A DNA stretch of 64,000 nucleotides from contig CM066303.1 in assembly GCA_033807695.1 (NCBI GenBank), positions 3,720,001-3,784,000 of the forward strand, read 5' to 3'. This stretch comes from Daedaleopsis sinensis. Lineage: Eukaryota > Basidiomycota > Agaricomycetes > Polyporales > Polyporaceae. The notes beneath the pieces were generated by a model. The model made no database searches. It was not told the origin of the DNA and worked only from the letters and a program-made list of their open reading frames with translations. Shown here one piece after another: positions 1-64,000 of the stretch (positions are counted from its first letter, which is position 1; every line of letters begins with the position of its first letter). The translations under genes and the position numbers were made by a program.

Positions 1-2
1 AC

Positions 3-150
3 GTGTACATCGAGGTCATCCTCCCCGGTGGGATGCGGACCGAGCGCAAGGTCGATAAGGTGCACTTCTGTCTCTTTGTCTCCGGAGTGTTCTCCTGTAG
101 CGGACATGCAGGCTGATGTACCTCGGCCCGGGGATACCAGGAATGTTTAG
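3..150 (+). CDS. C-terminal end of a probable MFS transporter (partial)
   Basis: The window opens inside an open frame (3-59) that reads VYIEVILPGGMRTERKVDK and then meets a possible 52-nt intron (60-111, GT to CAG). A short last exon (112-150) ends at a TAG. The sequence resembles the hydrophilic tail of fungal allantoate/nicotinate-type MFS permeases, where a charged stretch ending in KVDK follows the last membrane helix. The same tail, including the intron and the bases after it, is found in inverted orientation at 36,560-36,660, next to recognisable last-helix transporter sequence; that link is the main support. The start of the gene lies outside the window. The donor (GTGCAC) is weak, so the last exon is uncertain. 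Confidence 0.4.
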   Translation, partial: CTSRSSSPVGCGPSARSIRCTSVSLSPECSPVADMQADVPRPGDTRNV

Positions 151-792
151 ACTTGACGGATATACAGAACCGCGACTTCCGCTATGTGCTGTAACGCGAC
201 ATGTGCTATGGTCGTGGAATGCGCGACTATCCATTGCTGCGCATCCAACGCTCGACCTGACTGCTGCGGCATGCTTCATCATGTTCGTATTCGCCTCTCC
301 CTCCTCACACTTGACTCCATGCTCCTGGTCATTCACTTGCACATCAAGAACTAGCCTACCACAAGGAACACATCAGCAGATGTGCGAAAAGCTTAGAAGC
401 TTACCGCACTTATTGAGATTTGGCTGCTTCTGCCATGATCAGCCCACTGAATTGCTGCATGTCGTCAGATTGGGTCGAAACTTGGTACAAACATGGCCAA
501 GCATGTTGCGGTTCTGTGTGCAAAGTTTCGCGATGAGCGGTCAAGATGGCGCGGAGTCACAGATGGTTCATTGTTGGGGAGAGAAAAGCAGTATTTAAGC
601 TGCGATAAGTGCGCTTACTGATTAACACCTTATCTACGCTTATTTGGCTGAAATAAGCACCACTAAGCGCAATAAGCTTTTCGCGGGTCTGCTGATGCAC
701 AAGCTCCTTGAACTTGATATAGTTCTCCCCCTACACAGACATACATTAGTTACGCAGATCGTCACCTTGACATATCATACCGCACTCTGACC
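151..792. other. Intergenic, no gene recognised
   Basis: This stretch lies between the tail of the transporter gene and the 3' end of the F-box gene. Short open frames exist on both strands but none has splice-compatible extensions or a recognisable protein. Near 600-680 there are several close repeats of a TAAGCGCA/AATAAGC type motif. I see nothing else. Confidence 0.5.
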
Positions 793-2788
793 TTACCAAG
801 TCATCCAGTCTATGCCGATGGGCTTGACTCCGCCATTTGATCCGCCACCACTATCCTCGGTCTGAGCATCGTCCAGAACGCGAGGCCACTCGTCCCAGAA
901 TGTCGAGGCAGAACGGAACTTCCTCGAGACATATTTTGCGACGTGCTCGCTGAGATCGATGCTGTGCGCCGGATCGGCAGCATACAGCACGAACCGGCGA
1001 ACTGGCTTGTTGCGCGCAGTGCGCGCCGCTAGCATCTCCGCAATGACCTGCACCACCAAATTGTCGTCGGATGTGTCCACGTAGATGTCCAGGTCCTCCA
1101 GGCTCGGACAGGGGATATCTGCGGTGGGGTCGGAAGGATTGAGCGGTGCTAGGGCGACGCGGAAGGCAGCGGAGAACTCGTCGCTGATCGGCCACTTGAA
1201 GGAGAGCGCGAGCCTGCGGACGTTGACGATGGCGGACAGGATCTGCGCGGTGCGCTGGGAGCTCGACTCTTCGCTGCCGTCGATGTTGATACGGACCTCC
1301 TCGGACTTCTCTAAGAAGGCCGGCACGCTGAGGACATCCCAGAGACGGTCGACATCGCGCTCGGTTTTCCCGAACACAACGCAGGCGCCACCATACACAT
1401 CGCGCCCATTGTGGTCGGAAGTGATCGTCGGGAGCTCTAGTCGGGCTTCCTGTCGGTACCCGCTCTGGAAGTGGATGGTCATCCGTTTACGCGACACGCC
1501 ACCCGGAAGCGATTGGAAAAAGGAGGAGATGTCGTTGGACGATGTTAAGGAGAACGGGATGTGGTTAACATAGACTCGGCAGTCAGCGGGGATGTGAATG
1601 TTAGAGAGCAGAGCTGTGAAAGAAGGAACATGCATGGTCGGAGAGTTGTAGGAAAGGTATTCCAAATGGTTTAGGGCCACCCGTGGTAGCCTTGACTGTG
1701 TACCACCACGCGTCCTCACCCGGCAAATGTGTAGGAACTCAAGCTTTGGTGCTGCGGCGAAAAGCTTGAGGAGATCAAGAACATCCCAACCACCCGTCTG
1801 CGAGTCTACATCAAAGGGTATATGATGAGACGATAGAACAAGGCGCGTCAGAGAGTGGAATTCCTGAACAGGCAAAATCGATCGACTTTGCACGAGTAGG
1901 GAACGGAGGTGAGAGGCGGTGGTGGCTGTCAAGAGGGGGGAATGTAGATCTTGGCCCATGTTGGGTGGTAGCTCTATGGAGCAATGCTTCAAAGAAGCGA
2001 AATCCAGCGCTGCGAGGGTAGACAGCAGTGCGTCCGCAGTGCGTGCCATAGGGATCCTGTGGAAATGTAACTGCCGGATTCTGGAACTCTCGTCGCGTAT
2101 GAGCATCTCTACAGGCTTTGAGAAAGAGCTGTTGGAGTAGATGTCTATAGGAGCGGTAGGAAATCGGCTCGCGAACGACACGGGAGGTTTGATAAGTCCG
2201 CGGGGCGTGTCTCGATATGTCGACCACAGAGTCGGTGCGCCGGCGACGAGCTGATACCAGTGCTCACAGACTTGGGTGAGCGCCTCGAGCGGGGAAAAGG
2301 AGAGACGTCCGAAGGGCCAGTGGATTCCAGTGTCTAGTTCGGTACATGGAGACCGTTCTGGAACCAGAGAGAAGATCTGTTGGAGGATCTCCGCAGGCAA
2401 ACGGTTGATCGGACGTGATCCATTCGAGAGCTTGCGAACAACGGCCAGGGCGCGCTGGAGGGTGACGTCGAGAGACCCGATCTGCGTGTAATAGAATTGT
2501 TATCATGTTGCAACAAGGCTTTTCGAGACAGTAGATTGACGTGCCATTTCGTCGATGTCGCTGAAGTTGGGGCCTATTGTCAGCATTATACGGGGCGTAC
2601 TGCTAGGGCGGTATCACATACACGTTCATATCCCTGAGTCGGAGCTTCTGCACCACGTTGACCAGCTCAGAGCTCGCACTCTCGAGCTCTTCCAATCCGT
2701 GTATAGGGTTTGATAGAGTTTCTATCCAGTAAGGCTTGGTGTTGAACGACGATGGTTGACGAAGTTGTGTGACTTCACTGGATGCCAT
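793..2788 (-). CDS. F-box protein (basidiomycete type)
   Basis: Three exons are proposed on the minus strand: 2788-2624, 2573-2541 and 2481-793; all junctions are phase 0. The protein is about 600 aa. An N-terminal coil-like segment is followed by an F-box motif reading RLPAEILQQIFSLVPE, then a tryptophan-containing segment (CEHWYQLVAGAPTLWSTY) and a long leucine-rich C-terminal region. That is the usual architecture of the very large agaricomycete F-box-like family, whose members are thought to act as substrate adaptors of SCF ubiquitin ligases through Skp1. The large exon is certain. The two small 5' exons are deduced from splice sites only; the donor GTCAAT of intron 2 is weak. The substrate is unknown. 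The LTR retrotransposon has inserted about 470 bp upstream of the start codon. Confidence 0.8.
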
Positions 2789-3257
2789 TACGAGACAGAG
2801 AAGTAGACAGACAGCTGCGAACTGTCCGAGTCATGTACTAGTAGGTAGCTCGACGCGATAGTCGTTGACCAGGCTGAGGATGGCGGCGGCAGCAGCCTTG
2901 ATTTAGATCACCGTCGAGATCAGCGCGCTGATGTAAGAGAAGGTGTTTGCCGAGTCTGTCCCAGTGGCTGCCTGCAGTGCTCTGCAGTGCCCCCGCAGTA
3001 AGTACTACCTTCCGGCCGCGGCGTAAGCCCACTGTATCCCGGTAACCGTCATTCGACCTATTTTGCAGTCGACCATAATCGGAACCCAGTCGTTCGGCAC
3101 GCCTGCGCTATGTTCATAGTAGCACGTCCGGCCGCAGCCAAACGATGTTCGAAGAATGCAAGCACATGATTGTGGAAGGTGTTCGTGCCAGCCAAGGGGT
3201 ATGTCGTCCCTCACTGTAGTGTCGACCGGACGCCGTTCAAGCTTTCAGGTCTACCGT
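2789..3257. other. F-box gene upstream region up to the retrotransposon
   Basis: This is the probable 5' region of the F-box gene, cut at 3,257/3,258 by the gypsy-type insertion. No open frame here can be supported. The last bases before the LTR (ACCGT, 3,253-3,257) reappear at the other end of the element as (A)CCGT at 15,950-15,954, which marks the target site. Confidence 0.5.
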
Positions 3258-4164
3258 TGATGAGCCTCAGGACCAGCTAGGCCCCGGAAACACCACGCAG
3301 CCCATCACTATTCGCGCCCGTCAGTCAATTCACGCAGTATGAAGACGAGCGGCTTCACAAGGAAGGCGAGCGACTACCGAAGGAGCGAGTACGGAGACAT
3401 GCCATTCCAAGGGTCGAAGGAGCCGATGCCGAGCTGCCGGCGGCTGACCAAGGTCGCCAGAGCTCTAGCCAGGACAGAGGAGGCGATCGATCGAGGGTCT
3501 GGTCTAGGCGACCGCCACGGAGTCCAGCAATTGGTACGAAGGTCGTCGGAAGAGGCACGGAAGACAAGGGAGTGAGGGGGACGGCCTTCCGAGGCATATG
3601 AAGACGAGCGGATGGACTTCAGACGCGATCACGTGGTGACGCGCCACAAGACTAAGCGCTCTCGTGACCGCGGATGCAAGTCGAGCGGCGACGTGATAGG
3701 CTCGGTGCAAACACCTACCTAACCACCGGAGTGCGCCGTAGGGGTTCAGGAGAGGAGGATCGCGACGTGAGCGTGGGAGGAGCAGGGTTTCCTATGATTG
3801 GACGATTGGTAGGATAGTTGTAGTTTATTTGGTGACGATTTGTACAGTATATAAGCCAGCAGGATTGCGGCCCAGCAAAGCAGCGCAGTAGCTCCAGAGA
3901 TCGAGTCCGAGTCCAAGAATCATCTAGTCGACACTCAATTGAAGACCGTCCGTCTTCAAACCTCCTCTTGCAGACTAGCCTCACCCACGGAAGTTGCTTG
4001 ACTTCCATCTGAAGTTGCTCAACTTCCTTGTCTATCGCCGACGAGCTACGTGAAGAAGAGCGACTACACCGGGAACCTGTCCTCCACCTCGCACCCTACT
4101 AGGTAGCTGATCTCGTGCTCGTTTGGGTGTGTGTTTCGCCCAGCGACCCAGAGTTACCCCATCA
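3258..4164 (+). repeat. 5' LTR of the gypsy element
   Basis: This 907-bp direct repeat matches 15,044-15,950. The termini form a short inverted repeat, TGATG and CATCA. By eye I found two differences from the 3' copy, both transitions (near 3,414 and 3,473). It contains a TATA box at 3,848-3,854, so U3 probably ends near 3,880. Two near-copies of a short GAAGTTGCTTGACTTCC-like phrase sit close together near 3,977-4,030. Short open frames within the LTR are the same in both copies and are unlikely to be coding. Confidence 0.95.
3848..3854 (+). promoter_or_regulatory. TATA box of the LTR promoter
   Basis: TATATAA lies about 280 bp before the internal end of the 5' LTR, the expected place for the genomic RNA promoter. 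The identical sequence is in the 3' LTR at 15,634-15,640. Transcription probably starts about 30 nt downstream, near 3,880. Confidence 0.6.
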
Positions 4165-4167
4165 TTC

Positions 4168-4185
4168 TGGAGCCCACCGCGAGGG
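4168..4185 (+). other. Candidate primer-binding site of the gypsy element
   Basis: Three bases after the 5' LTR the sequence reads TGGAGCCCACCGCGAGGG. It begins TGG, as expected for a site complementary to the CCA end of a tRNA. I could not assign the tRNA. Position and the TGG start are the only support. Confidence 0.5.
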
Positions 4186-4598
4186 GTACAAGAACAGTCT
4201 CCACCGGTTCCGGCTCAAGAATCCCACGTTTGCGGCCGACGCGGAGCGAACGTATCCGTCGCCTCCATCGACAAACCGAACAGGCTTTAGAGGAAATCGA
4301 AGCAGAAGACCCCGAGAGAGCAGAGCAGCTCACTACCGTTATCGAGAACAACTTCGCAGTTTTCGCAGACTCTCCGCTTACCGAACTAGAGGACGCTTCC
4401 GAAGAAGAGCAGGAGGACATTGAAGTTCCGGACCATCCGTTCCTGACTTCAGAATCAATTAGTAACCCAAGACCTACGCTATCACATACCGCAGGGGCCT
4501 TCAACCTACCTAGGAACCCCCTTCCTTCCCTGCTAGCCTACGCCGCTCAAATATTACCTACGGCTCTACCACCCGTAGTACCACCCACAATCCATTCA

Positions 4599-7013
4599 AT
4601 GGCTAGCGCAGATCTATCGAAACTACCGTTGCGTACGGAAAGGAGTGCGCCCCAATTCGATGAGGAATCTAAGGACACCGTCGAGCGGTACTTTGACGAC
4701 CTTGCCCGACTTCTGAAGAAGCATAGCATCACTGATGAACAAGCTTGCAAGGCGGCGGCGGTCGACTACATACCAGCGGGAGTCGCCAAGCGATGGAAGT
4801 CCCTGCCGACGTTCTCGGACACCCAGAAGACGTATGAAGAATTCAAGACGGAGGTTCTATCCTTCTACCTCGGGACGGATGCCCAGTACACCTGGACACT
4901 GCGAGAATACAATGAAGTCATCGGGGAAGCCGTACGTACGGGGATATCCAGCCTCGAAACCTACATGAAGTTCTACGGCAAATTCTATCCCATCTACCGG
5001 TACTTGCATGCGAAGACCGAGCCAGAGCTAACGGAGCGCGACGCGTCGACAGCCTTGCTACGGCTAGTTCCTATGCAGTACACAATGGCGGTATCCGCGT
5101 GGTTAGCACACCAGGTGCCTGCAAAACACAAAGAAGAAGCTTACACGGTCGCGCAAGTTCATGAAGCAATTTCCTATTGTCTGGCGGACGGAGGCCCGTT
5201 CGGCGGGATCGGAAGTTGGTCAACTGCGACGTCCGGTAACCTCGCTCGAGTCAATCCTCCGGCTCCAGCCATGGCCTCCACGGTTACGGTGAAAACCGAG
5301 CCGGATCTATCGGCCTTCAAGCGGGAGATGATCTCCATGATGAGTTCGACCATGCGCGACTTCGTGAGCCAGCAGAGGATGCAAGCCACGCAACCACCGC
5401 AACAAGGGGAACAATACCCTCCACCACCACAACCTCCCCAGGGAAGGTACCAGCAGCAGCAAGGGGGCCTATACGGACGTAATCCACCCGCTAACGACGA
5501 ATGCATCTACTGTGGCCTAACAGGATGTCGGTTGAAGACGTGCCCAAAAGTCGCAGAGGACATGACGGCGGGACTCATCCGGAAGGACGTATACGACAAA
5601 ATCATCCTACCAGGAGGCGGTGTGATCCCTCGTAGTCTGCCAGGGAACTGTATGCGCGATAGAGTCAATGCTTGGCACGAAAAGAACCCAAACCAACGAG
5701 CGCGAGGAACCATGAGCAACATCTATCAGTTCGAGATGCAGGAAGACGAGCGTACCTTGGAAGAGGAGTTAGAAGTCCTCATGCACAAGGCAAACATGGT
5801 TAAAGAGCGCATGAACACTCGCTCGGGACGGCAGGTTTTTGATGGAGTCGAGCTAGAGACGCGGCCTCGACGTATTACGCGCAACTCGGAGAAAGGGAGG
5901 GACGACACGCGGGCAGGGACGCCCGAGTGTGATCAGCCGCCTCACCAGCCGACGAGAGAGAAGGGGAAGGAGAAGGAGAAGCACGTTACCTGGGACACGA
6001 GGGCAAAAGAGCCTGAAGAGACCTTCCATCCCTATGCGCCGACTGTGGTACCCAGAGGCCAGGAACTGCCGAAGAAGGACGAACCACCGGTCAGAAGGAC
6101 CGCAGCGATCATCGACCCGACCGCGGAAGAAAGAGTCTTCAACCGAAGCTTCGGAGACAGCCAGAGTATCACAGTGTCACCAGCCGAGCTACTCAGTATT
6201 TCTCCAGGACTCAGGAAGCGAGTGCATGAGGCCACAGCTCTCAGGCGAACGCAAGTTAGAGACGAGCAACTGCAGGAAGTGACCAACCGGGAAGGCGAGC
6301 GGCCTCGGAACAAGGTACTAGTGACCGAAGTCGCTGAAGACGAAGACTTCCCAGAAGACAACCTCCAGACAGCAGGAAGTTCATCCTCAGGGACTGGAAG
6401 GCCGACGCTTGGATCCTTTGCATTTGTAGACCTGGACTATGAAGGCAGCGAGGACGAGGACGAAGAGCCAAAGTCGCACAATGCCCCGTATGTAGCTCCG
6501 GGACAAGGCTATCCTGCGAGCAGTCGGCGGAAGTCAACCATCGTAGCCTCGGAATCGGAGAAGCTGAGGTTGCTGTTCACCTGGGTAGCTCGAACGGACA
6601 CGCCGACAGAGTGTACACTCGACGATGGGTCCCAGATCGTCGGTATAAACGACCAAATCGCTTATGCGTTGAAGATCCCCTACGATCCTACCAAGCGAAG
6701 GAGGATGATCAGCGCAAATGGGACGGTCGACATGACACTCGGTCTAGCAAAGAACGTGCCTGTGGAATTAGGTGGCGGGATCGTGGTCTACCTCCAGATG
6801 CATGTTGTGAAGGCAGCGCCTTACCAGATCCTCCTAGGAAGGCCGTTCATGACGGTGATGCGTGCGAGGTCGAGCAACTCTATGGATGGCCAATTGTCAA
6901 TTACCGTCACTTGCCCTAACTCGAACCGCGAATTGACGCTACCGACCTACGCGCATGGAGACTCTCCGAGTTATGGACTCAGAGTCGAGGGTTTTCGGGC
7001 TTCGAGGATCTGA
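4599..7013 (+). CDS. Gag-protease polyprotein of the gypsy element
   Basis: This frame encodes the capsid/nucleocapsid protein and, at its C-terminal end, an aspartic protease. A retrotransposon Gag region (about 4,650-5,190) is followed by a proline/glutamine-rich linker and a zinc knuckle at 5,502-5,543 with spacing CX2CX4CX4C, where the usual histidine is cysteine. A long acidic and basic linker follows, then a retropepsin-like domain with LDDGSQI near 6,618 and ILLGRPF near 6,829. The residue after the active Asp is Asp rather than the usual Ser/Thr. The first ATG is at 4,599. However, the frame is open without any ATG back to 4,131, inside the LTR, and those 156 codons look coding (acidic, Glu-rich), so the real N-terminus may lie upstream. 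The TGA at 7,011-7,013 overlaps the pol start codon by one base. Confidence 0.85.
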   Translation: MASADLSKLPLRTERSAPQFDEESKDTVERYFDDLARLLKKHSITDEQACKAAAVDYIPAGVAKRWKSLPTFSDTQKTYEEFKTEVLSFYLGTDAQYTWTLREYNEVIGEAVRTGISSLETYMKFYGKFYPIYRYLHAKTEPELTERDASTALLRLVPMQYTMAVSAWLAHQVPAKHKEEAYTVAQVHEAISYCLADGGPFGGIGSWSTATSGNLARVNPPAPAMASTVTVKTEPDLSAFKREMISMMSSTMRDFVSQQRMQATQPPQQGEQYPPPPQPPQGRYQQQQGGLYGRNPPANDECIYCGLTGCRLKTCPKVAEDMTAGLIRKDVYDKIILPGGGVIPRSLPGNCMRDRVNAWHEKNPNQRARGTMSNIYQFEMQEDERTLEEELEVLMHKANMVKERMNTRSGRQVFDGVELETRPRRITRNSEKGRDDTRAGTPECDQPPHQPTREKGKEKEKHVTWDTRAKEPEETFHPYAPTVVPRGQELPKKDEPPVRRTAAIIDPTAEERVFNRSFGDSQSITVSPAELLSISPGLRKRVHEATALRRTQVRDEQLQEVTNREGERPRNKVLVTEVAEDEDFPEDNLQTAGSSSSGTGRPTLGSFAFVDLDYEGSEDEDEEPKSHNAPYVAPGQGYPASSRRKSTIVASESEKLRLLFTWVARTDTPTECTLDDGSQIVGINDQIAYALKIPYDPTKRRRMISANGTVDMTLGLAKNVPVELGGGIVVYLQMHVVKAAPYQILLGRPFMTVMRARSSNSMDGQLSITVTCPNSNRELTLPTYAHGDSPSYGLRVEGFRASRI

Positions 7014-10000
7014 TGAACAGTCAGGGAGAGGTCGCTCTCGTCCTCGACTATGACGCAAGAACGGGTCAAGTTTTCACGACGGCGTACAAGGACTTAGAAA
7101 ACCTAGAAAATTCCACAATTCAGTCAGCATATCTATCGGCCTGTGACGACTCCGAGACAAAGCAGAAAATCAAAACCATGTTCTCGAAAGTACCGATCCA
7201 GGAATCGGAAGGGGATAGAATGCGGAGCCGACAACCACATCGCGAAGTCGACCGAGCCCTCTTCCGAGGACGAGCACTCCCAGTATACGCTACGAAAACC
7301 AGAGGCAGAAGAGCAGTCAGAACCCGGTCTAGGTCCAGCGAAGCAGCAAGAGCGAGCGAGAAATCCGAGCCGAGCGAGCAAGAACAAGAGGCGGAAGGCG
7401 AGCAACTTCCAGAAGACGACGAGCGGCAAGCAGCCACCGAGGACCCCGAGAGCGTACGCAGCTACGTGAAATCGAAGAAGAAGTACAAGCCAGTGGATAA
7501 GAAAGTACGACCAGTGATTGGGGAGCTTCCAAAGCAATACAGAATTGTACGGGAGATAATCGGCGACCCTCTCGAAGGGATGAAGCCGCTTGACCTCAAT
7601 CCAAAGCCTTTTGAACCAACTGGGCGGTACACAGCTGAACGACGCGAGAAGCTCCACAAAGTCAATGCTCACCTATCGGAAGAAGAGCTAGCTTTGCTAG
7701 ACGACATGATGTGCAAACAGGAGCAGGGATTCGCTTGGGAAGACAGCGAGCGTGGCCACTTCAGGACGGACATGTTCCCACCAGTGAAGTTTGCGGTTGT
7801 GCCTCACACTCCGTGGATTGAAACGAATTTCCCCATTCCACCCGGAACCTACCGACAAATCTGTGAGATCATGAAGAAGAAAATAGAATCAGGCGTATAC
7901 GAACCCTCAAATGCGTCTTACCGATCCAGGTGGTTCTGTGTGCTGAAGAAGGACGGGAGTCTGAGGATCGTCCATAGTCTGGAGCCGCTCAACAGAGTCT
8001 CTATTCAACACAGCGGTGTACCACCGATACCCGACCACATGGCAGAACGCTTTGCAGGGCGTGCGTGCGGGACGACCTTGGATCTATACGTTGGATACGA
8101 CGAGAGGATCCTGGACGAAGAGTCGCGCGACCTCACGACCTTCCAAACGCCTTTCGGAGCCATGCGACTGACGACGCTACCAATGGGATGGACAAATTCA
8201 GTACCCATCTTCCACGACGACGTGACCTACATATTGCAGCCTGAAATTCCGGATACGACGATTCCCTACATCGACGACGTACCTGTCATTGGACCGGAGT
8301 CTTCCTACGAACGGGAAGATGGTTCTTTCGAGTGTATGAAGGGGAATCCAGGCATCAGGAGGTACATCTGGGAGCACATGCAAGACGTCAACAGGATTGT
8401 ACAGCGGATGAAACATGCGGGAGGTACCTTCTCGGGCAAGAAGTTCGTCTGCGCGGCGCGCGACTTCGTAGCGGTGGGACATCGATGCACACCGGAAGGC
8501 CGTCTTCCAGAGAGAGGTTGCGTGGATGCGGTACTCAAATGGGGACCGTGTAAAAATGTTTCCGAAGTACGGTCGTTCCTGGGAACGGTAGGCGTTGGGA
8601 GGATCTTCATCAAGAACTTCGGGAAGAAGGCCGCGCCATTAGTCAAGCTCACGCGGAAGGACGTACCGTTCGAATGGGGAGAGGAACAGGACAAGGCCAT
8701 GGAGGATCTAAAGACAGCATTAGTGGAATCCCCGGCCTTGAAGTCGATCAACTACGAGTCGAAGGCCCCGGTAATTCTAGCGGTGGACACCTCTTATATT
8801 GCGGTCGGCTACCAGCTGTGTCAAGAGGATCCGGAAGACCCGCGGAAACGATACTACAACCGCTTTGGATCCATTACCTTGAACGAAAGGGAAGCCAGAT
8901 TCTCGCAACCGAAGCTCGAGCTATATGGTCTGTACCGAGCATTGAAGGCGCTCCGCTTCTGGCTGGTCGGTGTACGAAACCTAATAGTAGAAATGGATGC
9001 GACATCTACGAAAGCCATGATCCAGAATCCGGATGTCGCGCCGAATGCAGTCATGAATAGGTGGATCATTAGCATCAATATGTTCCACTTCGAAATGCGG
9101 CACGTACCTGGAATCTCCCATGGACCGGACGGTCTCAGCCGACGACCTGCGCAGCCTGAAGACGAACCAGAAGAAGCAGACAACGGAGAATTCGATGACT
9201 GGGTGGACAACATGTACGGCTTTACACACCTCATAAATCCACCTCCACACTTGGGAGACGCTCCTCTACAACACGAGGTTAAGCGGAAAACGAGCAACTT
9301 CAAGACGGAAGCGATGGGCTTCAGTGCGCTCATGCAGCAGACAAGCGGGACGGCGGGCAAGCTACCGGACATTCCAGAAATTGACTACGCAATCGTACCG
9401 CGCACGGAGGTTGCCCAGAAGTTTGACCACAGAATAGCGAACGTCTACGAATTTCTGTGCACCAAGAGAAGACCGAAGCTGGTTCAGAAGGAGCTCGATG
9501 CGTTCGTCAAATACGCAGGACAATTCTTCGTGAAGGATGGCCGACTATGGAAGATAGCGAAGAATGGGAACCACAGGAGAGTACTACCCCCAGAACTACG
9601 GGCGAAAGCGTTCGTGAGCATGCACGACTTCATAGGACACAGAGGCGTACAGGCGACAATCTCCTTCGTGGCCGAACGGTTCTGGTGGCCAGAAATGAAG
9701 GCGGATGTGGCCTGGTATGTGAGAAGCTGCCACCAATGTCAAATTCGACAAACTACGCGGATCTACATACCACCGTCAGTTTCCTATCCTGCGGCGCCGT
9801 TCATACGAGTTCACGTCGACTCTATGGACATGCCTGGCTCGTACAAGCACTTCTTCCATGCGAGGTGTGCAACCACAAGTTATGCTGAAGGGCGGGCAAG
9901 TACAGTCCAAACAGCGAAGGCGGTCGGCGACTGGATCTATCAAGACCTGCTGTGCAGATGGGGAGCGCTGTCCGAGATCGTTTCAGACAACGGAAGTCCA

Positions 10001-10783
10001 TGGGTTGCAGCGTTGGAGTACCTGGCAAAGCAATACCACGTCAAGCACATACGGATCTCAGGATACAACTCACGAGCGAACGGAATCGTCGAGCGGCCTC
10101 ATTTCCACGTCCGGGACGCGCTCTTCAAAGCATGCGAAGGTGATACAACGCAATGGGTGGCGCGGGTATATTCAGTACTCTGGGCGGACCGAATCACAGT
10201 ACGCAGGAGACTAGGGTGCTCACCCTACTACGCGGTAACTGGGACGGATCCAATCCTGCCCATGGACATCACAGAAGCCACGTACCTGCTGCCTATACCG
10301 ACGAAGCTCGTGTCCACAACGGAGTTGATCACCAACAGGGCGATGGCCTTGCAGAAAAGACCGGAGGACATAGCGTGGTTGCGGTCAACCGTCTACCGAA
10401 CACGCGTCCAAGCTGCGGAGCTATTCGAGAAGGAACACAGCGCAACCATCCGAGACTTCAACTTCAAGCGAGGGAGGCTGGTTCTGATGCGGAACACGGC
10501 AATTGAGAAGTCGCTCAACAGGAAGATGAGACCACGGTACCTAGGCCCTCTAGTAGTGATATCGCGCAACAGAGGCGGCGCGTACATCATTGCAGAACTC
10601 GATGGGACCGTCTTCGATCGACCCATAGCGGCCTTCAGAATCATCCCCTACCTAGCGCGTGAGGACCCAATCAACTTCAATATTGAGGAACTGGACGCAC
10701 CACAGAGCCGACTGCAAGAATTAGAAAACACAACAGAAAACTACGAAGAGGAAGGATTAGCAGACGACGACGAACACGGCTGA
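7013..10783 (+). CDS. Pol polyprotein (RT, RNase H, integrase) of the gypsy element
   Basis: The 1,256-aa protein copies the element RNA into DNA and integrates it. After a charged N-terminal linker, reverse transcriptase spans about 7,800-8,350, with the first catalytic Asp in TLDLYVGY (near 8,080) and YIDD at 8,267-8,278. RNase H follows (LAVDTS near 8,780). The integrase has an HHCC zinc-binding segment (9,620-9,750, CHQC visible), catalytic Asp in VHVDSMD (near 9,815) and SDNGSP (near 9,985), and Glu in GIVERPH at 10,091. It ends in a GPY/F-like module (RYLGPLVV near 10,540). No chromodomain was seen. All catalytic residues I can recognise are present and the frame is unbroken. It lies in the -1 frame relative to gag and starts at the ATG within TGATG. 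Confidence 0.97.
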   Translation: MNSQGEVALVLDYDARTGQVFTTAYKDLENLENSTIQSAYLSACDDSETKQKIKTMFSKVPIQESEGDRMRSRQPHREVDRALFRGRALPVYATKTRGRRAVRTRSRSSEAARASEKSEPSEQEQEAEGEQLPEDDERQAATEDPESVRSYVKSKKKYKPVDKKVRPVIGELPKQYRIVREIIGDPLEGMKPLDLNPKPFEPTGRYTAERREKLHKVNAHLSEEELALLDDMMCKQEQGFAWEDSERGHFRTDMFPPVKFAVVPHTPWIETNFPIPPGTYRQICEIMKKKIESGVYEPSNASYRSRWFCVLKKDGSLRIVHSLEPLNRVSIQHSGVPPIPDHMAERFAGRACGTTLDLYVGYDERILDEESRDLTTFQTPFGAMRLTTLPMGWTNSVPIFHDDVTYILQPEIPDTTIPYIDDVPVIGPESSYEREDGSFECMKGNPGIRRYIWEHMQDVNRIVQRMKHAGGTFSGKKFVCAARDFVAVGHRCTPEGRLPERGCVDAVLKWGPCKNVSEVRSFLGTVGVGRIFIKNFGKKAAPLVKLTRKDVPFEWGEEQDKAMEDLKTALVESPALKSINYESKAPVILAVDTSYIAVGYQLCQEDPEDPRKRYYNRFGSITLNEREARFSQPKLELYGLYRALKALRFWLVGVRNLIVEMDATSTKAMIQNPDVAPNAVMNRWIISINMFHFEMRHVPGISHGPDGLSRRPAQPEDEPEEADNGEFDDWVDNMYGFTHLINPPPHLGDAPLQHEVKRKTSNFKTEAMGFSALMQQTSGTAGKLPDIPEIDYAIVPRTEVAQKFDHRIANVYEFLCTKRRPKLVQKELDAFVKYAGQFFVKDGRLWKIAKNGNHRRVLPPELRAKAFVSMHDFIGHRGVQATISFVAERFWWPEMKADVAWYVRSCHQCQIRQTTRIYIPPSVSYPAAPFIRVHVDSMDMPGSYKHFFHARCATTSYAEGRASTVQTAKAVGDWIYQDLLCRWGALSEIVSDNGSPWVAALEYLAKQYHVKHIRISGYNSRANGIVERPHFHVRDALFKACEGDTTQWVARVYSVLWADRITVRRRLGCSPYYAVTGTDPILPMDITEATYLLPIPTKLVSTTELITNRAMALQKRPEDIAWLRSTVYRTRVQAAELFEKEHSATIRDFNFKRGRLVLMRNTAIEKSLNRKMRPRYLGPLVVISRNRGGAYIIAELDGTVFDRPIAAFRIIPYLAREDPINFNIEELDAPQSRLQELENTTENYEEEGLADDDEHG

Positions 10784-11233
10784 CACTCACGTTGACGAGG
10801 ACGTCAAATGGAAAAAGTGGGGGGGAGGAAGTCGCTTGACTACGGAAGTCAATTCCTCTACAGGCCGAAGAGCGCTTCAAGAGGCGCTTCGCGCGTCGGT
10901 CATCTCGGAGATCACACAAGAAGAAGAGCAGAAGGCGATGCGATACATTCGGGATACTAGATACAGTACAGATTAAGACGGACAACAGAAGCTGAGCGCG
11001 ACGGGATACGGGAAAGAAAACCAGAAGGAGACATTACAAAGCCCAGAGCGACAGGAGGGAGACGGAGAGACTAGTCCGCGGGAGACAGAGACGAGCAGAG
11101 GAGATATATGCGAAAAACAGAAAACAAGACAGCGCGAGCCGCGCGACGACAGGACGAGACGACGACCAAGCAGGAGATGACAAGAAAAGCTAATAACAAG
11201 AAGTCCGTGGACGCGCGCGCGTCGAAGAAGTCC
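10784..11233. other. Junction between pol and the antisense cargo
   Basis: This 450-bp stretch is strongly purine-rich on the plus strand and carries no gene. It starts with a polypurine-tract-like motif 33 bp after the pol stop. The bases following that motif (GAAGTCGCTTGACTACGGAAG) resemble the short GAAGTTGCTTGACTTCC-type phrases in the LTR. It probably holds the 3' ends of both the sense pol transcript and the antisense gene that stops at 11,234. Confidence 0.5.
10816..10828 (+). other. Second, internal polypurine-tract copy
   Basis: AGTGGGGGGGAGG here is identical to the 13 bases that directly abut the 3' LTR (15,031-15,043). It sits just after the pol stop, where a normal gypsy element would have its tract. 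This suggests that the antisense module was added between an original tract and the LTR, or that the tract was duplicated. Confidence 0.55.
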
Positions 11234-13498
11234 CTACTCGGCATTGCGAAGAAGCTCGAGGAGATCCTCACGATAGCCATTGGACGCCACCAAGTCCTTG
11301 AAGGACCGCACGTCGTCGCACCCTTCGATCTTCACGCCAAAATCGAGCTGGGTCTGTCGAGTCTCGCGGCGGGAAAGCTGCCGAATGGACACCAAGTCCT
11401 CGACGATGCGCGCGCGTGCGAGGCTGACCTGCGAGCGAAGATGGTTGACCTTCGCGACGACCTCCGGCGAGAAGCTGACCGGCTCCGGCGACCTGCGCTT
11501 GGAAGATGAGGACTTGATCGAGATCTTGAGGGGCGTCGCCGGTTGGGAAGTCGACTTGGAGGGGCTCGGCTTCTCCTTCTTGACGCTGCCAGAAGCGCGA
11601 GACGAACGAGGAGGCGGCGTAGAGTCGTCGGGTTCGGCCTTGCTGTTGCCATAGTCCTCGAGCAGGCGGCCCTTCTCGTCGAGCGAAGGATAACGCGTAG
11701 GACCCTCCGGGTACGGGTAGACGGGGGTGTCCTTCCGGATGGTCTTCGGACGAAGACGCTCCTGGAGCGCGGCCTTGTCGACGGAGAGGAATTTGTGCGA
11801 GTTCCTCTCGAACTGGCGGACGAAGTCGACGGCGAGAAGACGGTCGGCGGGCGGCAGCTGCGAGGGTTCCCGGAAGGAAAACCCAACGCCGTTGTACATC
11901 GCGCCGATGCGGGCATGCACTAGAAAGAAGACAAGAAGTCAGCAAGAAGACCAAGAGAAGTAGGGGGAAGGTACTGACCTTTGACCGTCCCCTGGACACT
12001 CAGGTGGTCGTACGCGCAAGAGAAGCTTTTCCCCTTCTTCTTGCAGAAGTTGCAGCGGAACGCGGAAGGGTCCGGACGTCTGCAGGTGACCCCGGCGCGA
12101 CGGCACTCGTCGCAGTCGCCCTCGATCTGCACGGCGCTGGACAACTCCACGGAACCTTGGCGAGTGGAAGGAGGCTTCTTGTCGCGCTTCTTGACCCTAG
12201 GCGACAACTCGACGACGGGAGGCGGACGTTTGCGGGGCGAGGTGCGGGACTTCTTCTTAGGAGGCTCCTCCTCCTCGAGTTGGTCGACTTCTTCTTCGCC
12301 TTCATCGTCGACCTCGCCCTCGGCATCGCGGTCGGAATCGTCCGCGGGAGGAGAAACCGCCTTACGCTTTCCCTTGTCGACGGGCTTCTTGGGCGGCTCG
12401 CTCTCATCGGTGCTGAAGAAGAGGGGCGTCTTCTTCCTCTTCAGCGGCAGCTGAGACAGCGGAGGAGGAGGAGGTTGGTCAGGCGAGAGGGGGGAGCGTG
12501 TGCGGAAACGACGAGGAGAGTCGCGCTGGGCAGCGTCGGCCAGAGGCTCGTCGTCAGAAGCTTCCTCTTCGGGAACGTACTCGACACCAGTGACCATCGC
12601 AGCCAGGAAGGCGTCGCCAGGAAGGGCATCGGGGTCAGACGAAGGCGCGGTTGACGAGGAAGTGGGGCGTGTGACGAGAATCCTCGTGAGACGCTTCTTG
12701 TCGAGGACCGGGACGTAACGCATGCCGGACAGCAAAGGCAAGAACTGGTCGACGCGAGTGTCGATGGTTTCACGAGAGGCGCGCATGTCGGGCGGGTAAT
12801 CGGCGACCTCCATCCAGCGCGGCTGGATGATCTCGTGGTACCAATTCACTGCAAGGAAGAAGCGGTCTTAGTCAAGCAAGAGTGAGGGCGAAGAACGTGA
12901 GTACTTACGCTCGAAGAAGCCCAGCCGAAGGCGGTGAGCCTGGAAGGCGATGTCGATCTCCAGCGGGGACTCCGTGATGGTGCTCGAAACCGCGAACAGC
13001 CGCAACCGGCGAGAAGCCAGCGCGTACGAGCGAAAGAACTCCGAGACCAGGGAGGGCGGCGCGTAAAACTCGAACGTCGGGAGCGCGGCGAGGAGCAGGG
13101 GATCCAGGTACCAATTCCACTCCGGGACGAGACGGTGCTGCGAAAAAGGAATGTGTCAGCGAGACAAGACTTGGAAGGCCGGGACGGCGTACCAGAGCCA
13201 TGACGATACGATCAAACATGGCCTTGAACGTGCCATATGAGAACGTAGCGAGCTGGTCGTCGGTGTACTCTTCCAAGATCGCCCGGAAGTCGCTGATCGT
13301 CAGCGGAGCGGCGTCCTGATCGCGAAGCTCGTCAGGCGTAGTAGGAACGGGCTCCTCACAGCCAAGTCGATCGGATTCACGCGTGAATTGCAACGGGAGC
13401 CACTTGAACAGCTCCTTGGGGATCGGTCGCCGAGGAGCATCGGAAGACGAGCGAGTGGCGGCGACGTTGGAAGACGAGCGACGGTTGGAAGCGGACAT
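11234..13498 (-). CDS. Antisense cargo gene B: Zn(II)2Cys6-containing protein
   Basis: Four exons join in frame: 13498-13193, 13137-12909, 12848-11979 and 11919-11234, giving 696 aa. All three introns (55-60 nt) have GT-AG ends. Residues 424-456 hold six cysteines spaced CX2CX6CX9CX2CX8C, which fits the fungal Zn(II)2Cys6 binuclear cluster. Just before it is an acidic stretch and a basic patch (KKKSRTSPRKRP), a plausible nuclear signal. The N-terminal 200 residues are hydrophobic/aromatic and of unknown fold; the C-terminus is Ser/Pro-rich and charged. In most Zn2Cys6 regulators the cluster is N-terminal, so its central position is unusual. Being antisense to the element's genomic RNA, its introns cannot be spliced from that RNA. 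The function is unknown; a DNA-binding regulator is an inference. Confidence 0.75.
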
Positions 13499-13563
13499 GG
13501 TGGGCGATGGATGAGAAGACGAGAGGAGAATGCACGAAGGCGGACAACCAGAAGGCCAAAACG

Positions 13564-13571
13564 TTTATTAA
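13564..13571 (-). promoter_or_regulatory. Possible TATA box of antisense gene B
   Basis: On the minus strand TTAATAAA lies about 66 nt before the ATG at 13,498. It is AT-rich in an otherwise GC-rich region. This is only positional evidence. Confidence 0.35.
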
Positions 13572-13671
13572 GGGCGACAGTCAGAAGAACGTGAAGGGAA
13601 CCGTGAAGTACAACGTCCAAATGCGGTAATCTAAGCGCTCTCCGCGCGACGGCGATCGAGGGCGGCCCCAA

Positions 13672-14959
13672 TCAGTCGCACATCAAAGGAATAGAACCGA
13701 AGACTTCATCCTCGTCTGACAGAGAGGACGGCGACCTTTCCAGCTTCTTGATGGCCGCGTGGAGGGCGGACTGCTCAATACGCACCCCGCGCAGTTCAGC
13801 GGCGACCAATTCCAGACGCGCGAGTACTTCCGAAAAATGAACGCGGTACCGGTCGTCGCGCGCCAGGTCGCGCATGACCTCCAGGAGTTGAAGTTCGTGT
13901 TGCAGAGTGGCATGCACTGAGTCCAGGAAGTGGAGGCGGTACGGCAGGCGGTGCGTCTGGACCAGGTCGACAAGGAACGCCTCAAGGCCGTTGGAGAAGA
14001 AACACTGGTCGATGGCGACGGACACGCGGGCAAGTAGGTCGGAAACGCCGACGAGAAGGCCGTCATGAAGCATGCTCCAACCATACTGGGAAGGTGTCAA
14101 TCAAGCGCGAGAAGCATCAGGCCGAGAAGCTCACCAAAAGTTGTCCTAAACGGGAAAGCGCGTGTTCATACACAACGCGGGGACAGCCGTGGTCGACGGA
14201 TACCGTCTCGAAGAACTCGATTTGCTCAACAATGTGCGCACGAAGCGGGGAGAGGAGTTCAAGGGCCAACTCGCGGTGCGAGCTGACTTGGAGGGCGAGC
14301 GTACGCGGGAGGACGGTCGACGACATGAAAAATGGAAGTTGATGAACTTCGAACGCAGTTACAGCGGCTTTATACGACACGCGGCTACTCAAAAGTGGAT
14401 GTCCTCTCGGAGGCTGGCAAACTCCTGATCTATCTCCTCCATTTCCTTTTCGACCTTCCGGATCCGGGCATCAACCAGAATAGACTCCGTGATCAAGGAT
14501 CCTCCGGCGCGATTGAGGACGCGGCGCGCGCAGAGTTGCTTCCGGAGCCGCTGCTGACAGGCAATGCGACGAGCATCGAGGTCGGCCCGACGAGCGCACC
14601 GACGGGACCGGGCGACAAGCTCTTGGAAAAGGAAGAGCTGACGGTCAGCCAAGGCAGGCCAGCCCTCGGTGATCGTATTCTCGGTCCGTTTCACGAAGTC
14701 CGCGGCAACCTCGCCATCGTCCCCCAAGGTGATCAAAGTGTCCTGCCATGAAGACAGTCAGCCACGAAGACGAGGGCCTACACGCGGAAGGAGGACGACG
14801 TACCACCAGTTCAGCGATATGGTCGTAAGAATCGTAGATGATTCCAACGTCCTCTTCAGTACGAGCGGCAGCAAGAGCCTCGAACTCAGAGATCGCGACT
14901 TCAAGCTGACGGACAGTCTCCGTGAGGATGGGGACGTTGAGGAAGATGAAGGCAGACAT
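13672..14959 (-). CDS. Antisense cargo gene A: helical protein of unknown function, probably frameshifted
   Basis: Exons are 14959-14804, 14742-14135 and 14085-13672, with GTACGT and GTGAGC donors and CAG acceptors. The product of about 390 aa is rich in Leu, Glu, Arg and Ala and looks largely alpha-helical, with coiled-coil potential (for example RKVEKEMEEIDQEF). I recognise no domain. Exon 2 is 608 nt, one short of a multiple of three, although its two flanking junctions are both phase 0. The frame breaks at 14,389-14,392 within a TTTT run, so a single-base loss is likely. The gene starts 85 bp inside the 3' LTR boundary and shares strand and spacing with gene B, so the two may work together. 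Confidence 0.65.
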
Positions 14960-14994
14960 TGCGAAGGATGAAAACCGAGGATGGAACGAGGGAG

Positions 14995-15002
14995 TTTATA
15001 TA
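14995..15002 (-). promoter_or_regulatory. TATA box of antisense gene A
   Basis: TATATAAA on the minus strand lies 36-43 nt before the ATG at 14,959 and 42 bp from the 3' LTR. It gives the cargo its own promoter pointing away from the LTR, with a very short leader. Confidence 0.5.
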
Positions 15003-15030
15003 CGCGCAAACCGAGGACGGTTCGAATGCA

Positions 15031-15043
15031 AGTGGGGGGGAGG
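15031..15043 (+). other. Polypurine tract of the gypsy element
   Basis: AGTGGGGGGGAGG directly precedes the first base of the 3' LTR, the expected position of the plus-strand primer. Confidence 0.8.
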
Positions 15044-15950
15044 TGATGAGCCTCAGGACCAGCTAGGCCCCGGAAACACCACGCAGCCCATCACTATTCG
15101 CGCCCGTCAGTCAATTCACGCAGTATGAAGACGAGCGGCTTCACAAGGAAGGCGAGCGACTACCGAAGGAGCGAGTACGGAGACATGCCATTCCAAGGGT
15201 TGAAGGAGCCGATGCCGAGCTGCCGGCGGCTGACCAAGGTCGCCAGAGCTCTAGCCAGGGCAGAGGAGGCGATCGATCGAGGGTCTGGTCTAGGCGACCG
15301 CCACGGAGTCCAGCAATTGGTACGAAGGTCGTCGGAAGAGGCACGGAAGACAAGGGAGTGAGGGGGACGGCCTTCCGAGGCATATGAAGACGAGCGGATG
15401 GACTTCAGACGCGATCACGTGGTGACGCGCCACAAGACTAAGCGCTCTCGTGACCGCGGATGCAAGTCGAGCGGCGACGTGATAGGCTCGGTGCAAACAC
15501 CTACCTAACCACCGGAGTGCGCCGTAGGGGTTCAGGAGAGGAGGATCGCGACGTGAGCGTGGGAGGAGCAGGGTTTCCTATGATTGGACGATTGGTAGGA
15601 TAGTTGTAGTTTATTTGGTGACGATTTGTACAGTATATAAGCCAGCAGGATTGCGGCCCAGCAAAGCAGCGCAGTAGCTCCAGAGATCGAGTCCGAGTCC
15701 AAGAATCATCTAGTCGACACTCAATTGAAGACCGTCCGTCTTCAAACCTCCTCTTGCAGACTAGCCTCACCCACGGAAGTTGCTTGACTTCCATCTGAAG
15801 TTGCTCAACTTCCTTGTCTATCGCCGACGAGCTACGTGAAGAAGAGCGACTACACCGGGAACCTGTCCTCCACCTCGCACCCTACTAGGTAGCTGATCTC
15901 GTGCTCGTTTGGGTGTGTGTTTCGCCCAGCGACCCAGAGTTACCCCATCA
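15044..15950 (+). repeat. 3' LTR of the gypsy element
   Basis: This is the 907-bp copy of 3,258-4,164, offset by 11,786 bp, with two transitions seen. It ends CCCATCA and is followed by CCGTG, matching the ACCGT before the 5' LTR. Confidence 0.95.
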
Positions 15951-17919
15951 CCGTGTACGTTTTTGATTAGAAGGGCTCGTGCGGAAGTCACCACGCATGG
16001 GTTCAACTTCGATATCACAAGCAAAGCCTTGGGCGTATCCGGTTCCTACTCTCGGAGTTGTCACGCCCGGGCTCGAAGTGCCCCAAACTTTTCTCAGGCC
16101 GTTCTGACTGGAGCGTACACTATTCGCTCGTCTGCTGTTTGTTCAAGGACTCTTGGCCTTTGATAAAATTCTGTAGACCCCGCACAAGTAGGAGAATTCT
16201 CGATCTCCTCTCGGCGAGGCCTGTGAGCGGCGCGCTGCGTACAATCTGGGACCGCGCAATGCGCATGTATTTCCAAGTTGCTGTATTTCTTTAGATTAGT
16301 CTGGTCTTCGTGGTGTATTTTGATTCTACAGTAAGAAATGCACATAATATGAGGCCACGGCGTACACTCCTACCATACATTCTCCTACACGTGCACGGCA
16401 CGCATTACTAGGCACTGCACTGAGCAGAACGCCGTTCTAAATGATTGAAATCGACGTCATTCCATGAAGTCTGCGTAGACTCGGAGCGGGCATCCGGATA
16501 TTTTGTACGGGAGAAAAAGCGTCGGATTTTGGCTGCACAAGGCATCCTAGGGCCAAAAGTCGTACAAAAGTCGTTGAAAGGGCTCCTTTGAGCGACAAGG
16601 GTTACCTCCAGCGGCCGATTTTGCACGCCTTTTCGCCCGTCAAAAATATCGGGATGCCCGTCGTGATAGTTTCGGAGGAGGAAAGTCGGATTACGGTCAC
16701 ATGATATATGCGACGCGCTATAGACGCGACGACTCAAGAGCGCTTGAGCACCCGACTCTTGCTTCCGCTCCCCCACCTCGGCTTGTTTTCTCATGGCTAT
16801 CACTAATGAAGATAATAGTACGACTTCTCTGCACCTAGTGATGCGATGCAAGCTGACCACCAGAAAGCCTACCATCACTATGTCACACGGTCTGAGGCCT
16901 GAGGGGGTGACTATATGCGCCCTAACCTGTGAGGGTACCCCGCACGGGTGACATTCACACCCATCACAAGGTGCATCACAGTGCCTGTAACTCTAGAGGC
17001 CTCAAGCCATAACATGAAAGCCTCAGATGCCTCGATTGATGAAAAGGTACGGACACCGATGGTTACCCTTTCTCTTACACGTCGGTGATGCTGACCATTG
17101 TTTCTTTCTGCTGCAGGTGACTCCTCTAAAAAGTGCACCTACCTACCGGGGTGCACATCATCAGCGTGCCCAGTGGTCTGTCCGTGACCCGCTGAACTGC
17201 GGGCAAAGGTGCATTTGAAGCATTTTCGTTATGAGATCGCGCTCTAATACTTACCTCAAGGTTCATCACACAGCAAGTCACCGACATTCTCGAGACCTCA
17301 ACAATGGCCATCGCTTTCTTCTGCGCACGGTGTGTTTTCTGAGAACCGCGACATGCTCTATATATACGAATATCTGAGCGTTTTGCTAGTTGACAGCCGA
17401 CGTCTCCTGTGCGCACATTCAAGTACACTGGTGCCGGGATGAATCTCCCAGTTCTTCGACCACCTCATCTCTCCCTCTCTTTAAGCTTCAAGTACCAACC
17501 ATGGATCCTCTGTTAACTCTGCCAACTGAGAGCCTGCCGCCGGGACTGCCTTTTCAGGATATTGGGAAGACTATGTAGGCGCCTACTGGGCGTCACGGCG
17601 GGTGGACTTGGGGCTGACAACGCGACATAGGGCCCCTTTCGAAGTCGCACAAAATCTCAACGTCTTCCTCTTCCTCGATACACAACTCCTCGAACAGCCT
17701 CCTCAGACTTTGCAAACGCAGCGCTCAGCCCGGCGAGACGAAACGCGCGGGTACACGAAAACCTTATTCGCGTCACGAAGCTGATCTAAGACCGTGATGG
17801 CTGGAGGAAACAGCCAGCGGAGTGCGAAGTCCAAGTCACGACTCGGTAAAAGCCACCTCGCCTCTCCTCCTGCCTCCATCCTGACCCATTCTGCTTTCCT
17901 AGCTTTGCCCAACTTCACG
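15951..17919. other. Intergenic; possible small gene remnants
   Basis: I cannot support a complete gene. Between 16,911 and 17,428 the minus strand has several short open pieces bordered by good GT/AG signals (for example one starting MAIVEVSRMSVTCCVMNLE before GTAAGT), which may be a small multi-exon gene. On the plus strand a TATA-like CTCTATATATACG near 17,353 precedes a 25-codon frame (17,501-17,578, starting MDPLLTLPTE) with a good start context; it could be a first exon or a remnant. The 471-nt open frame at 16,408-16,878 (minus) looks fortuitous. The region 16,500-16,700 is AT-richer and may be transposon-derived. Confidence 0.35.
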
Positions 17920-20376
17920 ATGTCAAGTACCGCAAAGAACAGCATCTATGGCTACCCTGGCTCAGCCGAGCTCGGCGACCGCGTCCCTGGCCAGACGCCT
18001 GTTCGTCGGCTCGCTATGACCAAGGACAAGCTCACGACTCAGCCCCTGGACGGCATCGACACCATCTGCGACATCCTAGACTACGCTGCGCGGACACATG
18101 GAACGAAGAACTCGTTTGGATGGCGCGACGTTGTCGACATTCACGAGGAGAAGAAGGAGGTCAAGAAGGTCGTGGGTGGGAAGGAGCTCACGGAGACCAA
18201 GACATGGAAGTACTTCCAATTGAGCGACTACAAGTATATCTCCTTCGTGCAGGTCAAGGAGGCTGCCATCGAGGTCGCTGGCGGTTTGCTCAAGCTCGGC
18301 GTTGAGAAGACGGACATCCTGAACGTCTATGCGGCGACAAGGTATGTCCCTCTACTGGTCTCCGCTATAGCACCTTCCCAATCCCTCCTGCCAGCCCCAA
18401 CTGGCAACTGATGTCATATGGGTGCAACCTCATCGGTACCGCCATCGCCACCGCATATGACACGCTCGGAGAGTCCGGACTCCAGCATTCCCTCAACGAG
18501 CCCGAGTGCGTCGGCATGTTCACAAACGCGGAGCTGCTCCAGGTCGTCGCGAACGTAGCCGAGCACGTCCCGTCGCTGCGACTCGTTATCTACGATGGTA
18601 AGCCGAAGCAGGCACTCGTCGACAAGATCCTAGCGGCACGCGAAAACATCAAGGTCATGTCCATCGACGAGTTGCGCAAACTCGGTGAGGGCACGACCAC
18701 GGAGGACCTGAAGGCCCGGCGGCCTGCCCCCAGAGATATCTCGTGCATCATGTACACGAGCGGTACCACCGGTGCGCCGAAAGGCGTCGTCATCACTCAC
18801 AGCAACCTGGCTGCGTCCGTCGGGGCTGTCTACCAACTTCTCGGGCACCATCTCAACGCCGACGACACATTCCTCGCCTATCTCCCGCTCTCGCATATCC
18901 TGGAGTTCGTCGTCGAGCTATGCCTGTTTTACATCGGCATGACGTTCGGGTACGCGCGCGTCAAGACCCTTACAGACGCGTCAGTGCGCAACTGCATAGG
19001 CGACATCCGTGCATTCAAGCCGTCGATCATGATTGGTGTCCCCGCCGTGTGGGAGATGATCCGCAAAGGGATCGTTGCCAAGATCAACTCGGGCGGGACG
19101 TTGAAGAAGGGCGTTTTCAACGGCGCGTATAGCGTGAAGAAGGCGGGTGTCCCCGGACTCAGCCAGCTCGTCGACTCGGCCGTCTTCAGCCAGGTCAAGT
19201 CTGCCACAGGTGGCAAGCTGCGCCTCGCGCTCTCTGGTGGCGCGGCACTCAGTGCGGAGACGCAGGAGTTCTTGTCCATTGCGCTCGTGACCATGCTCCA
19301 AGGTATGCCCAGGCGCCCCCGCCTCCGCCCCCTGAGGCGTGCATGTGGCGTATGTGCTAACGCTACCCCGCGTCTGCAGGCTACGGCATGACTGAGTCGT
19401 GCGGCATGTGTGCGGTCCTGCCCCCGGAGTTCATGCAGTACAACACTGTCGGACTTCCGGTACCCTCTATCGAGATCAAGCTGCTCGACGTCCCCGAGGC
19501 GGGCTACTTCTCGACGAACGAGCGGCCGCAGGGCGAGGTTTGCATCCGCGGGCCGTCGGTCACGAAGGGCTACTACAAGCGCGATGACCTCAACAATGAC
19601 GAATCAATCTTCACCAAGGACGGCTGGCTCAGGACGGGTGACGTCGGCCAGTGGAACGCGGACGGCACGCTCAGCCTCATTGACCGGTAAGCACACGCAT
19701 CCAGCAGCACTAGTCCCGCAGCTGCGGCCGAGAGCTGACGCGTCCCCCCACGTTCACAGCATCAAGAACCTTGTCAAGCTGCAAGGCGGCGAGGTAAGCC
19801 TTCCTTCCTGTCCCCCACCGCCCCCCCGAACGAACCCCAACAGGGGGCCTTGCTGCGCTGAGCGCCGGAGCTAACCTTGTTTGACGCCCCACCGCAGTAC
19901 ATCGCGCTCGAGCGCCTGGAGTCGATCTACAAGTCCTGCAACCTCGTCTCGAACATCTGCGTGCACGCCAACTCGAACGCGAAGCAGCCGATGGCGGTCA
20001 TCATCCCGCACGCGCAGCACCTCCGCCACGCGCTCGAGGCCAAGGACATAGGCGTCGACCCCAAGCAGGCGCTCCCGGAGCTCTGCCACGCGTCCGCGGT
20101 CGCGGAGCTCGTGCTCAAGGAGTGCAACGCGATCGGGAAGAAGAACGGGTTCAAGACGATGGAGCTCCTCCAGGCCGTCGTGCTCACGCCCGAGGAGTGG
20201 ACGCCCGAGAGCGGGCTCGTCACCGCCGCGCAGAAGGTCCAGCGGAAGAAGGTCGCGGAGGCGTTCGACAAGGAGATCCAGGTGCGTTGTCGTGTACCCC
20301 CCCCCCCCATTCAAACGAAAGGGTGCTTTGCTGAACGGATCTGGTTCGTCTGTAGGCTGTGTACAAGTTCGACTGA
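17920..20376 (+). CDS. Long-chain fatty acid-CoA ligase (FAA1/FAA4 type)
   Basis: This enzyme activates long-chain fatty acids with ATP and CoA through an acyl-AMP intermediate, for lipid synthesis and beta-oxidation. Six exons join in frame: 17920-18341, 18395-19302, 19380-19686, 19760-19793, 19898-20281 and 20356-20376, giving 691 aa, the size of yeast Faa1. Key motifs are the AMP-binding P-loop YTSGTTGAPKGV (near 18,753), TAYDTLGESGL, YGMTESCG after intron 2, and the fatty acyl-CoA synthetase signature starting DGWLRTGDVG (19,620) and running across introns 3 and 4 through RIKNLVKLQGGE. Exon 4 is only 34 nt. The ATG at 17,920 is chosen because the conserved N-terminus (YGYPGSAELGDRVPG) follows; upstream codons are open but not conserved in kind. 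It converges on the HPC2 gene. Confidence 0.96.
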
Positions 20377-20882
20377 GTGTATCCCATGGACGACTCCTGC
20401 TCGCCGCGGCCGTGTATTGACGCTTTCCCCTCCATGATCTGTGCGCATGTATTATAACGATGTACTTTCATAATATATACCTGGGAGTCTGGGACACCTC
20501 GGGTCCCGTCTCGTTCGTGTTCATCGCAAACCCATCCCAAGGGGAGTACGGCGCGCTGGCGCGGCACCGAGCATATTAACATACACGCACATAGAGTAGC
20601 ACTATTAGTGGTAGCCAAGCGTACAGATAGAGGAGTGACATTCGACGAAGGATAGCACTAGACGTAATAAGTACCGGACACAAACGGACCACCCGCCGGA
20701 CCACGTCGTACAACACGAAAGACAAAAGGAAACGAAAGAGAAGACAGAGGGGACTCCAGGATGCGGACAGACAAAGTCCAAGATAAGGCTACCACGAAGA
20801 CCGATGAGCACCGTGACGTAGATACTGGAATGAAAACGATGCGAGCCGAACCGTCCCGCGCAAGTACGACACCGAGGACCCC
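20377..20882. other. Convergent 3' region between acyl-CoA synthetase and HPC2
   Basis: The two genes point towards each other and this 506-bp gap holds both 3' UTRs. AT-rich stretches near 20,440-20,480 (TATTATAACG, ATAATATATA) could serve polyadenylation of the upstream gene. No gene was seen. Confidence 0.5.
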
Positions 20883-23800
20883 TCACTCGTTCTCCATCGA
20901 CTCCTTCTCGTACTTCTTCTTCATGACGCTCACTGTAAGATGGTTGTCAGGCCTGCGGCGGTATCAACAATGTTGCGAGCACTGACCTTCGCGCGAGATC
21001 TGACCCGACGTCAGCCAGCCGTCGGGGTACGCGTTCACAATCTGTCTGGGCGTTAGGAGACGCGGCGGCAGCAAAGCGAAGATTGCGCACCTTCTGATAC
21101 AAGTTCTTGCGCACTCCTTGATCGCTCACAATCGCGTTCGAGCCCTCAAGCGTGCTGGAAAGAAGACCAGATCAGCGCCGGAGCGAATACACAACTGAGA
21201 CCGGCGTGGAACTCGAACGGTACGACCCGGGTCCCTTCGGAGGATGGTAGGAGTTGAGCACTCACTTCTTCTCGTTCTCGATCCTACAACACTCGTTGCT
21301 CAGACACACCAGCTGCCAGATGATCGCCTTCATCTGGTCCGTCAGCCGGTAGCGCTTGACAGGCGCGTGCGCGTCGCGGCCACCCTTGCCCCCTCCAGTG
21401 TCGTCGTGGTCGGCGTCGTCGAGGGAGGCGCGTTGCTCGAGGGCGGCGGCACTGATCTGCGGGGTGTGGTCGCTCCCTACGGGCGAACCCTCGTGCGAGA
21501 GGCCAGGCGCGCCCTCGCCCCCGGCCTCGAGCTTCGCGCGCTCTTGTCGCCGTTCTGCGGGTAGTGTCAACATCGCCGCACGGAGAGGGAGGACATGAGG
21601 GAGGACGCACCCCATTGCAGGACGCTCTTCTCCCACTCCTCCTTCGCCTTCTCGAAGCCCTCTTCGGCAAGCACTCGCAGCTCCTCGATGAGTGCGTTTT
21701 GACGGTCGAGCAGGAGATTTGTGTGATCCCGCCATATCGTTCGCTTAATCAATTTCTACTGGGGCGTTAGACAACGTTGTAGCCACAATGCGTAGGACGG
21801 GCACTCACAGTCATCGTGAACTTGTTGTAGGGGAACAGCCGCGGCATGACGTTGAAGAAGTTGTCGTCGTACTCGCCCAGGATGACGGCCTTGAGAGCGA
21901 CTTGCGACAGGAGGGGCTTGAGCCCTGGCGGGAACTTCCCCTTGACATCCCAGTTCTCCTTGGCGATCGCAACCTTGAGGACCTCTATGGCTTGTTCCAA
22001 CTCAGGGTGGAAGGGGTGCTGCGGCGGGGTTGGCGACGTGTAGGGATGGACAGCGTGATCACTCACAATCTCAACCGTCTTCCTACGTTTCTTCGATCCG
22101 CCCTCGGATATGCTCATGATAGACTGCGCCTCACTCATCTTGCGCTTGAGCCTGCCGTTGTCCTCGCCGTCCGACAACGCGATAGGGGCATCGCGGGAAC
22201 CGTCCTCGATTTTGACCCTTGAGGGCGGAGCATGCGATACCGAAGAGAAAGCGTTGGATGGACCTGCGATCGACAAAGCGGGTAGTGGAAGAGTCGCGGT
22301 AGACAGCGCGGCGGAGATGGAGGCGGATGGCGCGAGGATGTTGATCTTCTTCGACTTAGGCTTCTTGTTGGACGGTCTGCAAAGGGATCGGTGAGTGGCG
22401 GCCGCGAAGGAGGGATGTATGCGCCTACTTGTTCATGAGCGCGACCTGCCCGCTCGAGACGTAGAAGCCCTTCTGCTTCGTTTGTGCGAAGAACGTTCGC
22501 TCATCTTGCGCGAGCTCCGAGTCGTCGATGAAGGGGTCGGCAGTGTCGTAGTACTCCGATGCGTGGTTCCTCCGCTGCGTGGAGCAAGCACAGGTCAGCG
22601 AACATGTTCAGCACACCCAAAGACAGTTCAGTGGCGATAGCGAGACTAACAGTCGCCGCAGGATGAATGTGCAGGTTAGGTTTTGGAAGTGGGGACAATT
22701 ACACTCTGTAGGTAATGCGCTTTGCTCATTTCTGACGAAGCTGGCGCTGTAAACCCGACAAGCAAGACAGCGGTGCCCACTCGCATTAGCTGTTCCTCGC
22801 AGGCTCGGGACATGACTCCCGGCCGGATAAGACAGTGCGGATGCGTACGAGCGTGTACCGTCCCTACCGGCCAGTCAAGAAGTGCACAGGGAAGAGCAAC
22901 TCGAAAGGACGAGTTTTGCGGATGCAAAAAGAGACGCCTCACTGCACATCAGGACAAGGAGCAAATAGCTGCAGCGCATTGACTGCTGAGCAGAAACTGG
23001 GCTGCTTCGACGTAACGGCGGGGACATGACACTGCACAGGAAGGGGGCATAGAACGGAATGGCTGTCGAGCCGCGCCAAGACTTGAGTCCCGAGTTCGGA
23101 GAACTCTTCGCACCAATGAAACGGACGGGCCGCAGGCTCCCGACCATTGCATTGTCACACACATCGAGAGCCTCTCCAGGCTAGACAAAATCGAACGAGA
23201 TGGGGAGATTCTTGTGTGATACGGAGCATAAGTGCCCTGCTACAGCCCTCCCGGTATGGCGAACGAGGGCTGGAACACGCACTAGAAGCTTATCTCCTCC
23301 ATCCTGTGGAACTATAGGAGACAACTTCCGATGCCTTTCAGAGGCGAGCGAACGATCGCTTCGTTCCAGTGCAGTGTGCGTCGTAAAAGAGTCTTATGCA
23401 GGGCCACAGTCGCTGCGAAACATGCTCATCGTGGTTTGCGAGCGCAGAGAAAGAGCAGCGCAAAAGGCTCCGCAAACGGTGCCCGACGCATGTTGCGCGA
23501 CGATGGCTGTATGCGTGCTCCGCAGCCCACCACGCAGCGCCTTGCCCACCAACGCTCAGAGCGCAGAGGATGGAGAAGACGTACCTTCCTGCGTCGCTTG
23601 CCCTGCTGGTCCGCCGCCTCGGGCTGCACTTTCGTGGGCTCCGCCTCGTCGTCGCCCTCGCTCTCGTCGCTAGTGTCGCGCTTGGCTGCGAGGACGGCGA
23701 GGACGGGTGTGGCCGGACGCTGGCCGGTCTGCTTCGCAAGCTCAGAGATGTTGACCTCGTAGTCGTCGGGGCCGCCGAGCGATATCTCCAAGCGGATCGT

Positions 23801-24175
23801 CTGCAGAGGCAGGCGGGCCGGGGCAGGAGGAGGAGACGGGGAGGAGGCACGGGGAGCGGCGGATTTGGTGGACTTGGGTTTAGCGCCTGCGGCTACGCTG
23901 GACGATGATGGCTTCGACTTGCGGCCCCTGGGGGCGTCGGGGGCGGCGGTGGCCTCGCTGGACGACGCAGCGCCCTCGGCGGCGCTCGATGAGGGTGGTG
24001 GGTCGGCAGAGGGGGGCCGGTCGTCGTCGTCAACGGGGATGGGAGAGTGGTGTGCTGGCGAGGGGGAGCGTGGCGGCGTGTCGGACCCGGAGTCTTCCGA
24101 GTCGTCGTCGGACTCGTCGTGGACGTCGACGGGCTCGACGGCGGCCATGTCGACGTCGCTGGAGGGGTTTTGCAT
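20883..24175 (-). CDS. HPC2: HPC2/ubinuclein, HIR histone chaperone subunit
   Basis: Eight exons fit in frame: 24175-23585, 22574-22429, 22376-21809, 21755-21611, 21554-21266, 21154-21091, 21041-20987 and 20932-20883, about 635 aa. The diagnostic part is the Hpc2-related (HUN) domain in exon 2, YYDTADPFIDDSEL followed by KQKGFYVSSGQVAL. In yeast and animals this domain contacts the H3.3-H4 dimer and HIRA/Hir proteins in replication-independent nucleosome assembly. The N-terminal exon is acidic and Ser/Pro-rich. The C-terminal exons carry the ubinuclein-like middle region (PPGLKPLLSQVALKAVILGE, YRLTDQMKAIIWQLVCLSNE) and a basic tail. The first intron is about 1,010 nt, far longer than the other six (46-65 nt except one at 111). 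The protein is nuclear by homology. Confidence 0.88.
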
Positions 24176-25687
24176 GGAGCGGAGGGGCGGGAGAGGACGG
24201 GGGAGGACGGGGGAGGTTACCTGATTAGGCCGAGTTCGGGGGGAGGGGGAGGAGATGGAAGATTGGACATCTCTGACGTTCGGAGGATGAGAATACTTGT
24301 TTCGGTTGGCCCGGTTGACGACTGGGCGAGTGGCGAGTGCAGAGAATCGGCGCGGCCTTTCCCCTCCCTTTCGCCAATTCCCATTGGTCCGGCATTTGCC
24401 AGATACGATTCCCACTAGCGCCCACCTCCGAACTTTCCGTTTCCGACGCCTTTCCTCCTCGTCCGAGAAAATGCGAGTGAAGTCGCACTGAGCACCTCTC
24501 TTCTACCTCTCTGTACCAACTCCCTCGCGCTGCGCCCCAAACCTCCTGTTCTTGAGGGAGGCCACATCTCGTGATTTCTCAGCCAAGAATGTACAGATAA
24601 GAAGGACGAGGTGATGATTAAACTCAAACTTTCCTACTCACTGATGTCTTTAGTGACGAGCAACTGGCTGTCTCCCTCTCAAGTCAGCGCGGATTTTATA
24701 CCAAGTTACACCATGTGCATGAGTACCGGTCGTCGCACCGACGACACATATACATAGATGTTCCCAGGACTCCAAGAATTCCGGACAAGCTTGATGCCAC
24801 ACCCTCTAACAAAAGGCTTCTTATGACCAATGCTATGGGGCGCATGGCAGGACTCAGAATCGGGCCACAGTCGTTTGACGTTGAGCGTCGAACACTGCTC
24901 TTCAACAGATCTCCGGCATCCAAATGTTGGTATCCGCGATCCTTGCGCCGGTGCCAGCGAGATTTCAACCTCAATCTGCGATCCCCTTCTTGCACGTAGG
25001 TGTACAGTTTTTTGACGGGCTTAACGTGGCCGCCAACCCACGTCGATTGTGTGGCGACTGACGGGGGATAGCATCTGTAGATGAGATGTGAGCTGCCGCA
25101 GGTGGCCCGCGGTGCACGCTCTTGTATCTCACTCTCCGCCGCTCCGGCAGCCTGCAAGAAGACTGGGAGCATACGTAGGCACCTCATAATCAACATTCCA
25201 TTTGGACCATCGCTCATGTTTCCTCCAGGGTTGCATCACAACATCGTGAGTCTCGCGTACGCTCTCGCCTGTGGTTGCACCTGTGGGGTCCGAGTGGAGT
25301 GACGAGGTCTCGATAAGGCTCCAACGAATTGCAGCACAACCTCAAAGTTATTGGTAAATCGTACATGTGTGCATTGGTTTGGACACGCCCGGCCAAGCTT
25401 TACTATAACGTGCACTCATATCCGCTACAGACAGCTTAACGCGCGGCACATGGCGCCTTCGTATTGCATGCCCGCCGTCAGGTCACGTCCAGTCCGGCCG
25501 AACTACACGCACTCGCACCATCCCATTTCTGACCGGGTCTAAGACGCGGTCGATATGACGCTTCTAAGTTCTCACTCCGAGCGCTCGATTATACCCGTTA
25601 TAAAACACTCCCGCCGGACATCACCAGACCCTCCTCCCCAGCAGCCTTAAGGCCTCAAGCATCCAACGCACTCAGCCGACACGATCC
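24176..25687. other. Divergent intergenic region between HPC2 and the P450
   Basis: The two genes are transcribed away from each other across this 1.5 kb, which therefore holds both promoters. I found no supported coding sequence. A purine-rich run (GGGGAGGGGGAGGAGATGG) lies about 65 bp upstream of the HPC2 start. Confidence 0.5.
25599..25605 (+). promoter_or_regulatory. TATA box of the P450 gene
   Basis: TATAAAA lies 83 nt before the ATG at 25,688, at a normal distance for a fungal promoter. Confidence 0.5.
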
Positions 25688-27972
25688 ATGGAAGGCATAG
25701 TTTGTCTCGTCGCTGTCTCATGTATCCTGATAGCCTCCGTGTTCTCTGTGTCTCGCCGCTCAGGCCGGCGACGGGGTGCGCGCCTTCCCCCAGGCCCATC
25801 TGGCTTACCGTTCGTAGGAAACATCCGCGACATCCCGACGCCCCAGAACTACCCATGGCTCCAGTGCCACGCGCTCTGCCGGAAATACAGTGCGTAGCGT
25901 CGTGCGCACCATCATACTCACGCGAATGTAGATCGAACGCCACGTTTTGCGCAGATACGGACATCCTGCGCATCAATGCACTCGGAGTGAACATCGTCAT
26001 CCTCGACTCCCTCGAAGCGGCTACGGAGCTTCTCGACCGGCGCTCTGCAATTTACTCCGATAGGTCTGTCTCCCGTCTCCCGTCTCCCGTGCCCGTCTCC
26101 TGCTCACCCACGACCGAACCACATCCAGACCGCGCATGGTAATGCTCAACGAGCTGTGAGTACTCCGCCGCTCAACTCGGAGCCTTGAGGCGCTTAGTCG
26201 GCCGTTGCAATCGCTTTTCGTGCCAGCGCCGGATTCGGGTGGAACTTCGGCACGATGGACTACGGCGAGGACTGGCGCGTCCGCAGGAAGATGGCGCACC
26301 GCGAGTTCCACGCGGCACCGTTCAAGAAGTACCGCCCCGTCCTCCTCGAGAACGCGCACGACCTCCTCCGCCGGCTGGCCCGCGGGCACGGCGCCCGGCT
26401 ACCCTGCCACCTGAAGCAGTAGGATATAGCATTCTCGAGTATGGGGATCGGACGCTTTCAGCTAATTGCTTTTTTGCGGATGCGCAGGATGGTCGGCGCG
26501 AACATCATGGAGGTCACGTATGGGATCAGGGTGCTCCCCGAACATGACCCGTTCATCGAGCTTGCGGAGGCAGCGCAGGAGTGCGTCGGGAAGTCTGGCA
26601 CTAGCGGGGGCTACCTCGTGGACATCCTGCCGATTCGTGCGTCCGAGCCCCCGTGTGGTCTTTTATTGTTCGCTCGTCCGCACTGACGAGCGTGTGCAGT
26701 TAAGTACGTCCCGAGCTGGTTACCGGGTGCGGCGTTTCGGCGCGAAGCGGACGCCTGGCACAGGAAAGCGGACTTGCATCTCGAAGTTCCATTCGCGGAC
26801 TTCATGGAGCGCGAAGTGAGTAGCCTCTTCATGGGGTCTCATCATCTGATCCAAAACCTTTCTATTTCCATTTTAGACTGCCGGCAGAGCAGAGAACTGC
26901 ATGGCCAAAGCGCTCCTCGAAGAGTACGGTGACGACGAAGAAACGGTGCGACATGCGAAAGCGACGACTGCGACAATGTATATGGGTCTGTCCTGTTACT
27001 CGCTGTTGGGTACCAGATGGCTGACGTACTCGGTAATTTGTAGGTGGCTCGGAAACGGTGTGTCCTAAGTTACCCAGAGTATGCTGATGCTGAGAACGGT
27101 TACAATTTGCAGGTCGCTGCGAGCATGCACACGTTCTTCCTCGCCATGCTGCTCCACCCCGAGATACAAGACCGCGCGCAATATGAGCTTGAGAAAGTCA
27201 TCGACACGCACCGATTGCCGACGTTCGACGACTACGGCTCGATCAACTACATCGATGCGCTAATCAAGGAGACCCTCCGATGGCACCCAATCCTAGGCCT
27301 AGGTACGTTTTCTTTGCTCATACTCTAGGTACTGACCAGCCTGATATTGTGTGCTATGCAGACCTGCCCCACAAGTTACACGCCGACGACGTCTACAACG
27401 GATACCTACTAGAAAAAGACTCGCTGGTGATGGTCAACATCTGGTACGTGTGCCGTCTCACTCGGACGTCTTGTCCTGTTGCTCTGTGTCCACTGATATC
27501 CCGCACTCACTCATTGACAGGGCGATCCTGCACGACGAACGCACTTACCCCGACCCGCACACCTTCCAGCCCGAGCGCTTCCTAGCACCCTCGCCAGCCG
27601 ACGGCACTCCCATGCTCCGCACGGACGTCCCCGCTCCGGAGGACGTCGCATTCGGGTTCGGGCGGCGCGTGTGCCCCGGGCAGGTCATGGCGTACGAGAC
27701 GATGTGGATCGCCATTGCATCCTTCCTGGCTTGTCTCGAGATCGGGAAGGCGAAGGACGCGGCGGGGGCAGAGATCGCGGTTGCGGAGGAGATGAAGAGC
27801 GGATTCGTCACGTAAGTGCTGCTTGACTAGACCGGGGACTGAGGACTGGGGAGGTGGGTGGAGACGAGCAGGGCTGACCATGTGTTTGTGTTGTTTTAGG
27901 GAACCGAAGCCGTTCCCGTGCGAGGTGCGGCCCCGTTCGGACGCGCATGCAGCGTTGCTGTGTGGAGTTTGA
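25688..27972 (+). CDS. Cytochrome P450 monooxygenase
   Basis: Twelve exons join in frame to 517 aa: 25688-25889, 25955-26063, 26129-26155, 26227-26418, 26488-26636, 26700-26815, 26877-26985, 27044-27057, 27113-27302, 27362-27443, 27521-27811 and 27900-27972. An N-terminal membrane anchor is followed by the proline hinge LPPGPSGLPFVGN. The I-helix oxygen-binding motif is split by introns and reads GGSETV, with a 14-nt micro-exon supplying most of it. The K-helix ETLRWHP and the PERF motif (FQPERF) are present, as is the heme loop FGFGRRVCPG with its cysteine ligand. The pattern resembles the expanded agaricomycete P450 families annotated as O-methylsterigmatocystin oxidoreductase-like; the substrate cannot be told. 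It is likely ER-bound. All key residues are present. Confidence 0.95.
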
Positions 27973-28497
27973 GCATTCGGACGCAGTCGAGGTCGCGATA
28001 ATAGTCTGCTAGTAGTGCCATAGGATGGCTTCTGTGATGAACATGTCGGGGCGATACATCATCTTCTCGTGGCCTGCTTATTACCTCCCGTGGCCTGCTT
28101 ACTACCTCCTTCCAATCCCCGTCATCAATACTCGTGAGCATGCACGCAGCGAGGTCAAATCCAAATTCTCACTCATAGCTCCCGAGCATTGGTCTCCGTC
28201 AGATGTGGACGAAGGCGAGATGTGTGCATAATACGGGGAAGGTGAGGGTTGGAGCTCAGGCCTGAGGATCGAGACAGGCGCGTGTACACTTCAGGTATAT
28301 AACTCAGCCTGAGAGTCCGAAAACACCCAGCTAAGTATTAACATGATTTAGGTAGGATACATCGTGCAATGAGTGTCCACTAGCATATGATGTCCTTCCA
28401 GTCACGTCCCATTATTGAGTCCGTATACAATGAGCATGTTCAGGCCTCTGCTTGGTGACTTGTGCAAGATGGTAGAGTTTCGAATAGATGGATGGCT
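27973..28497. other. Convergent 3' region between the P450 and a secreted-protein gene
   Basis: There is no gene here. Near 28,069-28,110 a 21-bp phrase (CGTGGCCTGCTTATTACCTCC) is repeated in tandem with one change. Confidence 0.5.
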
Positions 28498-29261
28498 TCA
28501 AAGGTCCGTAATGAGCTTCACCGTGACGTTGTAGCACGTCGACACGTCGTATGCCAGACCGCTTGCAGGAGCGAACACGACCGCTTGCTGCCCGAACCAT
28601 TCGCAGATCGAGAACAGTTCCGTCTCCTGCCGGACGGCCAGGATGGGATGTCCATCGCTGCCTCCATGAGCCGAGGTAGAAGCCTGATGCGACGAACCAA
28701 TCGGATGAGTGTTGTAGCAAGACGCGATTTGTAGACACCCGGGTGTGTAGAAGATGCAACTCACCACCGCGCAGTACTGCTGGGATGGGTAGGTAGCGGG
28801 ATCCAACCCATCGCGCGCGAGGAACTTGAGCGGCTCGCCAGGGCCAATCAGGTTGTTGACGGTTGGCTGCTCGCCATGTGGGACAACATGGCCCTGAATG
28901 AGCGAGTAGTTCCCGGCCTCGGTGCCAGGGTGCGACTCTTGGCTCTGTATCATGCATCAGGGTCATGATAATCATAGGACTATGAATACGAGGAACGCAC
29001 GGAGAGCACGGTGAACGTGATCGTGGTTCCGTCCACGTCTTGACCCGTGCCCGTGAAGCCAAGGACGAGAGGAACACCAGTAGTGTCGTCCCCAGTCTTG
29101 TTGAACGCCGTGAGTTGGAAATTGGGAGAGGTATCAAAAGCAGACGGCCCGAGGCCATCACACCAGGGACCAGGCTCTGCACGCTTCGTGACCGTGGGTG
29201 TCGCGAAACATAAAGGAAGCGAGGCAGCGACGGTAAGCGCAAGAAGGCCAGCGGTGATCAT
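28498..29261 (-). CDS. Small secreted protein, unknown function
   Basis: Proposed exons are 29261-29001, 28944-28765 and 28683-28498, about 208 aa. The ATG at 29,261 is chosen because it begins a clear signal peptide (MITAGLLALTVAASLPLCFA); an in-frame upstream ATG at 29,342 would put 27 residues before it. A dibasic KR about 30 residues in could be a Kex2-type site. The mature part starts with WCDGLG and has Cys pairs and N-glycosylation sites (for example YNVTV) but no domain I recognise. The second intron (81 nt, GTGAGT to CAG) is a multiple of three with no stop codon, so retaining it would give a longer protein. Conserved secreted proteins of this size are common in polypores. Confidence 0.72.
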
Positions 29262-30255
29262 GATGGCGAAGTGCGAATGGATGTTGAAAATGAGGACACG
29301 ATGAAAGAAGGGGGATGAAGGCAGTCTGTAGAGCCAGGACATTTTGTCTTCTTATACTGCTCTGTCGGACACTGATCTCGGCGTGCATGGGCAATTCAAA
29401 TCGCCTCGTCCTGCGCGTGAGCGGTCTCGTGATGAGGCTTTCTATTTTTGCGTCCGTCGACCTACGCAGCAGGCCATAACCATCAATAATGTCAAGCCAA
29501 CGTAGCCTTGAAACCTCGTCTACGGCGTGTGTTCCCGTATCGGCTCCGAGTCGCCGTCATCAGCGCGTGTGCTCGTGAAGGACGGTCTCGTACCCGGGCC
29601 AGGCGTGCGAGTATAACTTTAAGTCCGCACATCCAGACTCATACTGGTACGTCTGGGGAGTACGAGATCAATTCGCGACGTAGCGAAGGGCGAGTCGTTC
29701 CGCTGTCACGCGAATGTATCACATTAGCCCAACCGCGAGCCGTGCAGCATGAAGAGTATACTCACAACACCTCTACGTATCTCCAGCAGATGAAAATCTA
29801 CACGTATCGTGAATGGTGGTGGCTAGAGTTGTGCTGAGCCTATAGACCTAGAGATACACGAGTCTTGCAATCCTGACTCCGAGGAGAGGAAGAGAAGAGA
29901 GTCACGGTGAAAGCCGTGGCGCTGCTCAACGGAACGACATCCGAGATCGGCCGGTTAGTGAGCAAGCGCTTGGACTGTGACCGTGCCATGGTTAAGTGAT
30001 AGTAGTACTACCTCTAGTGGATGTCGACATCCTCATCGTCTCTATTACGCAGAACATTCACACTAAGGGTCACAAACATTACCACCATGTCTTCCTCTGA
30101 GTCATGACGAGGATGCCAGGATCTTCATGAAACCAGGTTCAACTGATCTGACCGTTCTAAACCCATGCGTTACTGCATTAAATCTGCCGTGACTGAGTAT
30201 GTAAGTCCGTCGACTCTGTTCACTTTCTGAAGTACTCATGCACACTGAGCGTATA
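29262..30255. other. Intergenic, no gene recognised
   Basis: This 1-kb stretch separates the start of the secreted-protein gene from the 3' end of cystathionine gamma-synthase, both on the minus strand. I see no coding region or repeat. The first 100 bp (29,262-29,360) should hold the promoter of the secreted-protein gene. Confidence 0.45.
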
Positions 30256-32388
30256 TCAAACCTCCGATGACCATGACCCTCGAACAACCGTCTCAGCAGC
30301 CAGCAATCCCTTCTCGACCCACTGCAGCACCGTGTCCCTCTTCTCCATCCCCCCACTGATCCTCACCAACCCCTCTTCCACGCCCCAGCTCGCGGCCCAC
30401 TCCATCTCCTGGTAGTGCGCGATGATCGTGTACGGGCACGACAGCGTGAAGTTCGTGCCCAAGCTGGGGCCCTTCGCGCACGGGAGCGCATCGTAGAACG
30501 CGCGCGACGCCTCGAGCGAGGCGAACGTCAGAGACAGCAGCCCCCCGTAGCCCCCTATCGGCTCGCCGCGAGGCCCGCGCGCGCGGCATGCGTCGTAGTT
30601 GTCGCGCGTCATCCATTTAGGGTAGAAGACCTCTTTAATTGCAAACGGGCCGTGCGTGGGGGTGGCGGGGGTCGGGGAGGCAGAGAGGGAGCGCGAGCGA
30701 AGGAACTCGCTGACCGCGAGCGCGTTCGCGTCGATGGCGGAGATGCGCTCGCGTAAGTTCCGCGAGTTGAGCTCCATCTGTATCGCATCTGCGCCGAACC
30801 AGGTATCCTGAAAGGTCGCTACCAGGTGCGTCTTCAGTTTACGATAGCATCTCTCCTTCGGGTTAAACGCGAGACTGGGAGACGGTTGCGGTCAGCATGC
30901 GCATGTGGGATTGATCACCTGATATGGTACGTGCCTTCCGCCCATGACATTCGCCTCTCCACTGAATATCTTGCTCAGACTTGAGACTACAATGTCGACA
31001 TATTGCAGGACCTGGACGTTGACGGGGTTTCCGATCGTGTCGTCTACGACGATTGCGAAACCATACTTGTCCGCGAGCTCGCGTAGCCGAGGGAGATTCG
31101 GCGATCGCAAGCGCGGGTTGAAGGGGAATTCAGTGAAGAGCGCTGAGATGGAACAGGTGCGCAGGCTCTGCGATTCTTGCTCCAGTAGCCGTTGTAGGTC
31201 GTCTAACTCCTCGTCAGCTCCGCCTCCCAAGAGGTGGACGGCGGGACCCCATTTTTCCAAGCACTTGTACGTGTCTACATATGGAAAGCTGGCCTCCGGG
31301 TTCAGCTAACTTGTACGTGTGGTGCATAGCGGAGAAGACGAAGGTGACGTACCCAAAGCATACGCTCTTCGCGCTGGGTCGGAGTGCCATGCACAGGTGA
31401 TGCGCGTGCCAGATGGCGGACATCCCGGTCGGGAAGAGCCACACATCGTCCGCTGCGACCGTCATGACAGCTTGCATGTCATGTTCCGACCTAATTGGAG
31501 ACCCACCGGGCGCGGCGCTGAGAGACGAAATGGCGGTGTCTTGAGCGAGGGAGAGAAAGCCCGCTATTCGACGCCGTATCGCACGTTTCGCGTCAGCAGC
31601 GCATTCGAGGGGACGCGTGGCCGTGCGACATGTCTCTGCGACGTAATTGCACTCCGTCTTCTCGAGCAGCTCTGCATGATTGCCCCCAAATAAGGATTGA
31701 GTGTTGTCATCGGACACCGACACCGTATTGGAAATACCGGTTGGCGTGGTGGAGAGGTGGTGTCGCCCGTTTGGGACCGGTGGGGTACGAGGTGCTCCGT
31801 CGTGTGGCGTAACTTTGCTGGGGTCTCCTGCCAGCAAGAGCTTGCAGTGTGTGGCATGGCGAGAGGATATGCCAGTGCTTGTGTACTGCCAGAACTGCTT
31901 TGCAAGCTGCGAGGCGGCCTCGGGGAACAACACGATGTGTAGTTCGCACCCAGCAGTCTCGCAATTCGGAACCCCCGCGCATGCAGAGACGGGCACAAGC
32001 CGGACAGAGATGGACAAGCTGGCTCTTGACGAATGGTCCATGAGGAAGGTACGGCATTGTTCTGCGATCTTGCAGCTGGGGAAGAGGAGACACCGCTCGC
32101 CATTTGCACCGAATCTCTCTTCGCATATCCTCCCCAGCTGCAGGCGTGCTATCAGGGCATGAGCGGAAGGATAAAAGTGCGACTCACCTTCCGGACGTTC
32201 AAAGGGAGAACGAAGCGGGGGTATCCTGACAGCAGTGCGTCCAGGACGGTCTTGTCTCCTTTCATGTACCCGACGTTGTCGCTCCATGTTGGCAGTGATA
32301 CCGAGAGGGCATGATCGGTTGGAGGTACTGCCGTGCCCAGTACCGACGCGATTCCATCGTAGAGCGGTGCAGGGCTGGAAGTGGTCAT
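30256..32388 (-). CDS. Cystathionine gamma-synthase
   Basis: This PLP enzyme of the transsulfuration pathway joins cysteine to an activated homoserine to make cystathionine. Four exons are 32388-32188, 32137-31353, 31288-30935 and 30874-30256, 652 aa, matching the long fungal form with an N-terminal extension. Diagnostic parts are LPTWSDNVGYMKGD and GYPRFV near the N-terminus, the segment FPTGMSAIWHAH, the PLP-phenolic Asp in VVDDTIGNP, and the PLP lysine in SSLSKIFSGEANVMGG. The third intron seems to start with GC (AG|GCACGT) instead of GT: the nearby GT would give a stop, whereas the GC donor restores GGSLAFNPKER. An upstream in-frame ATG exists at about 32,530; I chose 32,388 because the conserved N-terminus (APLYDGIASVLGTAVPPTDHA) follows. 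Confidence 0.92.
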
Positions 32389-34400
32389 TGGGGTGTGTTT
32401 CACAGGTGTGGTTTGTAGAAAGATAGGCGAAGATGAGCAGGAGCTACCGTCAGACTGAGCTCCTTCTAAGCAGGACTCGTGGCAGGAGGAGCAGAGCGCG
32501 CGCTGGCGGGGAAGCGCTTGCGCGGTCTTCATGCTTGCCGAACCTTTGTTGCTCCGGCTCCCCCTCAAGATCGGTTCAGAACGGGTTCAGAACGGATGTG
32601 AAGCGAGGCAGAGCGCCGGGGTGTGGGACATCAGCAAGCCTGTCCGAGTCCAGTCTACTGGCCATGAAGCATCAATGTAGGTTTATGGTCCGAATCTACG
32701 CGAGGAGATCGAGGCAGTGGGGCTACACAGGGTGCGGGGGCGGATATCCTCGCGTTCTGTGGACGGGAAGTTTTGATTGTCTGTCCAATTGATCATTGCG
32801 AGTGCTAGACGTACCGCACGCTCTAATGCTTACATGGCGCGCGCGAAAACCGTCTCCCGACACAAAGTCGTGGGGCGCGTTCGTCAGATCTCATCGACAC
32901 CAACCTGCAAGTGCGCGTTAGATCGCGAGAAATCGGGGCACAAGTGAAATTCACCGATAGTCATTGATACGTATCTGCGTTGGACGGTGTGGCAGGTGGT
33001 CGCGTATCGTGATGGCTACCAACCCTTAGGAGTGGAGGACCTCGCGGGTATTTGGATTGACGTTAACTAGTAAACGGCCACAGGTTGGTAGAGTGGCATA
33101 TAATTCGGAGAGACAGATGAGTTGTCGGCTTGAGACGGTATGTGTGCGTATGGTGAATGAGGTGGGGCTCGGCGAGGACTTGTCCGGGGCAAGCGAAGGG
33201 ATACATGCACCATGTTTGAAGCAGACGGGCCTCTGGTCCATCACTGTGCGCAGTGTGCAAAGTGTGCCTTGCTCAATGATGTCTGTGATAAGTGGATGTG
33301 GTGGCCGCGTTGTAGACACCAGAGTCGCGGGTTAAGTTGAGAACGAGTGAGCGCGGTTCGCAGTGTGTTCAAGAGAAGAAGACAATGGTGGCATACGCCT
33401 GTGCGTCGACAACTGTAGTTCTCTGAGCGAAAATGACCTGCACTGGCGAGACGAACGACACTGAAAGCAGGATAGAATCGTTCAGGTAACAACACGTGGA
33501 GACAGGAGGGATGCATATTTTGGGTACGGCAGAACACGGCGTTTTCGTAGGAGCGAGTCGAGAGTAACGTTCTCAGAGGAAGTACTCACGTTGTGTGCAT
33601 GAGCATGAACATGAGCATGAGGTTCTCCCGATTGGTCCACAGCGCAGGAGGAAGCATACGGGGAGAGACCCGAAGGAGATCAGAGTAGACTTGGGATGAT
33701 TCAGAGTAGCCTGAGCTGCGAGTGAGGCCAGGCCGGGAGAGAACGCGATGAGAAAGATCCATAGTAGGTGACAGGGGCCAGCGAAAGACCTGAAACGTTG
33801 TACAGATCATCTAGACTCTTGAGGACAGACTCGGGAGCAGACAAACTTGAAGGCAGAGAGACAAGACCCACAGTGGCACAGCCGCAGCTGCGCGAAGGAA
33901 ATATCGCCGCTGCCTTCCGATTGGTCCGGCATTCCCCAAGCGCCGAGTTGGGCCAGTCGGAATTTATCATCCTCATTCAATTTCTACAGCTCTCTTTTTG
34001 AAGTGCAGCTTAAGCTTCATGAGCTGTTCATAGGCGCATAGTAGTTCGTAGGGTATATAGCACATGCAAATTGACCGTGAATGAACCTGCGTATTACACG
34101 GACTTTTGAATTTTCCTTCCCCCAATGTCAAGCTACCGTTGGCAATGGCACTGTGTTGCAGACTCAGTCATGGCGATGGTCGAGTTCGCTTTACCAACCG
34201 TGAAACCGTGACAGAGTACAATGCAGTCGGTGGTCATAGGTCTAATCCTCTCCCAGAGCAGACAAAAGTACATAATACAAGAGAGAATATTTATTATGGG
34301 CTCTGCCAGAGTCTGTAACTCCTGTTCACTCGTACTCGTAAAAGGCCAAATGTTTCCGCGTCGAAAATCAGCCTCCACCAGGCCGACGTTTCATACCGCT
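32389..34400. other. 2-kb intergenic region, no gene recognised
   Basis: Several minus-strand open frames between 33,240 and 33,980 are bordered by possible splice sites but none shows a recognisable protein or consistent composition, so I leave them out. Two stretches repeat a short ATGAGCATGAACATGAGCATGAG phrase-like pattern near 33,600. The promoter of the downstream synthase should lie in the first few hundred bases. Confidence 0.4.
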
Positions 34401-36304
34401 TCACTCAGACCCAGGCACAATTGGGCCTGATGCCTTGACCCATTTCACGGGCCCCACCGCGTTCACGAACCAAGCCGGCTTTGCGTCGCCGACCGCGGGG
34501 TCTGTCCCGAACAGACTCTGCGGGAATCCAAGGGTGAACGGGGCGGCCTCCTCGAGCGCCTTGATCTGCGCGGGGCTGAGGACGATATCCAATCCCTGCA
34601 TTCAGTGCACGGGGCCGTTAGCACCAAACTGCGCCCACATAGCGACGACAGGTACACACCTTGATGACCTCCTCCAGCTGCTGCACATTCCGCCCACCGA
34701 CGACCGGGAATATGTACGGCGCCTTGTGCATGACCCACGCAACCGCGACCGCGGCGATCGTGGCCCCGGACCCCAGTTCGTTCGCGACCGTCTCGAGGGC
34801 AGAGCTCATCGCCTTCTCCGATTCGGTCTGAGGCGTGTTGAACCGAAGTGCGCTGCGCGCCTTGACCTCGGCTTCCGTCTTGTACTTTCCCTGAAGGATG
34901 ATGCCATATTGTGAAGGAATGCACGGAGGAGGAGAGCGGAGTCACTACAACGCACCTGTGCGAGAACGCCCCAAGGCACTACGGCCATGCCCTCCGCCCG
35001 ACACATTGGCAGGATCTCGCGCTCGAGATCACGTTCTGTGAGGCACCAGGGGCCCTGATCTATGAAGGGTGTGTAGATAATCGCACGATAGGTAGTCAGC
35101 ATCATGCTTTCGGCGAGGAAGAGGAAGACGAGGGGTACGTACAAACGACGAATTGGGCCATGCCGTGTGCGCGAGCGTACTCGTTCGCTTTGACAACGAG
35201 CCAAGCTATTGAGGTTTAGGCGCATGAATTGGACGAGCGCGAGGGAGCAGCCAGAAGACCTACCCGGTGTATCGGAAATACCGAGGTACAGCACCTTATT
35301 TTGTTTGACGAGCGCGTCGAGAGCCTGCATAAGCTCCGGGATCGAAGTCGAGTAGTCCCAGCTGCAAACACTGTGAGCATGATGTTCAAGCCCGCGGAAC
35401 GAAACACCGCTTACACGTGGACATAGAGAAGGTCTATGTAGTCTGTCTGCAGTTTCTTGAGACTGTCGTTGACCTATATGGAGGTCAGCCTCTACCACAG
35501 TTTCGTCATAAGACGAGCGGCGCATCTCTTACCGAGTGGTACAGACTCTTCCTGTGGTTACCCTGGTAATTGACCTAGACACAGTTGTCAAAGTCAGACA
35601 CAAGCTGGCAGCGTCGAGCCACGTTCTCTAAACGCGCGCACCTTCAGCTTCACGTCGGGATCGGTGCGATTGTACGCGAAGGAGAACTTCGTCGCGAGCA
35701 CGATCTGGTCGCGATTACCGCGTTGTTTCATCCACGCGCCAACGACTTTTTCGCTCTGAATCAAGTCCTCATGAGTTCCGCTGATATGGCCGTAGAGAAA
35801 ACGTCAGTCGAACTCACTTCTCCCTCTTGATAGTTATTAGCGGTATCGAGGAAGTTGCCGCCCTTCTCCCAGTAAGCATCGAGGAACTGTGTAGACGCGG
35901 ATCATCTCTCAGATCTAGATTGCTGGCAGCGAACACGCAAAGCCTGAACAAACCTTGAACGCATCCTCTTCGCTCGCCGCTGTGAAGGGGGTTTAACCGT
36001 CAGTTGGCTGGATGGAACAAGGAGATAGGTGCGGAACAAACCTCCTGCCAGTACCTCCGCCCATGCTTTACCTAGGGAACCTGTCCCGAGACATAGCGGC
36101 GATACACGCACTACGAGTTGGTATGTGGTTAGGATGTGGGCACCTTCTGGTAAACCTACGAAGTGTACGACATACCGCCTGCCGAGGGTGATAAAAGCTG
36201 CAACGCACGCGATGTCAGAGATGGTTGATTATGTGTACATGCACACGCACCCTATAACGACTTAGCTCTGAGTTGGTCGAAGGAGTCGGTGCAGTGAATG
36301 ACAT
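34401..36304 (-). CDS. Aryl-alcohol dehydrogenase, aldo-keto reductase family (AAD)
   Basis: Thirteen exons give 385 aa: 36304-36251, 36197-36176, 36110-36042, 35979-35954, 35886-35818, 35767-35642, 35574-35533, 35473-35415, 35361-35264, 35205-35143, 35059-34956, 34890-34660 and 34595-34401. Two exons are 22 and 26 nt long. The product is an NADPH-dependent aldo-keto reductase of the AAD14/AKR9 type, which interconverts aryl alcohols and aldehydes; white-rot fungi use it with lignin-derived aromatics. Signatures are RLLSPSAGVRVSPLCLG at the start, the active-site Asp and Tyr in DTANNYQ, the Lys in VLATKFS, the His in LLYVHVWDYSTSI, then YLGISDTPAW and the cofactor-binding PVVGGRNVQQLEE. All four catalytic residues are present. 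It is probably cytosolic. Confidence 0.94.
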
Positions 36305-36559
36305 AGTCAAGGGAGTCCTATTGAGCCGGCGTAGCGTAGTCTGTTCAATTTGAGAGGAATTGCGGGGGAAAACCAATCATTAATCAGTACTGGCATTTAT
36401 AAGTATCTACAAAGGACGTCAGGCTTACAGAGGACCCCCGGGCCCGAATGAGCGCTTAAATGTCATATCCGGCGTCGGAGATGTCAGTAAGCAAAGAGCT
36501 GTTTACACCATAGAATTTTCTGCCCCCGGATTTATGACCGAGGGGAGGATTATCCCCTT
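36305..36559. other. Upstream region of the aryl-alcohol dehydrogenase gene
   Basis: This short stretch separates the gene start from the transporter pseudogene. It should contain the promoter; no clear TATA box was picked out. Confidence 0.4.
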
Positions 36560-36921
36560 TCACATCACCGGCACATCAGCATGCATGTCCGTTACGAGAA
36601 GTTTCTGCAGAGACGAAGATACAAAATCGCACCTTATCGACCCCACGCTCGATGCGTGTCTCGTCAACGAGGACGTCCTCGATCGTACTTGTCGTCCACG
36701 GGCTCCGCGTCGCGCAGCCTGTTCCCGCATTTGAGCAGCCAGCGGCCGAGGACCAGGAGCAGCGGACAGACCGCGGAGCAGATCCCGATCACCGTCCATG
36801 GGACATGGCTGTCGTCCCACATGCATGATGAGACGAGCGACGAGCAGAAGTAAAGCGGAAGAGGGTGCGCACCGCGGTGTGTACTTGGCCTGCCACATGA
36901 ACGGCGCCGCGCCGTTCCCGG
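36560..36921 (-). pseudogene. MFS transporter C-terminal fragment, broken
   Basis: Two exons, 36921-36873 and 36808-36664, join in phase and read GNGAAPFMWQAKYTPR then HVPWTVIGICSAVCPLLLVL. This is the last-helix region of allantoate/nicotinate-type MFS permeases. The frame then stops early at 36,664. In the next frame the sequence continues to resemble the tail at the start of this window, ending ERGVDK before a homologous intron, so a one-base insertion near 36,685 is likely. At the intron end the homologue has CAG but this copy has CAT, so the acceptor is lost too. I could not find the rest of a transporter upstream (36,922-38,300). It is therefore probably a truncated relic, in inverted orientation to the copy at 3-150. 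Confidence 0.55.
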
Positions 36922-38786
36922 CTCAGTACCCGGTGTCACGCTCGATACGCACGAGAGGGAGAGGGAGAGGGCGAAGGCGGTGGTGTCACCCTTACAACGG
37001 ACGACCTGTAGGTTTGCGTCGACCCCGAGGGGGATCCAGAAGATGCAAGAAGAGTCAACTGACTGACACTTCCACGAAAGTGCGGGACCGTGTCGCTCAT
37101 TCCCGCGACGACGCGCAGTGCAGTTGACATTTTCGTTCCGGAGGACAAGTCGAAGGAGGGCCGGTATGACCAGCGGGGAGACACGGATGTCGAAGAGCTG
37201 GGCGGCATAGACTGCTATGTCTATGCGCATGGATTGCCACATATGCGTCGTGCGCGTCGCGAGCATGTCCGAAGGGCTTGCACTGGCGGATGAGGTGGCT
37301 GGTGGACTTCATGTATGACGAGGGACCTGCCAGTTTCTCAGACGATTCTCAGTTAGCCAGCGGTGTACTCACCAATTTCTTAAAGTACACTGACACACAT
37401 TACACCCCCATCGCGTTTGGGACCCGGACCCAGATATATGCGCAGAGTGTGCCGCGCTGCGTCGTTTGCGATAGTTCTCGGAGACAGCTTCTCCGCAGCG
37501 GACTAGATAAGACATGCAGGAAATGGACGTGCCTTCTCTACAAGAGGGTATGAGATGTATTAGGGGCGTATGCGGTGGCGATTGCATATGGTGGTCGCGA
37601 TCCAGAGTATGGATGAAGGTGATAGTTCGAGTGGCGAGGAACAGCGCTAGGCCGTCGAGTCTTTTGTGGGCGGGAGGTGTGAGCTGATGGATCACGGACC
37701 TTCGGGATGAGCTTCTCAGGCTGTCGGAGATCCGGAGGAGATTGAGCCGTGACTAGAGCCGTTCAATAATAGAATGCGGGTCCGTGCCATAGTGACGTAT
37801 ATACGAGCGTCCTGAGAGAGAACTGAGTAGGAGGGGACCCCGCCTAGAGCGAGTGCGCTACAAGAGGTAGGGGCGAGATAGGGACCAAGCGGACGCATAT
37901 ATTGAGCACGGAGTACAGGGTACATCTCGAGTACGCGCAAGGAGATTTGCGGACGAAGAACTTACCTAGGAGTGCATCACCACTGATGTGTCTGTCTTTC
38001 TAGAGTTGTCCATGGCGCGGACGACCAGACGTTGGGGGAGACTTGAGGGAGGATATCGAGATGGGTGTAGAAGGTAGGCGCACGTACAGCAGAGCGAGAG
38101 AGAGAGCGAGTCCCGTGGATTGTGTAAGCCGTACAGCTGCTGAAGAGCAGCTCTGGCAAGATGAGGTCGCAAGATGAGGTCGCAGTAGCCTTCACATCGC
38201 CCGCGTTTTCGACAGTTCGGAGTAAAGCCAACACACCGCACCAGGAGGCGGTCTGCGACTTTGAGCTTTTGGAGCAAGTATAAGAGTATACACCAGGCGA
38301 CTCACCCAGCAGTGAACCATGCGATGGCAAGCAACTCCACCAGACATCCACCGTCGCGAGCTTGAGTCAGGAGCACTAGACGACTCACTAGATGTTAGAC
38401 GTCGATTATTCCGCGGCCTAGACTGTAAGAAGAGTCGGCTGTCTCCAGGAAAATAGAATTCGGCGACACAGGATGCCTGAGCGACGCTAAGCCTTGCGTC
38501 AGGAAGTGAGTGCAGGTGAGGAGGAGGAGCCTGAGGCTGAGGAGGAGCAGGGAGAAACTCCGAGTCGTTGCTGTCAACCAGCGCTTGCATAGACCGGTCC
38601 GGGCCGAGCTGGGCCGAGATCAAGCGCTCATCGACGCGGCCGGTTCTACGCGTAACTTTAAAGTTGAGGTGCATGCATATACTCAAGCCGTACCAGAGCC
38701 TCTCTGATCTCATCAGTCAACACTCTGAGCTCAAGTCCTTGTTAACAGGACAGTGAATGCTATGGTATACTTACTGCAGCCCGGAG
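36922..38786. other. Unassigned region; possible remains of the transporter gene
   Basis: Open pieces on the minus strand (for example 37,081-37,266) may be degraded exons of the transporter at 36.6-36.9 kb, but no membrane helices of the N-terminal half can be read. A minus-strand ATG near 38,011 (MDNSRKTDTSVVMHS) is followed by a GTAAGT donor and could be a lone first exon. Nothing else is recognised. Confidence 0.35.
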
Positions 38787-39560
38787 TAGGGAGTAGCACG
38801 GGACGGGTATACCCGCGCCGGGTACGGGTCAAACCCGCGCGGGTACGGGTACGGGTTGGGAGGTGGGCGACCCGTGCAAACCCGTAGACCCGTCGGGAAA
38901 CCCGCACGATCTACTGAACGCCGTCAGCCCCAGTATGTGAACTTAAATCGTTTGTACAATGTCCTCATCCTTCATGTTAGCCTCTCTCAAAGCTCTGGCT
39001 CCAGCACTCATGGCCGCACAACGGTCATATGGAGATACAAAAGGACGCAGCGGCCCCAATAAAACTGTAGGATCAAGCTCAAGAGCTTCGAACCTCAGTC
39101 CGCATGCGCCGCTGACCGACCCCATCGTCAGCTCGCGCAGCGTCGACGTTTCCCGGACCCTGGACGAATCGGTCCTGACAAGCAGCCCCGACGTTATATC
39201 TTCGAGACTCGGCACAGCAACACTGCACCAGTCACGCTTCACGCTCGAGCTACGCCATGGTCTCGTACCCATCGATACCACGACAGATGGCTACTAGCAG
39301 ACCATCCGTTGGGCCTTAATAGGTCCCCGTCGACGTCTGCCTAGAACCCAGGGGAGACAAGGTACGAGCGAGCCTACTTGGTGTACTACGACCGTGTAGT
39401 ACGACGTAGACCCGCCGGGATACCCGTACCCGCGCAGACCCGTACCCGTGAGAAACCATACCCGCGCAAACCCGTACCCGTAGTCCACGGGTACGGATTT
39501 GCGCGGGTACGGGTACGGGTACGCCTCAAGTAGTCACGGGTATACCCGTGCTACTCCCTA
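38787..39560. mobile_element. Non-autonomous DNA element with inverted repeats and CCCGTA subterminal repeats
   Basis: The 16-bp phrase TAGGGAGTAGCACGGG at 38,787-38,802 returns in inverted orientation at 39,545-39,560. Inside each end are many copies of the hexamer CCCGTA or its complement: in the left 100 bp mostly TACGGG and in the right 140 bp mostly CCCGTACCCG, with further inverted similarity. The flanks carry imperfect candidate 8-bp duplications, GCCCGGAG on the left and CCCCGGAG three bases beyond the right end. The interior has a 339-nt minus-strand open frame (38,943-39,281) with no transposase motif. hAT-like MITEs often have such subterminal hexamer repeats; the family assignment is an inference. 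Confidence 0.55.
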
Positions 39561-41414
39561 GGGCCCCGGAGTCGTGACCGCCCTCGAAATTTCAGAGTTC
39601 ACCGCTCGTTGTGGCGTCTCCCACACTCGCACTCAGGTTAATCCACTACGCCGAGCAGCAGCAATAGTTTCAGATTCTGGAGCACATAACAGTACAATTT
39701 ATGAACAGACGAGTCGGACCGAAGGTCGTGCCGGAGCCTGTGCATCCCGACCACTGCCTGCAGGCCCGTCTACCATCGAGCGGGGTCAGCAACGCAGCAT
39801 CGTCGCAATTCACCTGAGTCAAGACGTACCGTGTAATTCACCCGCACCATGGGACTACCCCAAACGGCGATCCGGCCGCCGTTGGGTTATCCTCCGCATC
39901 GACGGTTTGCGAGCAGGTTGGGCCGAGGGACACGCATCTTCCCGAGTCACTCGTGTCCATCCCCGTGCTTGTATGTAGGAGCCTGTCACGTACTTGCCAG
40001 CACACTCAGTGCAGGCTGCTACTGAAATGCGACGGATGACGGCCTTTCGGAATAGCACTATGTGGTGAGCCTTCAGCGAACATGCGGGTCGAAGAGTACA
40101 CTCACTATCGGAATAGTGACAAACGGGATAATCGGTACATATGTCTGTTGCAGACGGGTAACGCATCCTGGGCAGCTCTACTGCAGTGCAAGGTACGAGG
40201 TGGATGTGCAGCTAGACAACGCTATGAGGTAAGTATGAGCGAGCGAGCTCCGTGTAGAAGATTGTCACTGACTTACAGAATCAGGCCGTGTTCGGAGATG
40301 CGAGAGCGAAGAAGAAGCTTGGTGAGTGGACTGGACAGCGAGAGTGGGAAGTCGAGCGAAAAGGTGTCGAGTCGGAAAGTGAACATTGTATGGTACAAAG
40401 GACGCGTACGGGGACGAAGTTGGGAGCCGGACGGAAGAGACGATACGGAGAGTATAGAGCGAGCGGAACAGGTTCGGAACAAGGGGAAGCTGTCGGTCTG
40501 TTGAAGACAGAGAGAACGAAGAAGGTCGGCGGGTTGTTGGAACCGTCGTGGGGTAGTTTTTGAGGAAGTTTTTGGACGAATTGATGGGATGTATGCAAGT
40601 GAGAGGAGTGTGAATCGAAACATCGTCGGTCTGTTTAAGACCGGACGACTTCATTGCGCTTGGAACGGGAGCTTGCAGCCACAGCGAATTGGATAACGAG
40701 CACGGTCTGATAGCGTCGAGATTCAAGTGCGTCGAGATGGAGTCGAAGTGAGTAGAGGACACTGCGGAGCAGGAGACGGAGGGCCTGAGATGCAAGTATG
40801 TTCGAGCAATGGCGAGCCACAGCGATAGATAGCGGGAATGAATGGTGAGTGTCGAGAATATTGAGTCTGTGAGAGACGCATTTGTTCGGACACGAACTTT
40901 AATATATTCTGGAGTGGAGGCGGAGCATGAAGCGGCATAGGAGATTGTAGCAGGTGATGGATGGGACGGGGGAGCTCATGCAGTACGGATGTCCCAATCC
41001 GAGCAGAGTAAACGGTTGGTACGCTGTTCGTAAGGGTGCCAGTGGCCGATGGAGACGACCGTGGTGCGGTCCACTCCATGAGGTGGGTGTCCCGTGGTGC
41101 GTTTGTCTGCGTCCGGCGGTCAAGGAATCGACTGTCGGCATGTGAGTTGGTTAGAGGAGGAGGATATGATTGTGTGGAACACCGATGATCGTCGGCGCGC
41201 TCGCGGGCAGAGACGAACACCCATAGTCGAGTTTTTGTTACGCAGATAATATGCGAGATGAGTCCGCACTGTGAGTGATGCGAATAGATGAGCGAAGGGA
41301 TAGCTTCAGGCGGGAGATACTGAGGTGAATTCTGGTGGTGAAATGAGTGATAGAGCCAAGCTAGTATCTGAATCAGGACACGGGTGGTCGAACGGCCGAT
41401 TATGTGCTGCAGGA
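39561..41414. other. Downstream flank of DUF6535 copy 1, duplicated at 58.0-59.3 kb
   Basis: No gene is supported. From about 40,150 the sequence resembles 58,010-59,300 base by base with many changes: for example AGGTGGATGTGCAGCTAGACAACGC matches near 58,046, and the stretch 41,140-41,300 with CGATGATCGTCGGC matches near 59,095. The duplicated block therefore extends about 1.3 kb past the coding region. Long open frames on the minus strand at 40,265-40,795 and 40,723-41,496 have no counterpart in the second copy and are probably chance. Confidence 0.5.
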
Positions 41415-43973
41415 TCAAAAGACAGGCTGAGGAGGCAGAGCGTCGGCGAGCCGAACCCAACTGTGAGAGGAAGCGTGGGTATGCCGCTGTTGCCATGATG
41501 TACCAGTGGACTCAGGGTGAGTCAGACTCGAGGAAACGGCTCCGTCAACATCCGGGTCAGAGACTGAGCGGATAGCTTTCTCTTGCGGAGACAGCTGTAT
41601 ATATTGAATGTCAGGGCAGGGAGTCTACGTTACTCGGAAAATAATCTTACCGGATTTAAATTCTGAGTTACTCGTGAGATCCAAACCTTGACCTGTACCT
41701 GACAGCGTTCGATTTTCCTTTCCCACTCTGGGCTACGCTCCTCCTCCTTCAAATGTTCTACGTCCGCGTTCAAATTCAACGCCTCTCTGAGCTCGTGAAA
41801 GAGCAGTGTGTCCGCCCTTGGATGAGCCTCCAGCATGTCTCGAAGATCATGGATGATGCCAGACCAAACCCATGCGGTGACTGGTGAAGCGGGCAAAGCT
41901 AAGCGGAGAATCCATTCAAGTCCAATGTGCGGATGGGCCCAGACTTGCAGAAACTCTTCATCGCTTGCTGCATGATTTAGGGCATAGAGCAACGGCGGTA
42001 CGGTGATCATCCATCCACACACATAGACGACGTCGGGATCATTTACTTCAAGCCACCCCTGAGTTTGAGATCGTAGCTGCCTCGCAAACGCTGCAGCTAA
42101 GGCACACGTGTCAGCTTGTCCGTGGATGTGGTGATCAAAACTCTAGCTGCTACTCACCCCGCTGCCAGTTCCCTGCTTGCGCACTCAGTGTACGCTCTTT
42201 ATACTCAGTGAAAGCCTCCTGGAGCGAGCGACACAGACTATTGTAAAGCAAATCACCTTGGCCCCTGAGATTCTCAGCCGTAAGGTCTTGAGCTACACTC
42301 ATAAAGTCCATGCATACGTCGGATGGACCTGTATTGAGCTCTTGGTAAATTCGCAGAGACGGGAAGAGTCCTTCCAATTGGACCGTGCCCTGCATGCCGT
42401 CCTTGAGGGTAGCCGTAATGGCCAAGAGTCCACTAAACACTACATAGAACGGTACCTGGTCGTAGGCACGGTACCACTGCCCGTGTTGCATCACTTCCGC
42501 CTGGATCTGCAAAAAGTAACGAGAAGCGTGCTTCGGATTCAGCATCGTTACAGTAGGCATAGAAGCAGTGATACTGCGAGGATCCAGAGTGGTCGTGAAT
42601 GCAGTAGTAGCCATATCAGCGTCGAGTTTCTCTTGGTCGTCTGAAACGGTCTTGAGCTCCTTTCCGCGTAGAGTCGACGTTGCGCTAGAGGAGTGCACAT
42701 ACATGTACACCCTTAAGCCTGCCAGATGCAATCGCCGGTGCCACCACGATGGTATCGCCATAATAGCCATAAAAGACAGCATGACCAAATTGCAGGAGAT
42801 GAAAAAGGCCACGGACGCGAACGCAATAGCGGGGGGCGTGATATAGCAACAGTCGCGACTGAAGGCCGGTAGGACAGTCGTGACGAGTATGAGACCGAAC
42901 ATAGCTCCAATCAGGATGGTTGCAACGATGGCGACAGTATGATTGAGATGCCATAGTAGGACGAGCATACCGGCGAAGAACAGGGACAAGGCGATTTGCA
43001 GAAGAACTGGAAGAAAACCGATGATCTCAGCGACTCTCCACCTCCTGAGACTGTTCAGTCGATGCTGCCGGATCCGTGCGATGCGAGCGGAGGATCCTGA
43101 GATGCCGGTGCTGTATTCGGATAACCATTGCTTGACCATGATGGCGACTGATGCGACCGACAGGCTGAAGATGAGGCTCGAGAACCACAATGTGTTGAGT
43201 ACCACAGCCCATTTTTCAGCCTGAGGAGGGGGTGCGGGAGCAGCTGTCAAGGAGATCGCGGGCTGCGTCGAGTTGACGTGGGGAGGATTGATTATGAAGC
43301 TGTTGAGCTGCAGCGAGATCTGCTGGAGGGTAGCGAGGACGGGATCTGGGGGCGGCGGAGTGAGGAGGTATGATTGCACGTTGAACGCTGTGAGAACAGC
43401 GGAGAAGAGGCCGGCCTGTGTATGAGAAGCTCGCATGGCGGTTGCAACATCATGGAGGTACAGGATTGGCACGCACATATACGAGCAGTGTATCCATCTC
43501 CTCCTTCCAACGCTTCACCATGTCATCGCTGTACTGCTTGACTATTTCCGCGATCTGTTTCCTTGATTCGGCCTTCTCCTGTTCGGTGAATAAAGTTTCC
43601 TGCCGCTCGTACCACCGTTCCTAGTGCTTGGTGAGTATCTTACAAGTGATCGATGATGATATGGTAACAAATACCTTTGAGTGCGGTATCTTGCAGCCAT
43701 CTAGAAAGGGCGGCAGTGGCTCTGATAAGGTAGGCTCTGCATCCTATCCATATTTCACTCAACCAATTATCACCCAGAGGCTTTAGGACCGCGACGTACA
43801 GATGTGGCACTACCGCCTTCACCATGTGCGCTCTCACGAATTGATCCCGAATCATGGTTCTGCTCCGGAGATCTAGCGGAGACTTCTGCTGTTTCGGATT
43901 GCGGCGGTACAAGCTCTACGTCCGACGTAGGCAAGAGTTTGAGCAGAGACCGTACGACGGTGAACGGGGGCAT
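41415..43973 (-). CDS. DUF6535 membrane protein, copy 1
   Basis: Six exons are proposed: 43973-43782, 43734-43675, 43620-43477, 43415-42158, 42090-41651 and 41594-41415, about 757 aa. It belongs to the basidiomycete-specific DUF6535 family, shown by YSDDMVKRWKEEMDTLLVY leading into AGLFSAVLTAFNVQSYLL, then QQISLQLNSF and a segment with WLSEYSTGISGS and RRWRVAEIIG. At least four membrane helices can be read (AGLFSAVLTAF, WFSSLIFSLSVASVAIMV, LPVLLQIALSLFFAGMLVLL, VAIVATILIGAMFGLILVT), plus one or two more near 42,750-42,850. The C-terminal third is soluble. The function of the family is unknown. The exon 1 donor is doubtful: at the place where copy 2 has GT this copy has GC. The start at 43,973 is uncertain. 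Confidence 0.78.
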
Positions 43974-46559
43974 GCTGGGGATGATAGAGGAAGGGGGCAG
44001 AGTGCATCTGCCACGTGTTCGCACCGCTCCAGCGTGCTCACCACGAGGACTGGAAAAGACACTCAGAACGAACTGCTAAGTCAGCGACACTCACGCTCAG
44101 CCGACTTGTCGTACATGTACTAGAACGGGACGAAAGTCCGTATCGATGTACACGATGATTTCACATCCGGTACGCGTGATGCGTCTACGAGGGCGGCTGT
44201 ACGAAAGGCGATGTGCGGTTTGGAGACAAGCAGGTGCCGCAGATTGAACAAATAAGGTTACCATGCCCGTGAAGGGCCGCAGAGTGTCGCGTACGAGTAC
44301 GTCCAAAGACGTTAGAACGGAGGATGTGCGGCAGGGGACCCGAAATTCGGATGTGCAAAATGTGGGCAGCGTTCTGCATCTGCGAGTCGGACGAACGGAC
44401 TCTTCAGCTCTCTGCTGTAGGCGGAATGACTTCGTATCAGCCGAGAACGTGGACTGGGTTCATATAGCGAATACACCGACCATGAATTTTGCAGACACTG
44501 TATGCTGTACCTGTCTCTACCACTCAAACAATTGTCTCAGAAAGTTCTCTAACGATCTTCGCCCATGGCCAGGACAGCTTGACTCGTCGGCCGCCACGGC
44601 GTCCAGCGCATCCGCAGGCGCTCCAAAGGGTAGTTGTTGGCTTCTCTGACTCGTAGATTTGTGTGGTATAGACTCGCAGCTCACAATCTGTTCTAGCCAA
44701 TGGCACAGATGTAGACAGAAGAATCGCAGGTGCTCGCGATCGACATTTTCGTGCATATCGCCACGGACGAGCAAGGCCGCCGCGCCGGAGTACTCGCGAA
44801 AAAGCTTCACTGGCATGCTGGGATGGCTCCGATAGATCGTTGCGCGTGCGCAGTGGCCTCAGGCGTGAGGGCTGCGACTGTGGTCAGCTCATCGTAACGT
44901 GAAATGATCGAAGTAGCTCGTGACTCACCGCACTCGTCGGCTTCTCCGCATCGAATGGCTTCCGACGGTGATAAAGTACCTTGTACAGATCGTCAGGAGT
45001 CCAGCAAATGATGAAATGACGGTGAGGGTTTCCGGTGCCTAGCTCATCTCGCCCGCGCCTCACAGGTGTCGCGCAGGCCGTGCCCAATGTTGTCTCTTAG
45101 AGCGAAGTACCGCGCAGTGCCAGTCCGGCGTCGGGAGTGTCCGAACGGGTCGAGGCTTGTGCGTGGCGTATGAGGGACAGGGCGTTGTGGACGGAGCACT
45201 TGAAAGAACCTAGTATGCGATAAACAGTGCTCTCCGGAGTAAAGCTACGAGTGTAGAGTGCGGAGGAGAAAGACCAGCACCGCGCAGACGGGGAAGGATG
45301 CTCACAGCAATGCCCACGTCACAGGTCGCATCTACCAGCTCACGCTCTCCGTGTCGATCACCAACAAGACTACGGCAGGGTGTTCGACCGATGACGCCGG
45401 CTCTATATGTGGCCACGGATGTGTGCAGATCGGTGAGTATAGGCTCGGAGTCTTGCAGCTTGCAGAGCCAACGCGATGGCCGGAGGAGGAGGAGGCCGCT
45501 CAAGGGCAACGAGACCCCGAGGCGGATGGGTGGAGGGTACACAGGGTGTTAGGAGGACCTAAAAGCTGCAGACATGTTTCTTACCTAGCGTACAGGTACA
45601 AACAACCGTCAACCTCACACCAGTAGTATCCAGGGAGGCCGGGGCGCAATGCGCATAGGGATAGAGAGAAGCATGGAGGGTCGATTACGCATGGCAGTCG
45701 CGAGTAGACAAGGCGAGGGTTAGCGCAATAGGATCCAAGAAAAAACAGACTGTCATGATGAGGATAGTAGTAGACAGCAGCTTGAGGAACGCAAGGATAG
45801 AGACGAAGTTCAAGACGGAGGAGGAGCAGAGCCTGTTCGGCGCTTGCGGCAAAGTCGATGACGTAAACACGGGCGCTATCTGCAGTCGAGTTGCCGCCGC
45901 ATGCATTATGCATATCCTCTCCTTTACGAGTCTGTGCGCGACCGGCGACCCTAATAGTGTGCGACAGCCCCCCTTCCCCTCGCAACGCCCTCTGCATCCC
46001 CTCGAACCTGAAAATGCACCTGCCCGGCCCGCGCTCTCGCAGAAAGAACGCAAATGTACCTTCCGGAACGGCAGCAAAAGGGCGGTTCGAGGGAAGTGTA
46101 GCGGACGCCGTGGAGTGCATAGTTCATATAGGGCGTCCTGGTGAGTCTATAAACTTGTCTTTGCGGCTACGCGAGGTCCGATATACCATGGCGCATTCCT
46201 GTCAAGATGCCACCACACCTTTTGTCTCAACGCAGGCTTAGAAAGCACATCCTGGATGTGTGTTATGTGTCCGAGAATCCGGTACCGTATCTATTCAGAC
46301 ACTAGGCCGGTCTTACCACAAAGGTGACAAGTAATCACAGATCAATTATCATGCCGTCGTGCAGGAGACAGCGGACGCGGACGCTGTCTGTCTAATGCGC
46401 TTGATGCGCATGAACTCGTACTACGGCCCCCCGGAGGTCAAAACAATGTACTCCTCCCCCCGCCGTGCGCGTGTCATTTGCGCTCTATGCATTAGAACGC
46501 GTCCTGGACGTCCCTAAGCTCGCTTACCGTACCATCCGACCCGTCAGCATCAGCGCGTC
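43974..46559. other. Repeat-derived region upstream of DUF6535 copy 1
   Basis: No complete gene can be supported. On the minus strand 45,087-44,620 shows exon-like pieces (one reading HRHFIICWTPDDLYKVLYHR before GTGAGT, another MPVKLFREYSGAAALLV before GTGAGC) that might be part of an unrecognised gene. The stretch 45,250-46,150 has a diverged relative at 53,100-53,900, for example CAGGGAGGCCGGGG followed by GCGCATAGGGATAG near 45,631 and 53,460, with a GT donor conserved just upstream on the minus strand in both. Confidence 0.35.
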
Positions 46560-47092
46560 CTCAACGCGGGTCATTCTCTCCCCTCTCAGGATACTCTCGT
46601 GTGCTCTCAAAGCGCATACCACACGCGTATCATGCGCATCACCGTCTCCGCGATCCCTCCTGAACTCAGTACCATATCTATCTGGACACCGGCCGACCGC
46701 GACAAGCCGATAGGTACGTACGTGTACGTGCACAGACCCCGTTGGCACATCCTGCTCACTCTTTCTGAACGCGTCCGGTGCGCGCAGACTTGTCTTCCAC
46801 GCCGCCAGGAGTACCTCTCGAAATTTCTGTGCGCTCTCAAAATGCGTACTGCATGCGCATCGTGCACCGTCTGCGTGATCCCTGGGAACTCAGTATCGTA
46901 TCCCTCTCAGGCTGGGCACCGACACTGGCCGACCGCGACACAGCCGCCAGATACGAGTGCGAGCACAGGACCCAGAGGCGCATGGACATGCGATGCGGTT
47001 ACTTTGAGCTTCAAATACTTGCACAAGACCCGGAGACAGATGTTGAAAGCGTCGGCGCGGCGACACTCAGACCCGCCCTAGGTTGCCGCTAG
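46560..47092. repeat. Degenerate minisatellite-like repeat, unit about 220-230 bp (block 1)
   Basis: Two diverged units can be read, for example CCGACCGCGACAAGCCGATA near 46,695 and GGCCGACCGCGACACAGCCG near 46,928, each followed by a RGATACGNGTNCGNGCACAG-like phrase and preceded by a GCATCNNCGTC-type phrase. The same family recurs at 55,680-56,470. It is GC-rich and full of GCGCATC-like words. Long open frames here are probably by-products of base composition. Confidence 0.5.
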
Positions 47093-47128
47093 GAAGAGGC
47101 CGCCACGAGGACAACGCCACAGGAACAT

Positions 47129-47415
47129 CCTCTGCGGCTCACACTACGACTAGCGCACGAGCTCTCCGCTCGCAGTAGCAATCGCACACACACCGTCTTG
47201 AAGGCGGATCCTGGACATCATCGGATCGGGGACATCCAGCAGCTCGCATCATGCCCCTTGTGCGCCGTCAATCACCCCCCACACACACATCCTCCGCGGC
47301 TCACATTACGACGCGCGCACGAGCTCTCCGCTCGCTCGCACACACACCGTCCTGAAGGCGGATCCTGGACATCATCGGATCGGACACACGCACGTCATCC
47401 GGCAGCTCGCATCAT
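47129..47415. repeat. Tandem duplication, two ~125-bp copies 162 bp apart
   Basis: Copies at 47,129-47,252 and 47,291-47,415 share long identical words such as GGCGGATCCTGGACATCATC, ACGAGCTCTCCGCTCGC and GGCAGCTCGCATCAT-like ends. They differ by a few substitutions and small indels. No coding role is apparent. Confidence 0.75.
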
Positions 47416-48018
47416 CCGTCAATCGCCCCGCACACGCTCATACGTCCACCTCCTCGAGTTCGCAACGCACTTCGCAGGGGCACAACACGCCTGGTACAGT
47501 GCAACGGACGCCCCGTACGTTGCGCGGCCGTCTGGACACCGACACGGCATGCACCATCCCCAGCCTGAGCCTTGGTGTGCACTCGCGCGAGATTGCGGTG
47601 TGCAGCTTCTAGCTTCGCCGCGGACTTCGACTCGCCTGGGATCCCTGGCGCAGTGCGCTCCGGCCGATGATTAAGAACGACTACACTGCCTTGTGGTGTA
47701 CGTTAATACAGGCTCACTGATCCCGACAGGCTCCTACTCATCGCTGGACTCGAATATCAATAAATCTCGTCAGACCTGAGCTCCCTAACCTATGTTGCCA
47801 CGGCCTCCATCGCAGGTGTCACCGTCGGCGTAGACTCGGGGTTTCTTCCGCCCCTTCTTGTGGAGCGGGTCCGTCACCCGGCGTGCTCGATGTCTGCCAG
47901 CGTCCGGCCGGATGGAATTCTGCGGGATTTCTACTACTCGCTCTTGACTCTGCACGCTAGGGCTGAGATACATAATAGACCGTGTAAAAGTATAGCAGGC
48001 CAGCGGAATGTGGACTGG

Positions 48019-48293
48019 TCTCTTTAGGGAGCATATTGGTTATCTGCATTTCAAGTTCACCACCGTCTGATCATGGTCGAATTGCCATTGATTGAAAACA
48101 CCGTGCCGTGCATTTGATATACTGAGCTATAGCGACGAAAGGTCAACTAGTTTCTCCCTAGGGAGTATATCAGTTATGAGCATTTCAAGCTCGAAGTAAG
48201 TTCACCACTGATCTATCATGCTCGAATTACCATTGATTGAAAGCACTGCGCATTTGATATCCTGAGCTATCTCGGAGCGATGAAAGGTCAACT
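48019..48293. repeat. Tandem duplication, two ~135-bp copies
   Basis: Copies at about 48,019-48,149 and 48,153-48,293 share GCATTTCAAG, a CCATTGATTGAAA word, GCATTTGATATNCTGAGCTAT and GAAAGGTCAACT. They are diverged by substitutions and two small insertions. They lie just outside the inverted repeat that begins at 48,326. Confidence 0.7.
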
Positions 48294-48325
48294 GTCCGCG
48301 CCTTTCTGTCACACCGAGGACACCC

Positions 48326-49714
48326 GGGCCGTGGGGCACCTTCCGCCGGATTCCGACGGAATCCGGCGGATGATGGCGGACGTCAGGCACCAGTGATGCG
48401 CCACGCGGGTGGGCGGTGATGGGACCACGACTGACCACGAGCGTTCATAACAGAGGCTCGTATAAATGTGCTGCGGTTGAGATGGGTATGAAGAAGGATG
48501 ATTCTAGCACATTGACCATTTAAGTCTCGCGTGTTGAGAGGTTAAGGACGGATACTCACAACTTCGGTATCATCAGGCCCGAAGTGTCTCCACTTAAGCA
48601 CGCCACTTTCGGGGGTAGCATCTTAGCAATACATACCGCTGCGTAGAAGTACCAATCCTGCTATACACATCTGGACGGTGCCAGCTGTGATGGCACTTCT
48701 GCCTTCTGACCGAGGTTTATTTGCAGGCGATATAGAAATACCTCAAAATTGATGTTGCTCAGTCGAATTGAATGATTGATCGAGCAACTCAACCTGTGTC
48801 TAGCGGTCCGCATCGAGAAAAGCCATTAAGCCCTTAAGGTGGCTGTGTGCATCCCCTGAAGCGAGTGTCGGAGTGGTTATTGATATGAATGACTTCGATG
48901 GGATTAACATGCGCACTCGCCGGTCGTCAATATTGGTGTCGACACATCGCGTACACCACGCATAGAGTGTATACGTACCAGACAAGCAATGACTCCACCA
49001 GCAGAATTCAGAAGTACCGGTGGTACCAATGAAATACTAGGGAGAGCTATCTCGATTAGACGTCTATGAATGGGATCTCACAGTATAGTGAGACCACAAT
49101 GGATGTAACGTACTTAAGTAACCTGCCGCTTGGCTCGACAATCCGCACCGTTCCGTGCTTAAGTGAACTGGTTTCGTGCTTAATGGGAAATGTTCTATGC
49201 TTACTAGCGTGAGTAGTATATACTTGGAGTTGTGTCGTTCAAGTTGAGATGTTAGATACCGGCCAAACAGGCTGGACAGTGTTTGAATTACTAGAGAATT
49301 TCATGTAGATACAGTGAGAAGACACAGCCTATGTCAAGCATTTGTGTGTGCTCACAGCCTAAGGGTACTGCGACGTGCATGAGTTGAACGCATGGTGGCA
49401 CTGGCAGCCTGTCCGGGGGTCTTGCCAATCAAGTTATAACGATTTGAGGAGAGGAGTCGGTGTTGAGGAGTGCTTAAGGGACTCGACCACTAGAATGCTT
49501 CAAAGCTTTGAAGCTTTACCGGCCAACGTAAATGAGGGAAGGCTGCAAGGGCCCGCTTGTGCGGTGCGGGAGGCTGCGAGGAGGTACTGGTGCGCTATCC
49601 TAGTATGTAAGTACAGCCCATCACCGCCCACCCACATGGCGCATCACTGGTACCTGACGTCCGCCATCATCCGCCGGAATCCGTCGGAATCCGGCGGAAG
49701 GTGCCCCACGGCCC
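48326..49714. repeat. Pair of 98-bp inverted repeats, each with a hairpin, 1.2 kb apart
   Basis: The left arm (48,326-48,423) and the right arm (49,617-49,714) are inverted copies of equal length with few differences. Each contains a 29-bp palindrome (48,342-48,370 and 49,670-49,698). The left one has perfect 14-nt arms around a single A; the right one has one mismatch. The DNA between them is AT-richer than its surroundings and shows no gene. This could be a non-autonomous transposon of about 1.4 kb, but I did not find a convincing target duplication. Confidence 0.6.
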
Positions 49715-50350
49715 TGGTAATCTGGTCACACCTCGGGATCACACGGGCATACCAAACAGTCCCAGTGTAGTCTGTGGTTGCCTCTTCAATTGCTACCTTC
49801 CGAGTTAAGTCAACAGCCAAAGCTACTACTGTACATGTCGGATCAAAGCAAGTATACATGATTAACTTGAGATTTGTGCTTCATCCAAAATCGTAGGGAC
49901 CGACATCGTCCTAACTAGCCTTCGAGCTTCGAGCTCTAGGCTCAAGTCAAATCAACTTCTAGGCACGTTTCTTGTAAGCTGTCTCTAGATCTACCGGATG
50001 CGTCCAGTTTTCTCCACCTATGACCGCAGTCCTGACGAACTCAATGGTCCTAGATCCGGCACAAAGTCAGTCGCAACATACCTGCAACTGCAGGCCGGCA
50101 GGGAAGACAAATGATTCCTTCTCACCAAACAACTGTTGCAGTTAAGCTCCTACTCCGCTTAGGAAATTACCCGGGGACTTTGATGTCCAAGTAGTACATG
50201 GTCGGATTTCACAACTTCCAGTGCCTAAGCCAGGGTATATAAGCCTACCTCAACATCAGCAATGCTCTCCTCAGAGCAAACGAACCAAAGAGCTCTTTCA
50301 CAACTTCACATCCCCTCGACCTCCACTCGTCGCTGCTCCACACACTCGAC
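49715..50350. other. Upstream region of the secreted-protein gene
   Basis: No coding region was seen. The distal part is AT-rich; the last 150 bp hold the promoter with a clear TATA box and a pyrimidine-rich leader before the ATG. Confidence 0.5.
50236..50242 (+). promoter_or_regulatory. TATA box of the cysteine-rich secreted-protein gene
   Basis: TATATAA lies 109-115 nt before the ATG at 50,351. The following leader is CT- and CA-rich, as is common for well-expressed fungal genes. Confidence 0.6.
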
Positions 50351-50941
50351 ATGTTTGCACTCACCATCCCTTTCGTTGCCCTTCTCGCAGCGGTCAGTTT
50401 GACCGCAGGCGCAACCATCCCCGATGCCACCGATCCTACTCTGCAGCCCATTCCTGTCGGCTCCGCCGACGGATTCTACCAGGGATACGTCCACGAGAAC
50501 GGCAGCACCGTCTGGGAGTTCCTCGGCGCAGACGCCGCCTCGGTCAACCCCAAGAACGCGACCTTCACCTCCGGCACTGCCATTGCCAAGGGAGCGAACT
50601 CGGAGTCTGCGCTCGTCAAGCGTGACTCCATTACCTGCAACGGGTACGGCATCAACGCCGACAGCGTGAACGTCGCGCAGGGCGAGCTCGCGGACATGTG
50701 CGGGTCCGGGTACTACTTCGGCTCCCGAAGCATCGCTCGCGTGTACGCCGACACCGTCGCGTACGGGTGCAACTACGGGAACGGGCAGACGTGCCACAGC
50801 GACGACGTGTGGTACTTCTACGCGCAGATCAACTCCAAATGCGGCTTCACGCACGGGTCGAGCGCGGGGGCTGGCCACTACGACGCCACGGGCTGGAAGG
50901 CGGCATACGGCCGCGTGTCCCAGGGCAGTGGCTTCTGCTGA
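50351..50941 (+). CDS. Cysteine-rich secreted protein, unknown function
   Basis: This uninterrupted frame of 196 aa starts with a signal peptide (FALTIPFVALLAAVSLTAGA) after the ATG. A pro-region with two possible N-glycosylation sites (NGS, NAT) ends in ALVKR, a Kex2-type cleavage site. The mature domain of about 105 residues begins DSITCNGYG and has six cysteines, glycine- and tyrosine-rich loops and a C-terminal GSGFC, so it is probably a compact disulfide-bonded protein. I do not recognise the family; a secreted effector-like or cell-wall protein is possible. Codon use is strongly GC-ending, suggesting high expression. A GTAAGT at 50,959 and an acceptor at 51,015 suggest a 57-nt intron in the 3' UTR. 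It is the only intact ordinary gene within the DUF6535 repeat array. Confidence 0.85.
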   Translation: MFALTIPFVALLAAVSLTAGATIPDATDPTLQPIPVGSADGFYQGYVHENGSTVWEFLGADAASVNPKNATFTSGTAIAKGANSESALVKRDSITCNGYGINADSVNVAQGELADMCGSGYYFGSRSIARVYADTVAYGCNYGNGQTCHSDDVWYFYAQINSKCGFTHGSSAGAGHYDATGWKAAYGRVSQGSGFC

Positions 50942-52136
50942 GCTGTTGGACGTTCATGGTAAGTCCCTCACAAACTTTAGCATCGTTACCCTCGACTTAC
51001 CACATCGTACTCCAGCCAGCAGAACGCACTCCAGCTTTGCGGGCACACCCTGATCCGAGGGTAGTCAGGTGTACAATGATGTTTTGAAGATATATCGAGA
51101 GTCACGTGGTTCAAATGGTTATATTGCATACCGCTTACATGGATAGCTGTACCATCGCGTGTATGTGGACAGCCTGAGAAGTGAGCGTACAGCACAGTTG
51201 CAGCCTGAACGAAGTTAAACACGCGTGAGTCGTCATTCAACGGAAACTTTGACAACGACGTACCGGGCGAGCAGGACTCGGCCCCAGCAAACCGTATTTA
51301 ACGCTCTTGGCTACCTTTCGGTCTGTTTCAAATCATGATCCAAGGGTACCGTCAGCTTCAGTCGTGCGGATGAGAGGACATATACCACCAAACGTGATGG
51401 GGGTGTACACGAGTGCATCAGAGCTCTTGTTTTCCGTGGCTGCTAGACCTTGCGCGAGGTGGAACGAGAGGCAGAGCTAGACCTTCACAGAGAGGTTCGT
51501 GAGCACCGGAAGAGGATACGAGTCATGGAGAGAAGCTCACATTGCCATGTCTGATTAGGGCACGGGGCCAAGATTACGTGAGGTGCATCGGGACGTGCGC
51601 ATCATCCGCGTCGCAGTGGTGAGCGGGGGAGGACTGCGTGGTGACTGACCATCACATCCCCGAAAGGATAGCGTGGACGAGCCCAGGAAACGGGAGTGCG
51701 CGGGGAGAACTGAATCCGGGCCCAGAGTCGAGGAATGTGGTCCGTCGGAAGTTCCAGTCAGGAGTAGGATACCGGGAGGTAGCTGCAGAGAATAGTGCAG
51801 CGGTTATTAGTCTGATATCGTTGACTGCCATTGTTTATGCAGGACCAACGTTCGACCGACCTTGAAGAAACTTGGCTCGAATTCAACTGGAGGGCTTTTG
51901 ACGGAGAGACATGCGAGGGCGTCGATGCGTGGTCCCATCCAAGTCAGCGGGTAGGACTATCCTCGGAGGTCAGAGACAGAGGCGGTTTTCGGTGGTCAGG
52001 ACAGAGAGCGGGCCTCGGGCGGTCCCCTATGGTCGGAATAGAGTGGGTGGGGCTAGGGTTGGCGGTCGCAACAGGCACTCGAGCGGTGCGACGACTTGGC
52101 TGAGACCCCCGAGCATTACAGCGTGGTTGAGAATTT
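50942..52136. other. Region between the secreted-protein gene and the DUF6535 fragment
   Basis: No gene is recognised. The stretch 51,390-51,500 (GGGGTGTACACGA, then GCTAGACCTTGCGCGAG) has a weak relative at 53,085-53,160, so part of this DNA also belongs to the duplicated array. Confidence 0.4.
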
Positions 52137-52386
52137 TGCGAGTCTACACTCAGTGTCTTCCAATTCTGACAGATGGCACGTCGAAGCGACAAACACAGTA
52201 CATAATAAATGTAAGAATCATATGGCCCCTCGGGATGCTGAGTGTGGATGCCTTGAGCCACTCCCACAAGGTCCATGCACAAGTCGGATGTACCTGTATT
52301 GCGTTCTGGGTCAAATTCTAGAGACTCGTTGAGTCGATCTGCCCATTTGTGTGTCTCCGTGTCCTTCATGTAGTCCCTTACGGTTC
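52137..52386 (-). pseudogene. DUF6535 gene fragment, copy 3
   Basis: The minus strand reads WADRLNESLEFDPERNTG followed by SDLCMDLVGVAQ and, further on, NWKTLS. This matches the end of exon 4 of the two full paralogues (copy 2 has PERNTGPSDMCMDLVSVAQD and NQKTLSAQ at the corresponding place). Similarity ends near 52,386. None of the membrane-helix region is present, so this is a truncated relic. Confidence 0.7.
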
Positions 52387-54259
52387 CGCCCCGCCTCCTC
52401 CTTCATCTTGTAGAAGTTCGCTTCCCGCGACGTGCAGGCCGGCGTCGTGCAGGCCGAAGAACACGGAGACGTATACGCTGCGAGTGGAGTGCTTCGTCTC
52501 AAGTGCTCCGTTCGCAATGACGTCTTCGTACTCGCGTTGCGCATGCGGAGCTTCGACGGTGTCGTCCTCGGCGCGCAGGCGGCCGAAGAGACCCTACGTC
52601 ACTAAACACGACGCACCGATGCACCACTGCGCGAACAGCAGCCGATCTGGTGGCTTCAGGGCAGAAGGGTGGGGAGGGGTGCACACCGAGGAGGTTCGGG
52701 CTGGTGTCCTGTAGCGAGCGGCGAGGTGAACCCCCGTGAAGATCGTTAGAGTCTCGATGGAGCCGTCGACGCAGCCGAGAAGCGTCTAGAGCTCCGAGCA
52801 GCGGAAGGAGGGAGGAGACGGTAATCTGCGGCTGGTTCGTCAAGCTGTGTTGTCGAGCGCGGCGAAGAGCGCGCATTGCCGTAGCAGTCGAGAGTGGCGA
52901 GTACCAGGAAATGTCGGAGTGCTCGCGAGAAGGCTTGAAAGCCGATGATTTGACTCGTTAGGATATTGACGTGGGCTAGAGACGTTATGTGTGGAGGTAA
53001 TACGGAGTCCATGCTGCTGAGCACGGGATGCAGCTGGGCACGGACGAACGATCCCCCGTACTTTATGGGAGTGAATGTGCAGTAAGCGGGGTGTACACGA
53101 TCGAGTAAAGGTTCCTGTATGCGGGGGCTACCAGGTCTTGCGCGAGTGGCAAAGAAGGCGCGACCTGGAAAATCACGGTGTCAGACGATACGAGTTGTAA
53201 AAGGATCGCTGAGAACCAGAGTCAAGCGTAGAGTACGGGATAGTCGTCCAGATGAGACTCTACGTATGCTAGGCGGAATTCGCATGCATACAGATAGCAC
53301 AAATCGAGCATTCGTGCTCGAAGCGGATAGACGGGCGAGACGAGGGACAGGAGTACACACTGGCAGTGTGTGGGGTGGATCTAGACGCTGTGGATATATC
53401 ACTTACCTGGCGAACGGGCACATAACCGTGAGCTGGACTCCAGTAGTCTCGAAGATGCCTCAGGGAGGCCGGGGAGCAAAGCGCATAGGGATAGTCACAA
53501 AAGAGATGCATCGAGGGAGTCGAGTGAGCGCAAGGCAGTGGCGAGGGGACAGACAGAGGATAGAGCAATAAGAACTGAGCGAGGACAGGCGTTGTTGATC
53601 AGCAGAGCAGTAGACAGCAGCAGCCTGAGGAGGACTAAGGATAGAGACGAGAGCCTGCAGGCGCCCTGGTCCTGTTTCGGCGCTTCCGGCAGAGTCGATG
53701 ACGCGCACCGGGCGCTCTCGCTCGTGCTCCTCGTTCTCTCCTGCCGTCGTGTCCGCCGCTGCATGGATCCTTGCGCGTCCTCTCGCACCTGCGCCGGTGC
53801 GGCCCCCGCCCTCGCAGAAGGAACGCAAATGCACAGTCCGGAACGGCAGCGAAAGGGCGATTCGAGGGATGTATAGTGTATACTACCAAGGGTCTGGTAC
53901 ACAGGTGAGTCCCTACTTCTGCACTCGCCGCTCACTCGGTCCGATAGACTGTGGTCCATCCCCCTCAAGATGCGCTCCACTGCCGATCACCCACCGTACG
54001 TTTCCTTAGGGTCGAGAAAGCGCGTCCTGGACGCGTAGTACGTGTCCCAGACACAGACAAGTCCCAAAACCACGCCGCCGTGTTATGAGACAGCGCACGC
54101 GCTGTCTTGCACACCGGCAGGAACACCTGCCGAATGCGCTCCACGCGTATGACCTCGTCCGCCGGCTCCCGGGCGGTCGACAAACCCCCTCGCTGTGCGC
54201 ATGTCTGAAGTGCGCCATGCGCTTGGACGCGTCCGCGACGTCCCCAAGCCCGTGTACCG
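52387..54259. other. Diverged duplicated DNA, no intact gene
   Basis: The minus strand at 52,390-52,600 has a GC-rich exon-like stretch (reading for example GLFGRLRAEDDTVEAPHAQR) with no recognised family. The part 53,100-53,900 resembles 45,250-46,150. Pieces of 53,980-54,255 resemble 46,250-46,560, for example CGCGTCCTGGACG followed by a GTGCGCATGTC-like word. A diverged array unit is the best explanation. Confidence 0.4.
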
Positions 54260-54441
54260 TATTGGAAATAGGCAAGAACACGAGCAGAGCGACGACGAGC
54301 GAAGCGGAAGGATGCAACAGGACTAGAGATTTTGATGTATCTACAATGTACAGTAGATACTACGCGGAATAAGGTTTCGGCCATGGCCGAGCTGTACAGT
54401 ACCGCCCTAAGCGCTCTACAAGCGCCGGGTTACTTTCAACA
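54260..54441 (-). repeat. 3' LTR of the gag-only copia element
   Basis: This 182-bp repeat is identical by eye to 55,488-55,669. It lies 34 bp beyond the gag stop codon. AAGGGGCG next to it on the minus strand is the likely polypurine tract. Confidence 0.92.
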
Positions 54442-54475
54442 CGCCCCTTAAGCCTGCGCTTGTGAGCAAGAGCCA

Positions 54476-55312
54476 TTAGTACAAGCGGAGAACCTCAGTG
54501 TCCGAATCATCTATCCCAAAACGCGCAACGTGCGATGAGAGACGCCCCTCCCCATCACCACCTTCCTCCTCCCTGCCTCGAGTCTTCTTCGGCTTAGCAA
54601 ACGACTTGGGAGTCGGGCACTCACGAATGTAGTGGCCAACACCTCCGCAGAGGTGGCAGGTGACTTCGCCACGAGCGACGAGCGCATGAGCACTGGAGAA
54701 GTCCGAAGCACTGGCCTGGGCACGACGAAGTTGAGCTTCGAAGCCAGTGATGCGAGTGGTGACAGCAGAGATGGTGAGCGAGTCGAACGGAAGGGACTCG
54801 AGCTGCGTGAGGACGGGGGCATAATCGGGGGAAAGGCCTTCGGTGATGACGAGGATGATGTCGATGGTCGTGGCGGGACAAGGGGTGTGAGAGAGCTCGA
54901 GAGCTCGTGCACGAACACGACCGATCCAGCCGATGGCGGACTCGTCCTCGTTCTTGACCATGCGAAGGAAGGAGCGACGGAGAGAGAGAGCAGAATTGAC
55001 TGACGAAGAACGATGCACCTGCTCGAGCGCTTCCCACATCTCGCGAGGGTTTTCCATGCCCAACACGAAAGGCACCTGGGAGGGATCGATGGCAAGGATG
55101 ATCTTCGACCTAGCCAGCTCCCGCTTCTTCTGCTGCTCCCGCACTCCCTTCGGACCCTTGGGGATCATCTCCTCGGTCGGGACCTCGGAGGATGGGCGGA
55201 CAACATCCCAGAGATCCAATGCAACGAGGATAGAACTCATCTGAACGCGCCACACCTCGTAGTTGCCCTCGATGAGCTGCGTGATGCGGTGTTGACTGGG
55301 TCTTTCGTCCAT
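54476..55312 (-). CDS. Copia-type Gag protein of the TR-GAG element
   Basis: The 278-aa intact frame starts at ATG 55,312. Its N-terminal part has the UBN2/copia Gag features GNYEVWRVQMSSILVALDLW and a segment on binding of a dimer helix (EMWEALEQVHRSSS). Near the C-terminus is a canonical zinc knuckle CX2CX4HX4C reading CHLCGGVGHYIREC, followed by a basic and acidic tail. It would package RNA. No protease or pol sequence follows; the stop is 34 bp from the LTR. The absence of any disruption suggests that the protein is under selection or that the insertion is young. Confidence 0.92.
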   Translation of the reverse strand: MDERPSQHRITQLIEGNYEVWRVQMSSILVALDLWDVVRPSSEVPTEEMIPKGPKGVREQQKKRELARSKIILAIDPSQVPFVLGMENPREMWEALEQVHRSSSVNSALSLRRSFLRMVKNEDESAIGWIGRVRARALELSHTPCPATTIDIILVITEGLSPDYAPVLTQLESLPFDSLTISAVTTRITGFEAQLRRAQASASDFSSAHALVARGEVTCHLCGGVGHYIRECPTPKSFAKPKKTRGREEEGGDGEGRLSSHVARFGIDDSDTEVLRLY

Positions 55313-55472
55313 GGTGATGGGGGAGACGGCGGGGGAGATGAGGGGGTAAGGACAGTGGGCTCGGAGTCGAAGACGTGTGTCGGACTGAAGTTGCTCGGGA
55401 GGCTACCGACCGTTTGCGAGCGGTTACGAACGAGTTGACGACGATGACAAGTGAGAACGAGCAGTTTAAGCA

Positions 55473-55487
55473 GCAGGGCTCATAACC
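55473..55487 (-). other. Primer-binding site matching initiator tRNA-Met anticodon arm
   Basis: The plus strand here reads GCAGGGCTCATAACC, which is the anticodon stem-loop sequence of fungal initiator tRNA-Met (CAT anticodon in the loop CTCATAA). It ends exactly at the LTR border, so the minus-strand RNA would pair with 15 nt of that arm. Copia-type elements are known to prime from such tRNA half-molecules. Confidence 0.75.
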
Positions 55488-55669
55488 TATTGGAAATAGG
55501 CAAGAACACGAGCAGAGCGACGACGAGCGAAGCGGAAGGATGCAACAGGACTAGAGATTTTGATGTATCTACAATGTACAGTAGATACTACGCGGAATAA
55601 GGTTTCGGCCATGGCCGAGCTGTACAGTACCGCCCTAAGCGCTCTACAAGCGCCGGGTTACTTTCAACA
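55488..55669 (-). repeat. 5' LTR of the gag-only copia element
   Basis: This is the 182-bp partner of 54,260-54,441. It is followed on the plus strand by TACCG, the target duplication. Confidence 0.92.
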
Positions 55670-56470
55670 TACCGCACGCGTCGGAACCATCAGCGCGTCC
55701 TCTCCGCGGGTCATCCTGTCCCCTCCTCAGATGCTGTCTCTTGCTCCCAGAACGCGTACTACACGTGTATCGTTCCCATCGCCGTCTTCGCGGCCCTTTG
55801 GAACTCAACTCCGTATCCATCTGGACAGCAGTCAAAGGCGACAAAGCCGGCAGGTACGTGTACAAGCATAGATCCGCCGTATCTTGTCTCGAACGCGTCT
55901 GTGCGCGCAGACCTGCCTTGCACGCCGCCAGGAACCCTCGTCGAATCTCCGTGCGCCCCCGCGCACTCTCTAACCGCCCACTGCATGCGCATCATACACC
56001 ATCTTCGCAATCCCTAGGGAACACAGTGCGATATCCATCTGGATACTGGACACTGGCTGAGCACGAAGAAGCCGACAGGTACGAGTACGAGCACAGATCT
56101 CCCGACAGGCACATCCTGCACATCTCGTCTTCGGGTCGATATGTGCAGGATGTGCCGTATGCATCGACCGCACACGCGTGCGATGCGCTCATTTTGAACT
56201 TCCTGTAGACAGTCAACTTGACTCAGTGCAAGGCCGACCCGGAAGCGGACGCCGGATGCGTTGCCCCCTGGTTACGCGTCTATCCAGCTAACCAGGACGT
56301 CGTCGACGCGGCACGATCACGCCCGAGGCATATCCTTCACGGCACGGCTTCACGGTCCGCGATGCGACGCCCCGCCCTCATCCCTCAACACCAGGGACGA
56401 ATTCCGATAGGTACGATCAGAGACCGCGCCGGAGGCACATCCTGCACACATCGCGGATGAGAAGTGCAGG
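55670..56470. repeat. Degenerate minisatellite-like repeat, block 2
   Basis: At least two units about 220 bp apart carry ATCCATCTGGACAGCAGTC near 55,818 and ATCCATCTGGATACTGGAC near 56,031, each followed by a GACAGGTACG-like phrase and AGCATAG/AGCACAG. The block is a diverged relative of 46,560-47,092; the gag-only copia element inserted at its left edge. Confidence 0.5.
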
Positions 56471-59307
56471 ATGCGCCGCCATGCTGCATGCAGGACGTAT
56501 GATGCTTATCTTGAGCTTTACAGACTTGGCACAGGACCCGGGAGCGGACGCTGGACGCGTCGGCGCAGCAGCACGGGATTGGAATCGGAACCATACGCAC
56601 CAGAAGGCCGCCGCCACGAGGGCAACGTCCCGGAGCACCCTACACGGCTCGCGATATGAACAAACACATGCGTTTCCTGCTCGTACGCTGCATTGGAGGC
56701 GGATGTTGTACATCTCTTCTGTGAAAGGTACGGTACAACACCCTGCCTTCCCGTACGCAAGGACCAAGTTGGAGCAACATGCAGCTCGTGCGCTGTCCTT
56801 CGACACACACGGTACGTCCGCAATGCGCATCCCCCGCGACGCAGTCCGCACGCGCATAACGCCCAGTGCAGTGCAACGGACGCCAGGCGCGTTGTGCGTC
56901 GGGGTGGGCTGTCTGGACGCTGACATGGCATGCACGCTCGAGACGGGGCCGAGAGACGAGCCACCCACCGGTACCCTACGCCGACGCGGCCGCTCCGTCG
57001 AGCACCGCAGGACGACCGCGACTACGCAAGCCTGGTATTCGGGAACATGTGCTCACGTCCCTCATCTCGAGAGGTCCGAGTGAAGCGACACCTAGGCCCT
57101 GCGCTCTCAAACGGCGAGCGGCACATCCGCGTCGGCAATCCTTGGGTGCGCTCGCCCGCGATCCCGTAGGATTGCGGTGTGTAGACTACCCTGTGTTTTA
57201 TCATGATACATACTTGTGCTCTGATCCCGACGCTTGCGATGCCCCGCCACCCAACTCGACGCTGCCCGGACTTCTGTCTCAAAGCCATACGACATCCCCC
57301 TTCGCCGCTCTTGCTCGTCACTGGACTCGGACACCGATATCGGGTTGGCCGACAGCTCACTGCCCCAGGTTTCGGCCTCGCCTGCCACACATCTCGGCCA
57401 CGGCCTCCATTTCAGCCATCACCGTCGGAGGATTCTTGAGCCTCCCTCTTCCGCCCCTTCTCGTCGACCGTGTCCGTCACCGGGCGTGCTCGATGTCTGC
57501 TAGCGTCCGGCCGCCGGTCGCGTCTCTGCGGGATGCCCTCGCAGATCGGGCAGCTTGGGGCTCAGGGCTGCGAGGAGCGGTTTCTCTGCTGCTCGTCCGA
57601 CACAGATGCGAGGTGCGTCCCCTCGAGCTCCCGGACCGCGAGCAGGTGGCTGACTCGGTTGTGCGCGAGACAGGTGAGATTGTTCAGGCGCGTGAACCTG
57701 CAAGGCGGAAGTCGACGACGATCGCGCAGACCCCCGCGTACATCTCCTGGACATCGTCAGAGAGCGTGAACTGTCGAGCACGGGCAAGCTGTGACGGGCT
57801 CGGAAACGCGGCGGAGCAACAGAAGCCGCCACGAACGAGGCGCGACAGCGAACCTGTCAGCGGCGAGCCCCGAGAACCTGCCCTGTCGGAGAGCTATGGT
57901 GTGTGCGGTGAGCCTTTGACAAATGTGCAGATTGGAACGCAAACTCACCAATGGAGTTGTAGCAGACGAAACACTGAACCGGTTGCAGTGTCTATCGCGG
58001 GCAGTGCATGTATCAAGTCGGTCGCTTTGCTACGGTGCAAAGTGCGAGGTGGATGAGCAGCTAGACAACGCGAGGTGTGAGTGGACGATCTTGAGTATAG
58101 AAGGCTGTCACTGACTTACATACAGACCAGGCCGGGTGCGGAGATGCCAGAGCGTTGAAGAGCCTTAGTGAGTAGACTGAATGTCGAGAGCGAGAAGTTG
58201 AGCGGGAAAGTGTCGAGAGGGAGATCGAAGTTTGTATGGTACAAGAGACATGTAGGGCCCAAGAGACATGTACGAAGTCCGTAGCCGGACGGAAGAGAGG
58301 GTGCTGAGAGTATGAGCGAGGGGAATAGGTTCGAGACACGAGGAAGCCGTTTATCTGTCGAATATAGGTGAAATGAAAGAAGGCGGCGGGTTGTTGGAAG
58401 AGTCGCGAGCCAGGTACGAGCGCGAGAATATTGAGGGAAAAGATCGGATTTGGCAGTGGATATTCGGAAGTCAGAGGAGCGCGAAGCGACAAGTCGTCAG
58501 CCTGTTGAAGACCGGACGTGTATACGGTACTCGGAGTTGGTATGGGAGCTTGGAGCCGCAGCGAGTGGGTGACGAGAAGGGTGTGAGAGCGTTGAGATTC
58601 AGGTAGCTGCGTCGAGGTAGAGTCGGAGGCGAGATGGACGGTAGAGCACGCTGAGCAGCCGGTTGGAGATGGCCCAAGAATGAGGAGTGATTCTTAGCAT
58701 GCGCAGCAACTAACTCCTTCCGTCGTCGCAGTACTGGACGTCGACGTGCCTGTTCACGACGGTCGGTCTGACATGCGGATACGTTCGAGCAACCTTGAGC
58801 CGACGAGCGATAGGTAACGGGGATGGTGTATGATGGAGGAGGCGGAGCATGAAGCGACGTATGTGTTGTGGCAGGGCGGCAGGTGATGGGTTGTCCAGGG
58901 GAGCTCAGGATAGCAGAGTCAACGTTTGGGACCCTGTTCCGAAGGTACCAGAGGGCGACAGAGATGACCGTGCGCCGTGCGGTATCCATTGGCAGGTGGA
59001 TGTACCGCGGCGCGTATATCTGCGTCCGGAGGTCACGGAGTCGACTGTCGGCGGGTGGGTTGGATGGTGGAGGAGGATATGATTGTGCGGGGACGCCGAT
59101 GATCGTCGGCACGCTCGCGGGCAGAGACGAACACCCATAGCCGCGTTTGTGGCACGCAGATAATCCGCGAGATGAGTGTGCATTCTGAATGATGCGAAGA
59201 GATGAGCGAAGGGATAGATGCACGCGGGGAATATTGAAGCGAATTCTTGCGGTCGAATGAGTGATAGAGCCAAGCCAGTACCTGAATCAGGACGCGGATG
59301 CTGCGGC
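56471..59307. other. Duplicated GC-rich DNA downstream of DUF6535 copy 2
   Basis: No gene is supported. The part 56,560-57,560 resembles 47,080-47,960, for example a CCGCCACGAGGGCAACGTCCC word against CCGCCACGAGGACAACGCCAC, and CGGGCGTGCTCGATGTCTGC near 57,480 against GGCGTGCTCGATGTCTGC near 47,879. From about 58,010 it resembles 40,150-41,400. The long plus-strand open frame 56,866-58,056 runs across both kinds of repeat and has no protein-like features. Confidence 0.45.
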
Positions 59308-61790
59308 TCATGACACAGGCTGAGGAGGAAGAGCGTCGGAGAGCCTAAGACGACCGCTAGAGGATACGCGGGTATGCCGCTGTTGCCATGATGCGCCAAT
59401 GTCCGAGTTGAGGTGAATTGGAGAGGACCCGGCTCCGTCGGCATCCGGGTCAGTGACTGGGCGGACATTCTGTGGCGGAGGCGGCTGTATATCAATCATG
59501 TCAGCTCCGCAAGTCGAGATTACTAGGATAATGCTCTTACCGGATTCAAATTCTGGGTCACTCGCGATATCCACTCCTTGACCCGTATCTGACAGCGTTC
59601 GATCTCCGTTCTCCACTCGCTCTCGTCAACATCCTCGTAACGGACCACTCTCTTGATGTTCAATGCTTCTCTGAGCTCATCAAAGAGCAAACTGTCCGCG
59701 TTCCGACCAGTCTCCAGCCTGTCTCGAAGATCATGGATGATGTCAGACCAAATCCATGCGACGTCTATAGCGGGCAAAGCGAGACGGAGAATCCCTTCAA
59801 GTCCATAGCGCGGATGGGCCCAGACCTGCAGAAAATCTCCTTCGCTTGCTGCAGGATGTAGGGCATAGAACAACGGTGGCAAGGTGGCCACCCATCCACA
59901 GTGATAGACAACGGGGTGATCGTTTCGTTCAAGACCCGCATGAATTTGACCTCGTAGCTGTGTTGAAAAAGCTGCGGCTAAGGCACACATGTCAGCTTAT
60001 TCCGCAATGTGGTGTTCAAGACTCTAGCTGCTGCTCACCCCGCTTTCCGGCTTGTGCACTCAGTGTCTTCTGATTTCTATAGACATGTTGAAGTGACCGA
60101 CACAGATCATAACGAAGCACAGAAAGTCCGCACGCGGGGTCCGGAGCTGCAAGGTCTTGAGCTACGCTCACAAGGTCCATGCACATGTCGGATGGACCTG
60201 TATTGCGTTCCGGGTAGTTTTGTAGAGACCATCTGAGCTGATCTGCCCAGTGGGCTGTGTCTGTGTCCTGAATGTAGTCCCTTTCGGTAGCGGCCATCAT
60301 CAAGAGTCCACTAGATAACACACGGCAGGTTGCCTGGTCAAGGGCATAGTCCCATCTAAGCTGGTGTCGTGTCAGTTCAGCCTTGATCTGCGAGAAGTAA
60401 CCAGAGGCGTGTTCGAGCTCCAGCGTCGTGACAATGGGCATAGAGGCGGTGATATTGCGAGGGTCCAGAGTGGTGGTGAATGCCGCGGTAGCCATATCAG
60501 CGTCGAGTTTATCTTGGTCGTCAGAAACGGCCTTGAGCTCCTTTCCGCGTATGGTCAATGCTGCACTGGAGGAATCCACCTCCCAAGCTGCATATTCATA
60601 TTCCGCCCGTGGTAGTGTACGAGAGGCCCTCCAGGACAGCCTGTATAAAGTACGAACAAGAGGCAACACCATCAAAGACAATGCAGTAGCGGGTGGCGAG
60701 ATATAGCAGCAGTTACGGCTGAGGGCTGGCAGGACGATTGTGACAAGGGTGAAAAGGAAGAGAGCTCCAATGAGGGCGGTGGCAACAGCAGCGACAGTAT
60801 GATTGAGATGCCACAGTAGAACGAGCATGCCGGCGAAGAACAGGGACAAGGCGATTTGCAGGAGAACAGGAAGAACACCGATGATCTCAGCAACTCTCCA
60901 CCTCCTGAGGCTGTTCAGCCGATGCTGCCGAATTCGTGCGATATGAGGAGAAGATCCTGAGATGCCGGTGTTGTATTCAGCTAGCCATTGCTTGACCATG
61001 ATGGCGACTGACGCGGCCGACAGGCTGAAGATCAGACTCGAAAACCACAGCACGTTCAGGACCACCGCCCAGCGTTCAGGCGGTGGAGCGGGAGCAGCTG
61101 TCAAGGGGCTCGCAGGCTGTGTCGAGTTCACGAGGGGAGGATTGATTGCGAAGCTGTTGAGCTGCAGCGAGATCTGCTGGAGAGTAGCGAGAACAGGGTC
61201 CGGGGGCGGCGGAGTGAGGAGTAGGTAAGATTGGACATTGAACGCTGTGAGGACAGCAGAGAAGAGGCCGGCCTGTGTATGAGAAGGCTTGCATATTGGT
61301 TGCAATGTCATGGAGGTACGAGTCACGCACGTATACGAGTAGTGTATCCATCTCCTCCTTCCAACGCTTCACCATGTCGTCGCTGTACTGCTTGACTATT
61401 TCCGCGATATCTTTCCTTGATTCACTCTTCTCCTGTTCGGTGTATAAGGTCTTCCGCCGCTCGTACCATCGTTCCTGTGCGTGGTGAGTATCTTACAAGC
61501 GACTAATGATGATATGGCAACTCATACCCATGCGTTCGGTATCTTGTCGTCTTGTAGGAAGGGCGGCAGTGGCTCTGATACGGTAGGCTTTGCATCATAT
61601 GCACATCTCACTCAGACAACATTACTATAGAGACCGCGGGACTGCGACGTACGAGTGTAGCACCGCCGTTTTCACCATGTGCGTTCAAGTTCTCACGAAT
61701 AGTAGGTCCCGATTCATGGTTCTGCTCTGGAGATCCAGCGGAGAGTGTTGCCATTTCGGATTGCGGTGGTACAGGCTCTTCGTTCGACAT
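59308..61790 (-). CDS. DUF6535 membrane protein, copy 2
   Basis: Six exons join in frame to 733 aa: 61790-61635, 61587-61528, 61474-61331, 61272-60039, 59971-59541 and 59484-59308. The order of features is the same as in copy 1: a Pro/Glu-rich N-terminus, YSDDMVKRWKEEMDTLLVY, then the helix AGLFSAVLTAFNVQSYLL, QQISLQLNSF, the GISGSSPHIARIRQHRLN loop and at least three further helices. The C-terminal exons include ERNTGPSDMCMDLVSVAQD and VTQNLNP. Exons 2 and 3 have exactly the lengths of copy 1 (60 and 144 nt), and all introns occupy the same places. The ATG used in copy 1 is AGG here, so I chose the downstream ATG at 61,790. The function is unknown; the membrane location is by prediction from the helices. 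Confidence 0.84.
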
Positions 61791-64000
61791 ACGGAAGGGC
61801 CTGAGCAGAGAACGTACGATGGTGAGCGGGGGCCTGCTGGGGATGGTAGAGGAAGGGGACAGAGTGCGTACGCCAGGTGTCCGGATCATGCACGCTCCTG
61901 CGCGCTCTGAACCACCACGAGGACCGAAGAAGACACCCAGAGCTGTCAAAACATGTCAAATATCACCGTAAATATCTATTATTAGAGTCAGACGCAGGCC
62001 GCTCGATGTCGTCTGTATCCGCTCATGACAGCACTTGGAGCTAGCTACTTGCAATTGAAGGTGCGTCCATCGCTATCAGCTAAGACATGTGCACCATCTT
62101 CACACCGGTAGTAGCCACCTCAAGCGGTGTGTTCGGGACGACGTCGTTCATGGCACTCGAAGGTAATCAATGTGCTCGAGCTATTGGGTTGCGTTAGTCT
62201 TGCAAGGCTGCTAGCGACACTAAGCAGGCGACCTAGATCCCTGTGACGAAACACTCCGCCGGTGCAAATGCAGTTGGGCAGTGCGCATATATAAGCAGTT
62301 CGGACACACGAGGAATAGAACCTGACTCGGACGTCAGAACACCATGGTCAGTATGACCGGTGTCACGCATCCGAGACGTTCGCTCGTACAGGGCTGTGTC
62401 CCCCGTCCTCGCACGTTCGCAGCCGCGACATGGATGCGCTCCACGATTTCGATGAGAGATCGAAAGCCACCATGAGCGCTGTGTCTATGGATCACGCGAT
62501 GCGCTTCACTTTGGAGCACAACATGGTGGTCCTACCGCAGTCGTGGTCGCGTAGTAATAGGGAACGCGGACAGTGTGCCTCCCTATCCATTCCCAGCGTT
62601 CTGTGGAGGAGGGAGCGAATTTTACTCAGCACGCACCACGGTGCATGTGGTCAATGTACCACCAGAGTGCGTATAGCATTTCTGCTCACCTTGGTCTGTG
62701 GCTAGTCATGTCGGCTTGGGCGTACCGCGCCCGTGGGCCGGTGAGTTATACGGGTGCGGTGCAGACATGATTTGTGAGGACCTAGTGATTTGCCCAACGA
62801 ACCGGTGCGACGTTGTCGTATCAGTGTTCGCAGACCGGTCCTCTCCCATGGACGACATCTTGACTCCTCATGGTTGGCGTCGCAGTGTCGCACCAGCCGA
62901 GCGCACTTTCGCGTCCGGTATATACATCGTCAGTACTCGGACTGGGGGTGCGAGAAAGTGCGTATCTACTCACCATGAATGGACCACCGCGAACGAGATC
63001 ACGACCACCGGGAAGAAGCCCAGACTGCTGCGAAAGACGTCGAGCACGGCGCGTCCACGATCTGTGCAGGAATCGTCAACATGCTTCGGGACTGACAGAA
63101 TCGGAGCGCGGGCACTTACGTGGAGGTCGTCGTTACGGGGACAATTGCACCATCCTGGTCCGATCTACGACATGTGGGGGCCTCTGGCGGGCAGCAGTCA
63201 TTGACACCGTGTGTCGGACAGTGGGACGTCGAGGAACAGACACAGACCCGGACCCGGACAGGAGGATCGTCCATCTGTGCTGAGAGCAGCTCGTTCGCCG
63301 TGACGAGCTCCGGGCTAGTGGCACATACTCGGTTTCGATACAGTCGCTATGAGAGAGCAGGACGTGTGTGATGCGTGCAATGTCTCGATTTTGTCCTGTA
63401 TGCGAGTCGCGTGCGCCGGCGACATACTCGCGCCTTGTTGAGCACCTGTGGGTAGGACACGCCCTCGTGGTGGTCGATACAACGACCCGCCCACGAGATA
63501 GAGGTATCAGCGCGCATGCATGTACATCGCGTTCATGGCGATGTTCTCGATAAGATCGACGTGATTCGTAGCCAGAGGCTTCCCCGACGAGAACCCTCCA
63601 TCACAACATGCGTCGTCGGAGACGTCCGGGGGATACTGATTTAGGGGAGGGATCACCGACGCCTCACTCGTCTCGCCCGGAACGCCTCGCAGAGGTCGAG
63701 AGGCTGGATCCTTCGATGACTCCAGATGATAAGTAGCGCGAATCGACAGTACAGGGTCACCGGAAGGTCGGAAAGGTCGACAGTTCGGACTAGGCACGAT
63801 GTTCGTAGAGTGCACCACTTGAAGGTGTCGTAGGCGTCTCAAGCATAACGTGCTTGACATATCCGATGGACTTGACGGAGACATGGTATCCATAAAGACG
63901 AGCAGGATAGGCGGGGTCGGCTCCTGATCGATACAGGCGAGAGATAGAGACGTGCTGGCGAGAAGACGGACGAGATGTACTCAAGTCCTTAGCAGACTTA
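61791..64000. other. Right end of the window; no gene firmly recognised
   Basis: Exon-like pieces occur on the minus strand. One near 63,055-62,970 reads RGRAVLDVFRSSLGFF followed by a hydrophobic stretch and a GTGAGT donor; another at 62,870-62,720 begins MSSMGEDRSANTDTT. They may belong to a small membrane-protein gene starting near 63,320, but the joins are not convincing. At 63,500-63,980 the minus strand has open frames that could be the 3' part of a gene continuing beyond the window (last codons NAMYMHAR). I cannot name either. Confidence 0.3.

Follow-up and report, generated by a model that had tools for sequence, protein, structure and literature searches.

Intron-bearing antisense genes between pol and the 3′ LTR of a young Ty3/gypsy retrotransposon

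The window analysed here, a stretch of 64,000 nucleotides from Daedaleopsis sinensis, contains a young Ty3/gypsy LTR retrotransposon with three minus-strand genes (g1, g2 and g3; 696, 201 and 169 aa, with three, one and one introns) in the 4.26 kb between the end of pol at 10783 and the start of the 3′ LTR at 15044. Read from the 3′ LTR toward pol, g3 adjoins the LTR and is followed by g2 and then g1, in tandem and opposite to gag-pol. The sense ORFs gag and pol are intronless, whereas the antisense genes bear introns. On the evidence of these sequences, the element probably represents a Ty3/gypsy lineage with its own antisense accessory gene set that serves the element, with g1 as a putative nuclear DNA- or chromatin-binding regulator. 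An earlier first-pass annotation of this DNA had recognised a segment of 4.2 kb at this place, which our coordinates bear out, and had read two minus-strand genes in it; the strand was right and the number is three.

The element is assigned to this class by its near-identical LTRs, target-site repeat, domain order and polypurine tract. The 5′ LTR (3258–4164, plus strand) and the 3′ LTR (15044–15950, plus strand) are each 907 bp long (TGATGAG...CCCATCA in the 5′ copy) and equal at 905 of 907 positions, with 2 mismatches, and the 4-bp target-site repeat CCGT lies at 3254–3257 and again at 15951–15954. The gag-like ORF (4599–7013, plus strand) begins at the first ATG of a frame open from 4131 and has an aspartic protease near its 3′ end; its Pfam match to gag-asp_proteas (E 1.1e-05, 26.4 bits) does not reach the curated cut-off of 28.2. 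The ATG of pol (7013–10783, plus strand) overlaps the gag stop (TGATG), and its Pfam domains RVT_1, RT_RNaseH_2/RT_RNaseH and Integrase_H2C2, the last an integrase zinc-binding domain, follow the order RT - RNase H - integrase. The polypurine tract AAGTGGGGGGGAGG lies directly before the 3′ LTR (15030–15043, plus strand), as it also does in related copies, and an inner copy directly 3′ of pol (10815–10828, plus strand) is identical in 31 of 31 copy rows; these are the two matches in the window, against a chance mean of 0.01. No tRNA gene was found in the 64-kb window, and a scan of viral contigs with pol found no relative.

The gene models of the antisense segment are as follows, all on the minus strand. 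g1 (13498–11234) has four exons, at 13193–13498 (ATG at 13498), 12909–13137, 11979–12848 and 11234–11919 (the stop codon ending at 11234), separated by intron 1 (13138–13192, 55 nt, GT-AG), intron 2 (12849–12908, 60 nt, GTAAGT..CAG) and intron 3 (11920–11978, 59 nt). g2 (14326–13672) has exons at 14135–14326 (ATG at 14326) and 13672–14085 and one intron at 14086–14134 (49 nt, GTGAGC..CAG). g3 (14959–14389) has exons at 14804–14959 (ATG at 14959) and 14389–14742 and one intron at 14743–14803 (61 nt, GT-AG). The introns, 49–61 nt long, are thus all GT..AG on the minus strand and therefore CT..AC on the plus strand. All five had been proposed in the first-pass annotation; of the three that it had located, those at 13,138–13,192 and 14,743–14,803 were recovered exactly and the one given as 12,850–12,908 ends at 12849. 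It had also credited the genes with TATA-like boxes of their own. This holds for g3 (TATATAA, 14996–15002, minus strand, starting 43 nt before the ATG) and g2 (TATAAA, 14369–14374, minus strand, starting 48 nt before the ATG) but is doubtful for g1, upstream of which the only candidate is an AATAAA at −71, equally readable as a poly(A) signal belonging to g2. Because the genes face the other way, their spliceosomal introns would be misoriented in the genomic RNA, would not be removed during copying through RNA and would be copied intact in each round of retrotransposition; the antisense orientation may thereby shelter them.

Pfam searches of g1–g3 gave no match at E≤1 and no family above cut-off, and g1 compared with the PDB by sequence gave nothing significant. 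Exon 3 of g1 encodes a basic and acidic low-complexity stretch and a cysteine cluster, CX2CX6CX9CX2CX8C (residues 424–456), whose spacing is kept as CX2CX6CX9CX2CX8-9C in three sequences, from family A of this genome, the metagenome relative P0001 and family C, with the last gap allowed up to 9. A Zn2Cys6 cluster had been proposed for g1, and its six-cysteine spacing is indeed common to the fungal Zn2Cys6 (GAL4-type) regulators; membership in that class was rejected, since a strict PROSITE-like pattern failed in 3/3 sequences and Pfam gave no Zn_clus match. CGG..CCG palindromes were considered as g1 sites in the LTR and showed no enrichment (2 seen versus a mean of 6.8 in shuffles). A structure model of g3 exon 2 (mean pLDDT 86) consists of three helices and found no significant structure match in the PDB by fold; the model of g2 exon 2 (mean pLDDT 59) was too weak for use.

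These features provide the basis for a model of how the gene set might work. Reading of each of g1–g3 would start within the integrated copy and run in the direction of pol, with g3 and g2 using their own TATA-like promoters, and the proteins would serve the element itself. We propose g1 as a nuclear DNA- or chromatin-binding regulator of LTR transcription or integration because of its conserved six-cysteine cluster, its basic clusters and its acidic stretches, and the helical g3, together with g2, would be its partners. Minus-strand transcription, splicing and service to the element are what we infer from the sequence; the target of g1, and its role as an activator or a repressor, would be a guess. 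More tentatively, antisense coding may be an arrangement that both shelters introns and regulates genes, in which an old lineage keeps a spliced six-cysteine regulatory module with helical partners over long spans of evolution, turns over introns (g1 intron 3 is present in family A and not in families C and D) and switches its own LTR or evades the host. A different role for the same proteins seems rather unlikely to us: the accessory genes would counter host silencing or choose insertion sites instead of regulating the LTR, with g1 binding chromatin or a host factor and g2 and g3 as adaptors. The selection and position data below also fit such a role, as do the lack of CGG..CCG enrichment in the LTR and the departure of the g1 cluster from the strict Zn2Cys6 consensus, so that it may be another zinc fold, but domain searches of g1–g3 yielded no domain or target.

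We then compared the retrotransposon families A–E of this genome. The g1 cysteine domain has 44 matches, every one of them in a gypsy family (34 in A, 3 in C and 7 in D), and one weak g1 match was seen at C2:4769255 (36%, E 1.6e-7). At places with a reverse transcriptase (RT) match, g1 is present in 31/34 cases in family A, 3/3 in C and 7/7 in D, and antisense relatives of g1 and g3 occur together at every such place of families C and D. A polypurine-tract/3′ LTR junction lies close by on the opposite strand at 44 of the 45 places with g3 relatives; for five of the 45, no RT match lies within 12.5 kb. The g1 and g3 relatives in the related families are about 30% identical to those of the window, and the g3 of family C (30% identity) shares the intron position and phase and has a TATA-like box at −47. 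No match to the first 239 residues of g1 was found in families C and D at E up to 1, and the g1 matches there leave no room for intron 3. Within family A, an apparent loss of that intron in the copies C4:3792725 and C2:2643081 was rejected, the unbroken g1 match being explained on alignment by a 1-nt insertion in the intron (60 nt, readable). Searches of this genome with E values as high as 10 recovered g2 relatives from family A and a single remnant only. Families B (0/6 RT places) and E (0/4) yielded no relative of either g1 or g3; either the set is not needed by all of these related elements, or the B and E versions are too diverged. Together, the sequence comparisons show that g1 and g3 keep the same antisense place in three families and that the g3 intron is conserved.

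These distributions bear on whether host genes were recently transduced by one element as passengers, with no service to it. Whole genes with introns and promoter-like boxes do resemble captured genomic DNA, and the segment is bracketed by two copies of the polypurine tract. Against this, no free-standing relative was found in this genome, where, the weak g1 match at C2:4769255 aside, the cysteine-domain matches are all element copies and all but one of the g3 places adjoin a polypurine-tract/LTR junction; relatives only about 30% identical occupy the same place and strand in two other families; and the copies show the synonymous excess described below. We regard recent capture as very unlikely. 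The expectation that homologues would sit antisense near the 3′ LTR was thus confirmed in this genome, and host homologues that stand free were not what we saw. The genes had been called cargo; because g1 and g3 have relatives at about 30% identity in related families, we see an old accessory gene set instead of recent cargo. The protein database gave one relative each for g1 and g3 (for g1, among 7994 scored candidates sharing most words) versus 1782, at E≤1e-20, for the RT-RNaseH part of pol, a contrast that is weak evidence because the search length window disfavours intron-split gene calls. The metagenome protein P0001 has, at the place of g1 intron 2, an unrelated 20-codon read-through (21 in the window), as expected from a 57-nt intron, and P0002 reads from LTR/PPT-like sequence into g3.

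Coding capacity was assessed from variants in 29 near-identical copies, 20 of which cover g3, with binomial p values that treat variants as independent. In g1, 126 synonymous and 71 non-synonymous variants give a ratio 0.25 times that expected from opportunity (p 4e-22), and in g3 all 15 variants are synonymous (p 1e-8). The corresponding figures for g2 are 21 synonymous and 24 non-synonymous, 0.52 of the expected ratio (p 0.035); its singletons look nearly unconstrained (18 non-synonymous, 9 synonymous). No stop-creating variant occurs in any of the three genes, and introns are the most variable sequence class. Of 18 distinct indels no longer than 16 nt, none falls in coding sequence, although coding sequence makes up 75% of the stretch, and 7 lie in introns; this count leaves out the truncated copy L070, in which the coding sequence of g1 has lost 2 nt and another deletion removes 791 nt. 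Among the 22 rows covering all three genes, 20 have all of them intact and 19 have all splice sites. By codon-position and indel patterns beyond chance, g1–g3 look like real coding genes, and the variant counts show purifying selection on g1 and g3. As discussed in PMC7264820, retroelement antisense transcripts can regulate retroelements, and an antisense RNA acting through double-stranded RNA could in principle be the main product here, with the proteins mattering little; across L069 and the 29 copies, the synonymous excess, the absence of stops and the way small indels spare coding sequence argue for selection at the protein level and make this highly improbable. It is barely credible that the minus-strand frames arise as a side effect of sense-strand composition or a sense-strand ORF: several plus-strand ORFs do overlap them (for example 12004–12654), and one of the three plus frames is stop-free in 4/8 exons, the other exons having at least one frame with only one or three stops, but introns vary most and take 7/18 small indels versus none in coding sequence, as spliced minus-strand models predict, and an intron place is kept in a 30% identical relative.

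According to PMC7264820 and PMC11963269, what antisense genes do in LTR retrotransposons is an open question. g1–g3 are young enough for selection to be measured over about 30 copies and old enough for comparison between families, and are therefore testable. They suggest a simple rule by which introns, and several genes with their own promoters, can be retained in a retroelement, and offer a natural system for following intron gain and loss inside a retroelement.

Antisense accessory ORFs are already known (Grande, Retand, Boty), as the first-pass annotation had noted for some plant and other LTR elements; for an intron-bearing set of them in a fungal gypsy element, a literature search with subscription papers mostly outside its reach found no description. 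Zhao et al. are said to have described in 2011 Boty-like elements of Botrytis cinerea and Sclerotinia with an antisense gene, brtn, between pol and the 3′ LTR. As known from citing passages, these are likewise fungal LTR elements with an antisense gene at this place; unlike here, one gene is mentioned and the hosts are ascomycetes, in a comparison by description. HTLV-1 HBZ has a spliced form. Its antisense place and introns fit ours in a comparison of working alone, whereas the present element has several such genes, with TATA-like boxes placed just inward of the LTR border rather than in the LTR, and Pfam finds no bZIP in g1–g3. According to PMC11963269, HBZ and other retroviral antisense genes encode nuclear proteins important in the virus life cycle, and PMC7264820 places the HTLV antisense promoter inside the 3′ LTR. 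The portion available of PMC3411680 does not mention antisense, and the word "intron" is absent from the main text of PMC11963269 and PMC7264820. In the latter two papers, plant Ty3/gypsy antisense additional ORFs (aORF-3R) are described in maize Grande (gene23), rice RIRE2 and Silene Retand, with a TRP28 domain and a pol-to-3′ LTR distance of 2.9–6.6 kb in Retand and a nuclear antisense protein in Grande. Like these, the present genes are antisense to gag-pol, lie between pol and the 3′ LTR and occur in most copies and several families; unlike them, they are fungal, number three with five introns and lack TRP28 (PF04195) or any other Pfam domain at E≤1. Finally, gene transduction by LTR elements such as maize Bs1 also places extra genes inside an element, and transduced genes are said in PMC7264820 to occur in one or few copies, whereas g1 stands at 31/34 RT places of family A and 10/10 of families C and D.

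Between the end of pol and the 3′ LTR (10784-15043) of the gypsy element, the first-pass annotation had placed a pair of minus-strand genes; the strand holds, but the gene models number three: g1 (13498-11234, four exons, 696 aa), g2 (14326-13672, two exons, 201 aa) and g3 (14959-14389, two exons, 169 aa). Their five introns, 49-61 nt long, read GT..AG on the minus strand as it had predicted, and the TATA-like boxes that it had assigned to the genes are found 43 nt before the ATG of g3 and 48 nt before that of g2 but not at g1, which has only an AATAAA at -71. The element itself (3258-15950) has LTRs of 907 bp that differ at 2 positions, and CCGT flanks it on both sides. Introns are absent from its sense strand, where a gag-like ORF with an aspartic protease at its end is continuous, as is a pol ORF encoding reverse transcriptase (RT), RNase H and the zinc domain of an integrase. 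The gag stop overlaps the pol start in a TGATG (7011-7015), which could allow coupled termination-reinitiation for pol. Among the 120 RT matches listed, the named relatives include Grifola frondosa and Meripilus lineatus. The window also holds, outside the element, two minus-strand genes for proteins of the basidiomycete family DUF6535 (42150-43478 and 60016-61326) and a plus-strand piece of an AMP-binding enzyme (18411-19391). From the named RT relatives and the DUF6535 genes, the host was assigned to the agaricomycetes.

The proposal that homologues lie antisense beside a gypsy 3′ LTR was borne out when we searched the genome (G000; 51.6 Mb, 24 contigs). Relatives of g3 occur at 45 places, 34 in family A (the window element's own) and 11 at 28-31% identity, and at 44 of these a pattern search located a polypurine tract (PPT)/3′ LTR junction on the opposite strand, 284-359 bp away. 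In the exception, C10:1682309, the end of the internal region is gone; a PPT/LTR signal about 27.6 kb further is perhaps its own. With 108 of the 123 RT candidates scored, 40 of the 45 places had an RT match no more than 12.5 kb away and oriented as expected, and one of the other five is half of a split copy. Viewed from the RT, antisense g1 lies downstream at 31 and g3 at 30 of the 34 family A places; where g1 is missing, one place lies at the end of a contig and the other two belong to a C6 cluster. Both genes accompany every RT of gypsy families C (3/3) and D (7/7), and neither was found at the RTs of family B (0/6; 73% RT identity) or family E (0/4; 60-71% in pieces, mostly 64-66%). Similarly, the family C g1 cysteine domain, used as query at E up to 10, matched 44 places (34 in A, 3 in C, 7 in D) and none elsewhere; 3 of the 34 in family A had no nearby RT match. 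Outside A, C and D there were decayed pieces at C7:950735, C6:3622907 with C6:3622773, and C6:3610411 (56-60%, with stops), a decayed or weak g2 piece at C8:2881984-2882286 and a weak match at C2:4769255 (36%, E 1.6e-7).

Three family A copies (L055, L056 and L057) cluster at C9:1134150-1162900, two of them facing each other with about 20 bp between their outer 3′ LTR ends. Three family B RTs at C4:1833898, 1849907 and 1865916, on the same strand and spaced by exactly 16,009 bp, look like a tandem array, with a unit about 4.2 kb longer than the LTR-to-LTR distance of the window element (11,786).

The window was compared with 31 copies, 29 near-identical and two diverged (L069 and L070), of which 22 cover g3 and 9 do not. 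Left out were at least one further family A copy (C8:3503936) and L029 (C10:240129-244040) with L043 (C10:205401-208820), halves about 33 kb apart, broken at window position 13566, of what seems to be a single copy divided by a large nested insertion. None of the 374 distinct variants in the 29 copies creates a stop in g1-g3. Synonymous and amino-acid-changing variants number 126 and 71 in g1, 21 and 24 in g2, and 15 and 0 in g3 (in those of the 29 that cover it); relative to mutational opportunity, the amino-acid/synonymous ratios are 0.25, 0.52 and 0, respectively. For singletons alone the ratios are 0.37, 0.92 and 0, and recent constraint on g2 is therefore weak. Variants per kb are highest in introns (130), followed by the sequence between genes (104) and the genes (29-94). 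There are 20 distinct indels in the 30 copies other than L070. All 18 that are no longer than 16 nt avoid coding sequence, although it makes up 75% of the stretch: 11 are intergenic and 7 intronic. One of them, at 15028 in L052, is where that copy's homology stops, leaving 17 clean. Random placement would give such avoidance with a probability of about 1e-11, a value that is indicative only because variants share descent and the window itself was the reference. The two larger indels, deletions of 46 and 83 nt, are both in g2, and the truncated, diverged L070 has lost 2 nt of g1 coding sequence and, in another deletion, 791 nt. Altogether 30 of 31 copies have an intact g1 and 28 of 31 an intact g2; g3 is intact in all 22 that cover it, and all three are intact in 20 of the 22 copies covering all three. 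In L051, otherwise intact, AT replaces GT at the donor of g1 intron 2, a natural splice-site variant.

The more distant families bear on the age of the module. The g3 of a family C copy (L071) is 30% identical in protein to that of the window. It begins with an ATG, with a TATA-like box at -47, and its GT-AG intron of 52 nt equals the window g3 intron in position and phase; the g3 exons were matched as two separate pieces in 11 of 11 cases (the family C and D places and C8:558278). From these matches, the intron has most likely been kept in an antisense gene since before A split from C/D. In contrast, g1 intron 3 (11920-11978) is present in A, and the C and D matches leave no room for it (for example, query residues 4-141 span 411 nt); thus either A gained it or C/D lost it, in both cases intron turnover inside a retroelement gene. 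The g1 cysteine cluster reads CX2CX6CX9CX2CX8C in family A and CX2CX6CX9CX2CX9C in family C. Searches of families C and D gave no g2 up to E 10 and no match to g1 residues 1-239 up to E 1. Two metagenome proteins support the gene structure outside this genome: where intron 2 lies in g1, P0001 (73%, over 52% of g1) continues through 20 unrelated codons, and the frame of P0002 (87%, over 31% of g3) runs from LTR/PPT-like sequence into g3.

The antisense genes are bracketed by the 14-mer AAGTGGGGGGGAGG, of which the window has two copies, one directly after pol (10815-10828) and one before the 3′ LTR (15030-15043). The inner copy may be a trace of the segment's acquisition or an internal initiation point for plus-strand DNA. 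Its sequence is unchanged in 31 of 31 copies, which is no strong evidence because the tract is too short. Five PPT/LTR-like junctions carry the variant GGGGGGAGATGATGTGCCCC (C4:3958741, C5:1749926, C8:2890090, C10:2798470 and C11:792402) with no g3 relative close by, and perhaps belong to another or a non-autonomous family.

Most likely g1-g3 are the element's own accessory genes, which would be transcribed antisense from integrated copies, with introns that would not be recognisable in the element's sense RNA. LTR binding by a GAL4-type g1 is counted against by the lack of CGG..CCG enrichment in the LTR and by a cysteine cluster that departs from the strict consensus. Its basic clusters, acidic runs and conserved six-cysteine cluster make a nuclear regulator the best guess for g1. 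Exon 2 of g3 is predicted to form three helices (mean pLDDT 86, from an alignment of two sequences), and a structure search with this model gave no significant match. In function, the closest parallel known to us for the antisense genes is HBZ of HTLV-1 (PMC11963269). As far as our literature searches show, the present case goes beyond known systems in that selection has maintained several antisense genes with introns in a fungal gypsy lineage, two of the three across families and one of these with a conserved intron position.
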